Assembly: GCA_027475525.1 (NCBI GenBank)
Contig: JAMWFC010000077.1
Coordinates: forward strand, 1,488,001-1,552,000
Source of the DNA: Macrolepiota albuminosa
Lineage: Eukaryota > Basidiomycota > Agaricomycetes > Agaricales > Agaricaceae
DNA length: 64,000 nucleotides
Direction of reading: 5' to 3'
Shown: in pieces, positions 1-64,000 of the stretch
How the letters are laid out: each line of letters opens with the position of its first letter
How positions within the stretch are numbered: position 1 is the first letter of the stretch
Notes under the pieces: generated by a model
Databases searched by the model: none
Seen by the model: the letters and a program-made list of their open reading frames with translations, nothing else
What the model was told of the DNA's origin: nothing
Translations under genes and position numbers: made by a program

Positions 1-305
1 TACTAGAAGGAACATAAACTGACAATATTCTGCTAGAGCACAGGACATTCTATAGATTATACATAAATATCACTCTAGTATTGTGTACTAGGCTACAGCA
101 CTTTACTACAGATATTTCAATTAGTTTGGACAGGACTCAGGTCCACTAAAATGAACCATCCCATTGTTTGGTTCTGTTATGCCACTCTCATAAATGCAAA
201 AAACCACACACTATTCAATGATTATACAAGAGGAACTCGAACCCTTGAATTGTGCAGTAGAAAGAATATAAACTGACAATATTTTGCTAGACCACAGGAC
301 GTTGT
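1..305 (-). repeat. tandem tRNA-derived SINE copies
   Basis: Two related segments (about 1-60 and 255-305) share the same block, beginning near AGAANGAANATAAACTGAC and ending at CACAGGAC. On the minus strand the copy headed at about 305 reads like a tRNA: a box A-like TGGTCTAGCAAAA followed about 55 nt later by a box B GGTTCGAGTTCC (plus-strand positions 232-243). The spacing of about 245 bp between heads suggests one full SINE followed directly by another whose box B lies outside the window. Acceptor-stem pairing is not evident, so this is not a functional tRNA gene. The SINE assignment is inference from the pol III promoter boxes and the repetition. Confidence 0.5.
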
Positions 306-387
306 AAAAAATTACAACTTTATTTTATTTATCATACTGTGTAGTAAATAACAATTAGTAAAACAAAGTTGAGTCATGTCTAATGTG

Positions 388-468
388 CACTAGTGGGATT
401 TGAACCTACAATGTATGACACATACCATTGTGATGCTCTACCTTGTGAGCAACCCCTCTCTGTGGACT
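388..468 (-). repeat. tRNA-like sequence (SINE head or tRNA pseudogene)
   Basis: On the minus strand a D-arm-like segment (positions 435-451, pairing GCTC with GAGC) and a T-arm with loop TTCAAAT (396-406) are spaced as in a tRNA. The seven bases before the D-arm do not pair with those after the T-arm, so no acceptor stem can form. I read it as the head of a second tRNA-derived SINE or a tRNA pseudogene. Confidence 0.4.
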
Positions 469-848
469 TACATGTTAGCAACAATTTTTTCATTGCACTT
501 GCTCAATCTACAAAAGGTCATGTATAAGCCAAGCATATAGATATCTGACATCATTATATTTGTAAACACATTTAGGATGGCAACATCAAGCTGTCACACA
601 TATCAACCTTAAAAAACTTAGCCAATATCTGTACAAAACTGCTACTAAGAGCTTCTCACAACTATCTGGTTGAATGTATGGGGTTGAAGCCACTGACTGG
701 TCACATGAGCCAGGAGAAGTGTTGAGGAGGAAACTCAACAAGTTGACTCTATGTCATACTCAATATTATGTGATTGCCTTCCCATTTATAGATACCTCTC
801 TCATATTAATACCATACTGTTAGGTATCAGCACTACCAAGCAGAGATA

Positions 849-1264
849 TGTCAGGGGACTCTTTACTCTCCTTTTATTCATTCTCTTCTTTCTTCTGTCA
901 TTCTCTCATTTTACTGTTTCTATTTTTTCAACACTATTTGTTAGTACTATTCTTAGCCCTTGAGGTGCTCTGGTTCTTTAGCTAACATTCAGACAAATGT
1001 GGGCCCTTCAGCACTGCTTTCAGACCACTTACATAAGCCAGAGTTTGCTTTTCTGACTTCCAAAGCCTGGAGTTTTCCTGCCTTGTTTGGACAGTCGTTT
1101 ATTTAGGCAATTTTTGAGTTTTTAAGGTCTTTACAGTTGTTTTCCATGCTTCAGAGGCCCCAGAAGTGTCCAACCTGGCATAGGGAATCTCTAGACTTGT
1201 TTTTTTTGGATCTCCCTCTGCCAGCTGTGTGACTGAGCCATATCCTCCAGAGGTCACCCAAACA
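849..1264 (+). mobile_element. solo LTR, family S, TSD AGATA
   Basis: The segment starts TGTCAGGGGACT and ends CCCAAACA, giving TG...CA termini. It is flanked on both sides by the 5-bp direct repeat AGATA (844-848 and 1265-1269). It matches the copies at 18909-19426 (same orientation) and 4829-5383 and 10269-10775 (opposite orientation). No coding sequence lies inside and no partner LTR is nearby, so it is a solo LTR left by LTR-LTR recombination. It is shorter than the 18909 copy because of internal deletions. Confidence 0.85.
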
Positions 1265-2380
1265 AGATAGAGAAGACAGTCATTTCATCAATTTTCTTTT
1301 TCATACTCTCTGTGCACTGCTTTGATTGTTATTTACTAATCTTTATGTTAAAACCTTATTTTTCTTTCTATGGATACAGACATACATCAATTGAGTTTTC
1401 CTCAGCTAGGAGAGGGCTCCTTGATCCATAACAACCATGTGCACAGTCACTTTATAACCATGCCTAACTTGCTAGTATGCTTTCTTATATTTGCCTCTAA
1501 CACAGGCCTCTGCCTAGCAGATGGATCAATCTGAAGTCCTTCCTCCCGCTATTATCATGGCTTCAGACCCCTACTAGATGGAATCCTATGGCCAGATAGA
1601 CCAGACCCCCAATCTGATTCAGCACAAGAAAATAGAACTTTTAGGGGCCTTACTTCCTACTGATTGCAAGCTTTTTTCTTCACAATTGAAGGCTTCTTCT
1701 TCAGTGTCAAGAACACTGAAACCATCTGCAAATCAGAATATGAGGCAACCAGGATCATTAGGGATACTTTCCAATACATATACTACAAGAATTCATGGTC
1801 TCTGGACTCTTCTGTATTTGCCTCTGATCATAAATTTTTGTAGTACATTGCTCCCACCTATAGACACAATAGTCAACTAGACATAGCTGGAAATAGTAAA
1901 TGTAGTATAAATTAACACATCCTCTCTCACAAACAGGTACATCACACTGAGATGAATTTACTGCACCCATGGGTGACAGGTAATCTCAGTATAACCTCCT
2001 GATCTGTTTCAGGTAAAGACTGGGCAGCATTGTATTTATGAGGGCTTTGCTAGGCAGCAATCCTGCTGAAGTAGAAGACAAAAGTCTGAAACATAGCCCA
2101 AACCATTTATTTCTGACATATATAACAAATATATATACAAGCAACAAATAGGGAGACAATACACAGCAATGGTTATTACCCCACTCAGGTAGGTGGAGCC
2201 AATGGATTCACCATCATTCATGTCCCCAACAATGACCTGAGTGGGATTGGCAATAGATTATGGACAGCCTTTCTAGCAGGGGTAGAAGGAGAAATCCTCC
2301 TTGACACTGACAACAAGGGCACAGTCAGGGGTGAGGAACCCCACAACATCAGACTAGAAAAAAGGAGACAAAACAAAAGA
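1265..2380. other. no recognisable gene
   Basis: About 1.1 kb of AT-rich sequence between the solo LTR and the recognisable start of the non-LTR element. Short open frames exist (for example 1578-1880 plus) but match nothing I know. It may include the 5' part or ORF1 of the downstream retroelement. Confidence 0.4.
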
Positions 2381-3330
2381 GGAGCAGTAAAAATAGCATT
2401 CCTGAATGTGAAAGGGAAGATCAGGAGCTATGCAAGACAAATAGTACCAGATATGTCAACTAATGAGAGAAAATAAGATAGACATCTTGGTGATCTAGGA
2501 AACCCACTTGGATAAAAAGAGAACTGAAGAGCTGAACAAGTGTTTTCAATGTCAAATCTATATAGCCACAAGTGTAGATGAGAACAGGCCAAATGCAATG
2601 GATGTAGCCTTTATTTTGAGCAATTGGCTAGCAAACTGGAAACAGATCACATATCAGAAGCTAGAAGCAGATTGAGCCATGGTCATAGAACTCTCATGGC
2701 AAGAAAACAAGACACTCAGCTGTCTAAATGTATATGCCCCCAATGATTTCTGTGAAAATGAACATGTCAGGAGGAAAGTCAAAAAGAACTAGAGTACAAG
2801 ACTACACCATACCCCAACTAGAGATAATATTAGGCAATATAAACATAGTGAAAGAGGCTATTGACTGCCTGCCAGCTCATAAAGACATAGCAAAAGCTAT
2901 TGAAGCACTTGTGAATCTGAAATCCAGACTTGGAATAATCAATGGATAGAGAGAGAACCTGGCAAGTCTTGACTTCTTTTTCCAAATGACTGATAGACCC
3001 ATCCAATTATGAATCAACCAGATATACATCCACAAAGATCTATACCTGTTTAGCTGGAAATGGAAGATAAAAAGAACAGGCATCAGCACAAACCACACTA
3101 TGGTGTCAATAGTAATGATGAATTCAAAATTACCATACTAAGGAGAAGGGAAATATGCAATGCCAGTGCTTCTCATGAAGGATGAATAGCTGATGGAGGA
3201 AATAGAGAAAATGGGCATGACTTATCTAGAGACCCTCAAAAATGGGATGCAAAACCAGAGTAAAGCCCTTGATCCACAGGTCACCTACCAGGACTTCAAG
3301 AAAGACATGCTGAGAAAAATTAGACAACAC
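2381..3330 (+). pseudogene. LINE 1 endonuclease domain remnant
   Basis: Conceptual translation, with several stops and shifts, gives the start of an APE-type endonuclease (KIAFLNVKG near 2390), then an ETHLDK motif (near 2505, the conserved E-T-H catalytic region) and an LNVYAPN segment (near 2725). This order is the usual endonuclease N-terminus of non-LTR retrotransposons, which nicks target DNA for target-primed reverse transcription. The domain is broken by stops, so no activity is expected. It lies directly upstream of the reverse transcriptase, as the family requires. Confidence 0.7.
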
Positions 3331-3501
3331 TCAAAGGCTCTGAAATCTAAGATCTAGAAGGAGATCTACATACTCAGGAAAAATAGATCCAAAGTCCTAA
3401 ATGACTATGACCTTGATAAAACCACAAAAAGGGAAGAAGCAGTGATCTATAATGAAAGGATCAAAGATCTTGAAGTGATGAAATTTGCTAGAGCCTGAAA
3501 A

Positions 3502-4828
3502 ATGGTCACGATGAGCTACTTCCTCAACAGAGAAACTCTCACCAAACCATGGATTAACATGAACAGAGAAAAAAAGACAAGGGACATGATAACTGCATTG
3601 TGTAAATTATATCCAAATAAGGCAACATTAGAAAGGAGGTCTGCTAAAATGGCAAAAATAGTGAGGAAACACTACAATTGTATCCAAAGCAGAAACAAAC
3701 TGACAGACAGAGGCCTATATAAGAAGGCCATGGAAGAAGTATTATCTTATATTAGCACCACCATTACATCAGAGCAAAGATCAGATGTCAATAGAATAGT
3801 ATCAAAGGCAGAGATTGATGAAGTGATCAAGGAACTAAAGAATGGAAAAGCAGCCAGTCTCAATGGTATTGTGCTTGAACTCTGAAAGGAGCTTGCCAGC
3901 AAATACTTGGATAAATAAGAGGACAATGTCCCTGAGTTTGATGTGGTTAAAGCCCTGACAGTAGTTTTTAATGACATACAGACATATGACATGGAAAAGA
4001 ATACAGACTTTGCTGAAAGATGGTTGTGCCCTCTGTATAAGAAAGAGAATAAGACCAATACCAGAAACTATTGCCTGATTATTGTGTTAAATGCAGACTA
4101 TAAAATCTTTATGAAGGCTCTCATAAACAGGTTAAAGGTGGTAGCCCCATCAATAATTCATCATAATAAAGCAGGCTTTATGTCTGGGAGGTGAATTGAA
4201 GACCAGACTGAGCTAGCCCACTCAACAATAGAATGGTCTAAATTTACAAAAACAAACAGGGTGGTAGTACTTCTAGATCAAGAAAAAGCATACAACCATA
4301 TACTCCACAGATTCTTATTCACACTGGAAAAGTTTGGCTTTCCACAAACTTTTATAGACACAATCAAAGCACTGTATAGTGATGCACATACAAAGGTAAT
4401 ACTAAACACAGAAATAAGCAAAAGCTTCCAAGTCATAAGAAGTGTCAGGCAAGGCAACCCCTTATTCTGCCTCCTTTTTGATATTGCTATCAAATCCCTG
4501 GCTCAGATGCTGTGTGAGTCTGGGCTAGCCAGCCTCTCACTAGGTAATGTCATTCAATGTCTCATTGTTACCATGTTTGTAGACAATACCATGGTATATC
4601 TAGCAGAAAGCAATAACTTTCAGATTTTGGAGGATGTACTAAAAAAGTGGTGTAAAGTGTCAGATGCAAACTTCAATATACTGAAAACTGTAATAGTCTG
4701 GGTTAGGTTCTCTGAATTTAAGAAATCAGTAGTAAAAACTAGGAAAACAATGCCACTCTATCTCTGCATACCATCCAAGATAAAAATAGCTAAAGATGGT
4801 AAAGCAACACATCTCCTTAGAGCCTTTA
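3502..4828 (+). pseudogene. LINE 1 reverse transcriptase (inactivated)
   Basis: Three open stretches (3502-3885, 3943-4194, 4261-4828) together cover a LINE reverse transcriptase. Visible motifs are ELKNGKAASLNGI (about 3833), RNYCLIIVLNADYKI (about 4063), LDQEKAYNHI (about 4273), RQGNPLFCLLFDIAI (about 4447) and the catalytic block near 4574. That block reads FVDN where the family has F-A-D-D, so an essential aspartate is gone. Both substitutions are explained by C-to-T or G-to-A transitions. The frame continues beyond the inserted solo LTR at 5384-5517 (GNDINILSVW, then EGQRLIVGMV), a segment typical of the region after the fingers-palm. Confidence 0.85.
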
Positions 4829-5383
4829 TGTAAGGGTGACCTCTAGAGGCTTTGGCTCAGTCACACAGCTGGAAGAGGGAGATCCAAAGTGTATTAGAGT
4901 ATGTACTGACAATATCATAATAACTACTCACCTGGCAGAGGGAGATTCAAAGAGAACAAGTCTAGGGATTCTCTATGCCAGGTTGGACACTTCTGGGGCC
5001 TCTGAAGCATGGGAAACAACTGTACAGTACAACAAAACCTTAAAAACTTAAAAATTGCCTACACAAGCAATTGCACAAATAAGGGGCAAACTCTGGCAAA
5101 CTCTGGCTTATATAAGCAGTCTGAAAGTGGTGCTGAAGGGCCCACACTTGTCTGAATGGTAGCTAAAGAACCAGAGCACCTCAAGGACTGAGAATAGTAC
5201 TAACAGATAGTGTTGGGCCCACACTTGTCTGAATGGTAGCTAAAGAACCAGAGCACCTCAAGGACTGAGAATAGTACTAACAGATAGTGTTGAAAGAATA
5301 GAAATAGTAAAATGAAATAATGTCAGAAGAAATAAGAGAATGAATGAAAGGAGAGCAAGGAAGAAATGAGGAGTCCCCTGACA
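4829..5383 (-). mobile_element. solo LTR, family S, inserted in LINE 1, TSD CTTTA
   Basis: Plus-strand ends are TGTAAGGG and CCCCTGACA, so in the element's orientation it begins TGTCAGGGGACTCC. The duplication CTTTA flanks it (4824-4828 and 5384-5388). It interrupts the LINE 1 reverse transcriptase and the reading frame resumes precisely after it, which dates the LTR as younger than the LINE. It contains one 77-bp tandem duplication (5138-5291), so its true length is about 478 bp. Confidence 0.9.
5138..5291. repeat. exact 77-bp tandem duplication (probable assembly artefact)
   Basis: Bases 5138-5214 and 5215-5291 are the same 77-mer back to back inside the solo LTR. Other copies of this LTR have the segment once. 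The unit length matches 23 other duplications in the window. Confidence 0.85.
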
Positions 5384-5517
5384 CTTTATTGGTAATGATA
5401 TCAATATTCTGAGTGTATGGATGCCAACTATAGAAGCGGTGGCAAAAGATCTGAAAAGATAGAATAGAGGAAATATGATAAAGGAAGGCCAGAGACTAAT
5501 TGTGGGTATGGTAATTG

Positions 5518-5730
5518 TAAGTAGTCTGTAAGTGGTGCTGAGGGGCCCATACTTATCTGAATAGTAGCTAAAGAACCAGAGCACTTCAAGGACTGAGAGT
5601 AGTACTAACAGATAGTGTTGAAAGAATAGAAACAGTAAAATGAAATAATGTCAGAAGAAATAAGAGAATGAATGAAGAGAGAGTGAAGAGATAAGGAGTG
5701 AGAAAAGGAAGAAATGAGAAGTTCTCTGAC
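5518..5730 (-). mobile_element. truncated LTR fragment, family S
   Basis: Homologous to the right-hand part of the LTR at 4829-5383, from the GTGGTGCTGAGGGGCCC block to the terminal CTCTGACA. The other half is missing, so no target duplication can be read. It abuts the end of the LINE 1 remnant. Confidence 0.75.
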
Positions 5731-5779
5731 AAAATCCAGATCACTAAATGTATTCTTGAGATACATAGAATAACCAATA

Positions 5780-6500
5780 CGTGGAGCCTTTTTTGTTAAA
5801 CATCAATGTTGCATTGCAAGTCCTTTAAGTTTGTCTATAGTCTTAGCTGATAAAGCATCACTGATGAGGCCATGGACAACAAAGAGGCAGCTGACTATAT
5901 TGACACCAGAATTTTTATTATTTTTATATACAGGTGGATCTATTGTACTAGTCTTGTTAGTGCTTTGGCAATGAACAACAGACATAGAAGAAATATCTTT
6001 AGAATATCCCTCTAAGTTTCTGTACAATATTTCCAAATTGCTATATAAAAAATGGTTAAGTTTGAGCCATTCTAATGCATGCTAAACATTTTTTTTGCTT
6101 ACAAGCAGAGGTAGCCTCTATAACTCTTTAGCAGATGGCTTGCAAGAATTAGAAAATAAAACTGCGATTATATCATCAAGGTCAGTTACAGGAGATGGAA
6201 GTATTTAATATACCTTTTGAATAGGTGACTTGAAAGCAATAAAATGCGTCTTCATCTTGCTCAAATTAAAGGCTGAAACATGCGCATAACACGATAACTT
6301 TCTTACTCTAGCAAGTAATATCTGTTCAATTCAATTAAGGTGTTTTAACATATCAGGTATAAGGCCAATTCAAAAGCCATTAGCTAGTGTGTTTTTTGGA
6401 ACCAGCCTATTGAACAATTGCTGTCTGCACAATTGGAAAATATGTTTATATGAGCAATCAATTACTGGTCCTCTCAGCTCTCTAACATGATCTGTATTAG
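5780..6500 (-). pseudogene. Helitron-type DUF6570-like domain, degraded
   Basis: The minus-strand translation, broken by stops, follows the layout of the DUF6570-type domain that precedes the helicase in Helitron proteins. It has a cysteine pair near the start (LCRQQLF), ANGF-IGLIP (about 6385), EQILLARVRKLSCYAHV (about 6310), IQKVY-ILPSP, a PLLVSKKNV-HALEWLKLNH block (about 6080), and FVVHGLISDALSAKTIDKLK near 5850. The best open piece is 5803-6036. No Rep or helicase domain follows; LINE and LTR sequence lies there instead. This is an orphan fragment of a Helitron-like or captured gene, with family recognition from memory of the motif order only. Confidence 0.6.
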
Positions 6501-9500
6501 ATAATTATTCTATTTTGATAACTTCTGGAATGCAGAGTATATTTAGATAACCTTTTATACTCTTGAAAGTATTCATATTGGCTACAGAATATAGGAGACC
6601 ACATACCACACAACCTGCTTCCTTCACATATCTCTATTCTGTGCCAGAACAAAAATTTCCTACAATATTCATAGTTTACAACTTATTAAATGGATATAGT
6701 AGAAATACTACACTTTTATCTGGATCCAAATATTCTTGTTCAAGAGGTACAGCGATGCTTTGTCCAATAAATGTTCATTTACAGGTATGTCTATGAGTAC
6801 CATGACAACAAGAATATGAGGATTGTCTCTGTTTATATATGCAATAGGTGATTGCTTGCCATGCTGCATCTTTGGTTCATTTATCTGGTTCAGACCATAA
6901 TACCATAGTGTTGATAATGCATAATAGGCACCTGTGACTATCAAGCTTAAAGGGTAATTCTTCCTTTAGTATAGAACTACTCATTTATGTGCTCCATAGT
7001 AAGAATTACATGTCTGAGTATGAGTATATAAAGAAAAAATGGCCAGCTATCAGGAAGGTCAACATTCTCTTCAATTAAATATACAATTACTGCAGCATTA
7101 CAGGAGCCATATTTTACAGCAAGTCAAAATATACTGGTGCTAAATATACAGTCCCTCAAGAAAATTGCAAAATTGTGCCATAAGACATGTCCTCTTGTTA
7201 ATAGAACTTGTAACGCACAGCACATCATTACAGTGTGCATACCAGTCCAAAATCAGCAAACATATATCCAAAGATATATCAATTTGTATATGTTAATGTA
7301 ACTATGAGGAGACTATTAATTGTATATTTGTCCATCCAGATAAACAAACCACTATTTAATTAATGCAATGTCTAGTTCAATATGCAAATACTGTGAAAGA
7401 TGTCAGAATATATATAGACATGAACACATATAACTGTAAAAGAGCAACATGAGAGTAGTGCTGATTTACTTCAGCATAATCACATCAGTTGATATGGTGG
7501 ATACATAAACTTATAAGAGGTGCAGAACCACTACAATCAAGTCATATGCATGATACATTACGTTTTGAATGCATGCAGGTTGCATTTGAAATGTTGTGTA
7601 TTACATAGTATGGTTCAACAGGCTTTATATTGTGTAAAAAGGGTCTGGTTTGCATTTAATTCAATGTATATGTGAAACATTGATTAATAGAGTATAACTG
7701 ACCCAATATTATAATATATGCATTTGCAGATATAACAAGGATATATAGTCCACATATAACAAGCAGATAGACACTAGCCTATTGCTTGACAAAAAAGGTG
7801 ATGAGTCACATATTAATAACTTGAAATGTGATATTTGTTATACAAGTGTTAAGACAAACAACTCTTTGGTAAAATCTGTAATTCATTGTTATATAATTAT
7901 TCATATAGATAACTGCTAAGTGTACAATTTATATCACTTTGCAATACAACAACATATTAGTAAAACATACAAATATTTACATTAATATACAGATATAAAT
8001 ATAAGCATTTTTTTTGATACAACAAATATAAACCATTAAGTACAACAGATGACAATAATACAGTGTCAGAGGTTAGATAATATAATTTTGGGATAGACTA
8101 CAATGAATAATCGATTAACCACTTGATAATACAGATATGTTCTGTATCTTGGCAACAAGTGTGTTCCAATGCAGTCAAAGACAGACAATTTCATTTGCAA
8201 ATATTTTGAGCAGATTTTGCAGTCAGACAGATTGGTGATCCTTTTTATTGCAAATGACAATTAGATAGTGAAACAGTTTCCTCTAGCAAGGATTTAGAAT
8301 CCAAAAACTAATGTAAATATGATTCATTTATAGCTTTATTAGGAGATTCAAAATCATCATCAAAATTGTCTTCATTGCTATATGCAAGAGTTTTATAAAA
8401 CATCATCATCTTTAAAATTGTTATAATCTAAGCAAGATGATATGTGCAATAAAGAGTACCCAAGTTCAGATGTCATTTTTTTATCTCTGTACACCAGACT
8501 ATTGAAGTAAGGACAATCTAGTAAATATAAATGAATAAACCAATAATAATAAAAGACTAATGCAGCAAGATTATAGCATACTGTATGCATCACAAGTAGA
8601 TTTCTTAATAATGTATGACAGTCTATTCCAATAAAACAATCAGTCAGAAGAACTGGCTGTTATAGTTTTGAAATAATCCTATGCAGGTCTATTGCATATA
8701 TATTTGCAAACTGCCATCTAAACTGAAGAGCTACCTAGCTCTTCAATCTTGCCTTGTATTCCCAATGCACAAGCAGCTCTCTTAAGTAGTATAAGCACAT
8801 GAGTGTGACGAGCCAAAAGCATAGAGTAAATAGTCTGAAATGCATTGTAACTATTCAAAGTATCACCAGGCCTATGAAAGGTATGATGCAGGAAGTACCA
8901 GTACACAATTTTGCAGGCTCTTGAGCAGTTTTTGATAAATGACTCAAATATGTGAATATCTATATTAAATGAGTAGTTCCAATTAATAAAAGCACTATGC
9001 AATTCAAAATAATTGCATAGCAAGAAAATAGACAAGATGCCTTCTCAGGTATTCCAATCTGGCATATGATGATACTCCTGGTCTAAAAAAAAATTAAAAT
9101 TAAAATTAAAATAAAATTCAATAAACTAAAAATTAGAAGTCAACATCAGGTATGCTTACCTAGGTCTCCTTCAAAAAGTTTCTTTATATAGCAGTAGTAA
9201 TGTATAAGCACGCAAACTAATATAGAATGAAATGCTGTTCCATAATCAGCATTTGTAAGAGTTTGACTACCTATAAAATAATAATATATCCCAAGAACAG
9301 AATCAGCAAGAGTAGTTGCTAGATAATAATGACCTCCAACACATATAGAAAGCACCGGTGTCATAACACAAAGTAGCATGTTAGGATGCATGATACTACA
9401 GGAACAGTCATATCATCTATGCAGCAATATAAGGGCACTACTCACAAAACATTATCAGGTTCCAATACAATTACTTTGGTATTCCAGAAGTCAGCTTTTG

Positions 9501-9984
9501 CCTCATGCATGATATATTTCTCCATAAAAATAGATATGATAGCAAAATCCTCGAAAGACTCCAACTTCAGTTGCACAACATACAGATTTAGAAATGCTGG
9601 TATTAGTGGGGTCCATTAATTCATTTATGGAAGCAATCTTGATAAATGTCAGTCTAGTTGACTCTATAACAACCAATTTTTGGAGTGAGTAAAACTATTG
9701 CAAATCCTCTGTTAACTGTAGAGTATTCAGTAGCAGTTATGGAAACAGATTACAGGACTTATATGGAACTTGGGAGTAAACTAATATGCATGGTTTGTAC
9801 TGTGAATTGCATACTTGACAGAACTTTCACCCATTATGAATACAACATCATGCGATATATTGATATCAGAATCATTGAACTCCAAGTTCTGAGGTCATAT
9901 ATCATACAGTGAAATAACATAGTAATTACATATAATAGAGTATGTACCGTAACGTCAAGAGTCAAATCAATAAGGACATGAGGA
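6501..9984. other. AT-rich, no recognisable gene
   Basis: About 3.5 kb with almost no CpG and only short open frames (for example 6708-6944, 8718-9035 and 9146-9391, all minus). Nothing is recognised. An AAATT-rich simple stretch occurs near 9090-9130. It could be further decayed sequence of the minus-strand genes on either side. Confidence 0.5.
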
Positions 9985-11341
9985 ATGCATTTGCTAGGCT
10001 ATATCCTGTCAATATTGTCACTATATATACCTTTGATGGTTTTGGTGTTCTTGCACACTTGTCTTTGCCTTTTGAAAGAAGAAATAGATGGCAATTTACT
10101 TGTTTTATCAGATCGTTATGACTGCATCCTCAATACATTACTTTTGAGAACTGAAACCAAAGGTTTTTCATCCGGTGGAGGAATGAGGTTGTCAGAAGAC
10201 AATGGATTGATGCTGGGTATATCGAGTACATTGTAATCATCATTGATGAGGTTCTGAGAGAATGACAGTGTAAGAGCGATCTCTAGAAGCTGTGGCTCAG
10301 TCACACAGCTGGCAGAGGGAGATCCAAAGTGTATTAGAGTATGTACTGACAATATCATAACAACTACTTACCTGGCAGAGGGAGATCCAAAGAAAACAAG
10401 TCTAAAGATTCCTTATGCCAGGTTGGATGCTTCTGAAGCCTCTGAAGCCTCTGAAGCATGTAAAACAACTATACAGTACAACAAAACCTTAAAAACTTGA
10501 AAATTGCCTACACAAACAATTGCATAAATAAGAGGCAAACTCTGGCAAACTCTGGCTTATATAAGTGGTCTGGAAGCAATGCTGAGGGGCCCACACTTGT
10601 CTGAATGGTAGCTAGAGAACCAGAGCACCTCAAGGGCTAAGAGTAGTATTAACAGATAGTGTTGAAAGAATAGAAACAGTAAAATGAAATAATATCAGAA
10701 GAAATAAGAGAATGAATGAAGAGAGAGTGAAGAGATAAGGAGTGAGAAAAGGAAGAAATGAGGAGTCCTCTAACAGACAGATTAACACTAGGGTTATCAA
10801 GTACAGCTTGATCATCATTGCTAGCATCACCTTTACCAGGTACATCTCTTCTATTGATATCAATATTGGTGGGCCTGTTAGAAGGAGAATGATCCTGATT
10901 GTTGAGAGAATATGGTGGAGGAGACATGAAAGATGGACGTCTGTCTGCTGCATCATGCCCACCAAGTTGTCTAGTTTTATTTGTTGAATTGCTCGAATTT
11001 TTACTGCCAGCATTGAAATTGTCATTGAATGAATTTTTGGTAGTATCTTGTAAAGGCAACATATATGTCCTATGAGTATTGCAACAATCGTTATCATTGT
11101 TAGGTTGATGATATAGATTGCTTCAAGCAGATCAAAAAGGATACATATCTTTATTACAAAGCCTGTCATTATTAAACTCATTATTATATGTAATTCTAGA
11201 TGAATGGAAATTGTTGGATACAGGGATGTCAGTACCAGAGGCACTTCTGGCTAGTGATAGCAGGGGTAAAAAATTGTCAGGAAAAGGCAATACATCAGAA
11301 TATACCACTATATCAAGCTGATTAATTACATCAGATTGCAA
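9985..11341 (-). pseudogene. Asn/Ser-rich protein remnant interrupted by a solo LTR
   Basis: On the minus strand a low-complexity N/S/P-rich frame (about 11062-10776, with NSSNSTNKTR and PPPYSLNNQDHSPS) runs into the LTR at 10269-10775. Removing the LTR and one GACAG copy continues the same frame as SFSQNLINDDYNVLDIPSIN and PPPDEKPLVSVLKS down to about 10116. An upstream stretch (11341-11132, DVLPFPDNFLPLLSLARS) is probably part of the same gene in another exon or after a frameshift. I do not recognise the protein; it looks like a disordered region of a larger gene. Confidence 0.55.
10269..10775 (-). mobile_element. solo LTR, family S, TSD GACAG
   Basis: Starts TGTAAGAGCG and ends CTCTAACA on the plus strand and is flanked by GACAG on both sides (10264-10268 and 10776-10780). 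It is the same family as 4829-5383 and in the same orientation. It splits the Asn-rich minus-strand reading frame, which rejoins when the LTR is removed. Confidence 0.9.
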
Positions 11342-11361
11342 AGATAGAATAATAGGAATAC

Positions 11362-12322
11362 TGATAGGACTCCATACAGACTAGGCATATCAATGGCAGG
11401 CTTGGCATCAGCTCTGGACACTTTGCTGCACTTGTTTTGAACTTGGCACATGCTATTTTAAGCCATTTCTGATGGCTATGCACAGCAAGTGACGTACTGA
11501 TCAGTGAGAGCACTAACAGCAGCTAGAATGACAAGTGACAGCAGGCATCATGCCATTGACAAGCATTGACAGATGGCATCACTTAGGCAGCATGTGGTAT
11601 TGCTAGCTGGTAGCAGCACTTATTAGTAAGAATGATGATATTTCTCTGTGACTAACAGCTTGGCATTCCATTTTGATGTCTGGCACCACTTAGTGCCTTT
11701 TTGTTACTTGAACAAACAGTATTCTTGTTAACTCCTTAATAATTAGTTTAATGCATAGCAACTACTTACACTCTTTTCAGTTCACCACTCCTTGGTGACG
11801 CTTAGTTACTTAGCAATGGTGAACTCATTTTACTATAAATATTTACCATTGTTACTAGTTAGCAAACAGAACAGAGTACTCCATTTACACCCCTTAGTTC
11901 ACCTTACGGTTCAGATTTCTTTTGAGCTGACTAAGTTCATAGTTGCCAATTGTCTGAGCACTTCTAGCCTGCTTGCCACAGTTATGTTTATAGAACCTAT
12001 GCATCTTGCATCTATGACAGGCATCATGCAGCTTAGTTGTTGCTAAGCCTCTAATTTCCCTACTATATTTTCTGCTGCACTTACTTGTGTTTGTCTCCTC
12101 TTATCTTTTAAATGCACTTTGTCATTGGTGCATCTCTCTTGCTGCATATTCCTGCCAACTCTTGTTACCGACCTTCACCAAATCTTACTATTTAATTAAT
12201 TTTTTGACTTATTCTCTAGAAACTGCCTAGGACTCCCTCAACCTTAGCATGCCCAACACATTTTTACATAGGTCAGTAGCTATAAACCATATCTGCTACT
12301 GATCTACTTTTGAGCATCATCA
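11362..12322 (-). mobile_element. old solo LTR of the element B family
   Basis: Reads TGATAGGACTCC at its left end and GCATCATCA at its right end, matching the inverted LTR of element B (951 bp) over its length, but with CpG sites largely turned into TpG or CpA. Length is 961 bp. The flanking 4-mers are ATAC and ATGC, a target duplication with one transition, in line with the exact 4-bp duplication CCGC of element B. It is an old copy decayed by CpG transitions. Confidence 0.75.
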
Positions 12323-14240
12323 ATGCTCAAAGACTTATTTATAAGTTTTAGCCAATAAGACGTGGCATCCCTCATTATACTCTCCAGATGTTGAAATGCA
12401 GATCTGAGTTCCTGTAGGAGGTTTCCCTCCAGAGCTGCAGAAAACAACACCTTCTACAATGCCTGATCAGCTTTCACTATAGCAGTAGGTCATTCTAGCT
12501 CTTTTATGTAATTCTATAACTAACATGTTAATAATACAATTAACTATCAATATGGCATGCAAAAGAACAATCACATCTTAAACACTGTTTTCTATTCATG
12601 AGGATTGAGTAATATAAGAGGCAATATAGCCAATGTAATATACAAAGAATTATGAAAAACAGTTGTACAATCTTGAGAAGCTGAACCATGAACTTGGCAA
12701 ATATGTATGAGCCCAGACTGGTCATTCTCTGACCTGTGATATCAAAATCTAAGATTTAAGTAACAATCTATAAACCAAAAAGTATTGTACTTAAAAACTA
12801 TTATACTCTCAATAGACTCAATGTCCTTAGATAAAAATAAATTTCCCTAATATGAGCACCAATATGTTCAGCATTAACAATACACATACAAGATATTAAT
12901 GTATCTTGAGAAGACATCCCAAATGCAGGGCCACAGAGGTCAAGTTGATGAGTATAGTGACAATATTTTTTTCCCAACATGCCGAGTGAAACTTGAGTAC
13001 AAACAAATCAAGAGGCTGCCTTCTAACAGATAATACATGGAAGAGTCAAATTGTTTATCTCTACAAGCCTTGGATTGAAGTGCACATATGTGAGAGTTTA
13101 GGGCATTCTGGGATCTCTTCAGTATAGCAGAAATATTATTAAGGCTTTCCATAGGCTAGGTCATATATAAAATATTGTACTTGACCAAAGCTATTAGAAA
13201 CAATGATACATACTGCTTTGTAGTTGTCAACTATGAGATCAGATGAAGAGAGTTTCTGAATAGCCCCCTATTTATCATTTCAAATATGTCTACAACATGA
13301 TAAGCTATGAGAATCCAGAATCAAGCATCTGTCAGGATCTTTTCAGATATTATGGGCATATTATCTCTTACCATAAGAGTGCAAAACAGAAGAATTATTC
13401 TTGTAGGCAAGAGAAAATGTAGCTTCTTTGGTAATTATACGGCTAACAAGTTGCTACAAAACAACAATAGCATGTACTAATGGTATCATCAATAATAAAT
13501 GAGTCAACAACGTTCACTCATATAGATTGCTGCGTCTTATTCAGTGCATTAGTAAACCAGAAACAAGATGTAAAAGCCTTATTTAATAAGTGAGGATGAG
13601 GAGAAGTTACAAACATATAACAAAAATACTAGAAAGTATGCATGTGTGTGGAGAGGACAGGAGAGAGGACAAGATGAAAGTTTAGAGGCATTAATATGCC
13701 ACATATATATATATATGTAAAATAAAAATTCAACATTTTCAATAAATAAAATATATATGTAATGGTGGCCTATATTTAGATTGATATCTGATCAACTATG
13801 GACAAATTAGAACAACAAGAATTAGTCATACACAACAGATAACACATTCTTTAGCAAGTAAATCTGTCAAACAGTAAATATACACTATAATATCAATGAA
13901 TATAAAGGTCATACCAAGTTGGTTTTATCTGTCTATAATACTCTGTCTATAATACTCTTACACAAGACTACTGGCACATTGTAAATAATGTCAATTCATT
14001 ACATCACTCTAAATTTTATAGTCAAACAGAGTGATGTATGCAAAAAATAGTACAAGATAATTTAGCAAAGCAAAAAAACAAAGAGATCAGAACGTAGCAA
14101 ACAACAAAATCAAAATTATACTGACAAGCATGGAAAACTGAAGGAACTATATGTAGTTCATATGCCAGCAATCAGATTGCTTTTTTATTTTTATCTTTTC
14201 CCTTTGGTAGCACCGTGATTTGTATACAATCTACCAATAT
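12323..14240. other. AT-rich, degraded minus-strand coding traces
   Basis: Minus-strand translation shows short plausible coding stretches, such as GKPPTGTQICIS near 12400 and the frame 12940-13152. These may be decayed exons of the gene interrupted by the 11362 LTR. A short AT dinucleotide run lies near 13703-13717. No family is recognised. Confidence 0.35.
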
Positions 14241-14244
14241 CAGA

Positions 14245-16530
14245 CTAGAGAGAAGCAGTCTGACCAGCAACAAAAGATATCCTGGAGCTGGCACTACAGT
14301 GATCAGAGAGTATACCATTTACAAAACTAGAAAAAGAAACATCTTTTAACCCTCTTAGAATGCCAGATTCAGGACCTTCAAAATCACTAGGTTTCATCAA
14401 AGATGCCATGTGTCTGGTACCTACACCACCAATCACAACAAGATCAGGAGTGTGAAGAACCACAACAAACTTGATGTTAGTCAAAAGGAATCTAAAAATA
14501 GATAAATAAATAATCAATAATAATATTATAATAAATGGTCAACATATACTGAAGAAGAACCTTCAAACCATCTAGCTGTATAATCCACAGCAATAACGGA
14601 CCTCTTAGAAATATCAGACAAGTTGCCATTGTATGAGCATCAACTAGCGATAGCATTGAAATTAGCAGTCAAAAATTGAAAGGCAAATCCAGTTTTCAAA
14701 TGATCATTCTATATAGAAACTATAAATAAATAAATAAAGAAGTCAACAAATAATGATATAGAAGACACATCTTTCAATTTATAATTTATTACTGCTTTTA
14801 TAGAATTCTTGAACTTTGAAGTTAGTATGATAGAAGCAGATTTAACAAAAAACATTGAATCATTGGTTATTATAGAAGGCTTCAAAAGAGCAGGCACTAA
14901 GTAGCTACCCACTACAAAGTGAAGTCAATACAAAGATATGCTACATACAAGTTGAAAATTTACAGTTTTTGAAGGACATGCTTTTTCCTTCACCTCTGAT
15001 TACAAAGGCCATTCCATAGCTTGAATAAGAGCCCATAGGATCAGAATGCAAATCCAACATGTTTCCAACATTGGCCATAGAACGTAGGAACTCCTGCTGG
15101 AATAGTACAATCATCAATCCTTTCTGTTTATAGAAGGACAAGTAACTGCCAACTTCTATGCTAGAATCAAAGAGATGAAAAGCAGATATGACATTAAACA
15201 TGATGTTGATGCAAAAAGCATTACTTCTATTGTTTAACGCAAGGCAACAAGATTTGGCAGTAAGATTATCTGAATATATGTGAGCTGAATGTATGTATAA
15301 GCCATGTTTGATCCACAAGAGGCCTCAAATCAAAGACCTATATATATGTATAACAACAATGCACATAAACAAGACAACATAAGCACTTACTTTGTATTTT
15401 CTTTAGACATCTTCGATGTCATGGCCAATATATATGCAAATCACACTGACCCATCACTGATTTGTTTATCATATCTATATAGTATAATATTAAACATACT
15501 ACTGTGCAAAAAATATGTCAATAAATAGAAACAGAACAGTACATATTGCAATGCAGATACTATAAACAGAGATACAGAAAATAGGGAAGCATACTGTATA
15601 TAGCAGAGAACATAAGATCCTGTATGTCCAGCTGCATAATCGGAGGATTAGTAACCATAATAGTTGGATCAGTAGCATTGTCAAATCTAACTAAAAAGAA
15701 TATTAGAATATAGAAATCAAGCAAGCAAATAATAAAATACTACTCTTCAATATCATAATGTTCACCAGCACTAACATTAACAGGATTATTGTTTAATAGT
15801 GACACAATGTACATAAATACTGGCATCTTTCATAACATGACAATCTTTGTTATTATCAGCACACTCTTGTTTATTGATAGAGACAGCAAAGACCAAAGAT
15901 TTGTTATCAGAATTGACATATGCAATTGGCACACTGTCTGAGACAACTATGTCTGCCGTATTAGCTTTGTCATTGGAGAATTCTAACAACTCAAAGCTAC
16001 TCCTGTCAACTCCGTCATTGGATGTATTTTTATCAACAATAGGTTCACTAGTAGTGTAGAATTTGTCATCCAATAATTGGGCAGACAACATAAGATGTAC
16101 CAATACCATGAATAAAAATAAAAATAAAAGATACAATGCATGAGTAGTATTTACAATAAATTCATTTAAAAAATACTGACTCTTCCAGCAAATTGTTGCT
16201 TTTTACAAGAGATACAATGCTCTTTTTGTTATCTGGAGAACTTTCAGATACTGAGTTATTGTCTGCTTTAGCCTTTATATTAGAAAGGATATGTGTAGTC
16301 AATTTTGTGACCTCTGCAGCCTGAAGTTTAGCTGAAAAGATGTGACTGCACCTGCAGATATACAAGAAACAACATTTTCAGGTAGAACATAGTACAAATA
16401 ATGTAATTTGACTAATATAGTTTGCCTAGTTGATGTGGACAGTACATCATATATACTGGCCAAAAGCTTCTCTAAGGCATATCTAAATAAACAATATGCA
16501 GTCAACTAAAAGGCAAGAATATAATATGAG
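14245..16530 (-). pseudogene. degraded multi-exon gene of unknown function
   Basis: Minus-strand open stretches are joined by plausible short introns. One exon (about 16505-16380) ends at a GTTGTTTC...CTGCAG intron; the next runs LQAAEVTKLTTHILSNIKAK. Others follow at about 16070-15790 and about 15700-15600 (FDNATDPTIMVTNPPIMQLD), 15270-14950 (MLDLHSDPMGSYSSYGMAF) and 14912-14770. The last pair (about 14700-14557 and 14486-14245) are joined by a GTATATG...TTTTTAG intron and include RSVIAVDYTARWFEGSS and HTPDLVVIGGVGTRHMASL. The consistent strand, intron spacing and codon-like continuity indicate one large spliced gene, now with stops. I do not recognise the family. It could belong to a transposon. 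Confidence 0.5.
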
Positions 16531-17741
16531 TATACACATAACTGGGAACTCTACAATTGAAGGGCCACCTGCCTTTTTCTTCTTTGGCAAAGGCATAGAG
16601 GGCGTACTATTACTACAAATAATAAGCAATCATTGAAATCACCATAATATACAAGAATGTATATATTACAAGCTACACCAATTTTGTGCTTAACTAAAGA
16701 GGAAGATGTAAAATTGGCGTTGACAGGCAAGTTGCTGACTAACACAGCTGCAAAGATACTGATAGCATATGTCAAGGTTATATATATAATCAATTATATA
16801 ATTCACATGTTCAACTGGTCTGCATTGCTTAGTCAAATATATCAGTATAAGAATAAAATGTAGATAGGTAGATAGAAACTTACAAAGCTTGCAGCTGTTC
16901 ATACAAAAGATGCATCAAATTTTCCAGTTTATCTGTAAACTTCTTCAAGTTTTTGCATAGAGGCATAATAGTATCAAATATAACAATGTAGAAACAAATA
17001 TAGTGAGAGATAAATAGAGCAGAAGAGTGAGGATAAGGAAGACTACAGCATGCAGGTTTTATGATATACTAGCATACTAATAGACACATAAATGTCAAAA
17101 GCAACAAGGGACAAATAAACCAAATATAATAGTACAGGTACTTATAGTTGCATAATAAACTGGATATACAAGCTAAATATAGGAGAAAAAATATTTAAAA
17201 CAAATATATATATATATATATAAACAAAGCTAATGATGAGTTAGAAGCTTTGAGCCAGCCATTCAGTAAATAGATAAAGAACCATTAATACATGCTTAAA
17301 TGAGAAAATCAATACAAATTGAACATCAACATCTGCGTAAGAAACCGTAACTTCACCAGACTAGCGAGTCTGGACATAGAAAGGTGAACAAGCAGAAAGA
17401 GTCAGATACTAAGAAATATGTAGCCAGAATAGTGTAAGAAGTAAGAAATGCTAATAGGCAGGCCAAAATGTCAATTTGAATTAGCCTTGTTCAATTCCAT
17501 AGTAATAATAGAGTAATATATAGATAATACAAATAGGCAAACCAATCAGTCAGTTTAAATTAGCTTATTTCAATTTTAAAATATAATAGAAGCAAAGTAA
17601 CTCATTTAGTATTCAGGAAACAGACAATCTATAAGCCAAAATAAAATAATATAATATAATAGAATAAGAAGATATCGACATGGAAATGCACATGCTTTGA
17701 AATTAAAGAAAAAGAATACAGTCTTATGGGATGAGAGAATC
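16531..17741. other. AT-rich intergenic or decayed sequence
   Basis: No supported gene. There is a TA dinucleotide run near 17206-17222. Two loosely similar blocks (about 17455-17515 and 17528-17590), each mentioning a run ending in AATTAGCNT, hint at an old local duplication. Confidence 0.4.
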
Positions 17742-18125
17742 TGTTAAGATCTCGACACTGTAGGTGTGCTTTGACCACCACCCTTTCACATCAATCGCAT
17801 CTCCATCACAATCATAACATTACAGCCACCATTCTTTCATATCACATTTAGATCACACTTCCTTTGTACTACATTTCATTGTCATGGACCACATATATTG
17901 AGCTACGATACAGAATGCACTCTCAGTCATTTATCTACAGACTGAGGGTGAGCTCATTTCGAATACCTATACTATACATTTGACTAATTGTACCTTAGAC
18001 TATTAGACTAACGAATAGTCTGTATTATTTAGGTACAGAAAATATAGTTATTTATCTACAGACTGAGGACTATCAGACTAACGAATAGTCTGTATTATTT
18101 AGGTGTCAAGGATCAGATTATAACA
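17742..18125 (+). mobile_element. solo LTR, second family, TSD GAATC
   Basis: Begins TGTTAAGATC, ends GATTATAACA and is flanked by GAATC on both sides (17737-17741 and 18126-18130). It contains two diverged copies, 70 bp apart, of a hairpin-forming block (GACTAT...AATAGTC) followed by TGTATTATTTAGGT. The CAGACTGAGGGTGAG block also occurs, inverted, in the LTR at 35134-35415, so the two are probably related families. Confidence 0.8.
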
Positions 18126-18770
18126 GAATCTATGGAAAAGAAGTTGCTTGAGAGACAGTTAGAGGTTTTACAAATAGGGAGATCTAATAAATCAGGTTGA
18201 TCTTATTATTTCCAAACACATTGAATAGGAGAGATAAAATATATCTAAATTGCAAATTGCTAAAAAGCCAGACAGACAGTCGACCTATAAATGTTGCCTG
18301 CATTAGACCAATACAAGGTGACATGAGAATAAAAAGCCATACAGATAGTCAACTCCAAAAATTTGCTTATAATAGACAGCTGCCATGTGACACGAGACAG
18401 TATCAGCTCATCAGATATCCTGTAGCCTATCTTATCATTGCATATACATATATAAAATGGACAACAAGTATGACAAAAGCAATGCAAGTACATACTGAAT
18501 GAAGCATTTCAGAATTATAAAAAAATATTTAAATAAACATTGACATAGGAAGTACTTTGGAACGACATGTTGAGCATGTTGAATATGATGAGCATTGAGG
18601 AGAAGCACGATTTCATGACATCTTGCAGGTAAAATAAAAATATAGATGTATTGCATCTACACATAGATTTAATATCTTGTGAAGAACCCAGAATGAAAAA
18701 GTATGGTAGTTGTATAGCAGTATAAAAGCCCAAAAATATGAAGACTACTACTAGCAGATGAGAATGGCAA
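18126..18770. other. no recognisable gene
   Basis: AT-rich. Two weakly similar blocks are present (about 18260-18330 and 18330-18400, around AAAAAGCCANACAGANAGTC and CCAATACAAGGTGACATGAGA / CTGCCATGTGACACGAGACA). Open frames on both strands are short and unrecognised. Confidence 0.35.
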
Positions 18771-18774
18771 GATG

Positions 18775-19768
18775 ATGAACAAGGAAGCAACATTCACAGT
18801 GTATAGTGCAATATCAAACATAGATTTGTCTCTATTTAAGGTAGGAGGATCTATAAAGTGAGCATTTAATGATGCTACACATATTGAAGATGGCTGATAG
18901 ATATATAGTGTCAGGGGACTCCTCATTCCTTCCTTCTTTCACTCTTTATTTCTTCACTCTCCTTTCATTCACTTCCTTATTTCTTCTATCATTCTCTCAT
19001 CTTGCTGTTACTACTTTTTCAACACTATCTGTTAGTACTATTCTCAACCTTTGAGATGCTCTGGTTCTTTAGCTATCACTCAGACAAGTGTGGGGCCTTC
19101 AGCACCGCTCCAGGCTGCTTAGATAAGCCGGAGTTTGCCTTTCTGACTTCTAAAGTCCGGAGTTTTCCTCCCTTGTTTGCACACTTGTTTGGTTAGTCAA
19201 TTTTCGAGTTTTTAAGGTTTTGTTGTACTGTACAGTTGTTTCCCATGCTTCAGAGGCCCCAGAAGCGTCCAACCTGGCATAGGGAATCCCCAGACTTGTT
19301 CTCTTTGGATCTTTCTCTGCCAGGTAAGTAGCTACCTTGATATTGTCAGTATATATTCTAATACACTTTGGATCTCCCTCTGCCAGCTGTGTGACTGAGC
19401 CACAGCCTCTAGAGGTCGCCCTTACATATAGTGAATTTAACAGGAAGTGTAAATACCTTAAACAGTCAATAAAACTAAATAATCTTGGCATACAGCAGTT
19501 TGATAATGCTATTGCTGTGATGAAAACAGTATACAAAGCATTTGACTGGGAGTTCAAAGAGGGTGAACTGGAAGAATGGTTGGAAAAAATGTCAGATAAA
19601 GAAAACAAGATATTGCATGCAAACAATAGGTGTTTATATCTACAAAAAACTTGGACAAAAGAGAAGTTTACATTCTGTTCAAAAAAAATAGAAAATATAG
19701 TTATGCCTCAACCAATCATAATCAGCATTAAAATTGATATTGGAGGTATTATATATTACCTGTCTTGA
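18775..19768 (+). pseudogene. unknown alpha-helical protein remnant, interrupted by a solo LTR
   Basis: Plus-strand frame ATFTVYSAISNIDLSLFKVG (about 18790) continues to NDATHIEDG, two stops, IYS. After removal of the LTR and one TATAG copy it runs in frame into EFNRKCKYLKQSIKLNNLG, a lysine/glutamate-rich helical stretch (EFKEGELEEWLEKM) and a stop at 19768. The restored continuity shows it was one reading frame. The two adjacent stops (TGA TAG) are compatible with C-to-T changes. Product unknown; it may be a structural protein of a transposon. Confidence 0.5.
18909..19426 (+). mobile_element. solo LTR, family S, TSD TATAG
   Basis: Begins TGTCAGGGGACTCC, ends CGCCCTTACA and is flanked by TATAG (18904-18908 and 19427-19431). 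This 518-bp copy is the most complete of the family. It splits a plus-strand reading frame that rejoins when it is removed. Confidence 0.9.
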
Positions 19769-20610
19769 CCCCAGGATATCTGTATTCAAAATATGGTTTA
19801 AGTCAGCTGTATCTTGTCATTGAGAATAGTGAATCCAAAGGTCATGCTTGCTGATAATCAGCAAAACAGAATATAGAATCTTTGTTGATGCTAAATGGTA
19901 TTCTATAGAATCTCAAATATCTCAATCATTCATGATCTAATCAGATGGTAAAATAGCACCTTACTAATAAGTAACAATCTCTGTTACATCAAATGGAGGG
20001 GTCCAAATATTAGGAGACACATAGTAATGTTAGTGTGTAGATGCATGCTGAGCAGCTGAGTCTATTCAGTGATCATATTCCATGTGAATCTGCTAAATGC
20101 TGAGCATTTTAGGATCAACCCTGTATGTGATTGGTAATCTATTGTACCATTTGAGGTATGAGCTTTGAAACAACACACTGCATAGATTTTATGCAGCTGG
20201 CAAGGAGTCTAAGTGAGTAATAACATTCCTATCTATCCTTTATATTCATTTTTATGACTTTTATCTTATATAAGTGGTGCATGTGCTATTTTCAACTCAT
20301 GGAACAATAAATAACAAAAATGCACTTATTGAAAAATATTAGTTAAAAATACATGAACTTTATAAAGAACTCAAAACTATCTGTATAGACACAACACTCT
20401 TATCATTACTTATATACAAAATTGGGGTTTATTTTTATTTATTTATCTAAGCAATGTAGCAGTGGCTATGTCTTTATAGTGGTAATAGAAGTAGAAGCTT
20501 GATGCCATCATAATAAAAGGGTAAATAACAAAAACATTTTGACCATCTCTTTTTCTTTGACCATGTTGCACTACTCTACCCCTAACTGTTCATCCATGCC
20601 ACCTACACCT
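19769..20610. other. AT-rich, no recognisable gene
   Basis: No open frame worth calling and no recognised repeat. Probably decayed continuation of the preceding reading frame or spacer. Confidence 0.4.
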
Positions 20611-20613
20611 AAT

Positions 20614-22400
20614 GATAACTTTACTGCTTCATGGCTATGCTACAAGGAGTGCTGAGAAATATACAAGCACCATCTGGATGAGCGGCGGATAGCAGACCTT
20701 TTCTAGCAGTATAAGTAGTTTTCTGGCATATCTGCATACTTACCTGGCATGCCCACTTAGAGATGGCAGGCTGATCTATAGGGTCAAGTTCATCAACACT
20801 AATATCCAACTCATTGGCACTGAGGAGGAGCATGCAGATGGCTGGCCTGAGCAGCTCAGTCCAATTAGTACCTGCTGCAAGCTCATCAATGCATACTGAA
20901 CAGCCTGTTCTTGGTCCCGATAAGGTACAGCTAGTCCTGGCAGCAAAGCAGATTCCTCAAGCCAAGGTAACACCAAAGCAATTTGCTGTGGCTCAAAACT
21001 GGCACTGTGGCCCTCCCACTCTCAAGTGGTGTCAGAACAAGAGTTCTATGAGTGTTTTCCTGGCCTGGTTGTGCATTCTAACCATCACCAGTGCTTGTTA
21101 TGCTCACATCAAGGTGAGCTATGTGAGTTTAAGGCGCCGGTAGCAAAGTCTTGCAGGGATAACTCTGTTTGTATTTTCTGTCGAGCCTGGCACAAGCGAT
21201 GCTCCATGACTCAGGCATAGAGGGCATCTTGCATAAGCAAAAAACAGGAGTGGGACATGATCTGAGTGCTAAGCCAGTTGGCTAGTGCATTCAGATTGAG
21301 GACTGAGGAGTCAGATGGGGCACTGGCTTGGAGTTCATCAAAAGGAAGGAAGGCAAAGGCATCAACTATACAGAGGAATAAGGGGAAGCACAAAGCATCA
21401 TCTGCATTGACAGAGGAAGCACCAATGACTTGGCATGATAAGGAAAAGCACTGAGCATTACTAGAGCCATACTTCAGAGAGGCAACAAATTCAGATTCAA
21501 TAGTATTTAATCATATATACAAACATGTGAATACAAAATTATTGAGTGCGGGTAATGTGCCCAGGTCAAAGGGCAGGGAGTCAAGTGGAGCACAGTCTGA
21601 GAGTTTATCGAAGGCTATGGAGTCAGTTGAGGTGCAAGCTGAGAGTTTGTTGCAAGGAGGAAGTGTAGAAGCATTGTCTCTACAACAGGACAAGAGAAAG
21701 TGCTGAGCCTTGACTGAGTCAGTGGAAGTAGTAGGGTACAAGTATATGTATAGGTCCCTAAGCTTGGACATATTAGATATCCATGAAATCTCCCTGATAT
21801 CTGCCCAACTATCTATTGATGAGAAAATATACCAGTATCTGCAGGAGGCCCTGGCAAATGAGCACCAAATAACCTTACAGTTGCATCACATGCAAGAGGA
21901 TCTTCTGTAGGAATAGTATGCTCAGGAGGCCATGTGGCAAGAGTAGAATACGGTGATTTATGATAGAGACAGAGCATTTGAAGACAGGGACGCCGCTTTA
22001 GTGGCACACATGGCTATTAAAGATGAGTTGGCTAGTTTGTGGGCATGAGTAGAGCATATCAAGAATCAAGAGTCAGACAATGTGGCACCTGGGGTGTCAG
22101 AGATATAGGAGGTATGGCAGGCAATATGGCAAGTGGAGGCAGCACAGCTACAGATTTTATGGAGGAGGAACTGGCTATTGAATGCATTGGCATTGTTCTA
22201 TAAAGATGTTATGTGTAAGTGACTCTATGTCCCATACTATATACCTAATATATCTTCAAGTCCAGGAAGGATGCACAAGTACTGACTGTTGTTGGATAGA
22301 AGTTTCTCAGCACTTGCCCTCATCCAGCAAGGACTGTCCCAGCATATCTCATCAGAGCTTATGCAAGGAATCAATCAGTTGAGAGGTCTGTTAGCAGTGC
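20614..22400 (+). pseudogene. degraded cysteine-cluster / coiled-coil protein
   Basis: The plus strand has a cysteine/histidine cluster at about 21075-21205 (HHQCLLCSHQGELC, then CIFCRAWHKRCS), that is C-x2-C-x6-C, a spacer, then C-x2-C-x6-C. Downstream are interrupted helical, glutamine-rich stretches (about 21770-22180, for example EALANEHQITLQLHHMQEDL and RDRAFEDRDAALVAHMA). This order, a C6-like cluster followed by a coiled coil, is common in Agaricomycete hypothetical proteins and resembles the antisense gene of element B. Frequent stops show it is dead. Whether it was a host gene or a transposon accessory gene is open. Confidence 0.5.
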
Positions 22401-23235
22401 ACTAATGCAGGAACATAGTGACACCAGAAACTTAAATTGAAGTGGCAGCAGACACTAGCCAGCCCATGCTGATATGGGATGAAATGATTGTGATAGTAGT
22501 ATCGACTTTAAAAGAAGAGATGATGACAGCAGAGGCAGGTGAAGTGGTAGTGATGGCAGCAATAACAGACAAAGTGGTAATAGGTGAAGCAGCAGCAGCA
22601 GCAACTACATAGAGACGTCACAACAGTACATGTCATATGTTGTATAGGAGCTCACTTTGTGCCGTACCATACATGTCTAGCAGAGTCCGCTACAGTGGAG
22701 TAGAGCAGTCCCCACAGTGCCGTAGAATACAGAGCCGTGGACATGTCACAATGTGCTGTATGACACGGTCCAGTGGATCGATAAAAGGTGGGCACATACA
22801 TGCGCACGCAGGCCCGGTGGATGCCAGCAGACACTAGCGGACATCAATGTGCATCAGTGGCCGCCGGCAGGCATCAGCCCATGAGTGAAAACCTCCTCCA
22901 TTGGTGGACTTCATGGCATGAATAAACCCTTCTCAAGGTTCCCCACTTCCCTCCCCTCTCCATTTCTCCCTGCAATAACTTGAGGCTGCACGTCTCCCCT
23001 TCCCTCTTTTTCCCACCCCTGACACCAGCATACGTCCACAAAAGAGCCCTGCAAATCTACGCAGGCCTACGCAAGCCACCAGCAGATATTTATGCAAACG
23101 TACGTCGACGGACTCAAATCTATATGGGCCCACACAGGCCTGCACAGGGCACCAGCGGACATCCACGGAGGCCTACGCAGGTCCACAGGGTCTGGTTGGA
23201 CCAAGGAAAAAGATAACTTCATCTGGCCCGCCGTA
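22401..23235. other. repeat-rich spacer with GC shift
   Basis: AT-rich sequence gives way at about 22610 to GC-richer sequence with short degenerate repeats: a TACATGTC...CATACATGTC region and, at 22800-22880 and 23040-23190, CAGCGGACATC / TACGCAGGCC-type motifs. No gene is supported despite overlapping open frames on both strands. Confidence 0.4.
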
Positions 23236-23320
23236 TGCGTGGGGGGGAATCAAACCCCTGGCCTTGGAAAAGCCTTCAGCAATGGAACACATATTTAACC
23301 ATTGCACCACAGGTCCATTA
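23236..23320 (-). repeat. tRNA-derived SINE head
   Basis: The minus strand has TGGTGCAATGGTTAA (box A, plus positions 23295-23309) and GGTTTGATTCC (box B, 23246-23256) in tRNA spacing. The acceptor stem is not conserved. This is the pol III promoter of a tRNA-derived SINE whose body would run towards lower coordinates. Confidence 0.55.
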
Positions 23321-23454
23321 CTAACGGATAGATTCAAAGGTTGGATAACACAATGAATGGACACCCACCTACATTTCTGCAGGTTCCCGTATAGATTTTT
23401 TGAGGTGGAAGGGGGGTGGCATATCTCCCAAAAGAGTTTTCGTGGCTTGAAAAG

Positions 23455-23660
23455 GGCGTTGGCATCAGCAGCCATCCGCTGGCCATTAGCTGGCATCTGT
23501 TGGAGTTCGTTGGCAGCCATTGTGACCTGTTGGCATCCGTCGTGGATCCATCAGCATCCACTGGATATCTGCTGGTATCTGTCGGCATCCATGGGAATCC
23601 ATTGGCAACCCCCAGCATCATTGGCATTGTCCAGCATCATCCAGCATCAGGGCGGGAGAG
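23455..23660. repeat. degenerate short tandem repeats (GGCATC-type)
   Basis: Many imperfect 10-20-bp repeats built on TTGGCATC, CAGCATCC and CATCCGC follow each other. The reading frames here are by-products of the repetition and I do not call a gene. Confidence 0.5.
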
Positions 23661-24309
23661 AAGGAAATGGGGTGCATGGGTGTCCGCCGCATAGAGTGGC
23701 ATCTCAGAGAGTATGGGAGGTAGCGGAAGAGGGATCTCACTCCTTCTCTGCAAGATCAGTCTTGTTCCATGATAGTTGAGCTGACACCATCAGACCAGGA
23801 TATGCACAATTCCAGGGCAGAGTCATTGCAGTCCAAAAAGCAGAAGACATTGAGCTCAATGGACAGTCTTATGTCACTCCAAACAGATAAGGCTATATTG
23901 AGCAAGGATATGGTGCATTCCGATTCCTCTGTTCTACTTTGTGGTCAGGGTATTAACATGAGTGCCCAATCACCCAGAGTCTCTCTGGTTAGAAACCGCT
24001 CTGCACTGTCTAGTGACTCTGCCTCAAGGGCCAAGCTCTCTGGTTGTCAGAATGTATGGAAAATGATGAAGAGTGGGATATTGAAGGCCTTACCATACTC
24101 TACACTGTCATTTCCTGCATTTTTCAATGTTCATTCTTTTGTCACTCCATCTTGTTATTGTCCTTACAAACCATTCTTGAAAACTGCTCCACCATTGGGT
24201 TATCTTAAGGATAATCAAATATTGACAAGTCACACACTTGTTACATCTTACACGTCACAATATATGTCCATTTTGATCTCTTGTCTATAGGCTTGTTTAA
24301 TATGTCTTC

Positions 24310-25130
24310 TATTCTTGCTTACATTTCTTGTCACATGGGTGCATGCCATGCCCGCTACACCTCAATACCAGTTTAGCATGTGCGCTCTGAACACTAATGG
24401 GCTTGTAAGCCCAATGAAGCTGACCTGCATGGCTTAGTTGATTTTCAAGTTGATGCCTCATTTCTTTGTGCTGTTGGAAACTAAGACTAGGTCGCACGTG
24501 AGCTCAAGGCTCCCTGTCTCCAATTACAAAGTGGTGGAGGAGTATAGTGTCCAATGTGCAGCGTCTCCGCTAGCAAAATAGGGTGCTATTATAGGCATCC
24601 ATAAGGATATTCAAGTAGTTGCATGTGTTCCTCTCAACCATACCTCTCTCTGGGGTCACATAGTTGCCCTGGACATTGTTATTCCCTCCTCATCAAATGT
24701 CTCATTTATACATTGGGTCTTCACTGTATATGTGCCTTGTAACCCAGATCTAGACAAATTGTCCTATGATTTTTGGCCGCAGCTGACCAATGTTATCTGT
24801 CACACCCAGACGTCCTGGTCTATTTTTGGAAGCCTTAATGCCAGGGAGCATGCAGCAGACAATGCTGTAGCAAAATGTTGCCTCTTGTGCTTTCTGATCA
24901 AGACTAAGGGCATAAATCTCTGGCAGCACAGCCTGGAGAGAAACTGACTAATCAATTGGACTAGCCAGGGCTGGCATTCTAAAGATGGTGGAAATATCAT
25001 TAATAGGGTTATAGTTTCTCACATTAACCTGGCTGATTTTGACATTAGAACCAATATCTCCTGGATTCCAGGCACAGACCATAGGCCTGTTGTAGCACAT
25101 GTGGTTCTTCAGATACCAGGCCAATGACAT
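24310..25130 (+). pseudogene. LINE 2 APE-type endonuclease
   Basis: Broken reading frame with the terminal endonuclease motif W-I-P-G-T-D-H-R-P-V-V near 25058-25095 (the conserved S/T-D-H catalytic triad end) and a WSIFGSLNAREH segment at about 24817 (equivalent of the G-D-x-N block, altered). Several stops. It directly precedes the reverse transcriptase region, as in APE-clade LINEs. Confidence 0.65.
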
Positions 25131-25899
25131 GACCCAATGTCTCAATATACTCCTTATATGCTGGCACCATCACCACACATTGAATATCCCACCAAGTCCA
25201 ATAAACACAAGTCTGAGCAGTTTTCAAGTAAAGTTGATCTCCTGATTGAAGCCAATAAACCTAGCTTTGAACTTGCAGTTACTGATGATGATGCTTTTAT
25301 GAACAGATATGCCAAGTTAACAACTGTATTGGAGATAGCAGCCATCACCACCTTTGGACACATCACACCTTTCAAACACTCCAACAAGGAGGTCACATTA
25401 CCATGCATCTGCCAGATAGTCTCAAGAATACAGCACGTTGGTGGTGCAATTTCCATGGCCAGGGGGTAGGCTCACAATCTCTCTCATGGCTCAATCGCAA
25501 CACATACCAAGCTCTGGGGTGTGTTCTCTTTGTGGCTCAAGCCCACTAGAATATCCTTCTTGGATTACCTGATTGAGGCCAGACAAACTCTCCATCAGGA
25601 GCTACATGCCACAAAGAAGGCTGTTATTGACAAATGAGCTTGTAGATATGATTGGAGTCAGATTTCTGGCACACTGGCAGGGGGTTCCTCTAAAAGACTG
25701 ATGAGTGGTTCCTTAAAATTTGTCTCACTCCCCACAGCACTAAACTCAGGCACACAACTAGGAGTTATCATTACAGATCCTGGAACTGTGATGGATCTCA
25801 CTAGACAATACTTTGAGGATCTCTATAGTTGATTGCCTCCCTCTAGCAAACCTAAACCCTGGCTGAACATGCCATTGGTTATAGAAGTGCATCATAAGG

Positions 25900-26860
25900 T
25901 CAAGCAGGACCCATTTATATGGCCAGTGGCAGCCACAATTGCCAATTTCAGGGCTATGCTTCACAAAGAGAACCCATGTCCATCTTCAGGGCCAGATGGA
26001 TGGGAAAAATAGTGTGTTAAGAACTTGTCTGATGCTGCCTTACAGTTGGTCTTGGACCTACACAATTATGTTGTCATTCATGCTCGCTTTTCTAGCACTC
26101 TTACTGACACTCATTTGACCTATTTTCACAAAAGAGGTGTGCACACAGAATTCACAAATTTGAGGGGCCTTCTGATCTCCAACTTTCTCGCTAATTCTCC
26201 CATGACATGGCTAAACTTCAAACTTTCACCATATGCAGCTTGACTCAGTATCATTCCTGAAACTCAAGTTGCCACCCAGCAAGAAGTACAAACTCAGGAT
26301 CTCATGAGCTTCCTTGCTGGCCTTAAGACTTGGAGCAAAAAGAGTGGTACGACGGTATATATGCTTAAGAGAAATCAGATAAAAGGTTTCAACTACCTTT
26401 CACCAGACGGGTTCTACAACATGTGTATTGTGTATGGCTTGCCATCATCAGTATGTGACCTAGATTGGGCAGCACAATCAGGGACTAGGTGTTTTTCTCA
26501 CACTGCTTTTGGCATTGCTGAACCCATTATAGTGAATGGTGTGACAAAGCAAGACAGACCCATGTCCCCAATCAAGTCCACAATCACCACCAGTCTCAGT
26601 CATCACTACTTGGATGACATTGCAAAAGATGACCCCAATGTGGTGGTGGTCAGAAGTGGCTCCAATCAGGTTGATAACCCTCACTTACCGGTAGACTTGC
26701 ATTCTTTGACTGTAGTCATGACTGAGGCAACAGACAACAGCTACCTTGTTGCCAAGTCACATGAAGCTCTGAGGTGTTTCACTTTAGAAATGGAGAGGTT
26801 TCAATTCTGTTATGTGTAGTTGACATCCTAGATGAAGATGACTGCTCATATACTCAATTG
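25900..26860 (+). pseudogene. LINE 2 reverse transcriptase
   Basis: Stretches recognised: SSGPDGWEK (about 25985, the N-G-K-A-x-G-x-D-G-type entry motif), LTYFHKRGVHTEFTNLRG (about 26120), NFLANSPMTWLN, then 26304-26819 with LKRNQIKGFNYLSPDGFY, VTKQDRPMSPIKSTITTSL (palm entry, normally K-Q-G-x-P-x-S-P) and VVMTEATDNSYLVAKS, the likely catalytic block. There the family usually reads A-T-D-D-S-Y and here one D is N. The loss of that aspartate and upstream stops argue against activity. Confidence 0.75.
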
Positions 26861-27167
26861 TCCAGGAACACCACCCAAAACATTGCAGTTCCTGTCAATT
26901 ACCAATGTCACAGAAACTGATCCATGGGTCATTACAGAGCACAATGTACCCATATAGACTGAAGAATTCAGCTTCCTCAGAACTCAGGTTGATGATCCCA
27001 AGGCACAGTACACAGAGGTGTGTGATATAGTTGACTCCTTTGTCTTTCCTATTTTTTTCATTTGGTCATCCTTCATCCTAATTCAGAAAATCATATCGCA
27101 GAATATGGTATCATGATGCAGAGCACTCTTATTCCTTCAATTAATTAATCAGGCTGACACAGTTAGA

Positions 27168-29105
27168 TTGGATCACTGGATCATACAACAGGTTCATGAA
27201 CGCTTAGGGCTACCTTTCCGACCATCATCTGTAATAGCCACGCTGCCACTCAAACTGGGCAGATTTGAATTCCTCTTGATTGCCCATATTAATGCTGGAA
27301 TTGCAGTGGATGGCTTAGTAAGGAACCTGAATCATCACATCCCAGCCTACCACCTCATAGTGCACATTATGCTGGTGGACTGAATGTGTCAGACCAATCA
27401 GTGCTGCTACTTCCTGGATAGAAGAGGACTCAGCCAACAATTGACCAGATTTGCAGACACCATTTTGTCCACTTGAATCATTGTGCAAGAATGCTTAGCT
27501 AAGTTGAACATCTCATTGAGACAGACTAATCAGAGTCACATTTTGGATAGGAACTGCTCCATCTCTCATGCAATTTCCCTAGTGAGACCTCACCTACAAC
27601 CTCCAAACTTATCCGTCAGACATGCAATCAGATCGATCAAGTCAATGGGGTATTGGTCAATGAAGGACATTGGAGTGTGGGGTGCTAACAATGTTGATGG
27701 GATCATTACGTTCAGAATAGGTATGTTACCAGAAGGCAGGTGGTCTACTGTGCAGAAGAGGAACTGGGGCTACATAAGTGAGTTGTTCAATAAAGCCAGG
27801 ATTGACATGCTTTACAGTGGACAACTGGACCTACTACTCTTCTGTGAGGTCAGAAGAGATCTTGCAGAGAACTTCATCATGGCATTTGCACTTCTCCGCT
27901 CGCTCTCCCCGATGCCTGAGGCCATTAGTACCAATAACTGGGGATTGGACAGCTCAATGATTCCAGCTTCCACATGCCCATTTGACCCCAAGTCAGTCAT
28001 AGCAGCAGCAACAGGCCCAATGACGGTTACATTTAGGCTTCAAGGCCAGAATATCTCCATTCTACATGGTGAACTAATGGGTTTAATTGCAGGAATCATA
28101 GTGGCAAGCTTGACTCAGTCTAGCGGTCTCATCCATTCTGATCACCTTAACTCAGTATGAATAGTTGAAGACAGCCAAATGGGTGCCAACCTCAATGCTT
28201 GGCTCCGGCACTCAAATGGTTGCTCCTATTATTGCTGGATCCTGGCACTGATTGGTCAGAGGGACATGAGTATCCGGTACACCAAGAATCACTTGTCTCA
28301 GTCATCTCTCTCATTGAGCCTTAATAATGCAGTAGATCATCATACTGTGGAGGCTCAGAAGAAGCGCAATACTCCAATAGCTCCTATCTCCACTTTCTTT
28401 ATGGATTAGTACACACTACATAGCCAAACAAATGGCTGGATTGAGTCCAACATGCACAACTTTCTAGAATGGATGATCTCCAACTTGACAGCTCTGGCTA
28501 TTGAACATAACCCAGGCCTACAAACTTGCCATCGAGTCTACAACTGGACTGCACCTTCCAAGTTTCTCTATTTGCAATCCCTTGCATGCTACTCAGCCAT
28601 AATACAGCTCTATGCACATTTAGGACAGCTGCCAACCGCACTTTGACTCTACTCAAGAAGAAAGAGAGATCTGCTCATATGTAGGTTTGGATGTGGAAAT
28701 GTGGTGGAGGACAAACACCATGTCTTCATTGAGTATTTACATTTTGCTCCTTACAGACTTGAAGCACAGTCAGCAGTCTTACAGGGAATGTTGTTACGCT
28801 GTGCTGAGTTAGTCAAAAAAGGCATTATTAGTGATCATGTTTTGTCTGAGATCATCCTGACTGCTAAGTCCCTCTTTCATGACGATCCAAGCATATTGCC
28901 ACTTCAATATTCAGCTTACTACTTAGGGCAAATTCCGGATGTCAGCCAACTGATCCTGCGCAGCATACCAGAACATACTCCACTTTTCAAAAGTAACCAC
29001 CTCGCTCACTTCTTTGTGTCTAGCTGGCACCTGGCCTCCATTCATCTCGCAGGCCAAATATGGGGACAGGTTCAACATATTGCAGCTAGACAAGTTGGAC
29101 TCTAA
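27168..29105 (+). pseudogene. LINE 2 RNase H and C-terminal region
   Basis: Frames 27168-27383, 27483-28160, 28179-28409, 28452-28646 and 28701-29105 form one protein broken by a few stops. An RNase H-like segment (VTFRLQGQN, HGELMGLIAGI, then SDHLNSV where D-S-L-N-S-V is expected) lies at 28020-28160. A C-x3-C-G...E-D-K-H-H-V-F-I-E motif at about 28682-28730 resembles the zinc-binding tail of LINE reverse transcriptases. The histidine/cysteine order is partly lost (final C appears as Y). Confidence 0.7.
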
Positions 29106-29455
29106 TCTTTTCCCAATAGTTTCTTTCTCCTCTTCCTCTGCCTTTCCTGAATTCCCTACTTGTTAAAACAGTGTGCAACTTGGTGTATTTCTTTGCAATG
29201 GTGGCAAGCTTTCCCCACCAGGGTTTTAATGTTACCTCATATGCCCATTTACATATCTTACATATCTTATATATTTTATTTCTATTCACTGGGTCTATTG
29301 TGGCATATCACTAGGTACAATCATAGCTATCTCTTTTGTATAGCATAGGTAGATATCACAAATAGTAACATAGTAACACTGCTATTGTTCAGCCTGAGGA
29401 TATTCTATCCCACAGGCTGCCTATATATACTATATTGGTGGCTGTGCTAATACTA
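29106..29455. other. LINE 2 3' flank
   Basis: AT-rich, no gene. Probably the 3' UTR or immediate flank of LINE 2. The 4-bp target duplication ATAC of the following LTR ends at 29459. Confidence 0.4.
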
Positions 29456-29459
29456 ATAC

Positions 29460-31656
29460 TGTTTATTAAGTAGGCCCCAGTATGTAAAGGAGTGTAACTA
29501 ACAATAATCGATGCTGAGTAAGGTCCATGCATATGACCCATCAAGGCTGACTACTAAGAGATGAAAGTGGAAAGGGTAGGCTGGGTGGCTAGTCAGATCT
29601 GCTAGGAATAGGCACATCATTAGACTAAGCTCAGAATAGGTTTGGACACAGTTCAAAGACTAGTCTTCTGACAGTGGGAGTTCTGGGCAGGTCCCAGAGA
29701 TCACATCTATAAAGTAGTAAAAGGACATGAAGAAGTTGGCAAAGATAAGGTGCTAACAACAAAGGCACCTATAAAATGAATAGTAAAGTAAGTGTGGCAA
29801 GACAAGCGGTGATAGGCTTCTACTCAGACTGAGCGCATCAAGGGACATTATAGGCCAACCGACACCTGACGTACTAAGGACTCTAGCGACCAGTTGGGAA
29901 TATAGAGCAGCCTTAGCTCTGGCAACCTACTACAGGACTTACCACTAGCTACCAGGCCTTCAGCACACTCCATTCACCTATTCCAAGGGCAAAGGAAGCT
30001 CATAACATATAGTGCTAACATGACGGCAGGAGAGGACTCTAACTAAACCCCGATCACTTCCAGAAGGAGCCAGCAGCAGGCGCTGCCATTTGATGAGGCA
30101 CTTCAATCAGAAGTCTAAAAGGATCAATGACGGCGGCACTGGATATACCTAAATCCAATATCTGGATCTGTCAGGAACTGATACAATGAGTAGCACTGAC
30201 ATTAGCGCTCACAGCGTCTGTCGTAGATTTTCCGACCATACCCTGGAACAGCCTGGCCAATTGGAGTTATAATAAAAGTGAGCAGACTCATGCAATTCTA
30301 AGCCAATATAGAGTCGCCGCTGGTCGCCGTGGGTTATAACGCCGTTGGGTCACCGTCAGCCATGTGTAAAAGGTTGCTGTTGACAGGTCGCCATTAGAGG
30401 AAACCATGAGGAGAGGTGCTAGGAGGTAGCGCCGCAGATGGACTGGTATCTTGGCAAACACGGTAGCGCATAGTATATAAAATAGCTACTTTACATGTAT
30501 ATAACAACGAATAGATGGACTGGTATCTTGGCAAACACGGTAGCGCATAGTATATAAAATAGCTACTTTACATGTATATAACAACGAATCATAACCCCTT
30601 GAGCAGACAAGTTATACTTAGCGTTCAAATTGCACTAGCTTCCTTTGACTTCGTTGCTGCATCGGGCGCTAGCCTCATCTATCTTGTCTTTGTTGTTTAC
30701 GGTGCCACCTACGGACACAATACGCTGCGCTACTCGTCTTTTCTTTAATATCTTTGCTTAAACTAGGATGCTTACCGTCTGCCAGATAGCTCCCAAAGCG
30801 CTATAATCTAGTGCATCGTTGTATTACCTCTACTCGAGCACACCGGGACCCTGTCAGGACTCCTCACAACTACGCATGCCAGGCGCTGGAGACAGCATTG
30901 TACTGCGTATACGTCCAGTGCACCCAACCACAGTTGGCGTCATCAGCAGCAAAAACATGATAAGCTTAGTAACTTCTAAGCAATGTCAATGCCTGCTATA
31001 AATGCAAAGTGCAAAAGTTCCATTCAATAGCATCAATCAACAACTGCTGACTAATCAACATTGCTAATCACAAGCAAGATCTGAACCATAGGATAGACTG
31101 AAGTGAGTGGGGGGCAAGAAGCTCTATCCTCCTTCTGATGCATAAATCAGTAAGTACTTTTTATACTACATAAAGTTCACCATCACTAAGTAACTAATAA
31201 TGCCAAAGTGCAGTGAACCAGAAAATTTTATAGGATAGCTCCAATAGTTTCAGATTTCTGCTGTCCATTCAATGTGCTAAGCAATGCCAGGCAGCAGATT
31301 GTGATGCTAAACTATTAATCCATCAATCCTGCTGTCTGACCAGATTGCTAAGCAATGTCAAGTGCTAAATTGAGGTGCTAAGCACTGTCAGCTACCAAGG
31401 TCAAATGCCAAGCTGTCCATCATTTTTGATAGCTTATGAGTTCTATCACTAAGTGCTGTCATCAATGATTAATGCCATCTGTCAGTTGTCATTCTGTCTG
31501 TCATCGGTGCTATTATTGATTGGATCTGCTTCTTGCCATATGTGATCATCAAATATTGCCAAAATTGGTCAGATTGCATGCACTAAGGTATCCCAAGTCA
31601 GTGCCATGCTGTCATGGTCTGCCATTGATGTGCTAATCCTGTATGGGGTCCTATCA
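29460..31656 (+). mobile_element. old solo LTR of the element B family, split by a nested LTR
   Basis: Ends TG...CCTATCA and is flanked by ATAC on both sides (29456-29459 and 31657-31660). Its two halves (about 29680-29809 and 30946-31656) align with the LTR of element B, for instance the GGGCAGGTCCCAGAGA block and the GATTGGATCTGCTTCTTGCC block. CpG sites of B are mostly TpG or CpA here. The first 200 bp match poorly. The nested 1.1-kb insertion at 29810-30945 separates the halves. Confidence 0.75.
29810..30945 (-). mobile_element. nested solo LTR, cousin of the element B LTR
   Basis: Starts TGATAGG and ends GGCGTCATCA, the same termini as the inverted LTR of element B, but the interior is diverged. 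It is CpG-rich compared with the LTR it interrupts, so it is younger. Flanking 4-mers are GCGG and GCAG (one transition). It includes one 77-bp tandem duplication (30436-30589), so real length is about 1059 bp. Confidence 0.65.
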
Positions 31657-31950
31657 ATACAAATGATGATTGGTTAGGCAGGAGAAAAACATGTGCATGG
31701 CCTCAATTATGTTTTTGGGCTATTCCTCCTGTACTATGTTCTTGAGGAAATTAATTGAGGCTATGTATAATTATTTCCAGCCCAGGTCCTCATCTTGGGT
31801 TGCTTTTCCTTTGGACTCTTTGAAATTTATGATGGGCTTCAGTGCTAGTATATTGTCTTTTTTGGCTAAGGTGAATACTTTGCTTGCTAATACTAACTTG
31901 CTTATATGGGCTGTTGCTAGCACAGTGTGTCTGAGATCTATTTGTTGACA
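31657..31950 (+). other. unrecognised open frame remnant
   Basis: A 92-codon open frame (31670-31948) with no recognised motif. It may be a piece of an older transposon that continues across the B-family LTR from below 29456. Coding status is uncertain. Confidence 0.25.
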
Positions 31951-31959
31951 TTGTTTCAT

Positions 31960-32381
31960 ACTGATATAGTCTACTGCTTATATAAGCATTTGCATACAGG
32001 CTGCTGCTTATACAAGCATTTAGATAGACAAACAGTCTAATGAACCACATGACAACAACAATTGAAGATATTTTTTGCACACTGATATAGGCTATTCATA
32101 TGACAGCAAAAATCAAAGACAATATTCACACACTAACACAGGCTATTGCTTACTAAGTGTCTGGACATACTATAATTGAAGATATTTTTTGCACACTGAC
32201 ACAGGCTACTGCATACTAAGTGTCCGGACCTACTATTGCTTATACAAGCATCTGGCAGTCCAGTAAATCACATGATAGCAAAAATTAAAGACATTTTTTC
32301 CACACTGATACAGGCTACAGCTTACTAAGTATCTGGACCTACTATTGCTTACACAAGCATCTGGAAGTCCAATGAATCACA
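31960..32381. repeat. tandem repeat array, unit about 110 bp (left part)
   Basis: Three to four diverged copies of a unit containing CACACTGATACAGGCTACTG, CTTACTAAGTGTCTGGACCT, ATACAAGCATCTGGCAGTCC and CATGACAGCAAAAATCAAAG. The array continues on the other side of the Tc1/mariner element at 33988-34085. Confidence 0.7.
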
Positions 32382-32383
32382 TA

Positions 32384-32605
32384 CAGTGGCTCAAAAAACT
32401 GTCCCAATGTTTCATACTTTTTGAAAGATGACATTGGCATGAAGGATGAGAAGTCCCTAAAATCCTAATTAAATCATGTAAAATACTATGGTATCATAGC
32501 TACAAAATGGATTTAGGTTTATGTAATCAAGATCAAAACTGATGGAGCAATAGCCATTTTAAAATATTCACTCATTGGGACAGTTTTTTGAGCATCTCTA
32601 ATTTT
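32384..32605 (+). repeat. left TIR of Tc1/mariner element
   Basis: Carries CTCAAAAAACTGTCCCAATG at 32390-32409 and its reverse complement at 32573-32592, so the TIR is itself bounded by inverted copies of a 20-bp site, probably transposase binding sites. Confidence 0.9.
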
Positions 32606-32610
32606 AGTAT

Positions 32611-33625
32611 TTAGTACTTTGTATGTCCTCCATTTGCCTTGATAACTGCTTGAATCCTTCTAGACATGCTTTCTATTAGTCTTTGGCATACCTCTGGTGG
32701 TATTTCATCCCACTCCTTTGCAACCCTCTCCCATAATTCATGCACACCATAAGGAGGTGTTTCATACTGCCTAAGTTGCTCTTTGAGGTACTCCCAGAGA
32801 TGTTCAATAGGGTTGAGATCAGGGGATTGGGCTGGCCACCAAAGGACATCAAAGTTGTTGTCCTCAAACCACTTGTCAGCCCTCTTGGAGTTGTGCTTGA
32901 GGTCATTGTCCTGTTGAAAGTAGTGGGCACCCTTCTCCATCTCCAACTTTTCAAAGCTCTCCTTTGCTCCATCATCCAAAATTTCACAGTACTGCTCTGC
33001 ATTTATGATCCCCACCACCTCCACAAGCTTTCCTACTTCATTCCAACCTATACAGCCCCATACCATGAGATTATTCCCTCCTCCATGCTTCATAGTAGGT
33101 GTAGTTATTCAGTCTGAAATGCCTTCTCCTCATAGCTTCCATACATACTGCTTCCCATCTGACTGAATCCTGTTAATCTTTGTCTCATCTGTCCACAACA
33201 TCCTTTTCCAGTCCTCTATAGTCTAGTTCTGATGCTCCTGAGCCCATTTAAGCCATAGTTGTCGATGTCTAGCTTTGAGCGTAGGAACTTTTCTCTTGGT
33301 AGTAGACCGATACTCCTCCTCCTTCAACATGGACAGTCTGGGACGAGACAGGGTTGGAAATGATGTTGTTGATAAAATTGGTGGCCTGGACAGCTGTGTC
33401 AAGTCTCTCAGTTGAGATTTGTCAAACAATAGCCTGTTTATCACATGGAGTAAGCTTAGCAGGACAGCCTCCAGAATGGTTTTCCTTGTCCATCTCCAAC
33501 TCTCTACCAATCCTTCCAATAGTAGACTTCCCTAGACCAGTTTGAGCTCCAATCTGATGCAGAGAATACCCTTGAGCAAGAAGAGAAGCAACAGTAGAGT
33601 GTTGTGTAGGAGGAATAGGTTTCAT
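32611..33625 (-). pseudogene. Tc1/mariner transposase, inactivated by stops
   Basis: Start at 33625 gives a helix-turn-helix (SLHQIGAQTGLGKSTIGRI) for binding the TIRs. The frame is then interrupted by stops. WTDETKI (about 33190) supplies the first catalytic D. The long C-terminal frame (33093-32611) has HYFQQDNDLKHNS with the second D and WPAQSPDLNPIEHLWEYLK with the E, the Tc1 DDE layout. A TGA just before TPTMKHGGG and a TAG before IEDWKRM, both explicable from TGG or CAG by transitions, break the chain. About 338 codons overall, normal for Tc1. The catalytic residues survive, so the inactivation looks fairly recent. Confidence 0.9.
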
Positions 33626-33763
33626 AATGGTGGTTGAAGGTCAAAATGTGGTTCAACCAGCTTGAACTACTCCCAAATATATCTAAACATGGTCACATGA
33701 CTTTGTTTATATTCCCACATGCAACTTACTCTTTATTTCTGAGTAAAATAGGGATAAACCTGA

Positions 33764-33985
33764 AAAATTAGAGATGCTCAAAAAACTGTTCCAATGAGTG
33801 AATATTTTAAAATGGCCATCACTCCATCAGTTTTGATTTTCATTACATAAACCTAGATTTATTTTGTAGCTATGATGCCATAGTATTTTACATGATTTAA
33901 TTAGGATTTTAAGTACTTCTCATCCTTCATGCCAATGTCATCTTTCAAAAAGTATGAAACATTGGGACAGTTTTTTGAGCCACTG
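33764..33985 (-). repeat. right TIR of Tc1/mariner element
   Basis: Inverted copy of the left TIR with a few substitutions (for example CTGTTCCAATG at the inner site instead of CTGTCCCAATG). Confidence 0.9.
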
Positions 33986-33987
33986 TA

Positions 33988-34085
33988 ACAGCAAAAATCG
34001 AGGACATTTTTTGCACAAGCATCTGGCAGTCCAGTAAATCACATGACAGCAAAAATCAAAGACATTGTTCCCACACATAGTCCAC
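33988..34085. repeat. tandem repeat array, right part
   Basis: One and a half units of the same 110-bp repeat as at 31960-32381 (CAAGCATCTGGCAGTCCAGT, CATGACAGCAAAAATC), separated from it by the Tc1/mariner insertion. Confidence 0.7.
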
Positions 34086-34119
34086 TGCACAGAAAAACCT
34101 CGATCTATTCTAGATCTCA

Positions 34120-34583
34120 GAATTTGTTTCTTGTGGCTTCTTCCCAGACCTCAGGCATGAAGTAACTTAATTCAATGTATTCATGCTCTCTTAACTTCTT
34201 TATAGCAAAGCACATAAATGGACACTCAATTATGTCAGGTAGAGGCATTCCAGCAACTAAATTTGGAGCTTTTTCTCCTGTCTCTGGGGAGTGTTGTCTG
34301 GATTGCCTTGACTGTAGTGTGTCATCATCTGCAGTAAGTTTTAGTGGATTATCTCTGTTGAGTTGCTCCTGCAGCCTATCTTTGGCTTCTCTTTCTTCAT
34401 GCTCAGCTTCTCATACTGTTTTTCTTCACTCATGCTCTGCAATCCACAGATCAAGCAGGGTCTCTGCTGCTTGATCATTGAACATCCCATCTCTGTCATG
34501 CCTAACTGCATCTCTAGCTCATACTCCTTTGTACTAAAATCTGGGGCAACTTTCATGTTGGAATCAATTATAAGTGTAATCAT
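34120..34583 (-). pseudogene. remnant of a retrotransposon-associated protein
   Basis: The minus-strand frame 34583-34341 (low-complexity, E/K/M-rich) is followed in another frame by TGEKAPNLVAGMPLPD and REHEYIELSYFMPEVWEEA down to a stop at about 34130. The R-x-x-E-Y-I-E-L-x-Y-F block resembles a segment seen in Agaricomycete transposon-borne hypothetical proteins of gag-like type. This is recognition by eye only. Confidence 0.4.
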
Positions 34584-34599
34584 GATTTTTTTCTAGCAG

Positions 34600-35133
34600 A
34601 GAACACTTAGAGACTACTAATGAATGAGTGGAAATATATTTTTGTGAGTGCTGGAGCATGGTGAAGGATTGTGGAGGGTGATAGTCACCTAGAAAGAAGA
34701 GTTACCCATGACTTCACAGCCACCTCACTCAAAGATAACACCCTGTCTGTCCATTCATGCCTTTTGACTCGACCAGCCAAGCCCCTTTGTCTGTTACAAG
34801 GTTGCAGTGCTCAGCATTGTCAAGAGCTAACTTGATGAAGGTGATTGTGAGTCAAATGTTGAGTCCCCAGTTGGCATAGGCATGGGGCTTGATATTGGCA
34901 TCAGGGTGAGGCAAAAGGGTATCAAACACTTATGCATATACACTGTTGAGAATAAGCACATTCTTAAATCTGTCAGTCCATTGCAAGAAATTGCTGTCAG
35001 CATGTGTATACTTTGTATTGTCTCACTGATAATAGATAACATGTTCAGAGATTGATGGATTCGAAGTGTTGGTTGCCAAGACAGTAGTTTCCTGTTCAGC
35101 AATCAGAAATGTCATTGTCCAAAGCCTATAACC
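34600..35133. other. no recognisable gene
   Basis: Decayed sequence. The minus-strand frame 34827-35102 has no recognisable motif. Confidence 0.35.
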
Positions 35134-35415
35134 TGTTAGAAATCAAGCCAGAATGTTGTCAGACCTAAGATCACTAAGATCAATATAAGTATAAGTATGT
35201 CAATCTAAGAGTACAGTGAGTCTTCTATTGCAATAATAAATATGTTTGAGTACTCACCCTCAGTCTCATAATAATTGACTGAGGATGCCATCCATGTAAT
35301 GTATCTTTATATACTTGTACTACAAAACAATGGCCAGGGTGACCAGACAAAGCAGAGGTAGCTGGCCTGGTGAGTATCTGTGGTGGCTCAAACAAAAACA
35401 ATCCTAATTCTAACA
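35134..35415 (-). mobile_element. LTR with polypurine tract, no internal region
   Basis: Begins TGTTAGAA and ends TTCTAACA, 8-bp inverted termini typical of LTRs. Directly to the right, the minus strand reads a purine-rich GGAAGGGGAGAGC, as expected for the polypurine tract before a 3' LTR. So the element was oriented on the minus strand with its interior to the right, where no coding sequence remains. No target duplication was found. Shares the CTCACCCTCAGTCT block with the LTR at 17742-18125. Confidence 0.6.
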
Positions 35416-35524
35416 GCTCTCCCCTTCCTTGCTGTTCTCTTCTTATTTCTGCTTCCCTTTTATAGACAAGTACAGTGATATGAGTCTACAGGATGTGTGA
35501 GTATACGGAATAAGAATATAAGTA

Positions 35525-35700
35525 GCTTGGCTCACCCTCAGTCACACAAGTAATGTGTAGTATGACTGAGGGTAGCTTTCTGTGGATATCTAAAAATATG
35601 AGATAAAATAATTAAGGTTTTCCCCAAAGACTAGCAAATACCGATCGTCCTGCCACTTGGGCCAGTGCCAGATAAAAAAAAATCGGGCGGTATCTATAAA
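35525..35700 (+). repeat. direct repeat bracketing the SDR gene, copy 1
   Basis: Shares with 37668-37790 the inverted pair CCTCAGTCAC...TGACTGAGGGT followed by ATAAAATAATTAAGGTTT / ATAAAAAAATAAGGTTT and a TAGCAAATACNGAT block. The copies are diverged. They may be LTR or MITE remnants. Confidence 0.55.
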
Positions 35701-36222
35701 AGGAAATTCACCGCATAATCTGAAGATGACGTATGGTCGCATGAGTCTTTGCCTCAACACCTTTTCTCACGCTCTGCCAGACTACTTCCCTGCGCTCTAA
35801 CCCTTCTCTCCATAAATTCCCCACGAAGCCTCTGAGAAGCAAAAGGGAATTCGTATGACAGCACCATTTCTTATTCAGAAGCATCGGCAGTCTCCCCGGC
35901 AGCACATGCATCAACTTCCCTATAGCCGTAAGAGTACACGCGGATATCCTTGCTTCGCACGTCCTAGGAGCCCTCAACGGTGCTTGTGACCTATATTATA
36001 CCTTTTCCATTAGGAGGGCGAAGTTCCAGGGTACTCAATTGATCGTCAGCTGGGGTGTACTGGAAAAGCTTATCTTTCCATTCCACAGGACTCTTGAAAT
36101 GGAAGACGCTGAACCTTCTGCCGCAATTTTCGAGTTGTTACCATAACCGTAATTGTATATCCTTGAACCTCTATATATATAGAGCCGTACTTTGCAATCT
36201 CTTTTTCACACACCTTGACCTT
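35701..36222. promoter_or_regulatory. upstream region and TATA box of the SDR gene
   Basis: Unique-looking, CpG-containing sequence. A TATATATATAG box lies at 36172-36182, about 40-50 bp before the SDR start codon. The minus-strand frame 35708-35977 is open for 89 codons but has no recognised motif and I do not call it a gene. Confidence 0.5.
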
Positions 36223-37495
36223 ATGTCTTACTTTGGTGTTGCTTTGGTAACCGGCGCTTCCAAGGGAATTGGTCGTGCTATCGCGCTACGATTGGCGAAG
36301 GACGGCTTTGACGTTGGCATAAACGACCTACCTGCCGCTCGAGACGGGCTTGAAACACTCAGAGCACAAATAAAGGAGAAGGGGAGGAGGTCTGTAATTG
36401 CAGTGGGCGATGTTTCCATGAAACGCGACGTGGAGAACATGGTTTCTACTGTTGCCAAAGATCTCGGGCGCCTTGACGTTGTGAGTCATTACGTCCGTGA
36501 ATCCAGTAGGGTGTATCTCGATTCTATTGATCTAGATGGTGGCGAATGCAGGCATCTGCAGGGCACACCTCATCGCCGAGAGTTCGTATAAATCAATTCT
36601 TCGTTGCAGGAATAGTAAGCTCAATTCAGACTAGCCGATGTCGAAGAGTGGGACAAAATTTTTGCGATTAACGCACGAGGTGTCTTCTTATGTTACAAAT
36701 ATGCGGCACTGCAAATGATCAAGCAAGGTCAAGGCGGGAGAATTATTGGAGCTTCTTCTCTGGCAGGACGAAGAGGTAACATTCCATTTTTCACGAGTAC
36801 CATGTGGATATGCACTAAACTGAAGATATGTAGGAGAAGCTAGTCTGGGAGCGTACAGTGCTACCAAATTCGCAGTTCGAGGGCTCACTCAAGCTGCAGG
36901 TACTTTATGCATTCTCTCCGATTCTCCTGGCATTCAACTATAATGGCTAGCTACTGAGTGGGGTCGTCATGGAATTACCGTCAATTCATACTGTCCAGGT
37001 GCAGTGGACTTGTTGCGTCACTTGAGATCAGTATTTACTCTGAAATCAAGGGATTATTCACACTGACATTAGTGAGTGACATGTCTACAGAAATCTTGAG
37101 CCAAACTGAAGCCTTATTAGTCCAAGACATTGCCGATGGTACCAAAACATCTTTAGAGGATGTTTACACGAAGGTATAGGCGAACACTAACTGAAAACTA
37201 CAAATTGACATTTTGTGACTCTTGCGTTCAGTTTGGTGCACAAAGCGCTGTTGGACATAATGGGTCGGTTGAAGATGTAGCAAACGTCGTATCTTTCCTC
37301 GCGTCCAAAGATGGTCATTTCGTAACAGGTATGATCAATTCAATTTTTCCGATAATATCTTGTCTGTGCTGTCTTGTATATGCTAATATTTGCTGTACAT
37401 GTAGGCCAAGGTGTAAGTCTTTTTCCTTGACAAATGTTTCTTTCATTGACTGAAAGACCTAGGTGGGAGTCGATGGTGGGATGGCATATTCATAA
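36223..37495 (+). CDS. short-chain dehydrogenase/reductase (SDR), 9 exons
   Basis: Predicted exons: 36223-36480, 36536-36585, 36630-36775, 36834-36899, 36951-37016, 37073-37173, 37232-37328, 37405-37412 and 37463-37495. They total 825 nt, a 274-aa protein without internal stops, the usual size for a classical SDR. Motifs are the cofactor loop T-G-A-S-K-G-I-G near residue 10, an acidic residue after strand 2 (NDLP) suggesting NAD(H), ANAG, FAINARG, the catalytic serine in IIGASSLAG, the catalytic pair in GAYSATKFAVRG, and the C-terminal VTGQGVGVDGGM. It resembles the diacetyl/acetoin reductase-like branch, but the substrate cannot be read from sequence. The exon 5 donor (GTCACT) is weak and an alternative at 36999 is possible. 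Exon 8 is only 8 nt. This is the only clearly intact host-type enzyme gene here. Confidence 0.85.
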
Positions 37496-38253
37496 TCACT
37501 GCGAGCGCCGGAAATTGTTCCCTTAGAAAAAGGAAATATGTTGTTCAACTTTAAGGACATGTTTAATTAAGAAATATGTGGCATTCCTTTTTCTCATGAG
37601 ATATGTTGATATGAGATGAAAGTTTGAATTATTTAAAAGAAGTCTAAGTTGTAGAGTTACGTAGTAAGTCCTCAGTCACTCAACAAAAGTGTGTTTGACT
37701 GAGGGTGGCTTATGCTATTCCAGACTATCTGAAATAAAAAAATAAGGTTTGAGTAAAGTATAGCAAATACAGATTGCCGCCACCAGAAGTGGCGCGCTCA
37801 ATATATGCCAAGGAATAAGAAATAAAAATAAATAAATAGAAAGTAAAACATATCTCGAAGTTCGTGCAAGTCATCCTTCAACATAAGTGAAATTCATAAC
37901 TCTCTTATGTAAGTAATAAGACAAGGGTTATATCTGTTGGAATACAATGACGTTGCCCCAACAAACACTTTTATATGTTAGAACCCTATGCAAGTGTAAG
38001 CCTCAGTCTCATTGTAACTGACTATATATAGGCCCCAACAAACACTTTTATATGTTAGAACCCTATGCAAGTGTAAGCCTCAGTCTCATTGTAACTGACT
38101 ATATATAGTGTTAGTCATACCTATGCAAGTGCTGATACAATGCTGTACCAGCAGTCAAGGATGCACCAGAAGTCAAAATAAACATCTATAGTATATGGGA
38201 CGACCGTTTCATGGGAATGATTGATTAGTCAGTTTTGACAGTTTCTGACTAAG
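37496..38253. other. intergenic with repeat fragments
   Basis: Contains the second direct repeat (37668-37790), an LTR-like fragment at about 37936-38110 (TGTTGGAATACAATGACG, with a CCTCAGTCTCATTGTAACTGAC block like the 35134 LTR), and a 77-bp tandem duplication at 37955-38108. The last five bases, CTAAG (38249-38253), are the target duplication of element A. Confidence 0.5.
37668..37790 (+). repeat. direct repeat bracketing the SDR gene, copy 2
   Basis: Diverged copy of 35525-35700 with the same inverted CCTCAGTCAC...TGACTGAGGGT pair and the AAATAAGGTTT and TAGCAAATAC blocks. Confidence 0.55.
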
Positions 38254-38488
38254 TGTAGCGTAGTCCGCTATGTGGCGTTGTCCACATAGCTTTACTTACC
38301 TTACAGTAGATACTATTATATTATATTTATTATAATATAATATTAATTTACATTATTATATAAATTAGTTTACCAGCTGCTTACAAAGCAGCTTATTTTG
38401 TGTTGATACTACATAGTCAATAGACCGGACTGGTCTGATTCTGTGCAGTGTGAACCTAAGCTCTCACAATCTCTGTAACTTCGTTACA
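38254..38488 (+). repeat. 5' LTR of element A
   Basis: 235 bp with four perfect hairpins: GCTATGTGG/CCACATAGC (38267-38290), AGCTGCTT/AAGCAGCT (38375-38393), AGACC/GGTCT (38422-38436) and TGTAAC/GTTACA closing the LTR end (38474-38488). The middle is nearly pure A/T (about 38314-38368). Confidence 0.92.
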
Positions 38489-38619
38489 TTTTTTTGAATC
38501 CGCCAGCTAGGATCTATTGCCTAGCATCCGACGTCAGTCGTTGAGTTCGTTGACAGAACTCTATCAGCTTCTCGAGCTTCTTGCACAGCCACACCGTGCA
38601 AATTTCAAACAGGGGATCA

Positions 38620-41139
38620 ATGAGTAATCCCATACCTGCAGCGCCCACTGACGGCGGGCGAAATGCCCACGACCTACGGGAAGACCCAGCAGACACCCAG
38701 GACGCGTCAGCGTCCAATGCGGGTCAGGTAAGACCCAAGGCTCGAGACCGAGGTCAGAGTACCGACCTGGCCGGGAATGAGAGCGAGGCCTGGAGAGCTG
38801 AAAGCTCACAGCAGGACGGTCCGCAACGCCTCCAAGACAAGATGCCCGGGGGATTAACGCCCCCAGTTACGCAGTTGCCAGGAGGACCGCGACGGTCTAG
38901 CCGATTGGCTTCCAAAGGACCCCCGCAGGACGGCCGACAGTCAACCGGCACCTATGGTGCCCCAGGAGACGCCGAGTCGTCAGTACGGACTGGGAGAACC
39001 CTCCCTGCGAGCCAGAGCAGTGGGACCAGGTGGTCCACAGCGGGTCCAATGCCTTCTAAAGTAGCGGAAGCCCGCTTAGAAGAGGTACCGGAGGAGGCTG
39101 CAAGGCCTGAAGGATACCGCGCGGAAGATTGATTTCCACGCACACCAGCAGTGGAGAAAGCTCCGGAGGTTGTAGAGCTTCCAGAGGAGGTGATGGAGTC
39201 GTCAAGTGACGACGACGTCAGAGCAGAGGAACAGCGGCTGAAAACCGCGTACACCGTGCGCTTGCGGGTGTTCTGGGACTTGCACCCAGAGGTGATGAAA
39301 TACACCACCCAAGCGCGACTCGAGCGCTACGCGTCAGCCCATATAGTAGCACTTAGGCGACAAGGGCACGAAGTGCCCAATGTATTCAGTACGAAATATA
39401 CTGATTTGATGGTGAGAGTGCTCACTATGGAGCTGCAAATGTATGTGCAGCGTAAGGCCACATGGCAATTGGGGGTCTCGACCCCCTGGAGCCACACGTC
39501 CGAGGAATGCTCGGCACGACGCAATCAAGACGTCGGAATCGAGCTAGTGGAGGCACTAGCACGGGCGCAAGAAGTGCCCGAAGTAAGACCGGTGAGTACT
39601 TTTTATACTCCAGCAGAACAAGGGTGGCGTGAGGAGCCCCCGCACATGCGTAACCATGACCGTAGGACAGATATGTCAGGTCCGGATGGGCACGATAGCA
39701 CTGTGCTCAAAGTGGAAAGCGAGGCATCCATGATGCCGCGCGTGCCCATGGCCGAAATGTTGAGCGACAGAGTCGCGTACCAACGTATGCGCAATGGCGA
39801 CCTCAGGACTAAGGGACAGTCCCTTATAGACGATCAGGGCATCGTATTCGAGGGCACTAAGCCCATTGACGAGATGCGTCGTCAATTCGTCACGCAGGGT
39901 CAGGAGAATCAAGCTTCTCCAGGTCCAGGGCGGCGCAACGATCATGATCGAGATGGCGCCATGAGACGTGATGTCCCTGGTAACGGCCGGGAAGACAGCC
40001 CTAGGTCGATTCCTCAAGACGAGGGCAATTATGCCCACAGTCGAGGAGGCTCGGGACGTCCCCCGCAAAGTGGACAGGGGAAGTCACTTCCCCATGCCGC
40101 TGATTTGGCGACTAGATCCCCGGGTCAGCGGGAAGCCATCCGAATGCATTGTGAAGCCATGCACAATCGCCTGCATTGAGTAGTCGATGATGCCCTGGGC
40201 GTAACCTTACGGTTACCAGACGGAGTGAAGCTGCGTAAAGCAGACAGTAGGCACATTCACGCCTATACAGGCGCGTCCAAGTTCAGCGACCTGGAAGATT
40301 GGGCGATGGATGTATGCACCCATCTTGCCATGTGCTTATACGGAGGTGACCGTATGGAACAAGAACGAATTTTCGTTCTGCCTGAGTTCTTGGCCAGAGA
40401 GGCCATGGGTTGGTTTCGACGGGCAGTACTGCACGTCAATCGTGTCCAATATGACTGGACGTTTAAAGGAGTCCTTACAGGACTGTACGATCGATTTGTA
40501 CACCCCTCAACGCTCCAGGATGCAAGGCGGGACTTCCAGTCCGCCAAGTACACCAAGAAGTTGGGAGTACAAGGGTTCTATGATACCCTTAATGACCATG
40601 CCCAGAACATGGCAGTATACCCGGACGGGTATACAATGCTCGAAACGTTCTTGGATGGCATTCCAGCGGATATGCGCCGCTATTTGATACGTGAGGACGG
40701 ATTGTCCCCAGAAGTCAACGATGTGGAAGAATTTGTGGCATATGCCATCCGGTATGAGCAGTCTCTGAAGACTGCTAACCACTACGAACATCGGAGTGGG
40801 CACAAAGGGGGACCCAGGCGACTACCGCCTGGTGGGACACCATCACGGGGTCAGCATGTGGGGACCTTCCTGGCCAAAAAGACCGATTTGGACCGTGACC
40901 GCAACACGCGGTTTGTTGTACGCAGAACCCCTGCTGCGAACCGAGGGCTGAGCCGCCCACGCCCAGAGCGGGCGCCGGACGGCGAACGTCCTAAACCAAG
41001 GCCGGACTTCAAGCCGGCCAACCCACCGGGGCAGTCGGGGACTTGTTTTGCGTGTGGCCAACCAGGCCACTACGCTACCAACTGCCCTGCGAAGCCAGGA
41101 CCCCCGAGGAAGGGGTATACACCCCACGCCCACCTTTGA
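38620..41139 (+). pseudogene. gag: element A gag (capsid and CCHC nucleocapsid), three in-frame TGA
   Basis: One continuous reading frame from about 38620, with TGA at 39130-39132, 40177-40179 and 41137-41139 but no shift between the parts. The N-terminal third is charged and disordered (acidic SSSDDD near 39195). The capsid-like domain starts at about 40200 (GVTLRLPDGVKL) and includes the QGFYDTLNDHAQNMAVYPD and PADMRRYLI segments of Ty3/gypsy gag. A canonical zinc knuckle, C-x2-C-x4-H-x4-C, lies at 41044-41085. Gag forms the virus-like particle and packages the element RNA. Every stop is TGA, the codon produced from CGA by a CpG transition. It could be inactivated or read through. Confidence 0.85.
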
Positions 41140-41990
41140 GCTGCACATACTGCAGCCGCGAGTGGGAGTGATGGAGACGTATCTGCCAAGTCTGAGGCGG
41201 AGCACCCCACAAACGACCAGGAGCCCCCAGAGGAGGCATCGGGCGCCGAGCCCGAGAGTGTGGTCGTGGAGGGGGAGGAGTACGTCACAGTCGACGTATA
41301 TGACGATGTCTACGACAATGAGTATTACAGTAGAGTGTGGTCGTGGAGGGGGAGGAGTACGTCACAGTCGACGTATATGACGATGTCTACGACAATGAGT
41401 ATTACAGTCACGACAGCGACTCTGAGTGCCTAGCGGCGATGACGGATTGGCCGCCCACAAATGATCCCGAACGGAATAACGTAGTTCGGATAAAGAAGGT
41501 GACCCTTCGTTGTGCAGAGGGCACTTTGCAGCGCCCAACATTGAAACGAGCAGACAAGGAGTGCCTGGTCTCGTATGTGGACGTAGACGGCCACAAGGCA
41601 TGGACCCTATGGGACTCTGGGAGTACCACATCGGGCATAACACCCCAGTTTGCCCATGTGTACGGAATATCCGTGCAGGAGTTGGATACGCCATTGGCGT
41701 TACAGCTGGGCACCGTAGGGAGCCGAGCCATGGTGCAGTATGGGACAAATGTGAATGTCCAAACGCCGGGCTCACGTAGCCGGGAATACATGGATGTAGC
41801 GAACTTTGATCGCTACGATATGATACTGGGAACGCCATTCATGCGGCGTAACAAAGTCATACTAGACTTTGACCAATGTCAGGTACTAGTGAATGGGAAA
41901 GTGATCCCAGCCGAACGAGCTACAGCAGACAACACTGATAATCGTCTGCGACGTCATCGCACTACGGAGAAACGCAAGGACTCTCCATGA
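41140..41990 (+). pseudogene. element A aspartic protease region
   Basis: Continues the gag frame after the TGA at 41137 through an acidic linker (TVDVYDDVYDNEYYS) that contains a 77-bp duplication (41255-41408). The active site D-S-G-S-T is at 41613-41627 within TLWDSGSTTSGI, and the second-half motif MILGTPFMRR lies near 41820. The protease would process the Gag-Pol precursor. The frame ends with TGA at 41988-41990, after which the same frame stays open into the reverse transcriptase. Confidence 0.85.
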
Positions 41991-42005
41991 CTTGGCCGGC
42001 GCAGA

Positions 42006-43750
42006 GTGCCGGCCATGGAGGATGTGGAGGAGGAAGTGCAGGCTATGCCTGGACTGAGAGCAGACCACAACGTGGTAATGATGAGCGAGGAGGAGTATCA
42101 AGCCTCCAAGAGGAGCAACGAGCGAATAATCGCTCCTGAGATTCGAGGCGCAAGGCCTCCGGACAAACGCCATCGAAAGGCGAGACGACGGGAGGACTCA
42201 GTGGATGTATGTCCACCTACGTCCTCACGAGTCAAGTTGGAAGACTTGAGAGACAGCATCCGAGAGGCGGAAGCCTCAGGAGAGGGGGACACACGGTCCC
42301 TATGGAAGCGACCAGCCCCCCTGCTGGAGTATGACTGGGCATACGACCCCCGAATGCCGCAAGAGTGGAACGAGCTGGTGGCAGCCACGTGTGCACAAAA
42401 TGCGCACCAGAGACGGATGACCGTCAACCCAGCGTATCGCCAGCCAGCCTCGGACAAGGTGTCCGTAGCGTACTCACTTGTACGTGAGGGGAAAAGCCTC
42501 ATGGCTTATAAGGCAGCGGCAGCGGGTGCTCCACTGAGACTACATATACCCGATGACAGTGTCAATCGGGTGCTCGCAATGCGTGAGCAGTATGCACCGC
42601 CACCTCGGCCACCCTCAGAGACGGTGGAAGTACTTCCCCCGGTGCGTATGAAGGGGAAGCAGAAGGCGACAAGCCTTTGTGAGGAAGATATTCCTCGGTT
42701 GCGTCAGCAATGGCAAGAAGAATTTGCCGACATGGTCAATGGGACCAAGGAGGAGCTCCCGCCATGGCGGGAGGTGAACCATGAGATTAATCTCATAGAC
42801 GAGAACAAGCAGTATAAGTACCACTTGCCGCGCTGTCCGCGCGCCCTCCAGGAGCAACTATGCGATAAGACTAATCGCTATTTGAATGCCCAATGGTGGT
42901 CCCCATGCACCACCGCTCAAGCTGCACCGCTATTGTGCATCCCGAAGAAGGATGGAACCCTTCGAACCAATGGTGGTCCCCATGCACCACCGCTCAAGCT
43001 GCACCGCTATTGTGCATCCCGAAGAAGGATGGAACCCTTCAACAGCCTTGATGCGCGTCAGCGCAATGACAATACCATAAAGGATGTAACTCCTTTACCA
43101 GATCAAGAGGTGATCCGGGAAGACGTGGCTCGGGCGAAGTATCGCTCGAAGATTGACCTTACTGACGCCCTTTACCAGATCAAGAGGTGATCCGGGAAGA
43201 CGTGGCTCGGGCGAAGTATCGCTCGAAGATTGACCTTACTGACGCTACGAGCAGGTGCGCATTCGCACCGAGGACGTTCCAAAGACCGTATTTGCGTCGA
43301 TCATGGGTACATTCATGAGCAATATAATGCAGATCGGAGACTGCAATGCTCCAGCAACTTTCCAGAGGCTAATGACCTCTATCTTCCGAGACGTAATAGG
43401 ACGGTTCATGCATGTCTACTTAGATGACATATTCATCTACTCGGATACTATGGAGGAGCATGAGCAGCACCTCAGAGTCGTATTCAAACGACTGCGCAAG
43501 TACAAGTTGTACTTGAAGTGGAAAAAATGTGAGCTCTACGCTCAGAGTATAGACTGCCTAGGGCATGTCATAGACGAGCGGGGTATCCACCCTGATCAGG
43601 ACAAGCTCGATCGTATTCGGGAGTGGCGCACGCCCCAGGGCATGTCATAGACGAGCGGGGTATCCACCCTGATCAGGACAAGCTCGATCGTATTCGGGAG
43701 TGGCGCACGCCCCAAACTACAATGACATCCAACGATTCGTTGGCCTTGTC
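42006..43750 (+). pseudogene. pol: element A reverse transcriptase (frame broken by 77-bp duplications)
   Basis: Same frame as the protease until the duplication at 42890. Motifs are WSPCTTAQAAPLLCIPKKDGT (about 42897), a ligand segment DARQRNDNTIKD, SKIDLTDA (43150-43170), the product-binding block TFMSNIMQIGDCNAPATFQRLM where the family has F-G-L-x-N-A-P, and the catalytic YLDD at 43417-43428. The breaks at 42890, 43092 and 43560 coincide exactly with 77-bp tandem duplications, so the real gene probably has one open frame here. Copies DNA from the element RNA in the particle. Confidence 0.88.
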
Positions 43751-44340
43751 AACTACATATCGAGCTTCTTGCCCGATGTCACAGCCTATACTGGGCCACT
43801 TATGGCCATGACGCAGAACGGATCACCGTTCAATTGGAGGCCGTTGCACCAGCAGTGCTTCGAGATGGTCAAACGGATCTGTACGAAGACTCCGGTGATT
43901 CGACCAATCGACCCTAGACGGGACGAGCCAATATGGCTCATTTGCGACGCGTCCAAGACAGGCGTCGGAGCCATGTACGGCCAGGGAAGCAGCTGGCAGA
44001 CGTGCCGCCCAGCAGGGTTCATGTCGAAGAAGTTTACGACGGCCCAGCAAAACTATGCAGTGCACGAGCTGGAGACTCTTGCCATACTCGAGGCCCTCCT
44101 CAAGTGGGAGGATAAGCTGATGGGATACCCCATCCACATCATAACGGACCACAAGGCCCTTGAGTTCTTTAAAACTCAGGTGAACTTGTCGCCGCGCCAG
44201 CGACGGTGGATAGACTACATGTCGAGATATCAGTTCGACATCACCTATGTTAAAGGTGAACTCAACAAAGTGGCAGACTGCTTGTCGCGCTACTTTGAGA
44301 GTGATGTAGTCGGGGAGGCTCACGAGCCTCATGAGTATGT
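43751..44340 (+). CDS. pol: element A RNase H domain of pol
   Basis: Part of a 356-codon open frame (43700-44770). The Ty3 RNase H pattern is visible: a first acidic residue in LICDASKTGVGAM (about 43938), the glutamate in YAVHELETLAILEALLKW (about 44060), the aspartate in IITDHKALEFF (about 44140), then RQRRWIDYMSRYQFDITYVKG and ADCLSRYFE. It removes the RNA strand of the RNA-DNA hybrid. No stops are seen in this segment. Confidence 0.88.
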
Positions 44341-46383
44341 GCAGGCAGACTGCCGCATAGACCCTGATGGAGAGGATTTACCTCTCCACCGATACCAGGA
44401 GCTCAGGGAGCATGTCCTGGAAGTACGCGCTATGCGTGATGATGAACGGAGGCAAAGCACTCGCCTCAGAGAGCAGCGTGAAGAACGGGATGTAGCCGCC
44501 CAGTTGCTCAAGGAGCATGAAGCCGTGGACCCAGCGTCCACTAGGGAGCACGAGCACCACGATGTACCCGTTACGCTTGCGGAGATGCTCGAAGGCGAAT
44601 TGCCTTCATCCCAGCCTCCTAGCCTGGTCAATGACGACTTCTGGCAGGAGGTGGTGCAGGACTATGGCGATGATCCTCTCTTCGCCCCCAGCCTCCTAGC
44701 CTGGTCAATGACGACTTCTGGCAGGAGGTGGTGCAGGACTATGGCGATGATCCTCTCTTCGCCAAGATAATCGCCAATCCTGACGACCATCCTCGGTTCA
44801 GGCATGAGCCTGGTGGACTCATCACGACAGAGAACCGTCAAGGGGTGGCGGTGGTATGCCTGACCATCCTCGGTTCAGGCATGAGCCTGGTGGACTCATC
44901 ACGACAGAGAACCGTCAAGGGGTGGCGGTGGTATGCCTCCCCCGTAGCGTACCTTGTTACGCGGGTCTTGGACCAGGCCCATGCCCTGGTGGGGCACTTT
45001 GGTGCCGCCCGGACGTTGGGCTACATCCGGAGATGGTATTGGTGGCCACGTATGGCCCAAGAAGTGACTAAGTTTTGCGCGTCATGCGCAGCGTGTCAGA
45101 GGGCAAAGTTGCCCCCTGGATCCCCTCCATGGCCCAAGAAGTGACTAAGTTTTGCGCGTCATGCGCAGCGTGTCAGAGGGCAAAGTTGCCCCCTGGATCC
45201 CCTCCGGGAAGCTACACCAGCTACCTGTGCCGGTGAAACCCTGGGACTCAATCGGAATGGACTTCGTAGGTCCCTTTCCCGAGTCCAGAGGGTTCGATTA
45301 CCTCTGGGTAGTCATATGCCGCATGACGAGCATGGTGCACCTCATACCGGTGCGAACTACGCTGACGGCTAAGGAGCTGTCGTGGATCTACCTGAGGGAG
45401 ATCGTTAGGCTGCATGGGCTGCCTAGCACCATTGTGAGCGATCGTGACTCGAAGTTCACGTCTCAATGGTGGAGAGAACTCCACAAACTGCTAGGAGCGC
45501 GACTCCTCATGTCGACGTCCTTCCATCCTCAAACGGATGGGCAGACAGAGCGGGCTAACCGCAGTATAGGTCAGATTTTGAGGGCAGTTGTTCGCCCTGA
45601 CCAACGGGACTGGGTGGACTGGTGTCCACTCACTGAGTTCGCGATTAACGCGAGTATCTGGCAGTTGTTCGCCCTGACCAACGGGACTGGGTGGACTGGT
45701 GTCCACTCACTGAGTTCGCGATTAACGCAGTATCTGGATACCACAGGGTATGCGCCCTTTGAACTCAACGGAGGGTACTTGCCCTCCATGCTGCACGAAG
45801 TTCGTGCTGATACGGTGGCTCACCGTGGAGTCCCTTTGAACTCAACGGAGGGTACTTGCCCTCCATGCTGCACGAAGTTCGTGCTGATACGGTGGCTCAC
45901 CGTGGAGTGTCGAGTTCGCCAGGCAGGCCCTGGAGAACATCGCGGCAGCGCATGACGCCATCATAGAGGCGCGAGTCTTCCAGGCGAAAAACGCCAATCA
46001 CCGTAGGCGAGCGGACCCGCCAATAGCAGTAGGAGCGTTGGTCTACCTATCAACGCGTAATCTGAAACTCCCAAAGGGACGGGCGAGTAAACTCTGCCCG
46101 AAATGGGTAGGCCCATACCGCGTCCTAGACGCAGAGCCAAGTACCTCCAACTACGTGTTGGAGCTGCCTCTGGCATTACAGGAACGACGCATCGTTCCTA
46201 AGTTTCATGTGTCGCTGTTGCGACCTTACAGCGCGTCTGACGATGCGCTGTTCCCTAACAGGGCAACCCCGGGCCCCTATGATTTTGGGGCTCGAGACGA
46301 TGACGAATGGTTTCTGACGATGCGCTGTTCCCTAACAGGGCAACCCCGGGCCCCTATGATTTTGGGGCTCGAGACGATGACGA
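44341..46383 (+). pseudogene. pol: element A integrase (frame broken by 77-bp duplications)
   Basis: After a charged linker, the HHCC zinc domain (HALVGHFGAARTLGY and CASCAACQRAK) lies at about 44975-45105. The catalytic core has the first D in GMDFVGPFP (about 45255), the second in VSDRDSKFTS (about 45435) and E in QTDGQTERANR (about 45530), the DDE triad with about 35-residue spacing. The C-terminal GPYRVL segment is near 46108. Duplications at 44610, 44785, 45052, 45583, 45755 and 46236 cause the frame changes. Integrates the cDNA. Confidence 0.88.
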
Positions 46384-46575
46384 ATGGTTGTCGAGTGCAT
46401 AATTGGGCACCGGTGGACTGAGCGTAACACGCTCGAGTTTGAAGTACGATGGTCCCTGGGGGACACAACATGGGAGCCACACTCCCATTGCTCCAAGCTA
46501 GCGGCACTTGACCGTTATTTGGAGTTGAAGGGCGTTAAGCGCCCACATCAATTAAGTAAGCGTGCCGGCGCTTAA
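46384..46575 (+). CDS. pol: element A chromodomain, C-terminus of pol
   Basis: Reads VECIIGHRWTERNTLEFEVRW, then GDTTWEPHSHC and LDRYLELKG, the layout of a chromodomain fused to integrase in chromoviruses, which tethers integration to marked chromatin. Aromatic cage positions are partly recognisable (W/F near the first strand, W in TWEP). Stop TAA at 46573-46575 ends pol. Confidence 0.8.
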   Translation: MVVECIIGHRWTERNTLEFEVRWSLGDTTWEPHSHCSKLAALDRYLELKGVKRPHQLSKRAGA

Positions 46576-46754
46576 TTTGATCGGCAGTGCCGATCGCGGC
46601 TTGGCTGAGTTGGTCAGCAGCTGTGGCTGAAACACGTCTTAAAAGGCGAAATTTCTTTTTCGCTTTTTTCCCCAACCATGGACAGCATGCCCGTGGACTT
46701 GAGTGAGCAGCAGCAGCAGAAGGCGAAATTTCTTTTTCGCTTTTTTCCCCAACC

Positions 46755-49585
46755 ATGGACAGCATGCCCGTGGACTTGAGTGAGCAGCAGCAGCAGTTTG
46801 AGAGTACGCCGTCGGTCTTACCGTCGGCTGAAGGGGGGGGCAGATGGCTCCCCCGCTGACCCAAAATGCGCCCCAGTGGGGACAATCGCAACCAGCTGTG
46901 GGCTTCCCACAGCAGCAGCAACCACCAGCGGCGGGCTACCTGCCGCAGCAGCCGGTGATCAGTGGCTATCCGCCACTTCAAACCATGCAGGGCAACTTCA
47001 TGCCCCAGAACGCACCTGTGGGCGGCTATCAGCCCCAACAACCAGCACCGGGCGCTTATGCGCCACATCACACCAAGGGCCAATTCCAGCAACAGGCCTA
47101 CGGGGGGCTAGTCAGCCCCCAAGCAGCGTCGGCATGGAGGCAGCTTGCCCCCGTACCGGCAACAGGGCAACTGGGGACACATCCTTTTCCCCAGTTTACT
47201 GCCCTGGCGCACTACCCTGGGATGGGTGGTGTGCCCGTAATGATGCCGTACCCCCCGGCTTGGATGGGGGCTTGGGGCGCAATGCCCCAGTACAGCGACT
47301 CGCATGAGTCGCAAGCCAAGGGAGGCCGGTCGATTTCTCTGTCGACCACAGCACCAATTGACAATCTAGAGGGACGCAAAGCATCCCTCGTGCAGGCCAC
47401 CACAGCCAGTGAGAGTACAGAAACTCTCAATACAGAACGGAGCATCAGTTCATCGGCTGATGCGCCGACGGAGAGCTTGGCCAAGCTCTCCTTGCTACAG
47501 CGGCTGGAAATGCACGGAGCATCAGTTCATCGGCTGATGCGCCGACGGAGAGCTTGGCCAAGCTCTCCTTGCTATAGCGGCTGGAAATGCCGCACCCATC
47601 CGAGCCCAGCTCGGAAGAAGAGTCGCGTCCTCGACGCGACAAAGGAAAAGCACGGGCTGTCGAGCCCACTCACAGCCAGGACTTAGTCCTGGCTACCCTT
47701 CTCCAACGTCTGGGAGATAACGGGTACGATGTACCCGCAGAGTCGTCATTCCTCCGCGATGCGGAGGCAGTCGTCCTCATCTGCCGGATGATGGACGACA
47801 TGGATCATATGCGTGCTCAGCGCAAAACTGATCTCCTTGCCATTTCGGCCGCTCGTAAGCGGCAGATTACACCCCCGAGTCGGGACACCGACTCCAGCAA
47901 AAGGGCGCGTCGGCAAGGAGTGGAGGACGCGCCCTCCTGCTCGATTAAGTTGAGCGTTGCTGCCCCCGGCTGGGAGGCCGGTCTAGGACGGGACATCCTT
48001 CCCTATGAAGATGTTCCTGCTCCAGCCGCCCCCCGGCTTATCCAGCGCCTTGCCAGCGGTGCGTCTGAGGTCGCGTCTTCGCGACCAGTATCCGTGGTAT
48101 CCACCACGTACTCTGGGAAGCAGAGTTCCAGGGGCGTGAGCACATGCCCCATTGAGGCCAAGGCCTCACAACCCCGAAAGGATTGTCGGGGTAAGCAACC
48201 GGAAGGGCGTGCCTACGTCAACGTGCACGATGCCCCGAAAGGGGCCCCAGGGGCTAACATCCCCTTTTTACCCGCTATACTGGTAGAGGGCCTGCCAGCC
48301 CGACTCCCGTGGTGTGTGTGGGCAATGGACCCACGATCTGAGAAGTTGGAGCCAGAGAGGCTGCCTTCCCCTCCCTCCGACGACGATTGGTATGAGGAGC
48401 CTGAAGAGGCTCGTATGGAATCCCGAATTCAAGCGGGTGGCGCTCAACTGCCACCCTACGGCCCGAGACAGAGCTATGTCTCATTTACTTGACAAGGTTG
48501 AGTATAGGACTATCGCGGTACCCTTCGCGAGTCCAGAGGAGCGGGAGAACGTCCCGCGAATGATTGTGCCGTCGCGGCTCTATCGCCGCAAAGAGGGAGG
48601 GAAAATCGCCTTCGTCGGCCTTAACCCCCCTGATCCAAAGCAACCATTTGCTTTGGACTACCTGGGCTCATACGCCCTCCTCTATGGACGCCCTGGGACG
48701 TCCAACGTGTGGACCGGTCTGGCCATGGACCGAGCCATGCGCATTCATTGGTGCAGCCTCTTTGGGTTTGCGCTTGTATGCGCCCTCAGCGCCAGCCGCC
48801 CCTCCAAGGCCACAGTATACAAGTACCTGGCCTACGTCTTCGCCAGGCCAGGCCTCTACAAAGAGGCCGTGGCTGAGTACGAGGCGGCCATGGGGCAAGC
48901 CTTCAAGCCTCTCCACGCCGACGACCCTACCTTCGAGGTTCGGGCTGTGGACATCCCGGAAGCGTCAGCTTCCGTATTCACCACTTTGGACGCGTTACGC
49001 GTCCTTCTTCACAATCAAATTCCGGTCAGCTGGGCTGACCACGTGTACACTTATGGGGTCACCTACTTGGCCCATCTATTCTTCAGCGACAGCCGGCTCT
49101 ACAACGAGGCAGCTGCTATCGACGACGAGAGGCTACAATGCCTCGACCACTACGGTACACCCCAGTCCATCCCGCAGTGGGATGGGTGGCGCGAGGCCAC
49201 CATTGGCGACCGCCAACGCCTGATGCTCCAGCAGCAGGACAGTCGTCGTGCATACGACGACGCGCTCGCCAAGGGGATGTACCTCTCTATCGGGCAAGAC
49301 ATTCATGCCCGCGAAATCTGGACGTGCCAGTACCCGTCCGACACCGGGGATCTGCCTGATCCCCAACCACCTGTCCCGGGGTCGACCATCGACCCCAATC
49401 TCACACTGTCCCCCCTCCGGGACTATGACGATTCCCTGCCAGTAGCAGGGCCTTCGGGTACTTCCTACGCGCCCGCACCCGAGGATGAACTCCTCGACTA
49501 CGACATGGACGACGCGACTGCCGATCCATTCCGGGAGCCTGGGGGCTCTCCCATTGCCCCCGTCCCTGACTTACCGACGGCATGA
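46755..49585 (+). pseudogene. element A extra ORF between pol and 3' LTR, unknown function
   Basis: A separate ORF starting at about 46755 (ATG; duplicated at 46678 by a 77-bp repeat). Part one (about 46844-47500) is Q/P/G/Y-rich and prion-like. Part two (47587-48450) is disordered and charged, with an RRDKGKARA basic patch. Part three (48480-49400) is an ordered, mostly helical domain (SHLLDKVEYRTIAVPF, IAFVGLNPP, LDYLGSYALLYGRPG, ARPGLYKEAVAEYEAAMG, SWADHVYTYGVTYL). The tail is acidic. The frame changes at an 8-G run (46833-46840), at the 77-bp duplication at 47437, and near 48440. No signal peptide or membrane segment is seen, so it is not an envelope gene. I do not recognise a family of known function. 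Confidence 0.7.
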
Positions 49586-49601
49586 CCGTTGTATTATCTC
49601 A

Positions 49602-49630
49602 AGACCGTAGCTCGGTCTGATTGGGGGGTG
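49602..49630 (+). promoter_or_regulatory. hairpin and polypurine tract before the element A 3' LTR
   Basis: AGACCG (49602-49607) pairs with CGGTCT (49613-49618), followed by a TTGGGGGGTG purine tract that ends exactly at the LTR start (49631), the expected plus-strand primer position. Confidence 0.7.
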
Positions 49631-49645
49631 TGTAGCGTAGTCCGC
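49631..49645 (+). repeat. 3' LTR of element A, first 15 bp
   Basis: TGTAGCGTAGTCCGC is identical to the first 15 bases of the 5' LTR. Element B follows directly and the last four bases, CCGC, are its target duplication. Confidence 0.9.
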
Positions 49646-50673
49646 TGATGACGCCCAAAGTTTGGTCAGTAACAAATGTAACAATTGTGTTACCGTACCA
49701 AGAGTGTGCGTTGGGCGCGCTATAAGTGATTTGAGGAGTCCCGGGCAGGTCCCAGAGAACGCGTCTGTGAAAAAGGGTAAAAGTCGGTAACGGGGTCGGC
49801 AAGTGTCAAGCGCTAAGGTAAAGCGCCTAAGGAAAATGCGGTAAGTGAACACGGCAAGGGTGAGCGGCAAGAGCACGATAAGCTTAGCGAAGTTCTAAGC
49901 GTCGATAATGCCTGCCGTAGTTGCAAGGCGCGAAGGGTGAGCGGCAAGAGCACGATAAGCTTAGCGAAGTTCTAAGCGTCGATAATGCCTGCCATAGTTG
50001 CAAGGCGCGAGTATGTCGAGTGTTGGCGAACGTCTGTAACTACCGACGAGTTCGACGTTGCCGACCGTAGCGTAAATGAGCTCTTGAGCGTAAGGGAGAC
50101 TGAAGTAAAGGGGAAACTGTGGTCTATTCGTCTGATGATCCTCTATGTACAAGTCGGTAAGTACTTTTATACTACAATGAGTTCGCCGTCGCCAGTGGCT
50201 AATGATGCCAGAGTGCGGTAAACTGGAAAATTTCAAAGGGGTAGCTCCAACGGTTTCAGATCTCTACCGTCCATTCAAGAGCCTTAGCGACGCCAGGCGA
50301 CAGATCGCGAAGCTAAACCATCACTCCATCACCCTTCTGTCTGTCAGAACACCTAAGCGACGTTGGGCGCCAAATCGAGACGGTAAGCGGTGTCAGACGC
50401 CAAGGTCAAACGCCAAGCTGTCCGTCAGTTTTTGATAGATCATCAAGCTTCTCGCTAAGCGCTGTCGTCAGTGACTGATGCCATCTGTCAGTTGTCATTC
50501 TTGCTGCCGTCGGCGCTATCATTGATTGGATCTGCTTCTTGCCGTGCGCGGCCGTCAGAAATGGCTTAAAATGGGTAGAACGCGTGCGCTAAGTTCGGAA
50601 CGAGTGCGGCAAGGTTTCCGGAGCCGGTGCCGAGCCTGCCGTTGATGCGCCTAACCTGTATAGGGTCCTATCA
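49646..50673 (-). repeat. left (3') LTR of element B
   Basis: TGATGACG...CCTATCA. Contains the 77-bp duplication at 49856-50009, absent from the other LTR. One base differs between the two duplicate copies (GCCGTAG against GCCATAG). Confidence 0.93.
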
Positions 50674-50758
50674 TCTCCCCCCAACTGAAAAATTGACTGT
50701 CCTCAGTCACCAAATAAGGCTACCGTTACCGCTTTTGTGACCAGTGGTCCGTGCGTTC

Positions 50759-50912
50759 TTGAGATTTTGTTTATAGTCCTGGCGCATAAGTTTGGACTTC
50801 ATCTCTCCCCCCCCAATTTACCTGGCGCTCATTTTTTGAGATTTTGTTTATAGTCCTGGCGCATAAGTTTGGACTTCATCTCTCCCCCCCCAATTTACCT
50901 GGCGCTCATTTT
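50759..50912. repeat. 77-bp tandem duplication upstream of the antisense gene
   Basis: Two copies of a block that includes GGCGCATAAGTTTGGACTTC and a run of eight C, directly before the antisense start codon. Probable assembly artefact of the same type as the others. Confidence 0.8.
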
Positions 50913-50923
50913 TTTTTAATAAA

Positions 50924-53333
50924 ATGTCTTTCCGCATTCCAACTCCGCCCCCTGTTCCCTCTCAGGCTGCCCAAGAGGCCGCGTACGCCTACATAGCGAA
51001 GGCTAACAATTTCATCCGTCATATTGAAGGCGTTGGCGCCGAGGCGCCTCAAAAATTGGTCGTTGGCGTGATGAAGCTTTTGGAGCGCTGGTACGAGGTA
51101 CGCGTCCTTGGCGTTGGTTGGGATCGTGAAATTGAGGTGCGGGAATGGTGCCGGGCGCGCTATGTCGACAATCGTGGCGCTGAGTGGTTAGCGCCTTTCT
51201 CCCGTTTCGTAAGTTGCTTTTGCTACCTGCCGTGTCGCTTAGCTGATTGTTCCCTAGGCGCCTCCTGCTGTCCCCACTATCGAGGACGAGTTGGAGGACA
51301 TTCTGTCCGGGGCGTTGCCGATGACGGTAAGCGCGCCTGCGGCAGAGTGAGTATCTCTAACCACTTTCTCATAACTTAGCTCTGGTCTGATTTATCTCCT
51401 CACAGTAAACAGGAGGTGTTGGCGCCCTTGGCGCGTATGCAGGTGGAAGAAGAGATCGCGGCAAGGCAAGAGGAGGTTTCCCAGGATGCCCGCGAGATTA
51501 TGAGGGGGATAGAGGAGCGAGAGAGGGTGGCAGCGTTGGCGGCAGAGATGGAGGACGTTGCCGCGGGGAAGGCGCCTGCCGTTGAGAGGCAGGCGGTAGC
51601 AGAGGGATCCGGCAAGGTAGGTCGCGCCGGCAGCACTTTGAGCCCAGTGCTGCCGGCTAGCAAGTCGGGCTCGCCAAGGAAGCCGGCAGGTGCTTCCAAA
51701 CGTAAGGTAAGTGCTGATTTCGCTTGCCGTTGCCGACAGTCGCTAACGACCTTCGCAGAGTCGCAAGGCGGCTCCTCAATACGCGGTAAGGGGTCTCTTC
51801 TTTTTGGACTGAAATTACTAAGTCTTTGTAGGCGCCAACACAAAGCTCCTTCGACGACAAGGAGCTGAAAGGCTTGCTTTTGCCGCGTCGGGAGGAAGCC
51901 GTCCTTGACGAAGGACAGGAGGCCGGGGTCGTCATGGAGGAAATGAAGGGAAAGAAGACTGTTTCCCTGGCGACCCGGCAGGCATTCAAGGAGGCGCGGG
52001 GAGCGGTAAGTGACTTTTCTGGTTACTTTAATTTCTTGCTGACTTCTAGCGCTAGTGCGACAAATGCTGGGCGGACAACGACCCAGAAGGCTGCTGGTTC
52101 CCGACTGGGGCCCAGCCGTGTTATCGTTGTGGCGCCCTCAAGCGCGCCTGTACTATCGATGGGGCCAAGAGTCGGGAGCGTGGCGGCGCGCCAGATGCTC
52201 TCGTCGAGAAAACGTTCTCGCGCGCTGTTTTGGTGAGGAGGGCAAGGGAGTTTGTGGAGGGTCAGAAGCAGAAGGTCGCTGCCGGTGGCATGGCAGCTAT
52301 TGGACGAGCCGCCTTGGCGTTGCCGACACGCCAAGGGGATGGGACGGAATCTGTCGGCAATCGAGGCGCCGGCGAGCGCCAAGGGACTTCGGTCCCAGAA
52401 AAACGACAAGCCCCCTCCCCAAGCAAGGGGAAGGGCAAAGCAAAGCGCCCCCGTGTTGTATCGTCGTCGCCTTCCCCCTCGCCAGCGCCAAAGGATACCG
52501 AGATGGAGGACCTCGAGAAGGCCTTGGCGGCGAGTCGCCTCCCGCCTCGTGACACAGAGGCTGGTCCAAGTGGCCTCTTGTCGCCTATCCATTTGGCGGC
52601 GAGGTCCCTTGGCGGGGAACAGGAGGAGGGAGAACGGGAAGCGGTTGGCGACGCGGCGCCTCGAAAGGAGCTGGAAGAAGCCCCTGCCGACATCGAGATG
52701 GGGGAGGAGAAGGCAGAGGGAGCGGCAACGGGAGGGGATGAGGACGCTGAAGGGGAGGAAGACGAAACCTTGGCGACGCAGCGCCAAGGCGACGAGGAGG
52801 TGGTAGTGGGAGAGGGTGAGGGGGCGGCAGGAGTCGCCAGGGAGGAGCCTGAGTGGCGCTGGCTACCTCCCTACAGTAGCGTGGCCCCTTGGGAGGTTTC
52901 AGACCCGGAGGACGTTGCCGGTCTGGAGCCTAGGCGCCCCGTAATCGCCAGGATCAATCCTGCTTGGACGCCTCAACCGCAGCCAACGGTCACAGGCGAC
53001 GCCTTCAACTGGCTGGGACAGGACCTCGTGTACCCGGTGGTGGCGCTTAACCCGTGGGAGATGTTGGAGAGGTTTTCGAGGAGGGCGGCAACGATGGAGG
53101 CGTCAATGAGTCGGGAGCGGGAACGAGTCCGCGGTCAATTGATGGCGCTGAGGTTGCGTTACTCCAATTTGGGTCGTAGCCTTAGCGTTCTCCGCGACTA
53201 CCAGGCAGATTGCCAAGCCGCCATCGACTGGCAGACCGCCAATAACATCTTGCCTGGCGACCTTCTCCCACTTCGCGATTCCTCCTTGCCCATTACTGAC
53301 GACTCCCTCTCGATGGACGATGTTAGCGAGTAA
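50924..53333 (+). CDS. antisense spliced gene in element B: C6 cysteine-cluster, coiled-coil protein
   Basis: Exons 50924-51208, 51258-51346, 51406-51706, 51759-51785, 51832-52005 and 52056-53333 join into a 717-aa frame without stops. The five introns are 46-59 nt, begin GTAAG or GTGAG, end in AG and have branch-like CTAAC/CTGAC sequences. One exon has only 27 nt. Domains are an N-terminal helical segment (residues 1-95), a charged coiled coil (about 130-230), and then a cysteine cluster directly at the start of the last exon (CDKC-x8-C-x8-CYRC-x6-C). A long disordered acidic/proline-rich region and a C-terminal coiled coil (ERERVRGQLMALRLRYSNLG) follow. The cluster resembles zinc-binding modules of Agaricomycete hypothetical proteins; nucleic-acid binding is inference. 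It lies opposite in orientation to gag-pol. Confidence 0.8.
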
Positions 53334-53586
53334 ACGGACCTTAGCGTAGATAGGCCGTTTGTACATATATTTTTGTTGGCGCCTCGATTTTATATATTTT
53401 GGTGTTTCCCTGCCGAGTGGAGGAATTGAGTCCAATAATCTGAGTTAGCGTAGCGGCTGAGAGCAAGAAAAGTATAGCAAAGAGAAAGCAAGCGGTAAGT
53501 ATTCTGAGGTAGGTATTAGCAAGAACAGTAATATGTGAGGGACTTAGACAAATTTTGAGGAAAAGGGAAACGCTCAGTAGATCATC

Positions 53587-54227
53587 ATAGCGAAAAACCC
53601 TTGGCGAGAGTTGCGCAAGGCGCTAAGCGTTGGCGACACGCTAGCGCTGCGACTTGACTATGTATAGCGAAAAACCCTTGGCGAGAGTTGCGCAAGGCGC
53701 TAAGCGTTGGCGACACGCTAGCGCTGCGACTTGACTATGTAAGAAATTGTCTGTTGAATATAGTATAGTAAGTACGGCAAGAAAGATAAGTAAAGTAAGT
53801 AATAGAAAAAGGAGCTTATCAATATATAGTCTTTTCTAATCTTTCTTCTTCTTCAACTAGAGTCGGTAAGTCATCATCGTCCAATAATTGTTTCTTCAAG
53901 TCCCTAAGCTTGGCGGTGTCGATATCTAGCGCTTCAAGCGGCAAGTCAATGTGTTCTCTGGCGAGGTATGGCAATAGGCGAAAAGCGGCAACGTGTCGAT
54001 ATCTAGCGCTTCAAGCGGCAAGTCAATGTGTTCTCTGGCGAGGTATGGCAATAGGCGAAAAGCGGCAACAGGTCGATGTAGTACTGAACCATCTAATTCA
54101 CAGAGCACGTAAGCGCCTCCACGGTTACGAGAGATAACTACCAAGGGTCCCGATGTAGTACTGAACCATCTAATTCACAGAGCACGTAAGCGCCTCCACG
54201 GTTACGAGAGATAACTACCAAGGGTCC
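53587..54227. repeat. three 77-bp tandem duplications near the pol 3' end of element B
   Basis: First copies at 53587, 53916 and 54074, each followed by an exact second copy. The latter two break the end of the integrase frame. Confidence 0.85.
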
Positions 54228-55437
54228 AGATAGCGCGGGCGCATTTTCTTATTGTAAGAGGTTTCGATTTTGGAGTTGCGCATAAGCACTAGCGCTCCTC
54301 TCGGGAAGTTGTAATCTTTGATGGTAGCGCTATGCTCGGTTTCGAATCGTAGGGCTGCTTGGCGACGGGCGCTAAAGACTACCTCGTGGAGTCGCTCTAA
54401 ATCTTCTTTCCTTCGCTGGAGATCAATAGCTCGTCTGGCGACAAGATCGGTAGTCGCTAAGATGCTGTTGGGTGCTGGCTGAAGATAGGTCGCTTCTATA
54501 ATGTCGGCAGGGAGTAACGGATGGGTGCCAGTAGCCACGTAATAGGGAGAGCAACCCATGCGCTTACGAATAGTAACTCTTTCCGACCAAAATACTGAAT
54601 ATGTCGCTTCACTCCAACGAGACTCGTCGCCATCGACTGCCTTGAAAAGCGCTTGCCGAACGTCAAAGTGTGGTCTTTCTACCAGGCCATTGGCGCGCTT
54701 GTTGTAGCCAGATACTCGAATGTGGTGAATGTTGTATTTCTTGGCGAGGTATGTTAGCGCTTTGATAATGGGCGCACCGTTATCCGTGACGATTTCCCTT
54801 AGCGCTCCCCAACGGCAAATGACGTCCTCAAATAGCCACTTGGCGACCGCGTCGGTATTTTCCCTCTGAAGCATTCGAAATTCCGGCCAGTGGATTAGCG
54901 AGCAACGACCTTGAATGATGTACTTGTAGCGACCAGACTTGGGCATGTGCATGGTATCGACGTAAATTTTGCTGAAGAGGGGAGCTGGCGTTGCAACGGT
55001 TGGCGGTATGAGCACTTGGCGTGTTTGTTGAATTTGACAGAGGTGGCAAGTCCTAATGTACCAGGCGATGTCGGCGCTAGCGTGTGGCCACCAGAAGCGT
55101 TCTAATAGAGAAGCTCGAGTAGCGTACAGACCTCTATGACCTAGCTCGTCATGCATGGCGCGTAGGACTCGTAAGCGACTTTCTGGCTTGATGATCAGCT
55201 TGTGAGCGCCATCTCGATTTCGTCGCCAAAGTCTGTTGTCGGTAAAGAAGAAATGGGTAGCGTAGCGGATAAAGGTCGCGTATTGTTCGTCGGTAAGGCC
55301 TGTGGGTCGCTTAAGGTCTTGTAGCCATTGTTCAACTATTAACAAGCGACTGTCTTCTGCCTTTGCCTTGGCGGATCGAGGGACGGCATCGTAGGTCAGG
55401 TTTCTGCTGTCTTCTCTTAGCGACTGGGGTTCCTGTA
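53819..55437 (-). pseudogene. pol: element B integrase (frame broken only by 77-bp duplications)
   Basis: Main open frame 55345-54215. The HHCC domain has DELGHRGLYATRASLLERF and IRTCHLCQIQQ. The catalytic D is in IYVDTMHM (about 54957), the second in IVTDNGAP (about 54785) and E in ANGLVERPHF (about 54675). After removing duplications at 54074 and 53916 the frame continues through GPLVVISRNRGGAYVLCE to a stop at 53819, with an acidic tail (EEEERLEK). No chromodomain is present, unlike element A. It is continuous in frame with the RT-RNase H part once the 55438 duplication is removed. Confidence 0.85.
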
Positions 55438-57335
55438 CGATTTTTACTGGTGGCGTGTCTTGACTGAGGATGCTTGCCGTGTAGAATGTGAGGGGTGCGC
55501 TAAAGGTCTCGGGGCGATTTTTACTGGTGGCGTGTCTTGACTGAGGATGCTTGCCGTGTAGAATGTGAGGGGTGCGCTAAAGGTCTCGGGGCGATAAGGG
55601 ACGATGGGATGTAGCAGGAAGCTGGTAGGCTGTTGCCGTCGTAGTAGGGGGATAGGCTGTTGTATGAGGTGTACAAACCCATGTAAGCGGTCGATCCAGT
55701 CCTCGAAATCGCTATCAGCCTGTGGATCCACTGCCGGGTCGCCAGGCTGCCGTGGTCGCCTAGAGAGTCCATCTGGGCCGTGGAAAGTGCTCTTGACGTG
55801 TACCAGCTCAAAGTGAAACATGAGGATAGCGACTACCCACCGGTTCATGCTAGCGGATGGCTGGATATCGGGATTCTGCAGCATGCCTTTAATGTACCTA
55901 GCGTCGACTTCAACAATAAGGTTCCGCACGCCAATCAAATACATCTTTAGCGACCGGAAGGCTTTGAAGAGTCCATAGAGCTCTAGCTTAGGCTGACTGT
56001 AGCGAGACTCTCTGTCGTTTAGCGTGATAGACCCAAAGCGGTTGTAGCGTCGCTGTTTTCGATTGTCGCTAAGGCATTGGCACAAGAAGTAGCCAACGGC
56101 AATGTACGAGGTGTCCACCGCCAAGATAACAGGGTCGGCAGAGGTATAATCGATGGGGACTAGGGGCTTGGCGTCCTGCAGAGCTTTTACTAAGTCGCGT
56201 TGGGCAGTGACCTGGTCTGGCCCAAATTCGAAGGGCTCGTTAGCGCGGGTGAGTCGGTTAAGTGCATGTGCGCGATGGGCAAAGTTCTTGACGAATATTC
56301 TAAGAACGCCAACAGTACCAAGAAAGGCGCGAACTTCAGATAAGTCGCGGCAAGGACCCCAGCGCTCTAAGAGTGCTAAGCGAGACTCGTCGGGAACACG
56401 ACCGTCGGGAGTGCAGATGTGACCAAGTATTTTGAACCTTAGCGCGCATAGGAGGAGTTTGTGACCGCTAAAGGTACCACCGCTATACTTCATACGTTGG
56501 AGAACTCGATTGAGCAGCTGGAAAAAGTCCCATAGCGCTAAGCGAATGTTGGAGTTGTCGGGATGGGTTGCCGGTAAGCCGTTTACGAGTCGCCAGTCTT
56601 TGGGGCCTTTGACGCCAACGTCGTCGATGAAGCTAAGGACGTTATGCGGTATCTCGGGTTGGAGGATGTAAGTGATGTCATCGTGGAATATAGGGACTGA
56701 GTTTGTCCAGCCCATCGGTAAGGTGACTAGGCACAAGGCGCCAAACGGAGTTTGAAACGTAGTGAGGTCACGGGAAGAAGGGTGGATTAAGCGTTCATCG
56801 TAGCCAACGTAGAGGTCAAGGGTGGCGCCACAAATGCGCCCGGCAAAGGACTCGGCAAAGTGATCAGGGAAAGGCGGTACGCCAGAGTGTCGTATGGTAA
56901 CTCTATTCAGCGGCTCAAGACTGTGAACTATGCGTAGATTGCCGTTCTTTTTGAGGACACAGAACCAACGGGAGCGGTAAGAACTGTTTGAGGGCTCGTA
57001 GACGCCAGCCTGTATCTTGGTCCTAATAATCTGGCAGACCTCGGCTTCGATCCCAGGCGGTAACGGTCGGTTGTGCTCAGTCCACGGCACGTGAGGAATA
57101 GTCGGGATTACAACAGGCGGGAAGAAATCTGTACGTAGGCTGCCGCGTTCGGAGTCCTCCCAAGCGAAGGCTTTGTCTTGCTTAGCGACAAGATCGGTAA
57201 GGACGTTTAACTCATCTTTGGTCAAAAATCCTGTGTCGTGCTCCTTGGCGAACTGCTGTTAGCGACAAGATCGGTAAGGACGTTTAACTCATCTTTGGTC
57301 AAAAATCCTGTGTCGTGCTCCTTGGCGAACTGCTG
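55438..57335. repeat. two 77-bp tandem duplications within element B pol
   Basis: First copies at 55438-55514 and 57182-57258, each followed by an exact second copy. Both create the apparent ORF ends on either side of the RT-RNase H frame. Confidence 0.85.
55444..57225 (-). CDS. pol: element B reverse transcriptase and RNase H
   Basis: 593 codons open on the minus strand. Reverse transcriptase blocks are WFCVLKKNGNLRIVHSLEPLN (about 56950), ATLDLYVGYDE, TPFGALCLVTLPMGWTNSVPIFHDD, and the catalytic LSFIDDVGVKG (56611-56640), an I-D-D form of Y-x-D-D. Then FLGTVGVLRIFV and, for RNase H, ILAVDTSYIAVGYFL (about 56115), YSQPKLELYGLFKAF, LIVEVDARYIKGM and HVKSTFHGPDGLSRRP. The end at 55444 and the start at 57225 are artefacts of 77-bp duplications at 55438 and 57182; upstream and downstream parts are in the same true frame. 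Confidence 0.88.
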   Translation of the reverse strand: MTKDELNVLTDLVAKQDKAFAWEDSERGSLRTDFFPPVVIPTIPHVPWTEHNRPLPPGIEAEVCQIIRTKIQAGVYEPSNSSYRSRWFCVLKKNGNLRIVHSLEPLNRVTIRHSGVPPFPDHFAESFAGRICGATLDLYVGYDERLIHPSSRDLTTFQTPFGALCLVTLPMGWTNSVPIFHDDITYILQPEIPHNVLSFIDDVGVKGPKDWRLVNGLPATHPDNSNIRLALWDFFQLLNRVLQRMKYSGGTFSGHKLLLCALRFKILGHICTPDGRVPDESRLALLERWGPCRDLSEVRAFLGTVGVLRIFVKNFAHRAHALNRLTRANEPFEFGPDQVTAQRDLVKALQDAKPLVPIDYTSADPVILAVDTSYIAVGYFLCQCLSDNRKQRRYNRFGSITLNDRESRYSQPKLELYGLFKAFRSLKMYLIGVRNLIVEVDARYIKGMLQNPDIQPSASMNRWVVAILMFHFELVHVKSTFHGPDGLSRRPRQPGDPAVDPQADSDFEDWIDRLHGFVHLIQQPIPLLRRQQPTSFLLHPIVPYRPETFSAPLTFYTASILSQDTPPVKIAPRPLAHPSHSTRQASSVKTRHQ

Positions 57336-57900
57336 TTGGCGTTCCTTGGTAAAACGTCCTGTGGGCTGAAAGGGTGGCGGATTCGGTGATAGGGCCGGCA
57401 TGTCGGCAAGAGGGTCGCCAATGATCTGGCGCTCGATTCTGAAAGTCTCGGGAGAGTGCGTAGCGATGGGTTTTGTTTTAAGCGCAACTGGCTTATATTT
57501 CTTTTTAACTTGAACCCCTTTCCTTTTGGGAGCGTTAGCCTGGTTATAAACAGAGGTGGAAAGGGGAACTGTAGCCTGGGGTGCGGCAAGTCCAAGAACG
57601 GCAGGAGACGAGGCTCCGGGAAGGGTAGTGAGATACGTATCGGTAGACGCTATATTTTGAAAAGATTCGGAAGCGGTAAGGTACAAGTAGGCAAGAGAGG
57701 AGTCGGTGATATCTGGGTTTTTCTGAGAAAGCTCAGCGTCGGTAACGGTCGAGGAAAGTAAAACTTCTTCGTCAAGATAAGCGGTAGATATAATATTTAC
57801 AAGACCAGTTGAATGGTCATATTCCAGCGTTAGCGCTACATCTCCGTGATCGTCGCCAATCACCTCCTCGATGGTCTGTGAAAACACCGGTGGGGAGGCT
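57222..57900 (-). CDS. pol: element B N-terminal part of pol
   Basis: A 221-codon frame beginning near 57887 (SQTIEEVIGDDHGDVAL) with a disordered linker, a basic KRKGVQVKKKYKP patch (about 57530) and FTKERQQQFAKEHDTGFLTKDELNVL leading into the reverse transcriptase across the 57182 duplication. It overlaps the end of the gag-protease frame in another frame. The shift could be made at a run of C in CTAAGCCCCCGG (about 57925-57937), by programmed frameshifting or by a one-base sequence error. Confidence 0.7.
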
Positions 57901-60172
57901 CGTTGGCGTGTTGGTCGGTAAACTCCGGGGGCTTAGCGCGGGCGCCTTTTCGTTGTCCCCTAGGGAACGTTGGCACCGTTCGTCGGATTCCGGAATTTGG
58001 GTCGCTAATTGTGAGGGTCGTTTCCTCGTCGGTAACTGTCTTGACGACTGATCGCGCCAAGACGTCGAAGGGTCTGCCAAGTAGTAGGTCGTAAGCTGGT
58101 GAACGTAAGATGTGTATCTGAAGATAAAAAGTGATGTCGCCAAGGGTGCACGGCACATTCTTGGCGAGGCCTAGAGATCTGTCCACCGTACCGTTAGCGC
58201 TCTGCATGTTTAGTATAACGGTAGGGTCGTAAATAAGGCCTAGATCGTTAGCGACTTCAGCTGCCATGGAAATGATCTGAGACCCGCTATCCACAATTGC
58301 CTCTACTTCGTGCTTGTTGTCTACGGTTAGCGCTACCGAGCGGATAGCGTGCGATTCTTGAGCGACGGTAAGGATTGCTGGGTCTTCTCCATGGTCTACC
58401 GACCTAAGGTAGGTCTCCACTGGGTCCACAGAGGTGGCGTTAGCGATGGGGTCGGTAAGAGGTTCATCGGTGTCGGGAGAGTCAATGGTAACAGAAAAAC
58501 CAGGTAGCGCGTCGTCGAGTTCATCAACTTCGGCAACGGCTGTCGCCAAGGGTCGTCGGGGAGTGACTGCCGTCTTGACCTGGTTGCGGACGTCGGGAGC
58601 AATACTACAAAGTTCTTCTACTGACAAGGTGACGTGGGTTTTCATGATGCGGTTAAAAACGTGGTTCGATTTTTTGATGTCGAAGATTGGCGCAGTAGGT
58701 CGGTAGCCACCCTCAGGACGTTTCTCGGGAGCGGCAAAGTTTCGTTGTGCGGGAGCGTGATAACGGTCGGGAATCCCTGAATAGGGATGGAGAGGCGGCA
58801 AAGGCGGTTCGGGAGCGGTAGCGGACGACGATGGTTCTGAGGCAGGAGCAGGGGCAGTGGCAGGAGGTGCGGCAGGAGCAGGTGTCGGTAACTTGCTAGC
58901 GGGAGGCATTGGCTTATATCCTTTAAGAGGCTGTTTCGGCTGCTTAACTTCAACCCCATCAAAGACCTGATTCTTAAGCGAATCCAACTCTTGTTGGAGC
59001 TTGGCGATACGCTCTTCCCGCGAGAAAGTAGGATGGTCGCCAACGCTGTCGAAGTGTAAGACCTCGTGAATCATCTGCTGTTGAGTCGCTTGTTCAGGGT
59101 CAGGGTTGGCGTTGCCGGATAGCGTGCCGGTAACGATCTGTCCTGGGTTGCGCCTATGCCACTCATCAACTCGCTCCTGGAAGGACTTCTTGTCTGGGTA
59201 GTTGGGGATGGTGGCGCCAGTGGTAAGAACTATCTTGCCGTCGATAGCCCTTCGAATTCTACCTTGGCGAACGTAATTCTCGAGGGTAGCGCAGCGTCCT
59301 CTAGTCATAGTATGGCCAATTTCCCCACAGAAGTGGCAAGGGCCAGGTGCGGGTACGTTAGCGGGTCGGTTAGCAGTCAGGTTGGTGGTAATCATAGTTT
59401 CGATACGTGTCATAGCGGAGGCGACAGCGGCGGTAATAGCAGCGTTGAGTTCTTCTTTCTTAACGAAGTCGGCAACAGGAGGCGGGATGGGAATGATACC
59501 GTTAGTTCGCTCAGGTGGTGGGCTCGTCCTAGCGCGTGGTATGCCAACGCCAGTGTCCGTTCCCTTGAGAACCCATTTACCGGCTTCAAAGACGTCGGCA
59601 ACGTTATAGGGCTCGTCAGGGTGATGGGCCTGGTGAACTATCTCTAGGCGACGAGCAATACGCGTCCAAAGCGAAGTCGGGATGCCTTGCTGGAACAGGC
59701 GACGCTCCTCGTTAATATAGAGCTTGCCGTTCTGCAGAAGCCACCTAGCGATTTTCTGGAACTCGCGGTAATACGTAGAGAATGCGCCAAGCGAAGATGT
59801 GCCGTTGTCGAAAGATTCCTGTACTAGTTTCTGTAACTCGTTTACCGTGTATCGGGTAGCCTCCTCGGCGCCAGGGTACAGCTGGATCACTGCTGTCTTC
59901 CAGTCCTCATACGAAGCGCCTTGGGCTGGAACTGGCGGTGCGGCAGGGACAAAGGCGGCAAACTCGGTCAAACCTGTCCACGTCTCTGCCGTGTCATACG
60001 ATACATATCTTGCCGCGTACTCCTTCATCTGCGTGTGGTCGGTAATGTTACAGTCCCTGAATAGATACTCCAACTCCTTGAAATACTGGGAGAGCTCCCG
60101 TGGCTTGGACTCGTCCCATTTCGGTGCCGAGAAGTGGTTGCGTGGCAGCATGCGCTGGACTTGTTGTTCCAT
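57860..60172 (-). CDS. gag: element B gag-protease polyprotein
   Basis: 770 codons open on the minus strand. The capsid-type region is residues 1-250 (NHFSAPKWDESKPRELSQYF, AFSTYYREFQKIARWL). A zinc-knuckle-like C-H-F-C-G-E-I-G-H-x6-C lies at about 59292-59338, with a longer H-to-C spacing than the classic knuckle. A proline/alanine-rich linker and then the aspartic protease follow, with D-S-G-S in EAIVDSGSQIISMAAEVANDLG (about 58300) and DLLLGRPFDVLARS near 58085. No stops. Pol follows in another frame. Typical Ty3/gypsy gene order and consistent with an element that was recently active. Confidence 0.88.
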   Translation of the reverse strand: MEQQVQRMLPRNHFSAPKWDESKPRELSQYFKELEYLFRDCNITDHTQMKEYAARYVSYDTAETWTGLTEFAAFVPAAPPVPAQGASYEDWKTAVIQLYPGAEEATRYTVNELQKLVQESFDNGTSSLGAFSTYYREFQKIARWLLQNGKLYINEERRLFQQGIPTSLWTRIARRLEIVHQAHHPDEPYNVADVFEAGKWVLKGTDTGVGIPRARTSPPPERTNGIIPIPPPVADFVKKEELNAAITAAVASAMTRIETMITTNLTANRPANVPAPGPCHFCGEIGHTMTRGRCATLENYVRQGRIRRAIDGKIVLTTGATIPNYPDKKSFQERVDEWHRRNPGQIVTGTLSGNANPDPEQATQQQMIHEVLHFDSVGDHPTFSREERIAKLQQELDSLKNQVFDGVEVKQPKQPLKGYKPMPPASKLPTPAPAAPPATAPAPASEPSSSATAPEPPLPPLHPYSGIPDRYHAPAQRNFAAPEKRPEGGYRPTAPIFDIKKSNHVFNRIMKTHVTLSVEELCSIAPDVRNQVKTAVTPRRPLATAVAEVDELDDALPGFSVTIDSPDTDEPLTDPIANATSVDPVETYLRSVDHGEDPAILTVAQESHAIRSVALTVDNKHEVEAIVDSGSQIISMAAEVANDLGLIYDPTVILNMQSANGTVDRSLGLAKNVPCTLGDITFYLQIHILRSPAYDLLLGRPFDVLARSVVKTVTDEETTLTISDPNSGIRRTVPTFPRGQRKGARAKPPEFTDQHANEPPHRCFHRPSRR

Positions 60173-60552
60173 GGTGACGGTGGTAACGAGTTCGGTTAGC
60201 GGTAGTGGGGAAGGAGTTCTGGAGATTGGCGACGGGGTAAGCGAAATGATTTGAGAAAGAGGCGTTAGCGGAGTAATGGGAGTGATTGATTGCGGTAAGG
60301 CAAAGGGCGACGCTAAGGGGTCGTCGGCGCTATAATCGAGGGAATGTGGGAAGAGATCAGGAAAAGCGTCTACAGTGGCGTTCTGTAGTTCCTGGGCTAG
60401 AGAGAGACCCGGTAAGGCACCAGGTGGTTGTGGGGTTGATGGGTGGGAAGGAGCTATGCCTTCTGCCGACTGGTCTAGCAGGCGGCGCCTACGTTGGAGA
60501 CGGGTTTCTGGCGGAATTCTGCCCTAGAGATCCCTCGCGGTGGGCTCCAATT
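60173..60552 (-). other. element B leader between right LTR and gag
   Basis: About 380 bp of 5' leader on the minus strand. It starts with the candidate primer binding site (TGGAGCCCACCGCGAG, complementary to a tRNA-type CCA end) directly inside the LTR. No further gene is recognised. Confidence 0.6.
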
Positions 60553-61503
60553 TGATGACGCCCAAAGTTTGGTCAGTAACAAATGTAACAATTGTGTTAC
60601 CGTACCAAGAGTGTGCGTTGGGCGCGCTATAAGTGATTTGAGGAGTCCCGGGCAGGTCCCAGAGAACGCGTCTGTGAAAAAGGGTAAAAGTCGGTAACGG
60701 GGTCGGCAAGTGTCAAGCGCTAAGGTAAAGCGCCTAAGGAAAATGCGGTAAGTGAACACGGCAAGGGTGAGCGGCAAGAGCACGATAAGCTTAGCGAAGT
60801 TCTAAGCGTCGATAATGCCTGCCGTAGTTGCAAGGCGCGAGTATGTCGAGTGTTGGCGAACGTCTGTAACTACCGACGAGTTCGACGTTGCCGACCGTAG
60901 CGTAAATGAGCTCTTGAGCGTAAGGGAGACTGAAGTAAAGGGGAAACTGTGGTCTATTCGTCTGATGATCCTCTATGTACAAGTCGGTAAGTACTTTTAT
61001 ACTACAATGAGTTCGCCGTCGCCAGTGGCTAATGATGCCAGAGTGCGGTAAACTGGAAAATTTCAAAGGGGTAGCTCCAACGGTTTCAGATCCCTACCGT
61101 CCATTCAAGAGCCTTAGCGACGCCAGGCGACAGATCGCGAAGCTAAACCATCACTCCATCACCCTTCTGTCTGTCAGAACACCTAAGCGACGTTGGGCGC
61201 CAAATCGAGACGGTAAGCGGTGTCAGACGCCAAGGTCAAACGCCAAGCTGTCCGTCAGTTTTTGATAGATCATCAAGCTTCTCGCTAAGCGCTGTCGTCA
61301 GTGACTGATGCCATCTGTCAGTTGTCATTCTTGCTGCCGTCGGCGCTATCATTGATTGGATCTGCTTCTTGCCGTGCGCGGCCGTCAGAAATGGCTTAAA
61401 ATGGGTAGAACGCGTGCGCTAAGTTCGGAACGAGTGCGGCAAGGTTTCTGGAGCCGGTGCCGAGCCTGCCGTTGATGCGCCTAACCTGTATAGGGTCCTA
61501 TCA
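60553..61503 (-). repeat. right (5') LTR of element B
   Basis: 951 bp, TGATGACG...CCTATCA. Two C/T differences from the left LTR. In the element's own orientation this is the 5' LTR and should hold the promoter for gag-pol. Confidence 0.93.
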
Positions 61504-61583
61504 CCGACGAGTGCGGCAAGGTTTCTGGAGCCGGTGCCGAGCCTGCCGTTGATGCGCCTAACCTGTATAGGGTCCTATCACCG
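61430..61583. repeat. 77-bp tandem duplication across the element B/A junction
   Basis: The 77-mer containing the LTR end and CCG is present twice in a row, so the right border of element B appears twice (61503 and 61580). Confidence 0.85.
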
Positions 61584-61881
61584 CTATGTGGCGTTGTCCA
61601 CATAGCTTTACTTACCTTACAGTAGATACTATTATATTATATTTATTATAATATAATATTAATTTACATTATTATATAAATTAGTTTACCAGCTGCTTAC
61701 AAAGCAGCTTATTTTGTGTTGATACTACATAGTCAATAGACCGGACTGGTCTGATTCTGTGCAGTGTGAACCTAAGCTCTCACAATCTCTGTAACTTCGT
61801 TACACATAGTCAATAGACCGGACTGGTCTGATTCTGTGCAGTGTGAACCTAAGCTCTCACAATCTCTGTAACTTCGTTACA
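61581..61881 (+). repeat. 3' LTR of element A, remainder
   Basis: Resumes with CCGCTATGTGG and is identical to 38265-38488 apart from one 77-bp duplication (61727-61803 repeated at 61804-61880). It ends TTACA, followed by CTAAG, the target duplication of element A. Confidence 0.92.
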
Positions 61882-62163
61882 CTAAGGCTGACAAATACTT
61901 GCCTTTTTCGTTTGTTTTTCGGTCAGTTTTTCAGTAGAAAAGAAAAAAAAAAAGATATTATTCAATGAAAAAGAGTGTATAATAAATATTTAAATGTACA
62001 ATATCTCTCGGACACATGTGGAAGGTATTCGGAGTGTGTGAATGTGGCCGAGGCCAAAACGCGATTTAGTGGACACCAGTTTTCACGCCTCGCATGATCT
62101 TAAACCAAACAGCATCAATTTTTCCACGGTTTCAACGTTGTAGTGAGTAAACTACACTACAAA
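61882..62163 (+). promoter_or_regulatory. upstream region of the last gene, next to element A
   Basis: AT-rich region with an A-run and TATAATAAATATTT near 61978-61991, a plausible promoter for the gene to the right. Element A is inserted immediately upstream, so the original promoter may continue left of 38254. Confidence 0.35.
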
Positions 62164-62770
62164 GTAAGTGTTGATTGATTGATTGATTTACAAATATTAA
62201 TAACCATTCTTATAGCAACGCTTCGAAACTCGATTACAAAGTAAGTATTGATTGATTGATTGATTGATAGATATTAATAAATGATTGATCTAGCTACAAC
62301 TTCAAAATTTGATTACAAAGTAAGTATTGACTGATTGATTGATTGATGACTATTAACAAATATTCTTATAGCGAAATTTTCACACTCAACTACAAAGTAA
62401 GTAATGATTGATTGATTGATTGATGATCCTTAACAAACATTCAATAGCTCGACAACTTTCAGCTATTGATTGATCATTGTAAGTGATTTTTAATGTATTT
62501 GAGCTTAGAAAATGCTTAAAAAATTCGAAAAAATCACAGAAAAATCAGGAAAAATTCAATTCAGCTAATAGTAAAAGTTTGGGCTATTGTAGTAAGTGAC
62601 TTTTATTGTTTTTGAGCTTTATAAATGCTTATAAAATTCAAAAAAATCAAGAAAAATTCTATTCAGCTTACAGTAACACTTGGACAATTTTGAGCTATTG
62701 ATATACTCATCATGTAAGTGTCTTTCAATAGTTTTAAGCTATGAAAATGCTTAAAAAACTATTCTTTCAG
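62164..62770 (+). other. tandem intron / mini-exon array in the leader of the last gene
   Basis: Seven intron-like units, each with a GTAAGT or GTAAGTG donor and an AG acceptor: 62164-62215, 62241-62293, 62320-62371, 62397-62447, 62479-62571, 62592-62673 and 62714-62770. Between them are segments of 25, 26, 25, 31, 20 and 40 nt. Units 1-4 are copies of one another (51-53 nt, GATT repeats after the donor, TATTAAYA or TTAACA branch-like site). Units 5-7 form a second family (TGAGCTTNNAAAATGCTTA, then AATTCAGCTTA). The mini-exons before units 2-4 also share the ending YTACAAA. No long coding frame passes through, so they would sit in the 5' UTR. Confidence 0.65.
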
Positions 62771-63965
62771 GCAATCTTCAACTACTCATTCTAATAACGA
62801 ACCCAGTACTCCTGAAGGTCAAAGACAGCAGGCTAGGATTCAAAGCAGGCTACAACAGTTACAAATGACTGATCCTGATGAGCGTCGTGCAAATAGAAGT
62901 AGAAGATCTACTTCAGTGGTTATACCACTTCATTATGGAACTGGGGATATGGGATCTGGGGATATAAGAATTGGAAGAAATAGTCAGATTGCCTCTAGCT
63001 CTTTAGAGAGGCCTATTGGACCAACTGTGGCTGTGGATTTATTTGCATCTGAGGATGTACAACTTGGAATCACAAGATTGGGGGATATGAGAACTGAGGG
63101 AAATAATCAGATTGCTTCAAGCTCTGATATATCTGGGGGAAATACAGGATTGAGGGATATGAGAACTGGGGGAAATAATCAGATTGCTTCAAGCTCTAGG
63201 GAAAATCCTTCTAGCTCTTTGAGGAGGCCTCTTAGACCACCAACTGTTGCTGAGGATCTATTTGCTAGGGCTATTCCTGAAACTCATTTACCTGAAGGAT
63301 GGAATGCTCCTTTGCAAAATCCAATTCCTAGAATGATACCACCTCTACCTCTTCCTGCATATAGAGCTCCTTATGTGCCTTCAATAGTAGCACCTCTACC
63401 AGCTACTGTGCATGGAAGAGATCATAGAGTGGGATCAGTCAATCAGCCTGTAGTTGGTGGGACTGCTATGAGTATACCTGAAACTCATTTGCCTGAAGGT
63501 TGGGATGCTCCTTTACAGAATCCTATACCTAGAATGCCTGCTTTGCATAGAGCTGCTTTGCCAAACTTCACAATGCCACTACCACTGCCACCTGCACCTG
63601 GGAATAGAGGAAGACAAATTAACCAGCAGGTTGCTCCTATACAAGCACAATCATTAGCAGCATTGCAAGACCAACAAAGGTTGAGGCATATTGCTGCAGC
63701 TGAGGAGCAGGATAGACAACGGCAGGCACTAGCAGTGTTACAAGAGCAGCAACAGCTCAGACATATTGCTATGGCTGAAGAGGAGGAGAGGCAACAAGAG
63801 TGGCAAAGGCAACAACAGGCATTAGCAGTATTGCATGAGCAACAACAGCTCAGAGATATTGCTATAGCTGAAGAGCAAGCAGTAGCAGAGGCACAAAGGG
63901 CTTTACACCAGCTAGAGGTGAGACAAAGACAACTTTTAAAGGTTGCATTGACTAAGAAAGATTAA
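62712..63965 (+). CDS. Q/P-rich repeat protein with coiled-coil C-terminus, unknown
   Basis: The frame is open from the acceptor at 62770 (QSSTTHSNNEPSTPEGQRQQ) through 63962, with the stop TAA at 63963-63965. The AT at the end of the preceding exon (62712-62713) plus the G at 62771 would make the start codon after splicing. An internal start at 62865 is the alternative. Features: three copies of a GNNQIASSS-type repeat (62985-63200), two copies of an I-P-E-T-H-L-P-E-G-W block (63270 and 63473), proline-rich linkers, and a glutamine/alanine-rich coiled coil from about 63640 with three heptad-like repeats (LAVLQEQQQLRHIA). After the TAA the same frame stays open to the window end, so TAA may be a CAA-to-TAA nonsense change. 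Function not recognised; it may be a structural protein of a transposon. Confidence 0.6.
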
Positions 63966-64000
63966 CAGGATGTAGATCTCAATCCTGAACATAGGCCTTT

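Follow-up and report, generated by a model that had tools for sequence, protein, structure and literature searches.

The stretch of DNA analysed, hereafter the window, covers 64,000 nucleotides of a Macrolepiota albuminosa contig and contains element B, a Ty3/gypsy LTR retrotransposon with near-identical LTRs, TG...CA ends, and the domain order protease, RT/RNase H, integrase, as in Ty3/gypsy. Its gag-pol region (54215..60523, minus strand) occupies several frames and includes the protease at the end of an ORF (57860-60523), RT/RNase H (55444-57258), and the integrase zinc domain (54215-55576), all on the minus strand. The 5' LTR (60553..61503, minus strand) is followed by a 77-bp duplication of the LTR end (61507-61583), and the 3' LTR (49646..50673, minus strand), likewise with TG...CA ends, carries a single tandem duplication of 77 bp that is probably an artefact of the assembly. 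Other 77-bp duplications lie within gag-pol (55438-55591 and 57182-57335); the window has 20 exact tandem duplications of this length, and they look like assembly joints. By direct reading, a polypurine tract, CAGTTGGGGGGAGA on the element strand, adjoins the 3' LTR (50674..50687, minus strand). The two LTRs differ by 3 mismatches over 741 bp and by none over 288 bp, two of the three differences being CpG transitions. An Rfam scan of the window at gathering scores gave no match.

Antisense to gag-pol, in the interval from pol to the 3' LTR of element B, lies a gene (50924..53333, plus strand) which, after removal of five introns, encodes 717 amino acids plus a stop codon from an ATG at position 50924, confirming the frame deduced in the sequence-only reading. 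It consists of exon 1 (50924..51208), exon 2 (51258..51346), exon 3 (51406..51706), exon 4 (51759..51785), exon 5 (51832..52005), and exon 6 (52056..53333), the latter encoding a C6 zinc-cluster-like motif, a basic stretch, an acidic region, and a C-terminal segment of helical look, as judged by eye. The introns, of 49, 59, 52, 46, and 50 nt (51209..51257, 51347..51405, 51707..51758, 51786..51831, and 52006..52055, plus strand), all have GT..AG ends. On the 3' LTR side, a spacer (50674..50923, plus strand; 77-bp duplication at 50756-50909) is the presumed antisense promoter or leader, and on the pol side a second spacer (53334..54214) tracks the divergence of the gene up to about position 53560. 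Coding in the other frames of exon 6 was rejected, each of the five frames having at least one stop in 26 of 26 copies (medians 4 to 14).

The comparison of further copies that the sequence-only reading had proposed found the frame present and the introns retained. The gene occurs at the same place in 29 of 30 copies sampled by the gene itself and in 6 of 6 sampled by integrase alone; among 30 copies including that of the window, 26 yielded gene models, of which 23 are open throughout. Exons differ in length between copies by multiples of three only (exons 1, 2, and 5 measure 285, 89, and 174 nt in 26 of 26 modelled copies, exon 4 has 27 or 30 nt, and exons 3 and 4 together encode the stretch of the protein that varies most), introns vary freely in length, and splice sites are kept throughout, the single exception being the intron-2 donor of L025. 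Introns are also present in more distant aligned alleles. Two distant copies gave no open frame on projection, L036 because of stops and L037 because it fell out of frame. Over 315 pairs, dN/dS has a median of 0.10, computed without L003 (truncated), L008 and L023 (exon 6 holding a 77-bp duplication), and L012 (frameshift), all left out beforehand; L032, with a misplaced intron-3 boundary, was likewise omitted in advance from the distant-copy dS comparison. Neutral decay is rejected by this ratio, and the gene is maintained under strong purifying selection. Every protein relative listed comes from Termitomyces (18 of 18, 61 of 61, and 23 of 23, the first two sets from the best 8000 word-sharing candidates scored). 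The suspicion that the gene is a host fragment caught in one copy, or a chance frame, draws on the assembly artefacts only and is already contradicted by its recurrence among copies, the low dN/dS, and the Termitomyces relatives, leaving it a negligible probability.

The earlier view of an intron-containing antisense accessory gene inside a Ty3/gypsy element is supported, and the gene would be an integral part of the family, in a fungus akin to Termitomyces. Conserved antisense genes between pol and the 3' LTR are described in plants as aORF-3R (Grande gene23, RIRE2, Retand ORF4/TRP28), with products proposed in some cases to be nuclear or DNA-binding (PMC7264820, PMC11963269). The gene of B shares this layout, as a conserved antisense coding gene at that position in most copies, but has five introns (neither paper uses the word 'intron' in its main text) and lacks a match to TRP28 (PF04195) in 19 members of set A1 and in the 717-residue protein of the window. 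The sequence-only reading knew of no spliced antisense gene of this sort in fungi. Antisense genes as such are already on record for fungal gypsy elements through brtn, an additional antisense gene of Boty-like (BcGypsy1) elements of Botrytis cinerea (PMC7264820, PMC8365987, PMC4227169); in the parts of these sources consulted, the likeness to the present gene is one of description.

The messenger RNA would begin near the 3' LTR, run opposite to gag-pol, and be spliced. It is proposed that the introns outlast passage through the genomic RNA because the gene is antisense; their presence in all modelled copies is what one would expect if the antisense position shields them, the shielding being deduced from GT..AG polarity. 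HBZ and APH-2 of HTLV-1 and HTLV-2 are likewise spliced antisense genes, located towards the 3' end of their LTR elements, and code for nuclear regulators (PMC3185765). The arrangement is alike, although splicing in B is deduced from conserved sites, and no homology is claimed, HBZ being a bZIP protein of a retrovirus and the product of B a C6-module protein of a fungal retrotransposon; Pfam found no bZIP domain in it.

The C6 cluster noticed at first reading is present as C-x2-C-x8-C-x8-C-x2-C-x6-C (52056..52151, plus strand, exon 6). Six cysteines occur in the 56 matches to the module, with an extra Cys in L012 and L020, and the module is nearly identical in all sampled B alleles. Fungal GAL4-type Zn2Cys6 proteins bind CGG words, and the second spacing of their consensus is 6, whereas that of the present module is 8. 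The six cysteines and the C-x2-C ... C-x2-C-x6-C arrangement are shared with them, but the antisense protein has no profile match to PF00172 at E up to 1. Profile searches of Pfam and PDB assigned it to no DNA-binding family. Together with the short DNA word described below, the cluster fits a role in nucleic-acid binding, and the product may be a DNA-binding protein with a C6 zinc-cluster-like module.

The word CG[CG][CT]AA, first picked out post hoc, occurs 182 times in element B against about 31 expected (50674..61503, about 17 per kb, 96 sites on the plus and 86 on the minus strand) and is rare elsewhere in the window: 2-kb bins hold 27-38 sites within the element and 0-4 outside it, save the bin holding the LTR start. 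Densities per kb are 22 in the LTR, 16.6 in gag-pol, 19.3 in the 3' spacer, 23.3 in exon 3, and 14.1 in exon 6, and range from 11.5 to 17.6 over B-family loci (without L003). Counts exceed those of synonymous-codon shuffles in the antisense coding sequence (33 vs. 8.1), gag (45 vs. 9.9), and RT (24 vs. 8.9). The synonymous codon choice of gag and pol, and of the antisense gene itself, looks as though a selected DNA word had been imposed upon it. Sites are irregularly spaced, coding sequence included, and are not mainly non-coding tandem repeats. Two alleles with 38 and 37 sites share only 15 positions. A simple LTR-promoter idea based on CGG counts was dropped, CGG itself not being enriched in the LTR (17 vs. 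15.7 expected), only the longer word. A test of C-G swaps at the word's third position looked strong in pairwise counts (460 swaps, no C-to-T) but was set aside because only 3 of 65 majority columns are polymorphic there, L003 being left out of both counts.

The array might owe nothing to the antisense gene and have been produced by a host factor or by some process of mutation or base composition. The link between word and protein is drawn from two gene-bearing families, whose words overlap, and one gene-less family, and words near CG[CG][CT]AA are raised too, such as CGGCAG (26 vs. 4.8). Against such an origin, strong enrichment among the 16 CGNNAA words is confined to the four CG[CG][CT]AA words, these occur even in poorly alignable introns of different alleles (introns 1, 3, 4, and 5, with none in intron 2), and their retention from copy to copy exceeds that of permuted words (82.6% against a mean of 59.7%, sd 12.0, rank 2 of 358, without L003 and L012). 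We therefore regard it as rather improbable.

In a sister family, the antisense gene is diverged and encodes a different C6. CGGCAA shows no excess there (3 and 4 vs. 4.9), CGCTAA is up about threefold and CGGTAA about twofold, and GCGCTA is in excess (40 and 47 vs. 8.3 and 9.1), as it is in B (38 vs. 8.4). Excess of CGGCAA and CGCCAA is thus found mainly in B, and that of GCGCTA and CGCTAA in both B and the one sister family compared. Given this overlap, word and protein have diverged together only in part. Sister locus L059, an apparent exception (CGGCAA 8 vs. 1.9), carries an LTR of B type at 2814-3681. Neither the antisense protein nor any of its 83 relatives matches element A, which also shows no excess of CG[CG][CT]AA (16 sites vs. 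about 17 expected). Among close copies of B, CpG sites are not hypermutable (ratio 1.08 in 15 pairs, without L003 and L012); copies of element A are CpG-hypermutable (ratio 10.97 in 9 pairs, 3.29 in 6 wider pairs), and ratios in the sister family are 5.59 (5 close pairs) and 1.49 (4 wider pairs). The clean CpGs of B may reflect its youth, since the sister family decays and two of the three LTR differences in the window are CpG transitions. As evidence on anti-silencing, these CpG ratios are indirect and mixed.

A gene adjoining the 3' LTR, antisense and interrupted by introns, whose product has an acidic region such as many transcription factors possess, could also encode a regulator that acts on LTR transcription only, as repressor or activator, balancing gag-pol against antisense expression; copies of the word beyond the LTR would then have a different origin. 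HBZ and APH-2 provide a precedent (PMC3185765), and the LTR is among the regions densest in the word. Outside the LTR the word is about as dense as within it, a density that survives synonymous shuffles and exceeds what an LTR promoter needs, and the 5' spacer, the presumed antisense promoter, holds one site only; such a regulator is unlikely. The protein might instead serve packaging or nuclear import, as a coat or pre-integration-complex factor, the word allowing recognition of the element's own cDNA and not of chromatin. Nuclear accessory roles have been proposed for plant antisense ORFs (PMC7264820), and the strand symmetry of the word would suit double-stranded cDNA, but Pfam shows no gag-like or nucleocapsid similarity, and we give this option a small probability.

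The sequence-only reading took the near-identical LTRs to show recent mobilisation of the gene with the element, but the gene has not simply ridden with its present backbone. Median fourfold-site difference is 0.352 in the antisense gene and 0.137 in integrase (28 loci, 378 pairs; L004, L019, L020, L022, and L028 left out for one missing segment, L055 and L056 kept, with a projected span that shows no stop codon at its end), and the LTR end with the 5' spacer differs by a median of 0.026; spacer positions 50680-50755 taken by themselves also have a median pairwise difference of 0.026. The window copy and L049, a pair sampled by integrase, have a dS of 1.34 in the antisense gene and 0.05 in integrase; the contrast is milder over 23 gene-sampled loci (0.59 vs. 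0.25), and among 246 pairs with a gene dS above 0.05 the gene exceeds integrase more than twofold in 155, the reverse holding in 10. Diversity is deep in the gene and its 3' flank and shallow in the LTR and 5' spacer, L003 being left out of this profile. A mere difference in rate between gene and backbone is not supported, because their distances are nearly uncorrelated (rank correlation of gene and LTR distances -0.12, 28 loci, 378 pairs). Gene alleles are mosaic, incompatibility growing with distance (none of 1000 permutations gave so low a value; L003 and L012 omitted). The antisense gene thus has its own history, older than that of the present backbone and marked by recombination, its mosaic alleles and their pairing with backbones being subject to the assembly because of the 77-bp joint artefacts. 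Copy-choice recombination of co-packaged genomes would place old gene alleles on young backbones. This depth of allele diversity at the gene and its 3' flank, with a shallow LTR and 5' spacer, would also suit copy-number control or heteroimmunity, in which alleles repress elements of their own type, so that rare alleles are favoured and old ones persist on a young backbone. Because the C6 module, the likely contact surface, and the word are nearly constant among sampled B alleles, allele-specific targets have left no sign, and this explanation is improbable.

The explanation we favour, at somewhat below an even chance, is that the gene encodes a DNA-binding protein recognising its own element, with a VANC-like anti-silencing function and with old alleles shuffled over young backbones. 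The protein would recognise about 170 CG[CG][CT]AA copies in LTR, coding, and non-coding parts, coat the element, and most likely ward off host silencing by CpG methylation and heterochromatin. VANC21 and VANC6 of Arabidopsis VANDAL elements likewise combine a protein gene of the element with a dense, family-specific short word (PMC5735166), as in B, where specificity holds relative to the window and one other gypsy family. As far as that account was consulted, VANC motifs are mainly non-coding tandem repeats, whereas the sites of B are irregular and also coding; VANDAL is a DNA transposon and B an LTR retrotransposon; VANC binding is demonstrated and that of B predicted; and the words of B and its sister family partly overlap. 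The element-wide word and mosaic alleles of B have no counterpart in the descriptions of plant aORF-3R consulted (PMC7264820, PMC11963269).

Some DNA transposons already carry systems of sequence-specific self-recognition, and it is of interest whether retrotransposons do likewise. Element B makes two questions testable, namely the role of antisense genes in LTR retrotransposons, and sequence-specific self-recognition and escape from silencing in retrotransposons; the word provides a handle for biochemical assays, the allele series a set of natural variants, and the sister family a contrast in specificity. More tentatively, the C6 protein of a spliced antisense gene may mark its element through CG[CG][CT]AA sites in LTRs, introns, and synonymous codons and shield it from silencing, the word shifting between families and alleles being shuffled like cassettes. 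If true, a VANC-like system would have arisen independently in fungal LTR retrotransposons.

The window comes from a genome of 100 Mb, assembled into 129 contigs, and holds element B, the Ty3/gypsy element that carries the antisense gene. LTR comparison places its LTRs at 49646-50673 and 60553-61503; gag-pol is encoded by the minus strand, where Pfam recognises protease, RT/RNase H and an integrase zinc domain, and the antisense gene occupies 50924-53333 of the plus strand, between pol and the 3' LTR. B was inserted near the 3' end of element A, another gypsy element (38200-49646 and 61581-61804; zinc knuckle, RNase H and integrase by Pfam); the LTR sequence of A at 38265-38488 recurs past B at 61581-61804. 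The window also contains an inverted repeat at 32382-33987 (224-nt arms, 95% complementary, separated by 1158 nt) and, at 62149-62458, a pair of units 156 bp apart and 75% alike, with ATTGATTGATTGATT runs.

The sequence-only reading had proposed a 717-aa frame opposite gag-pol, interrupted by five introns, and had set its conservation in other copies of B as a test. Removal of five GT..AG introns indeed left 717 codons and a stop, and the frame and its introns were conserved among copies. Searching with the DNA of exon 6 produced 44 matches of 82-100% identity (best 40 of 451 candidates scored), and 30 loci were excised, including that of the window; the gene was located between the LTR end and integrase in 29 of them, L003 being truncated. 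Twenty-six loci could be modelled, 23 of which were open from ATG to stop, with a single stop in each of L015, L020, and L025; outside this set, exon 6 contains a 77-bp duplication in L008 and L023, and exon 1 is frameshifted in L012. Within each exon of the modelled loci lengths differ only by multiples of three, while intron lengths vary freely; splice donors and acceptors were kept, with the intron-2 donor of L025 as sole exception, and in one group of loci the intron-3 acceptor is shifted with the coding frame preserved. The median dN/dS was 0.10 (range 0.066-0.158; 315 of 325 pairs, those with dS above 0.02), and most changes fell at third codon positions in every stretch tested. Distant alleles use the same five splice-site positions though their introns are barely alignable (the projection of intron 3 misses by 3 nt in L032 and L055); the projected frames of two distant copies, L036 and L037, were not open. 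The gene was also present in all six places picked by integrase similarity only (ranks 2-7 of the best 40 of 713 candidates; L050-L052, three of the six, have nearly the same sequence). A Termitomyces relative (P0002) searched against the whole genome yielded 2370 first-look candidates, of which 70 were scored, so that members of the antisense gene family may be very numerous in this genome.

Exact 77-bp tandem duplications occur at 20 places in the window (e.g., 53587-53742, 53916-54070, and 57182-57338), several of which fall within element A and within the gag-pol of B; no other period between 40 and 129 was represented. In 57 loci there were 34 such duplications and none at seven other periods; 2 of 16 touched the gene in the 26 modelled loci. 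They probably mark where contigs were joined in a k=77 assembly.

Relatives of the protein in protein databases were, among the matches listed, all from Termitomyces (18, 61 and 23 matches). In their alignment the N-terminal part is conserved, as is a core around six cysteines with majority sequence CDKCWADNDPEGCWYPTGAQPCYRCDALKRACT and ten invariant columns; in the window protein a run of basic residues and an acidic region follow this core. Conservation is highest in the six-cysteine (C6) module of exon 6 (median identity 1.0, minimum 0.87, 33 copies), which resembles a Zn2Cys6 cluster in its cysteine spacing rather than through a profile match. With E values up to 1 allowed, Pfam had no family matching the 717-aa protein, and among 19 relatives it gave nothing but isolated weak matches (best 0.026); a PDB search found no chain matching the antisense protein.

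The gene carries old alleles on a young backbone. The sliding median difference among copies starts at 3-6% (LTR end and 5' spacer), reaches 7-30% between about 50860 and 53560, and drops again to 3-8% approaching integrase. At fourfold sites the median difference was 0.352 for the gene against 0.137 for integrase (28 loci, 378 pairs; 5 of 33 loci with missing segments were omitted), and the LTR end and 5' spacer differed by 0.026 over all sites in 28 loci. Of 371 pairs whose gene difference is above 0.03, 366 differ more in the gene than in integrase, and gene distance had rank correlations of -0.12 with LTR and 0.17 with integrase distance. L049, the nearest copy by integrase, has a dS of 0.05 in integrase and 1.34 in the gene; the contrast was weaker for 23 gene-sampled loci (dS 0.25 vs. 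0.59). Copies are mosaic inside the gene, L017 for example being like L010/L011 in exons 2-5 and like L019 at the end of exon 6, and site incompatibility climbs from 0.19 to 0.62 as sites lie farther apart (none of 1000 permutations gave a value as low as that observed within 100 nt), as expected under copy-choice recombination between co-packaged genomes. The 77-bp duplications of the assembly are a caveat to this allele pattern. Allele diversity may be actively kept, or else drawn in from related families.

The word CG[CG][CT]AA has 182 sites in 50674-61503, where CGCCAA was counted 60 times (13.9 expected from a second-order Markov model), CGCTAA 41 (6.0), CGGCAA 46 (5.7), and CGGTAA 35 (5.3). 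The remaining CGNNAA words were near or below expectation, CGGGAA being slightly raised (11 vs. 4.1); near words such as CGGCAG (26 vs. 4.8) and GCGCTA (38 vs. 8.4) were likewise in excess. The top hexamer z-score was 15.2 in B (95% of simulated maxima below 4.7), 4.2 in element A, and 5.1 and 4.6 in two other window stretches. Sites lie on both strands (96/86; 11 of the 182 in second copies of 77-bp duplications), at densities per kb of 22 (LTR), 19.3 (3' spacer), 16.6 (gag-pol), and 14.1 (exon 6), the 5' spacer having a single site (4.0 per kb); 2-kb bins hold 27-38 sites inside B and 0-4 outside, save that with the LTR start. Synonymous-codon shuffles, with protein and codon usage fixed, gave 8.1 (sd 2.5) for the 33 sites of the antisense CDS, 9.9 for the 45 of gag, and 8.9 for the 24 of RT. 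Introns 1, 3, 4, and 5, related and thus not independent sequences, exceeded shuffles; the word is absent from intron 2. Between copies the word was retained in 82.6% of cases vs. a permuted-word mean of 59.7% (sd 12.0), rank 2 of 358 (120 of 378 pairs; some of the permuted words overlap the word). Nine distant alleles have 26-37 sites in the gene vs. 38 in that of the window, 10-23 at shared places (L049: 37, 15 shared), indicating turnover of sites at a largely maintained density. Enrichment and retention point to the word as a putative DNA-level target of a sequence-specific protein.

Other families bear on which protein this might be. Element A gave no tblastn match to the window antisense protein or to 83 relatives, and has no excess of the word (16 vs. 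about 17 expected). A sister family, represented by L061 (C101:179000-188800) and L062 (C65:1212500-1222300), pieces of which are 82-96% alike, shows 34-46% identity to B in RT and integrase pieces and carries an antisense gene placed and oriented as in B, with about 42% identity in its central part and a C6 module that differs from every B-family module sampled. B-family loci hold 11.5-17.6 sites per kb, and L034, of the sister family, 4.9. In L061 and L062 GCGCTA is in excess (40 and 47 vs. 8.3 and 9.1), CGCTAA about threefold and CGGTAA about twofold over expected, CGCCAA reaches 12 and 12 vs. about 7, and CGGCAA shows no excess (3 and 4 vs. 4.9); the words of both families are thus related and overlapping. 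Judged by these counts, B is set apart by its CGGCAA, CGGTAA, and CGCCAA excess, and a limited, comparative case suggests that the antisense product may recognise the word.

Antisense genes are described in plant Ty3/gypsy elements (PMC7264820, PMC11963269), and spliced ones occur in HTLV (PMC3185765). In fungi an antisense gypsy gene, brtn of Botrytis Boty elements, is already named, by mention or citation. VANDAL transposons have an anti-silencing system of protein plus motif (PMC5735166). Literature on fungal, spliced or zinc-cluster antisense genes and on anti-silencing in retrotransposons, searched by title and abstract opening with few subscription journals covered, held no paper on the present combination.

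The CpG observed/expected ratio is 0.19 in window positions 1-31000, a strong depletion pointing to methylation-driven decay of old repeats, 1.09 in B, and 0.88 in A; positions 1-6000 have 0.01-0.06. Between close copies (difference below 2%; the word itself excluded from counts), CpG transitions were no commoner than those at other C/G sites in B (ratio 1.08; 15 pairs, 15 copies), while in A they were about 11 times commoner (9 pairs from 5 copies; 6 wider pairs gave 3.29), which fits B escaping methylation. Against this, CpG decay is seen in the sister family (ratios of 5.59 for 5 close pairs and 1.49 for 4 wider ones), two of the three LTR differences of the window copy are CpG transitions, and these ratios are uncontrolled for element age. 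The CpG evidence being mixed, anti-silencing is kept as a still unproven role of the antisense protein, and as the leading one.
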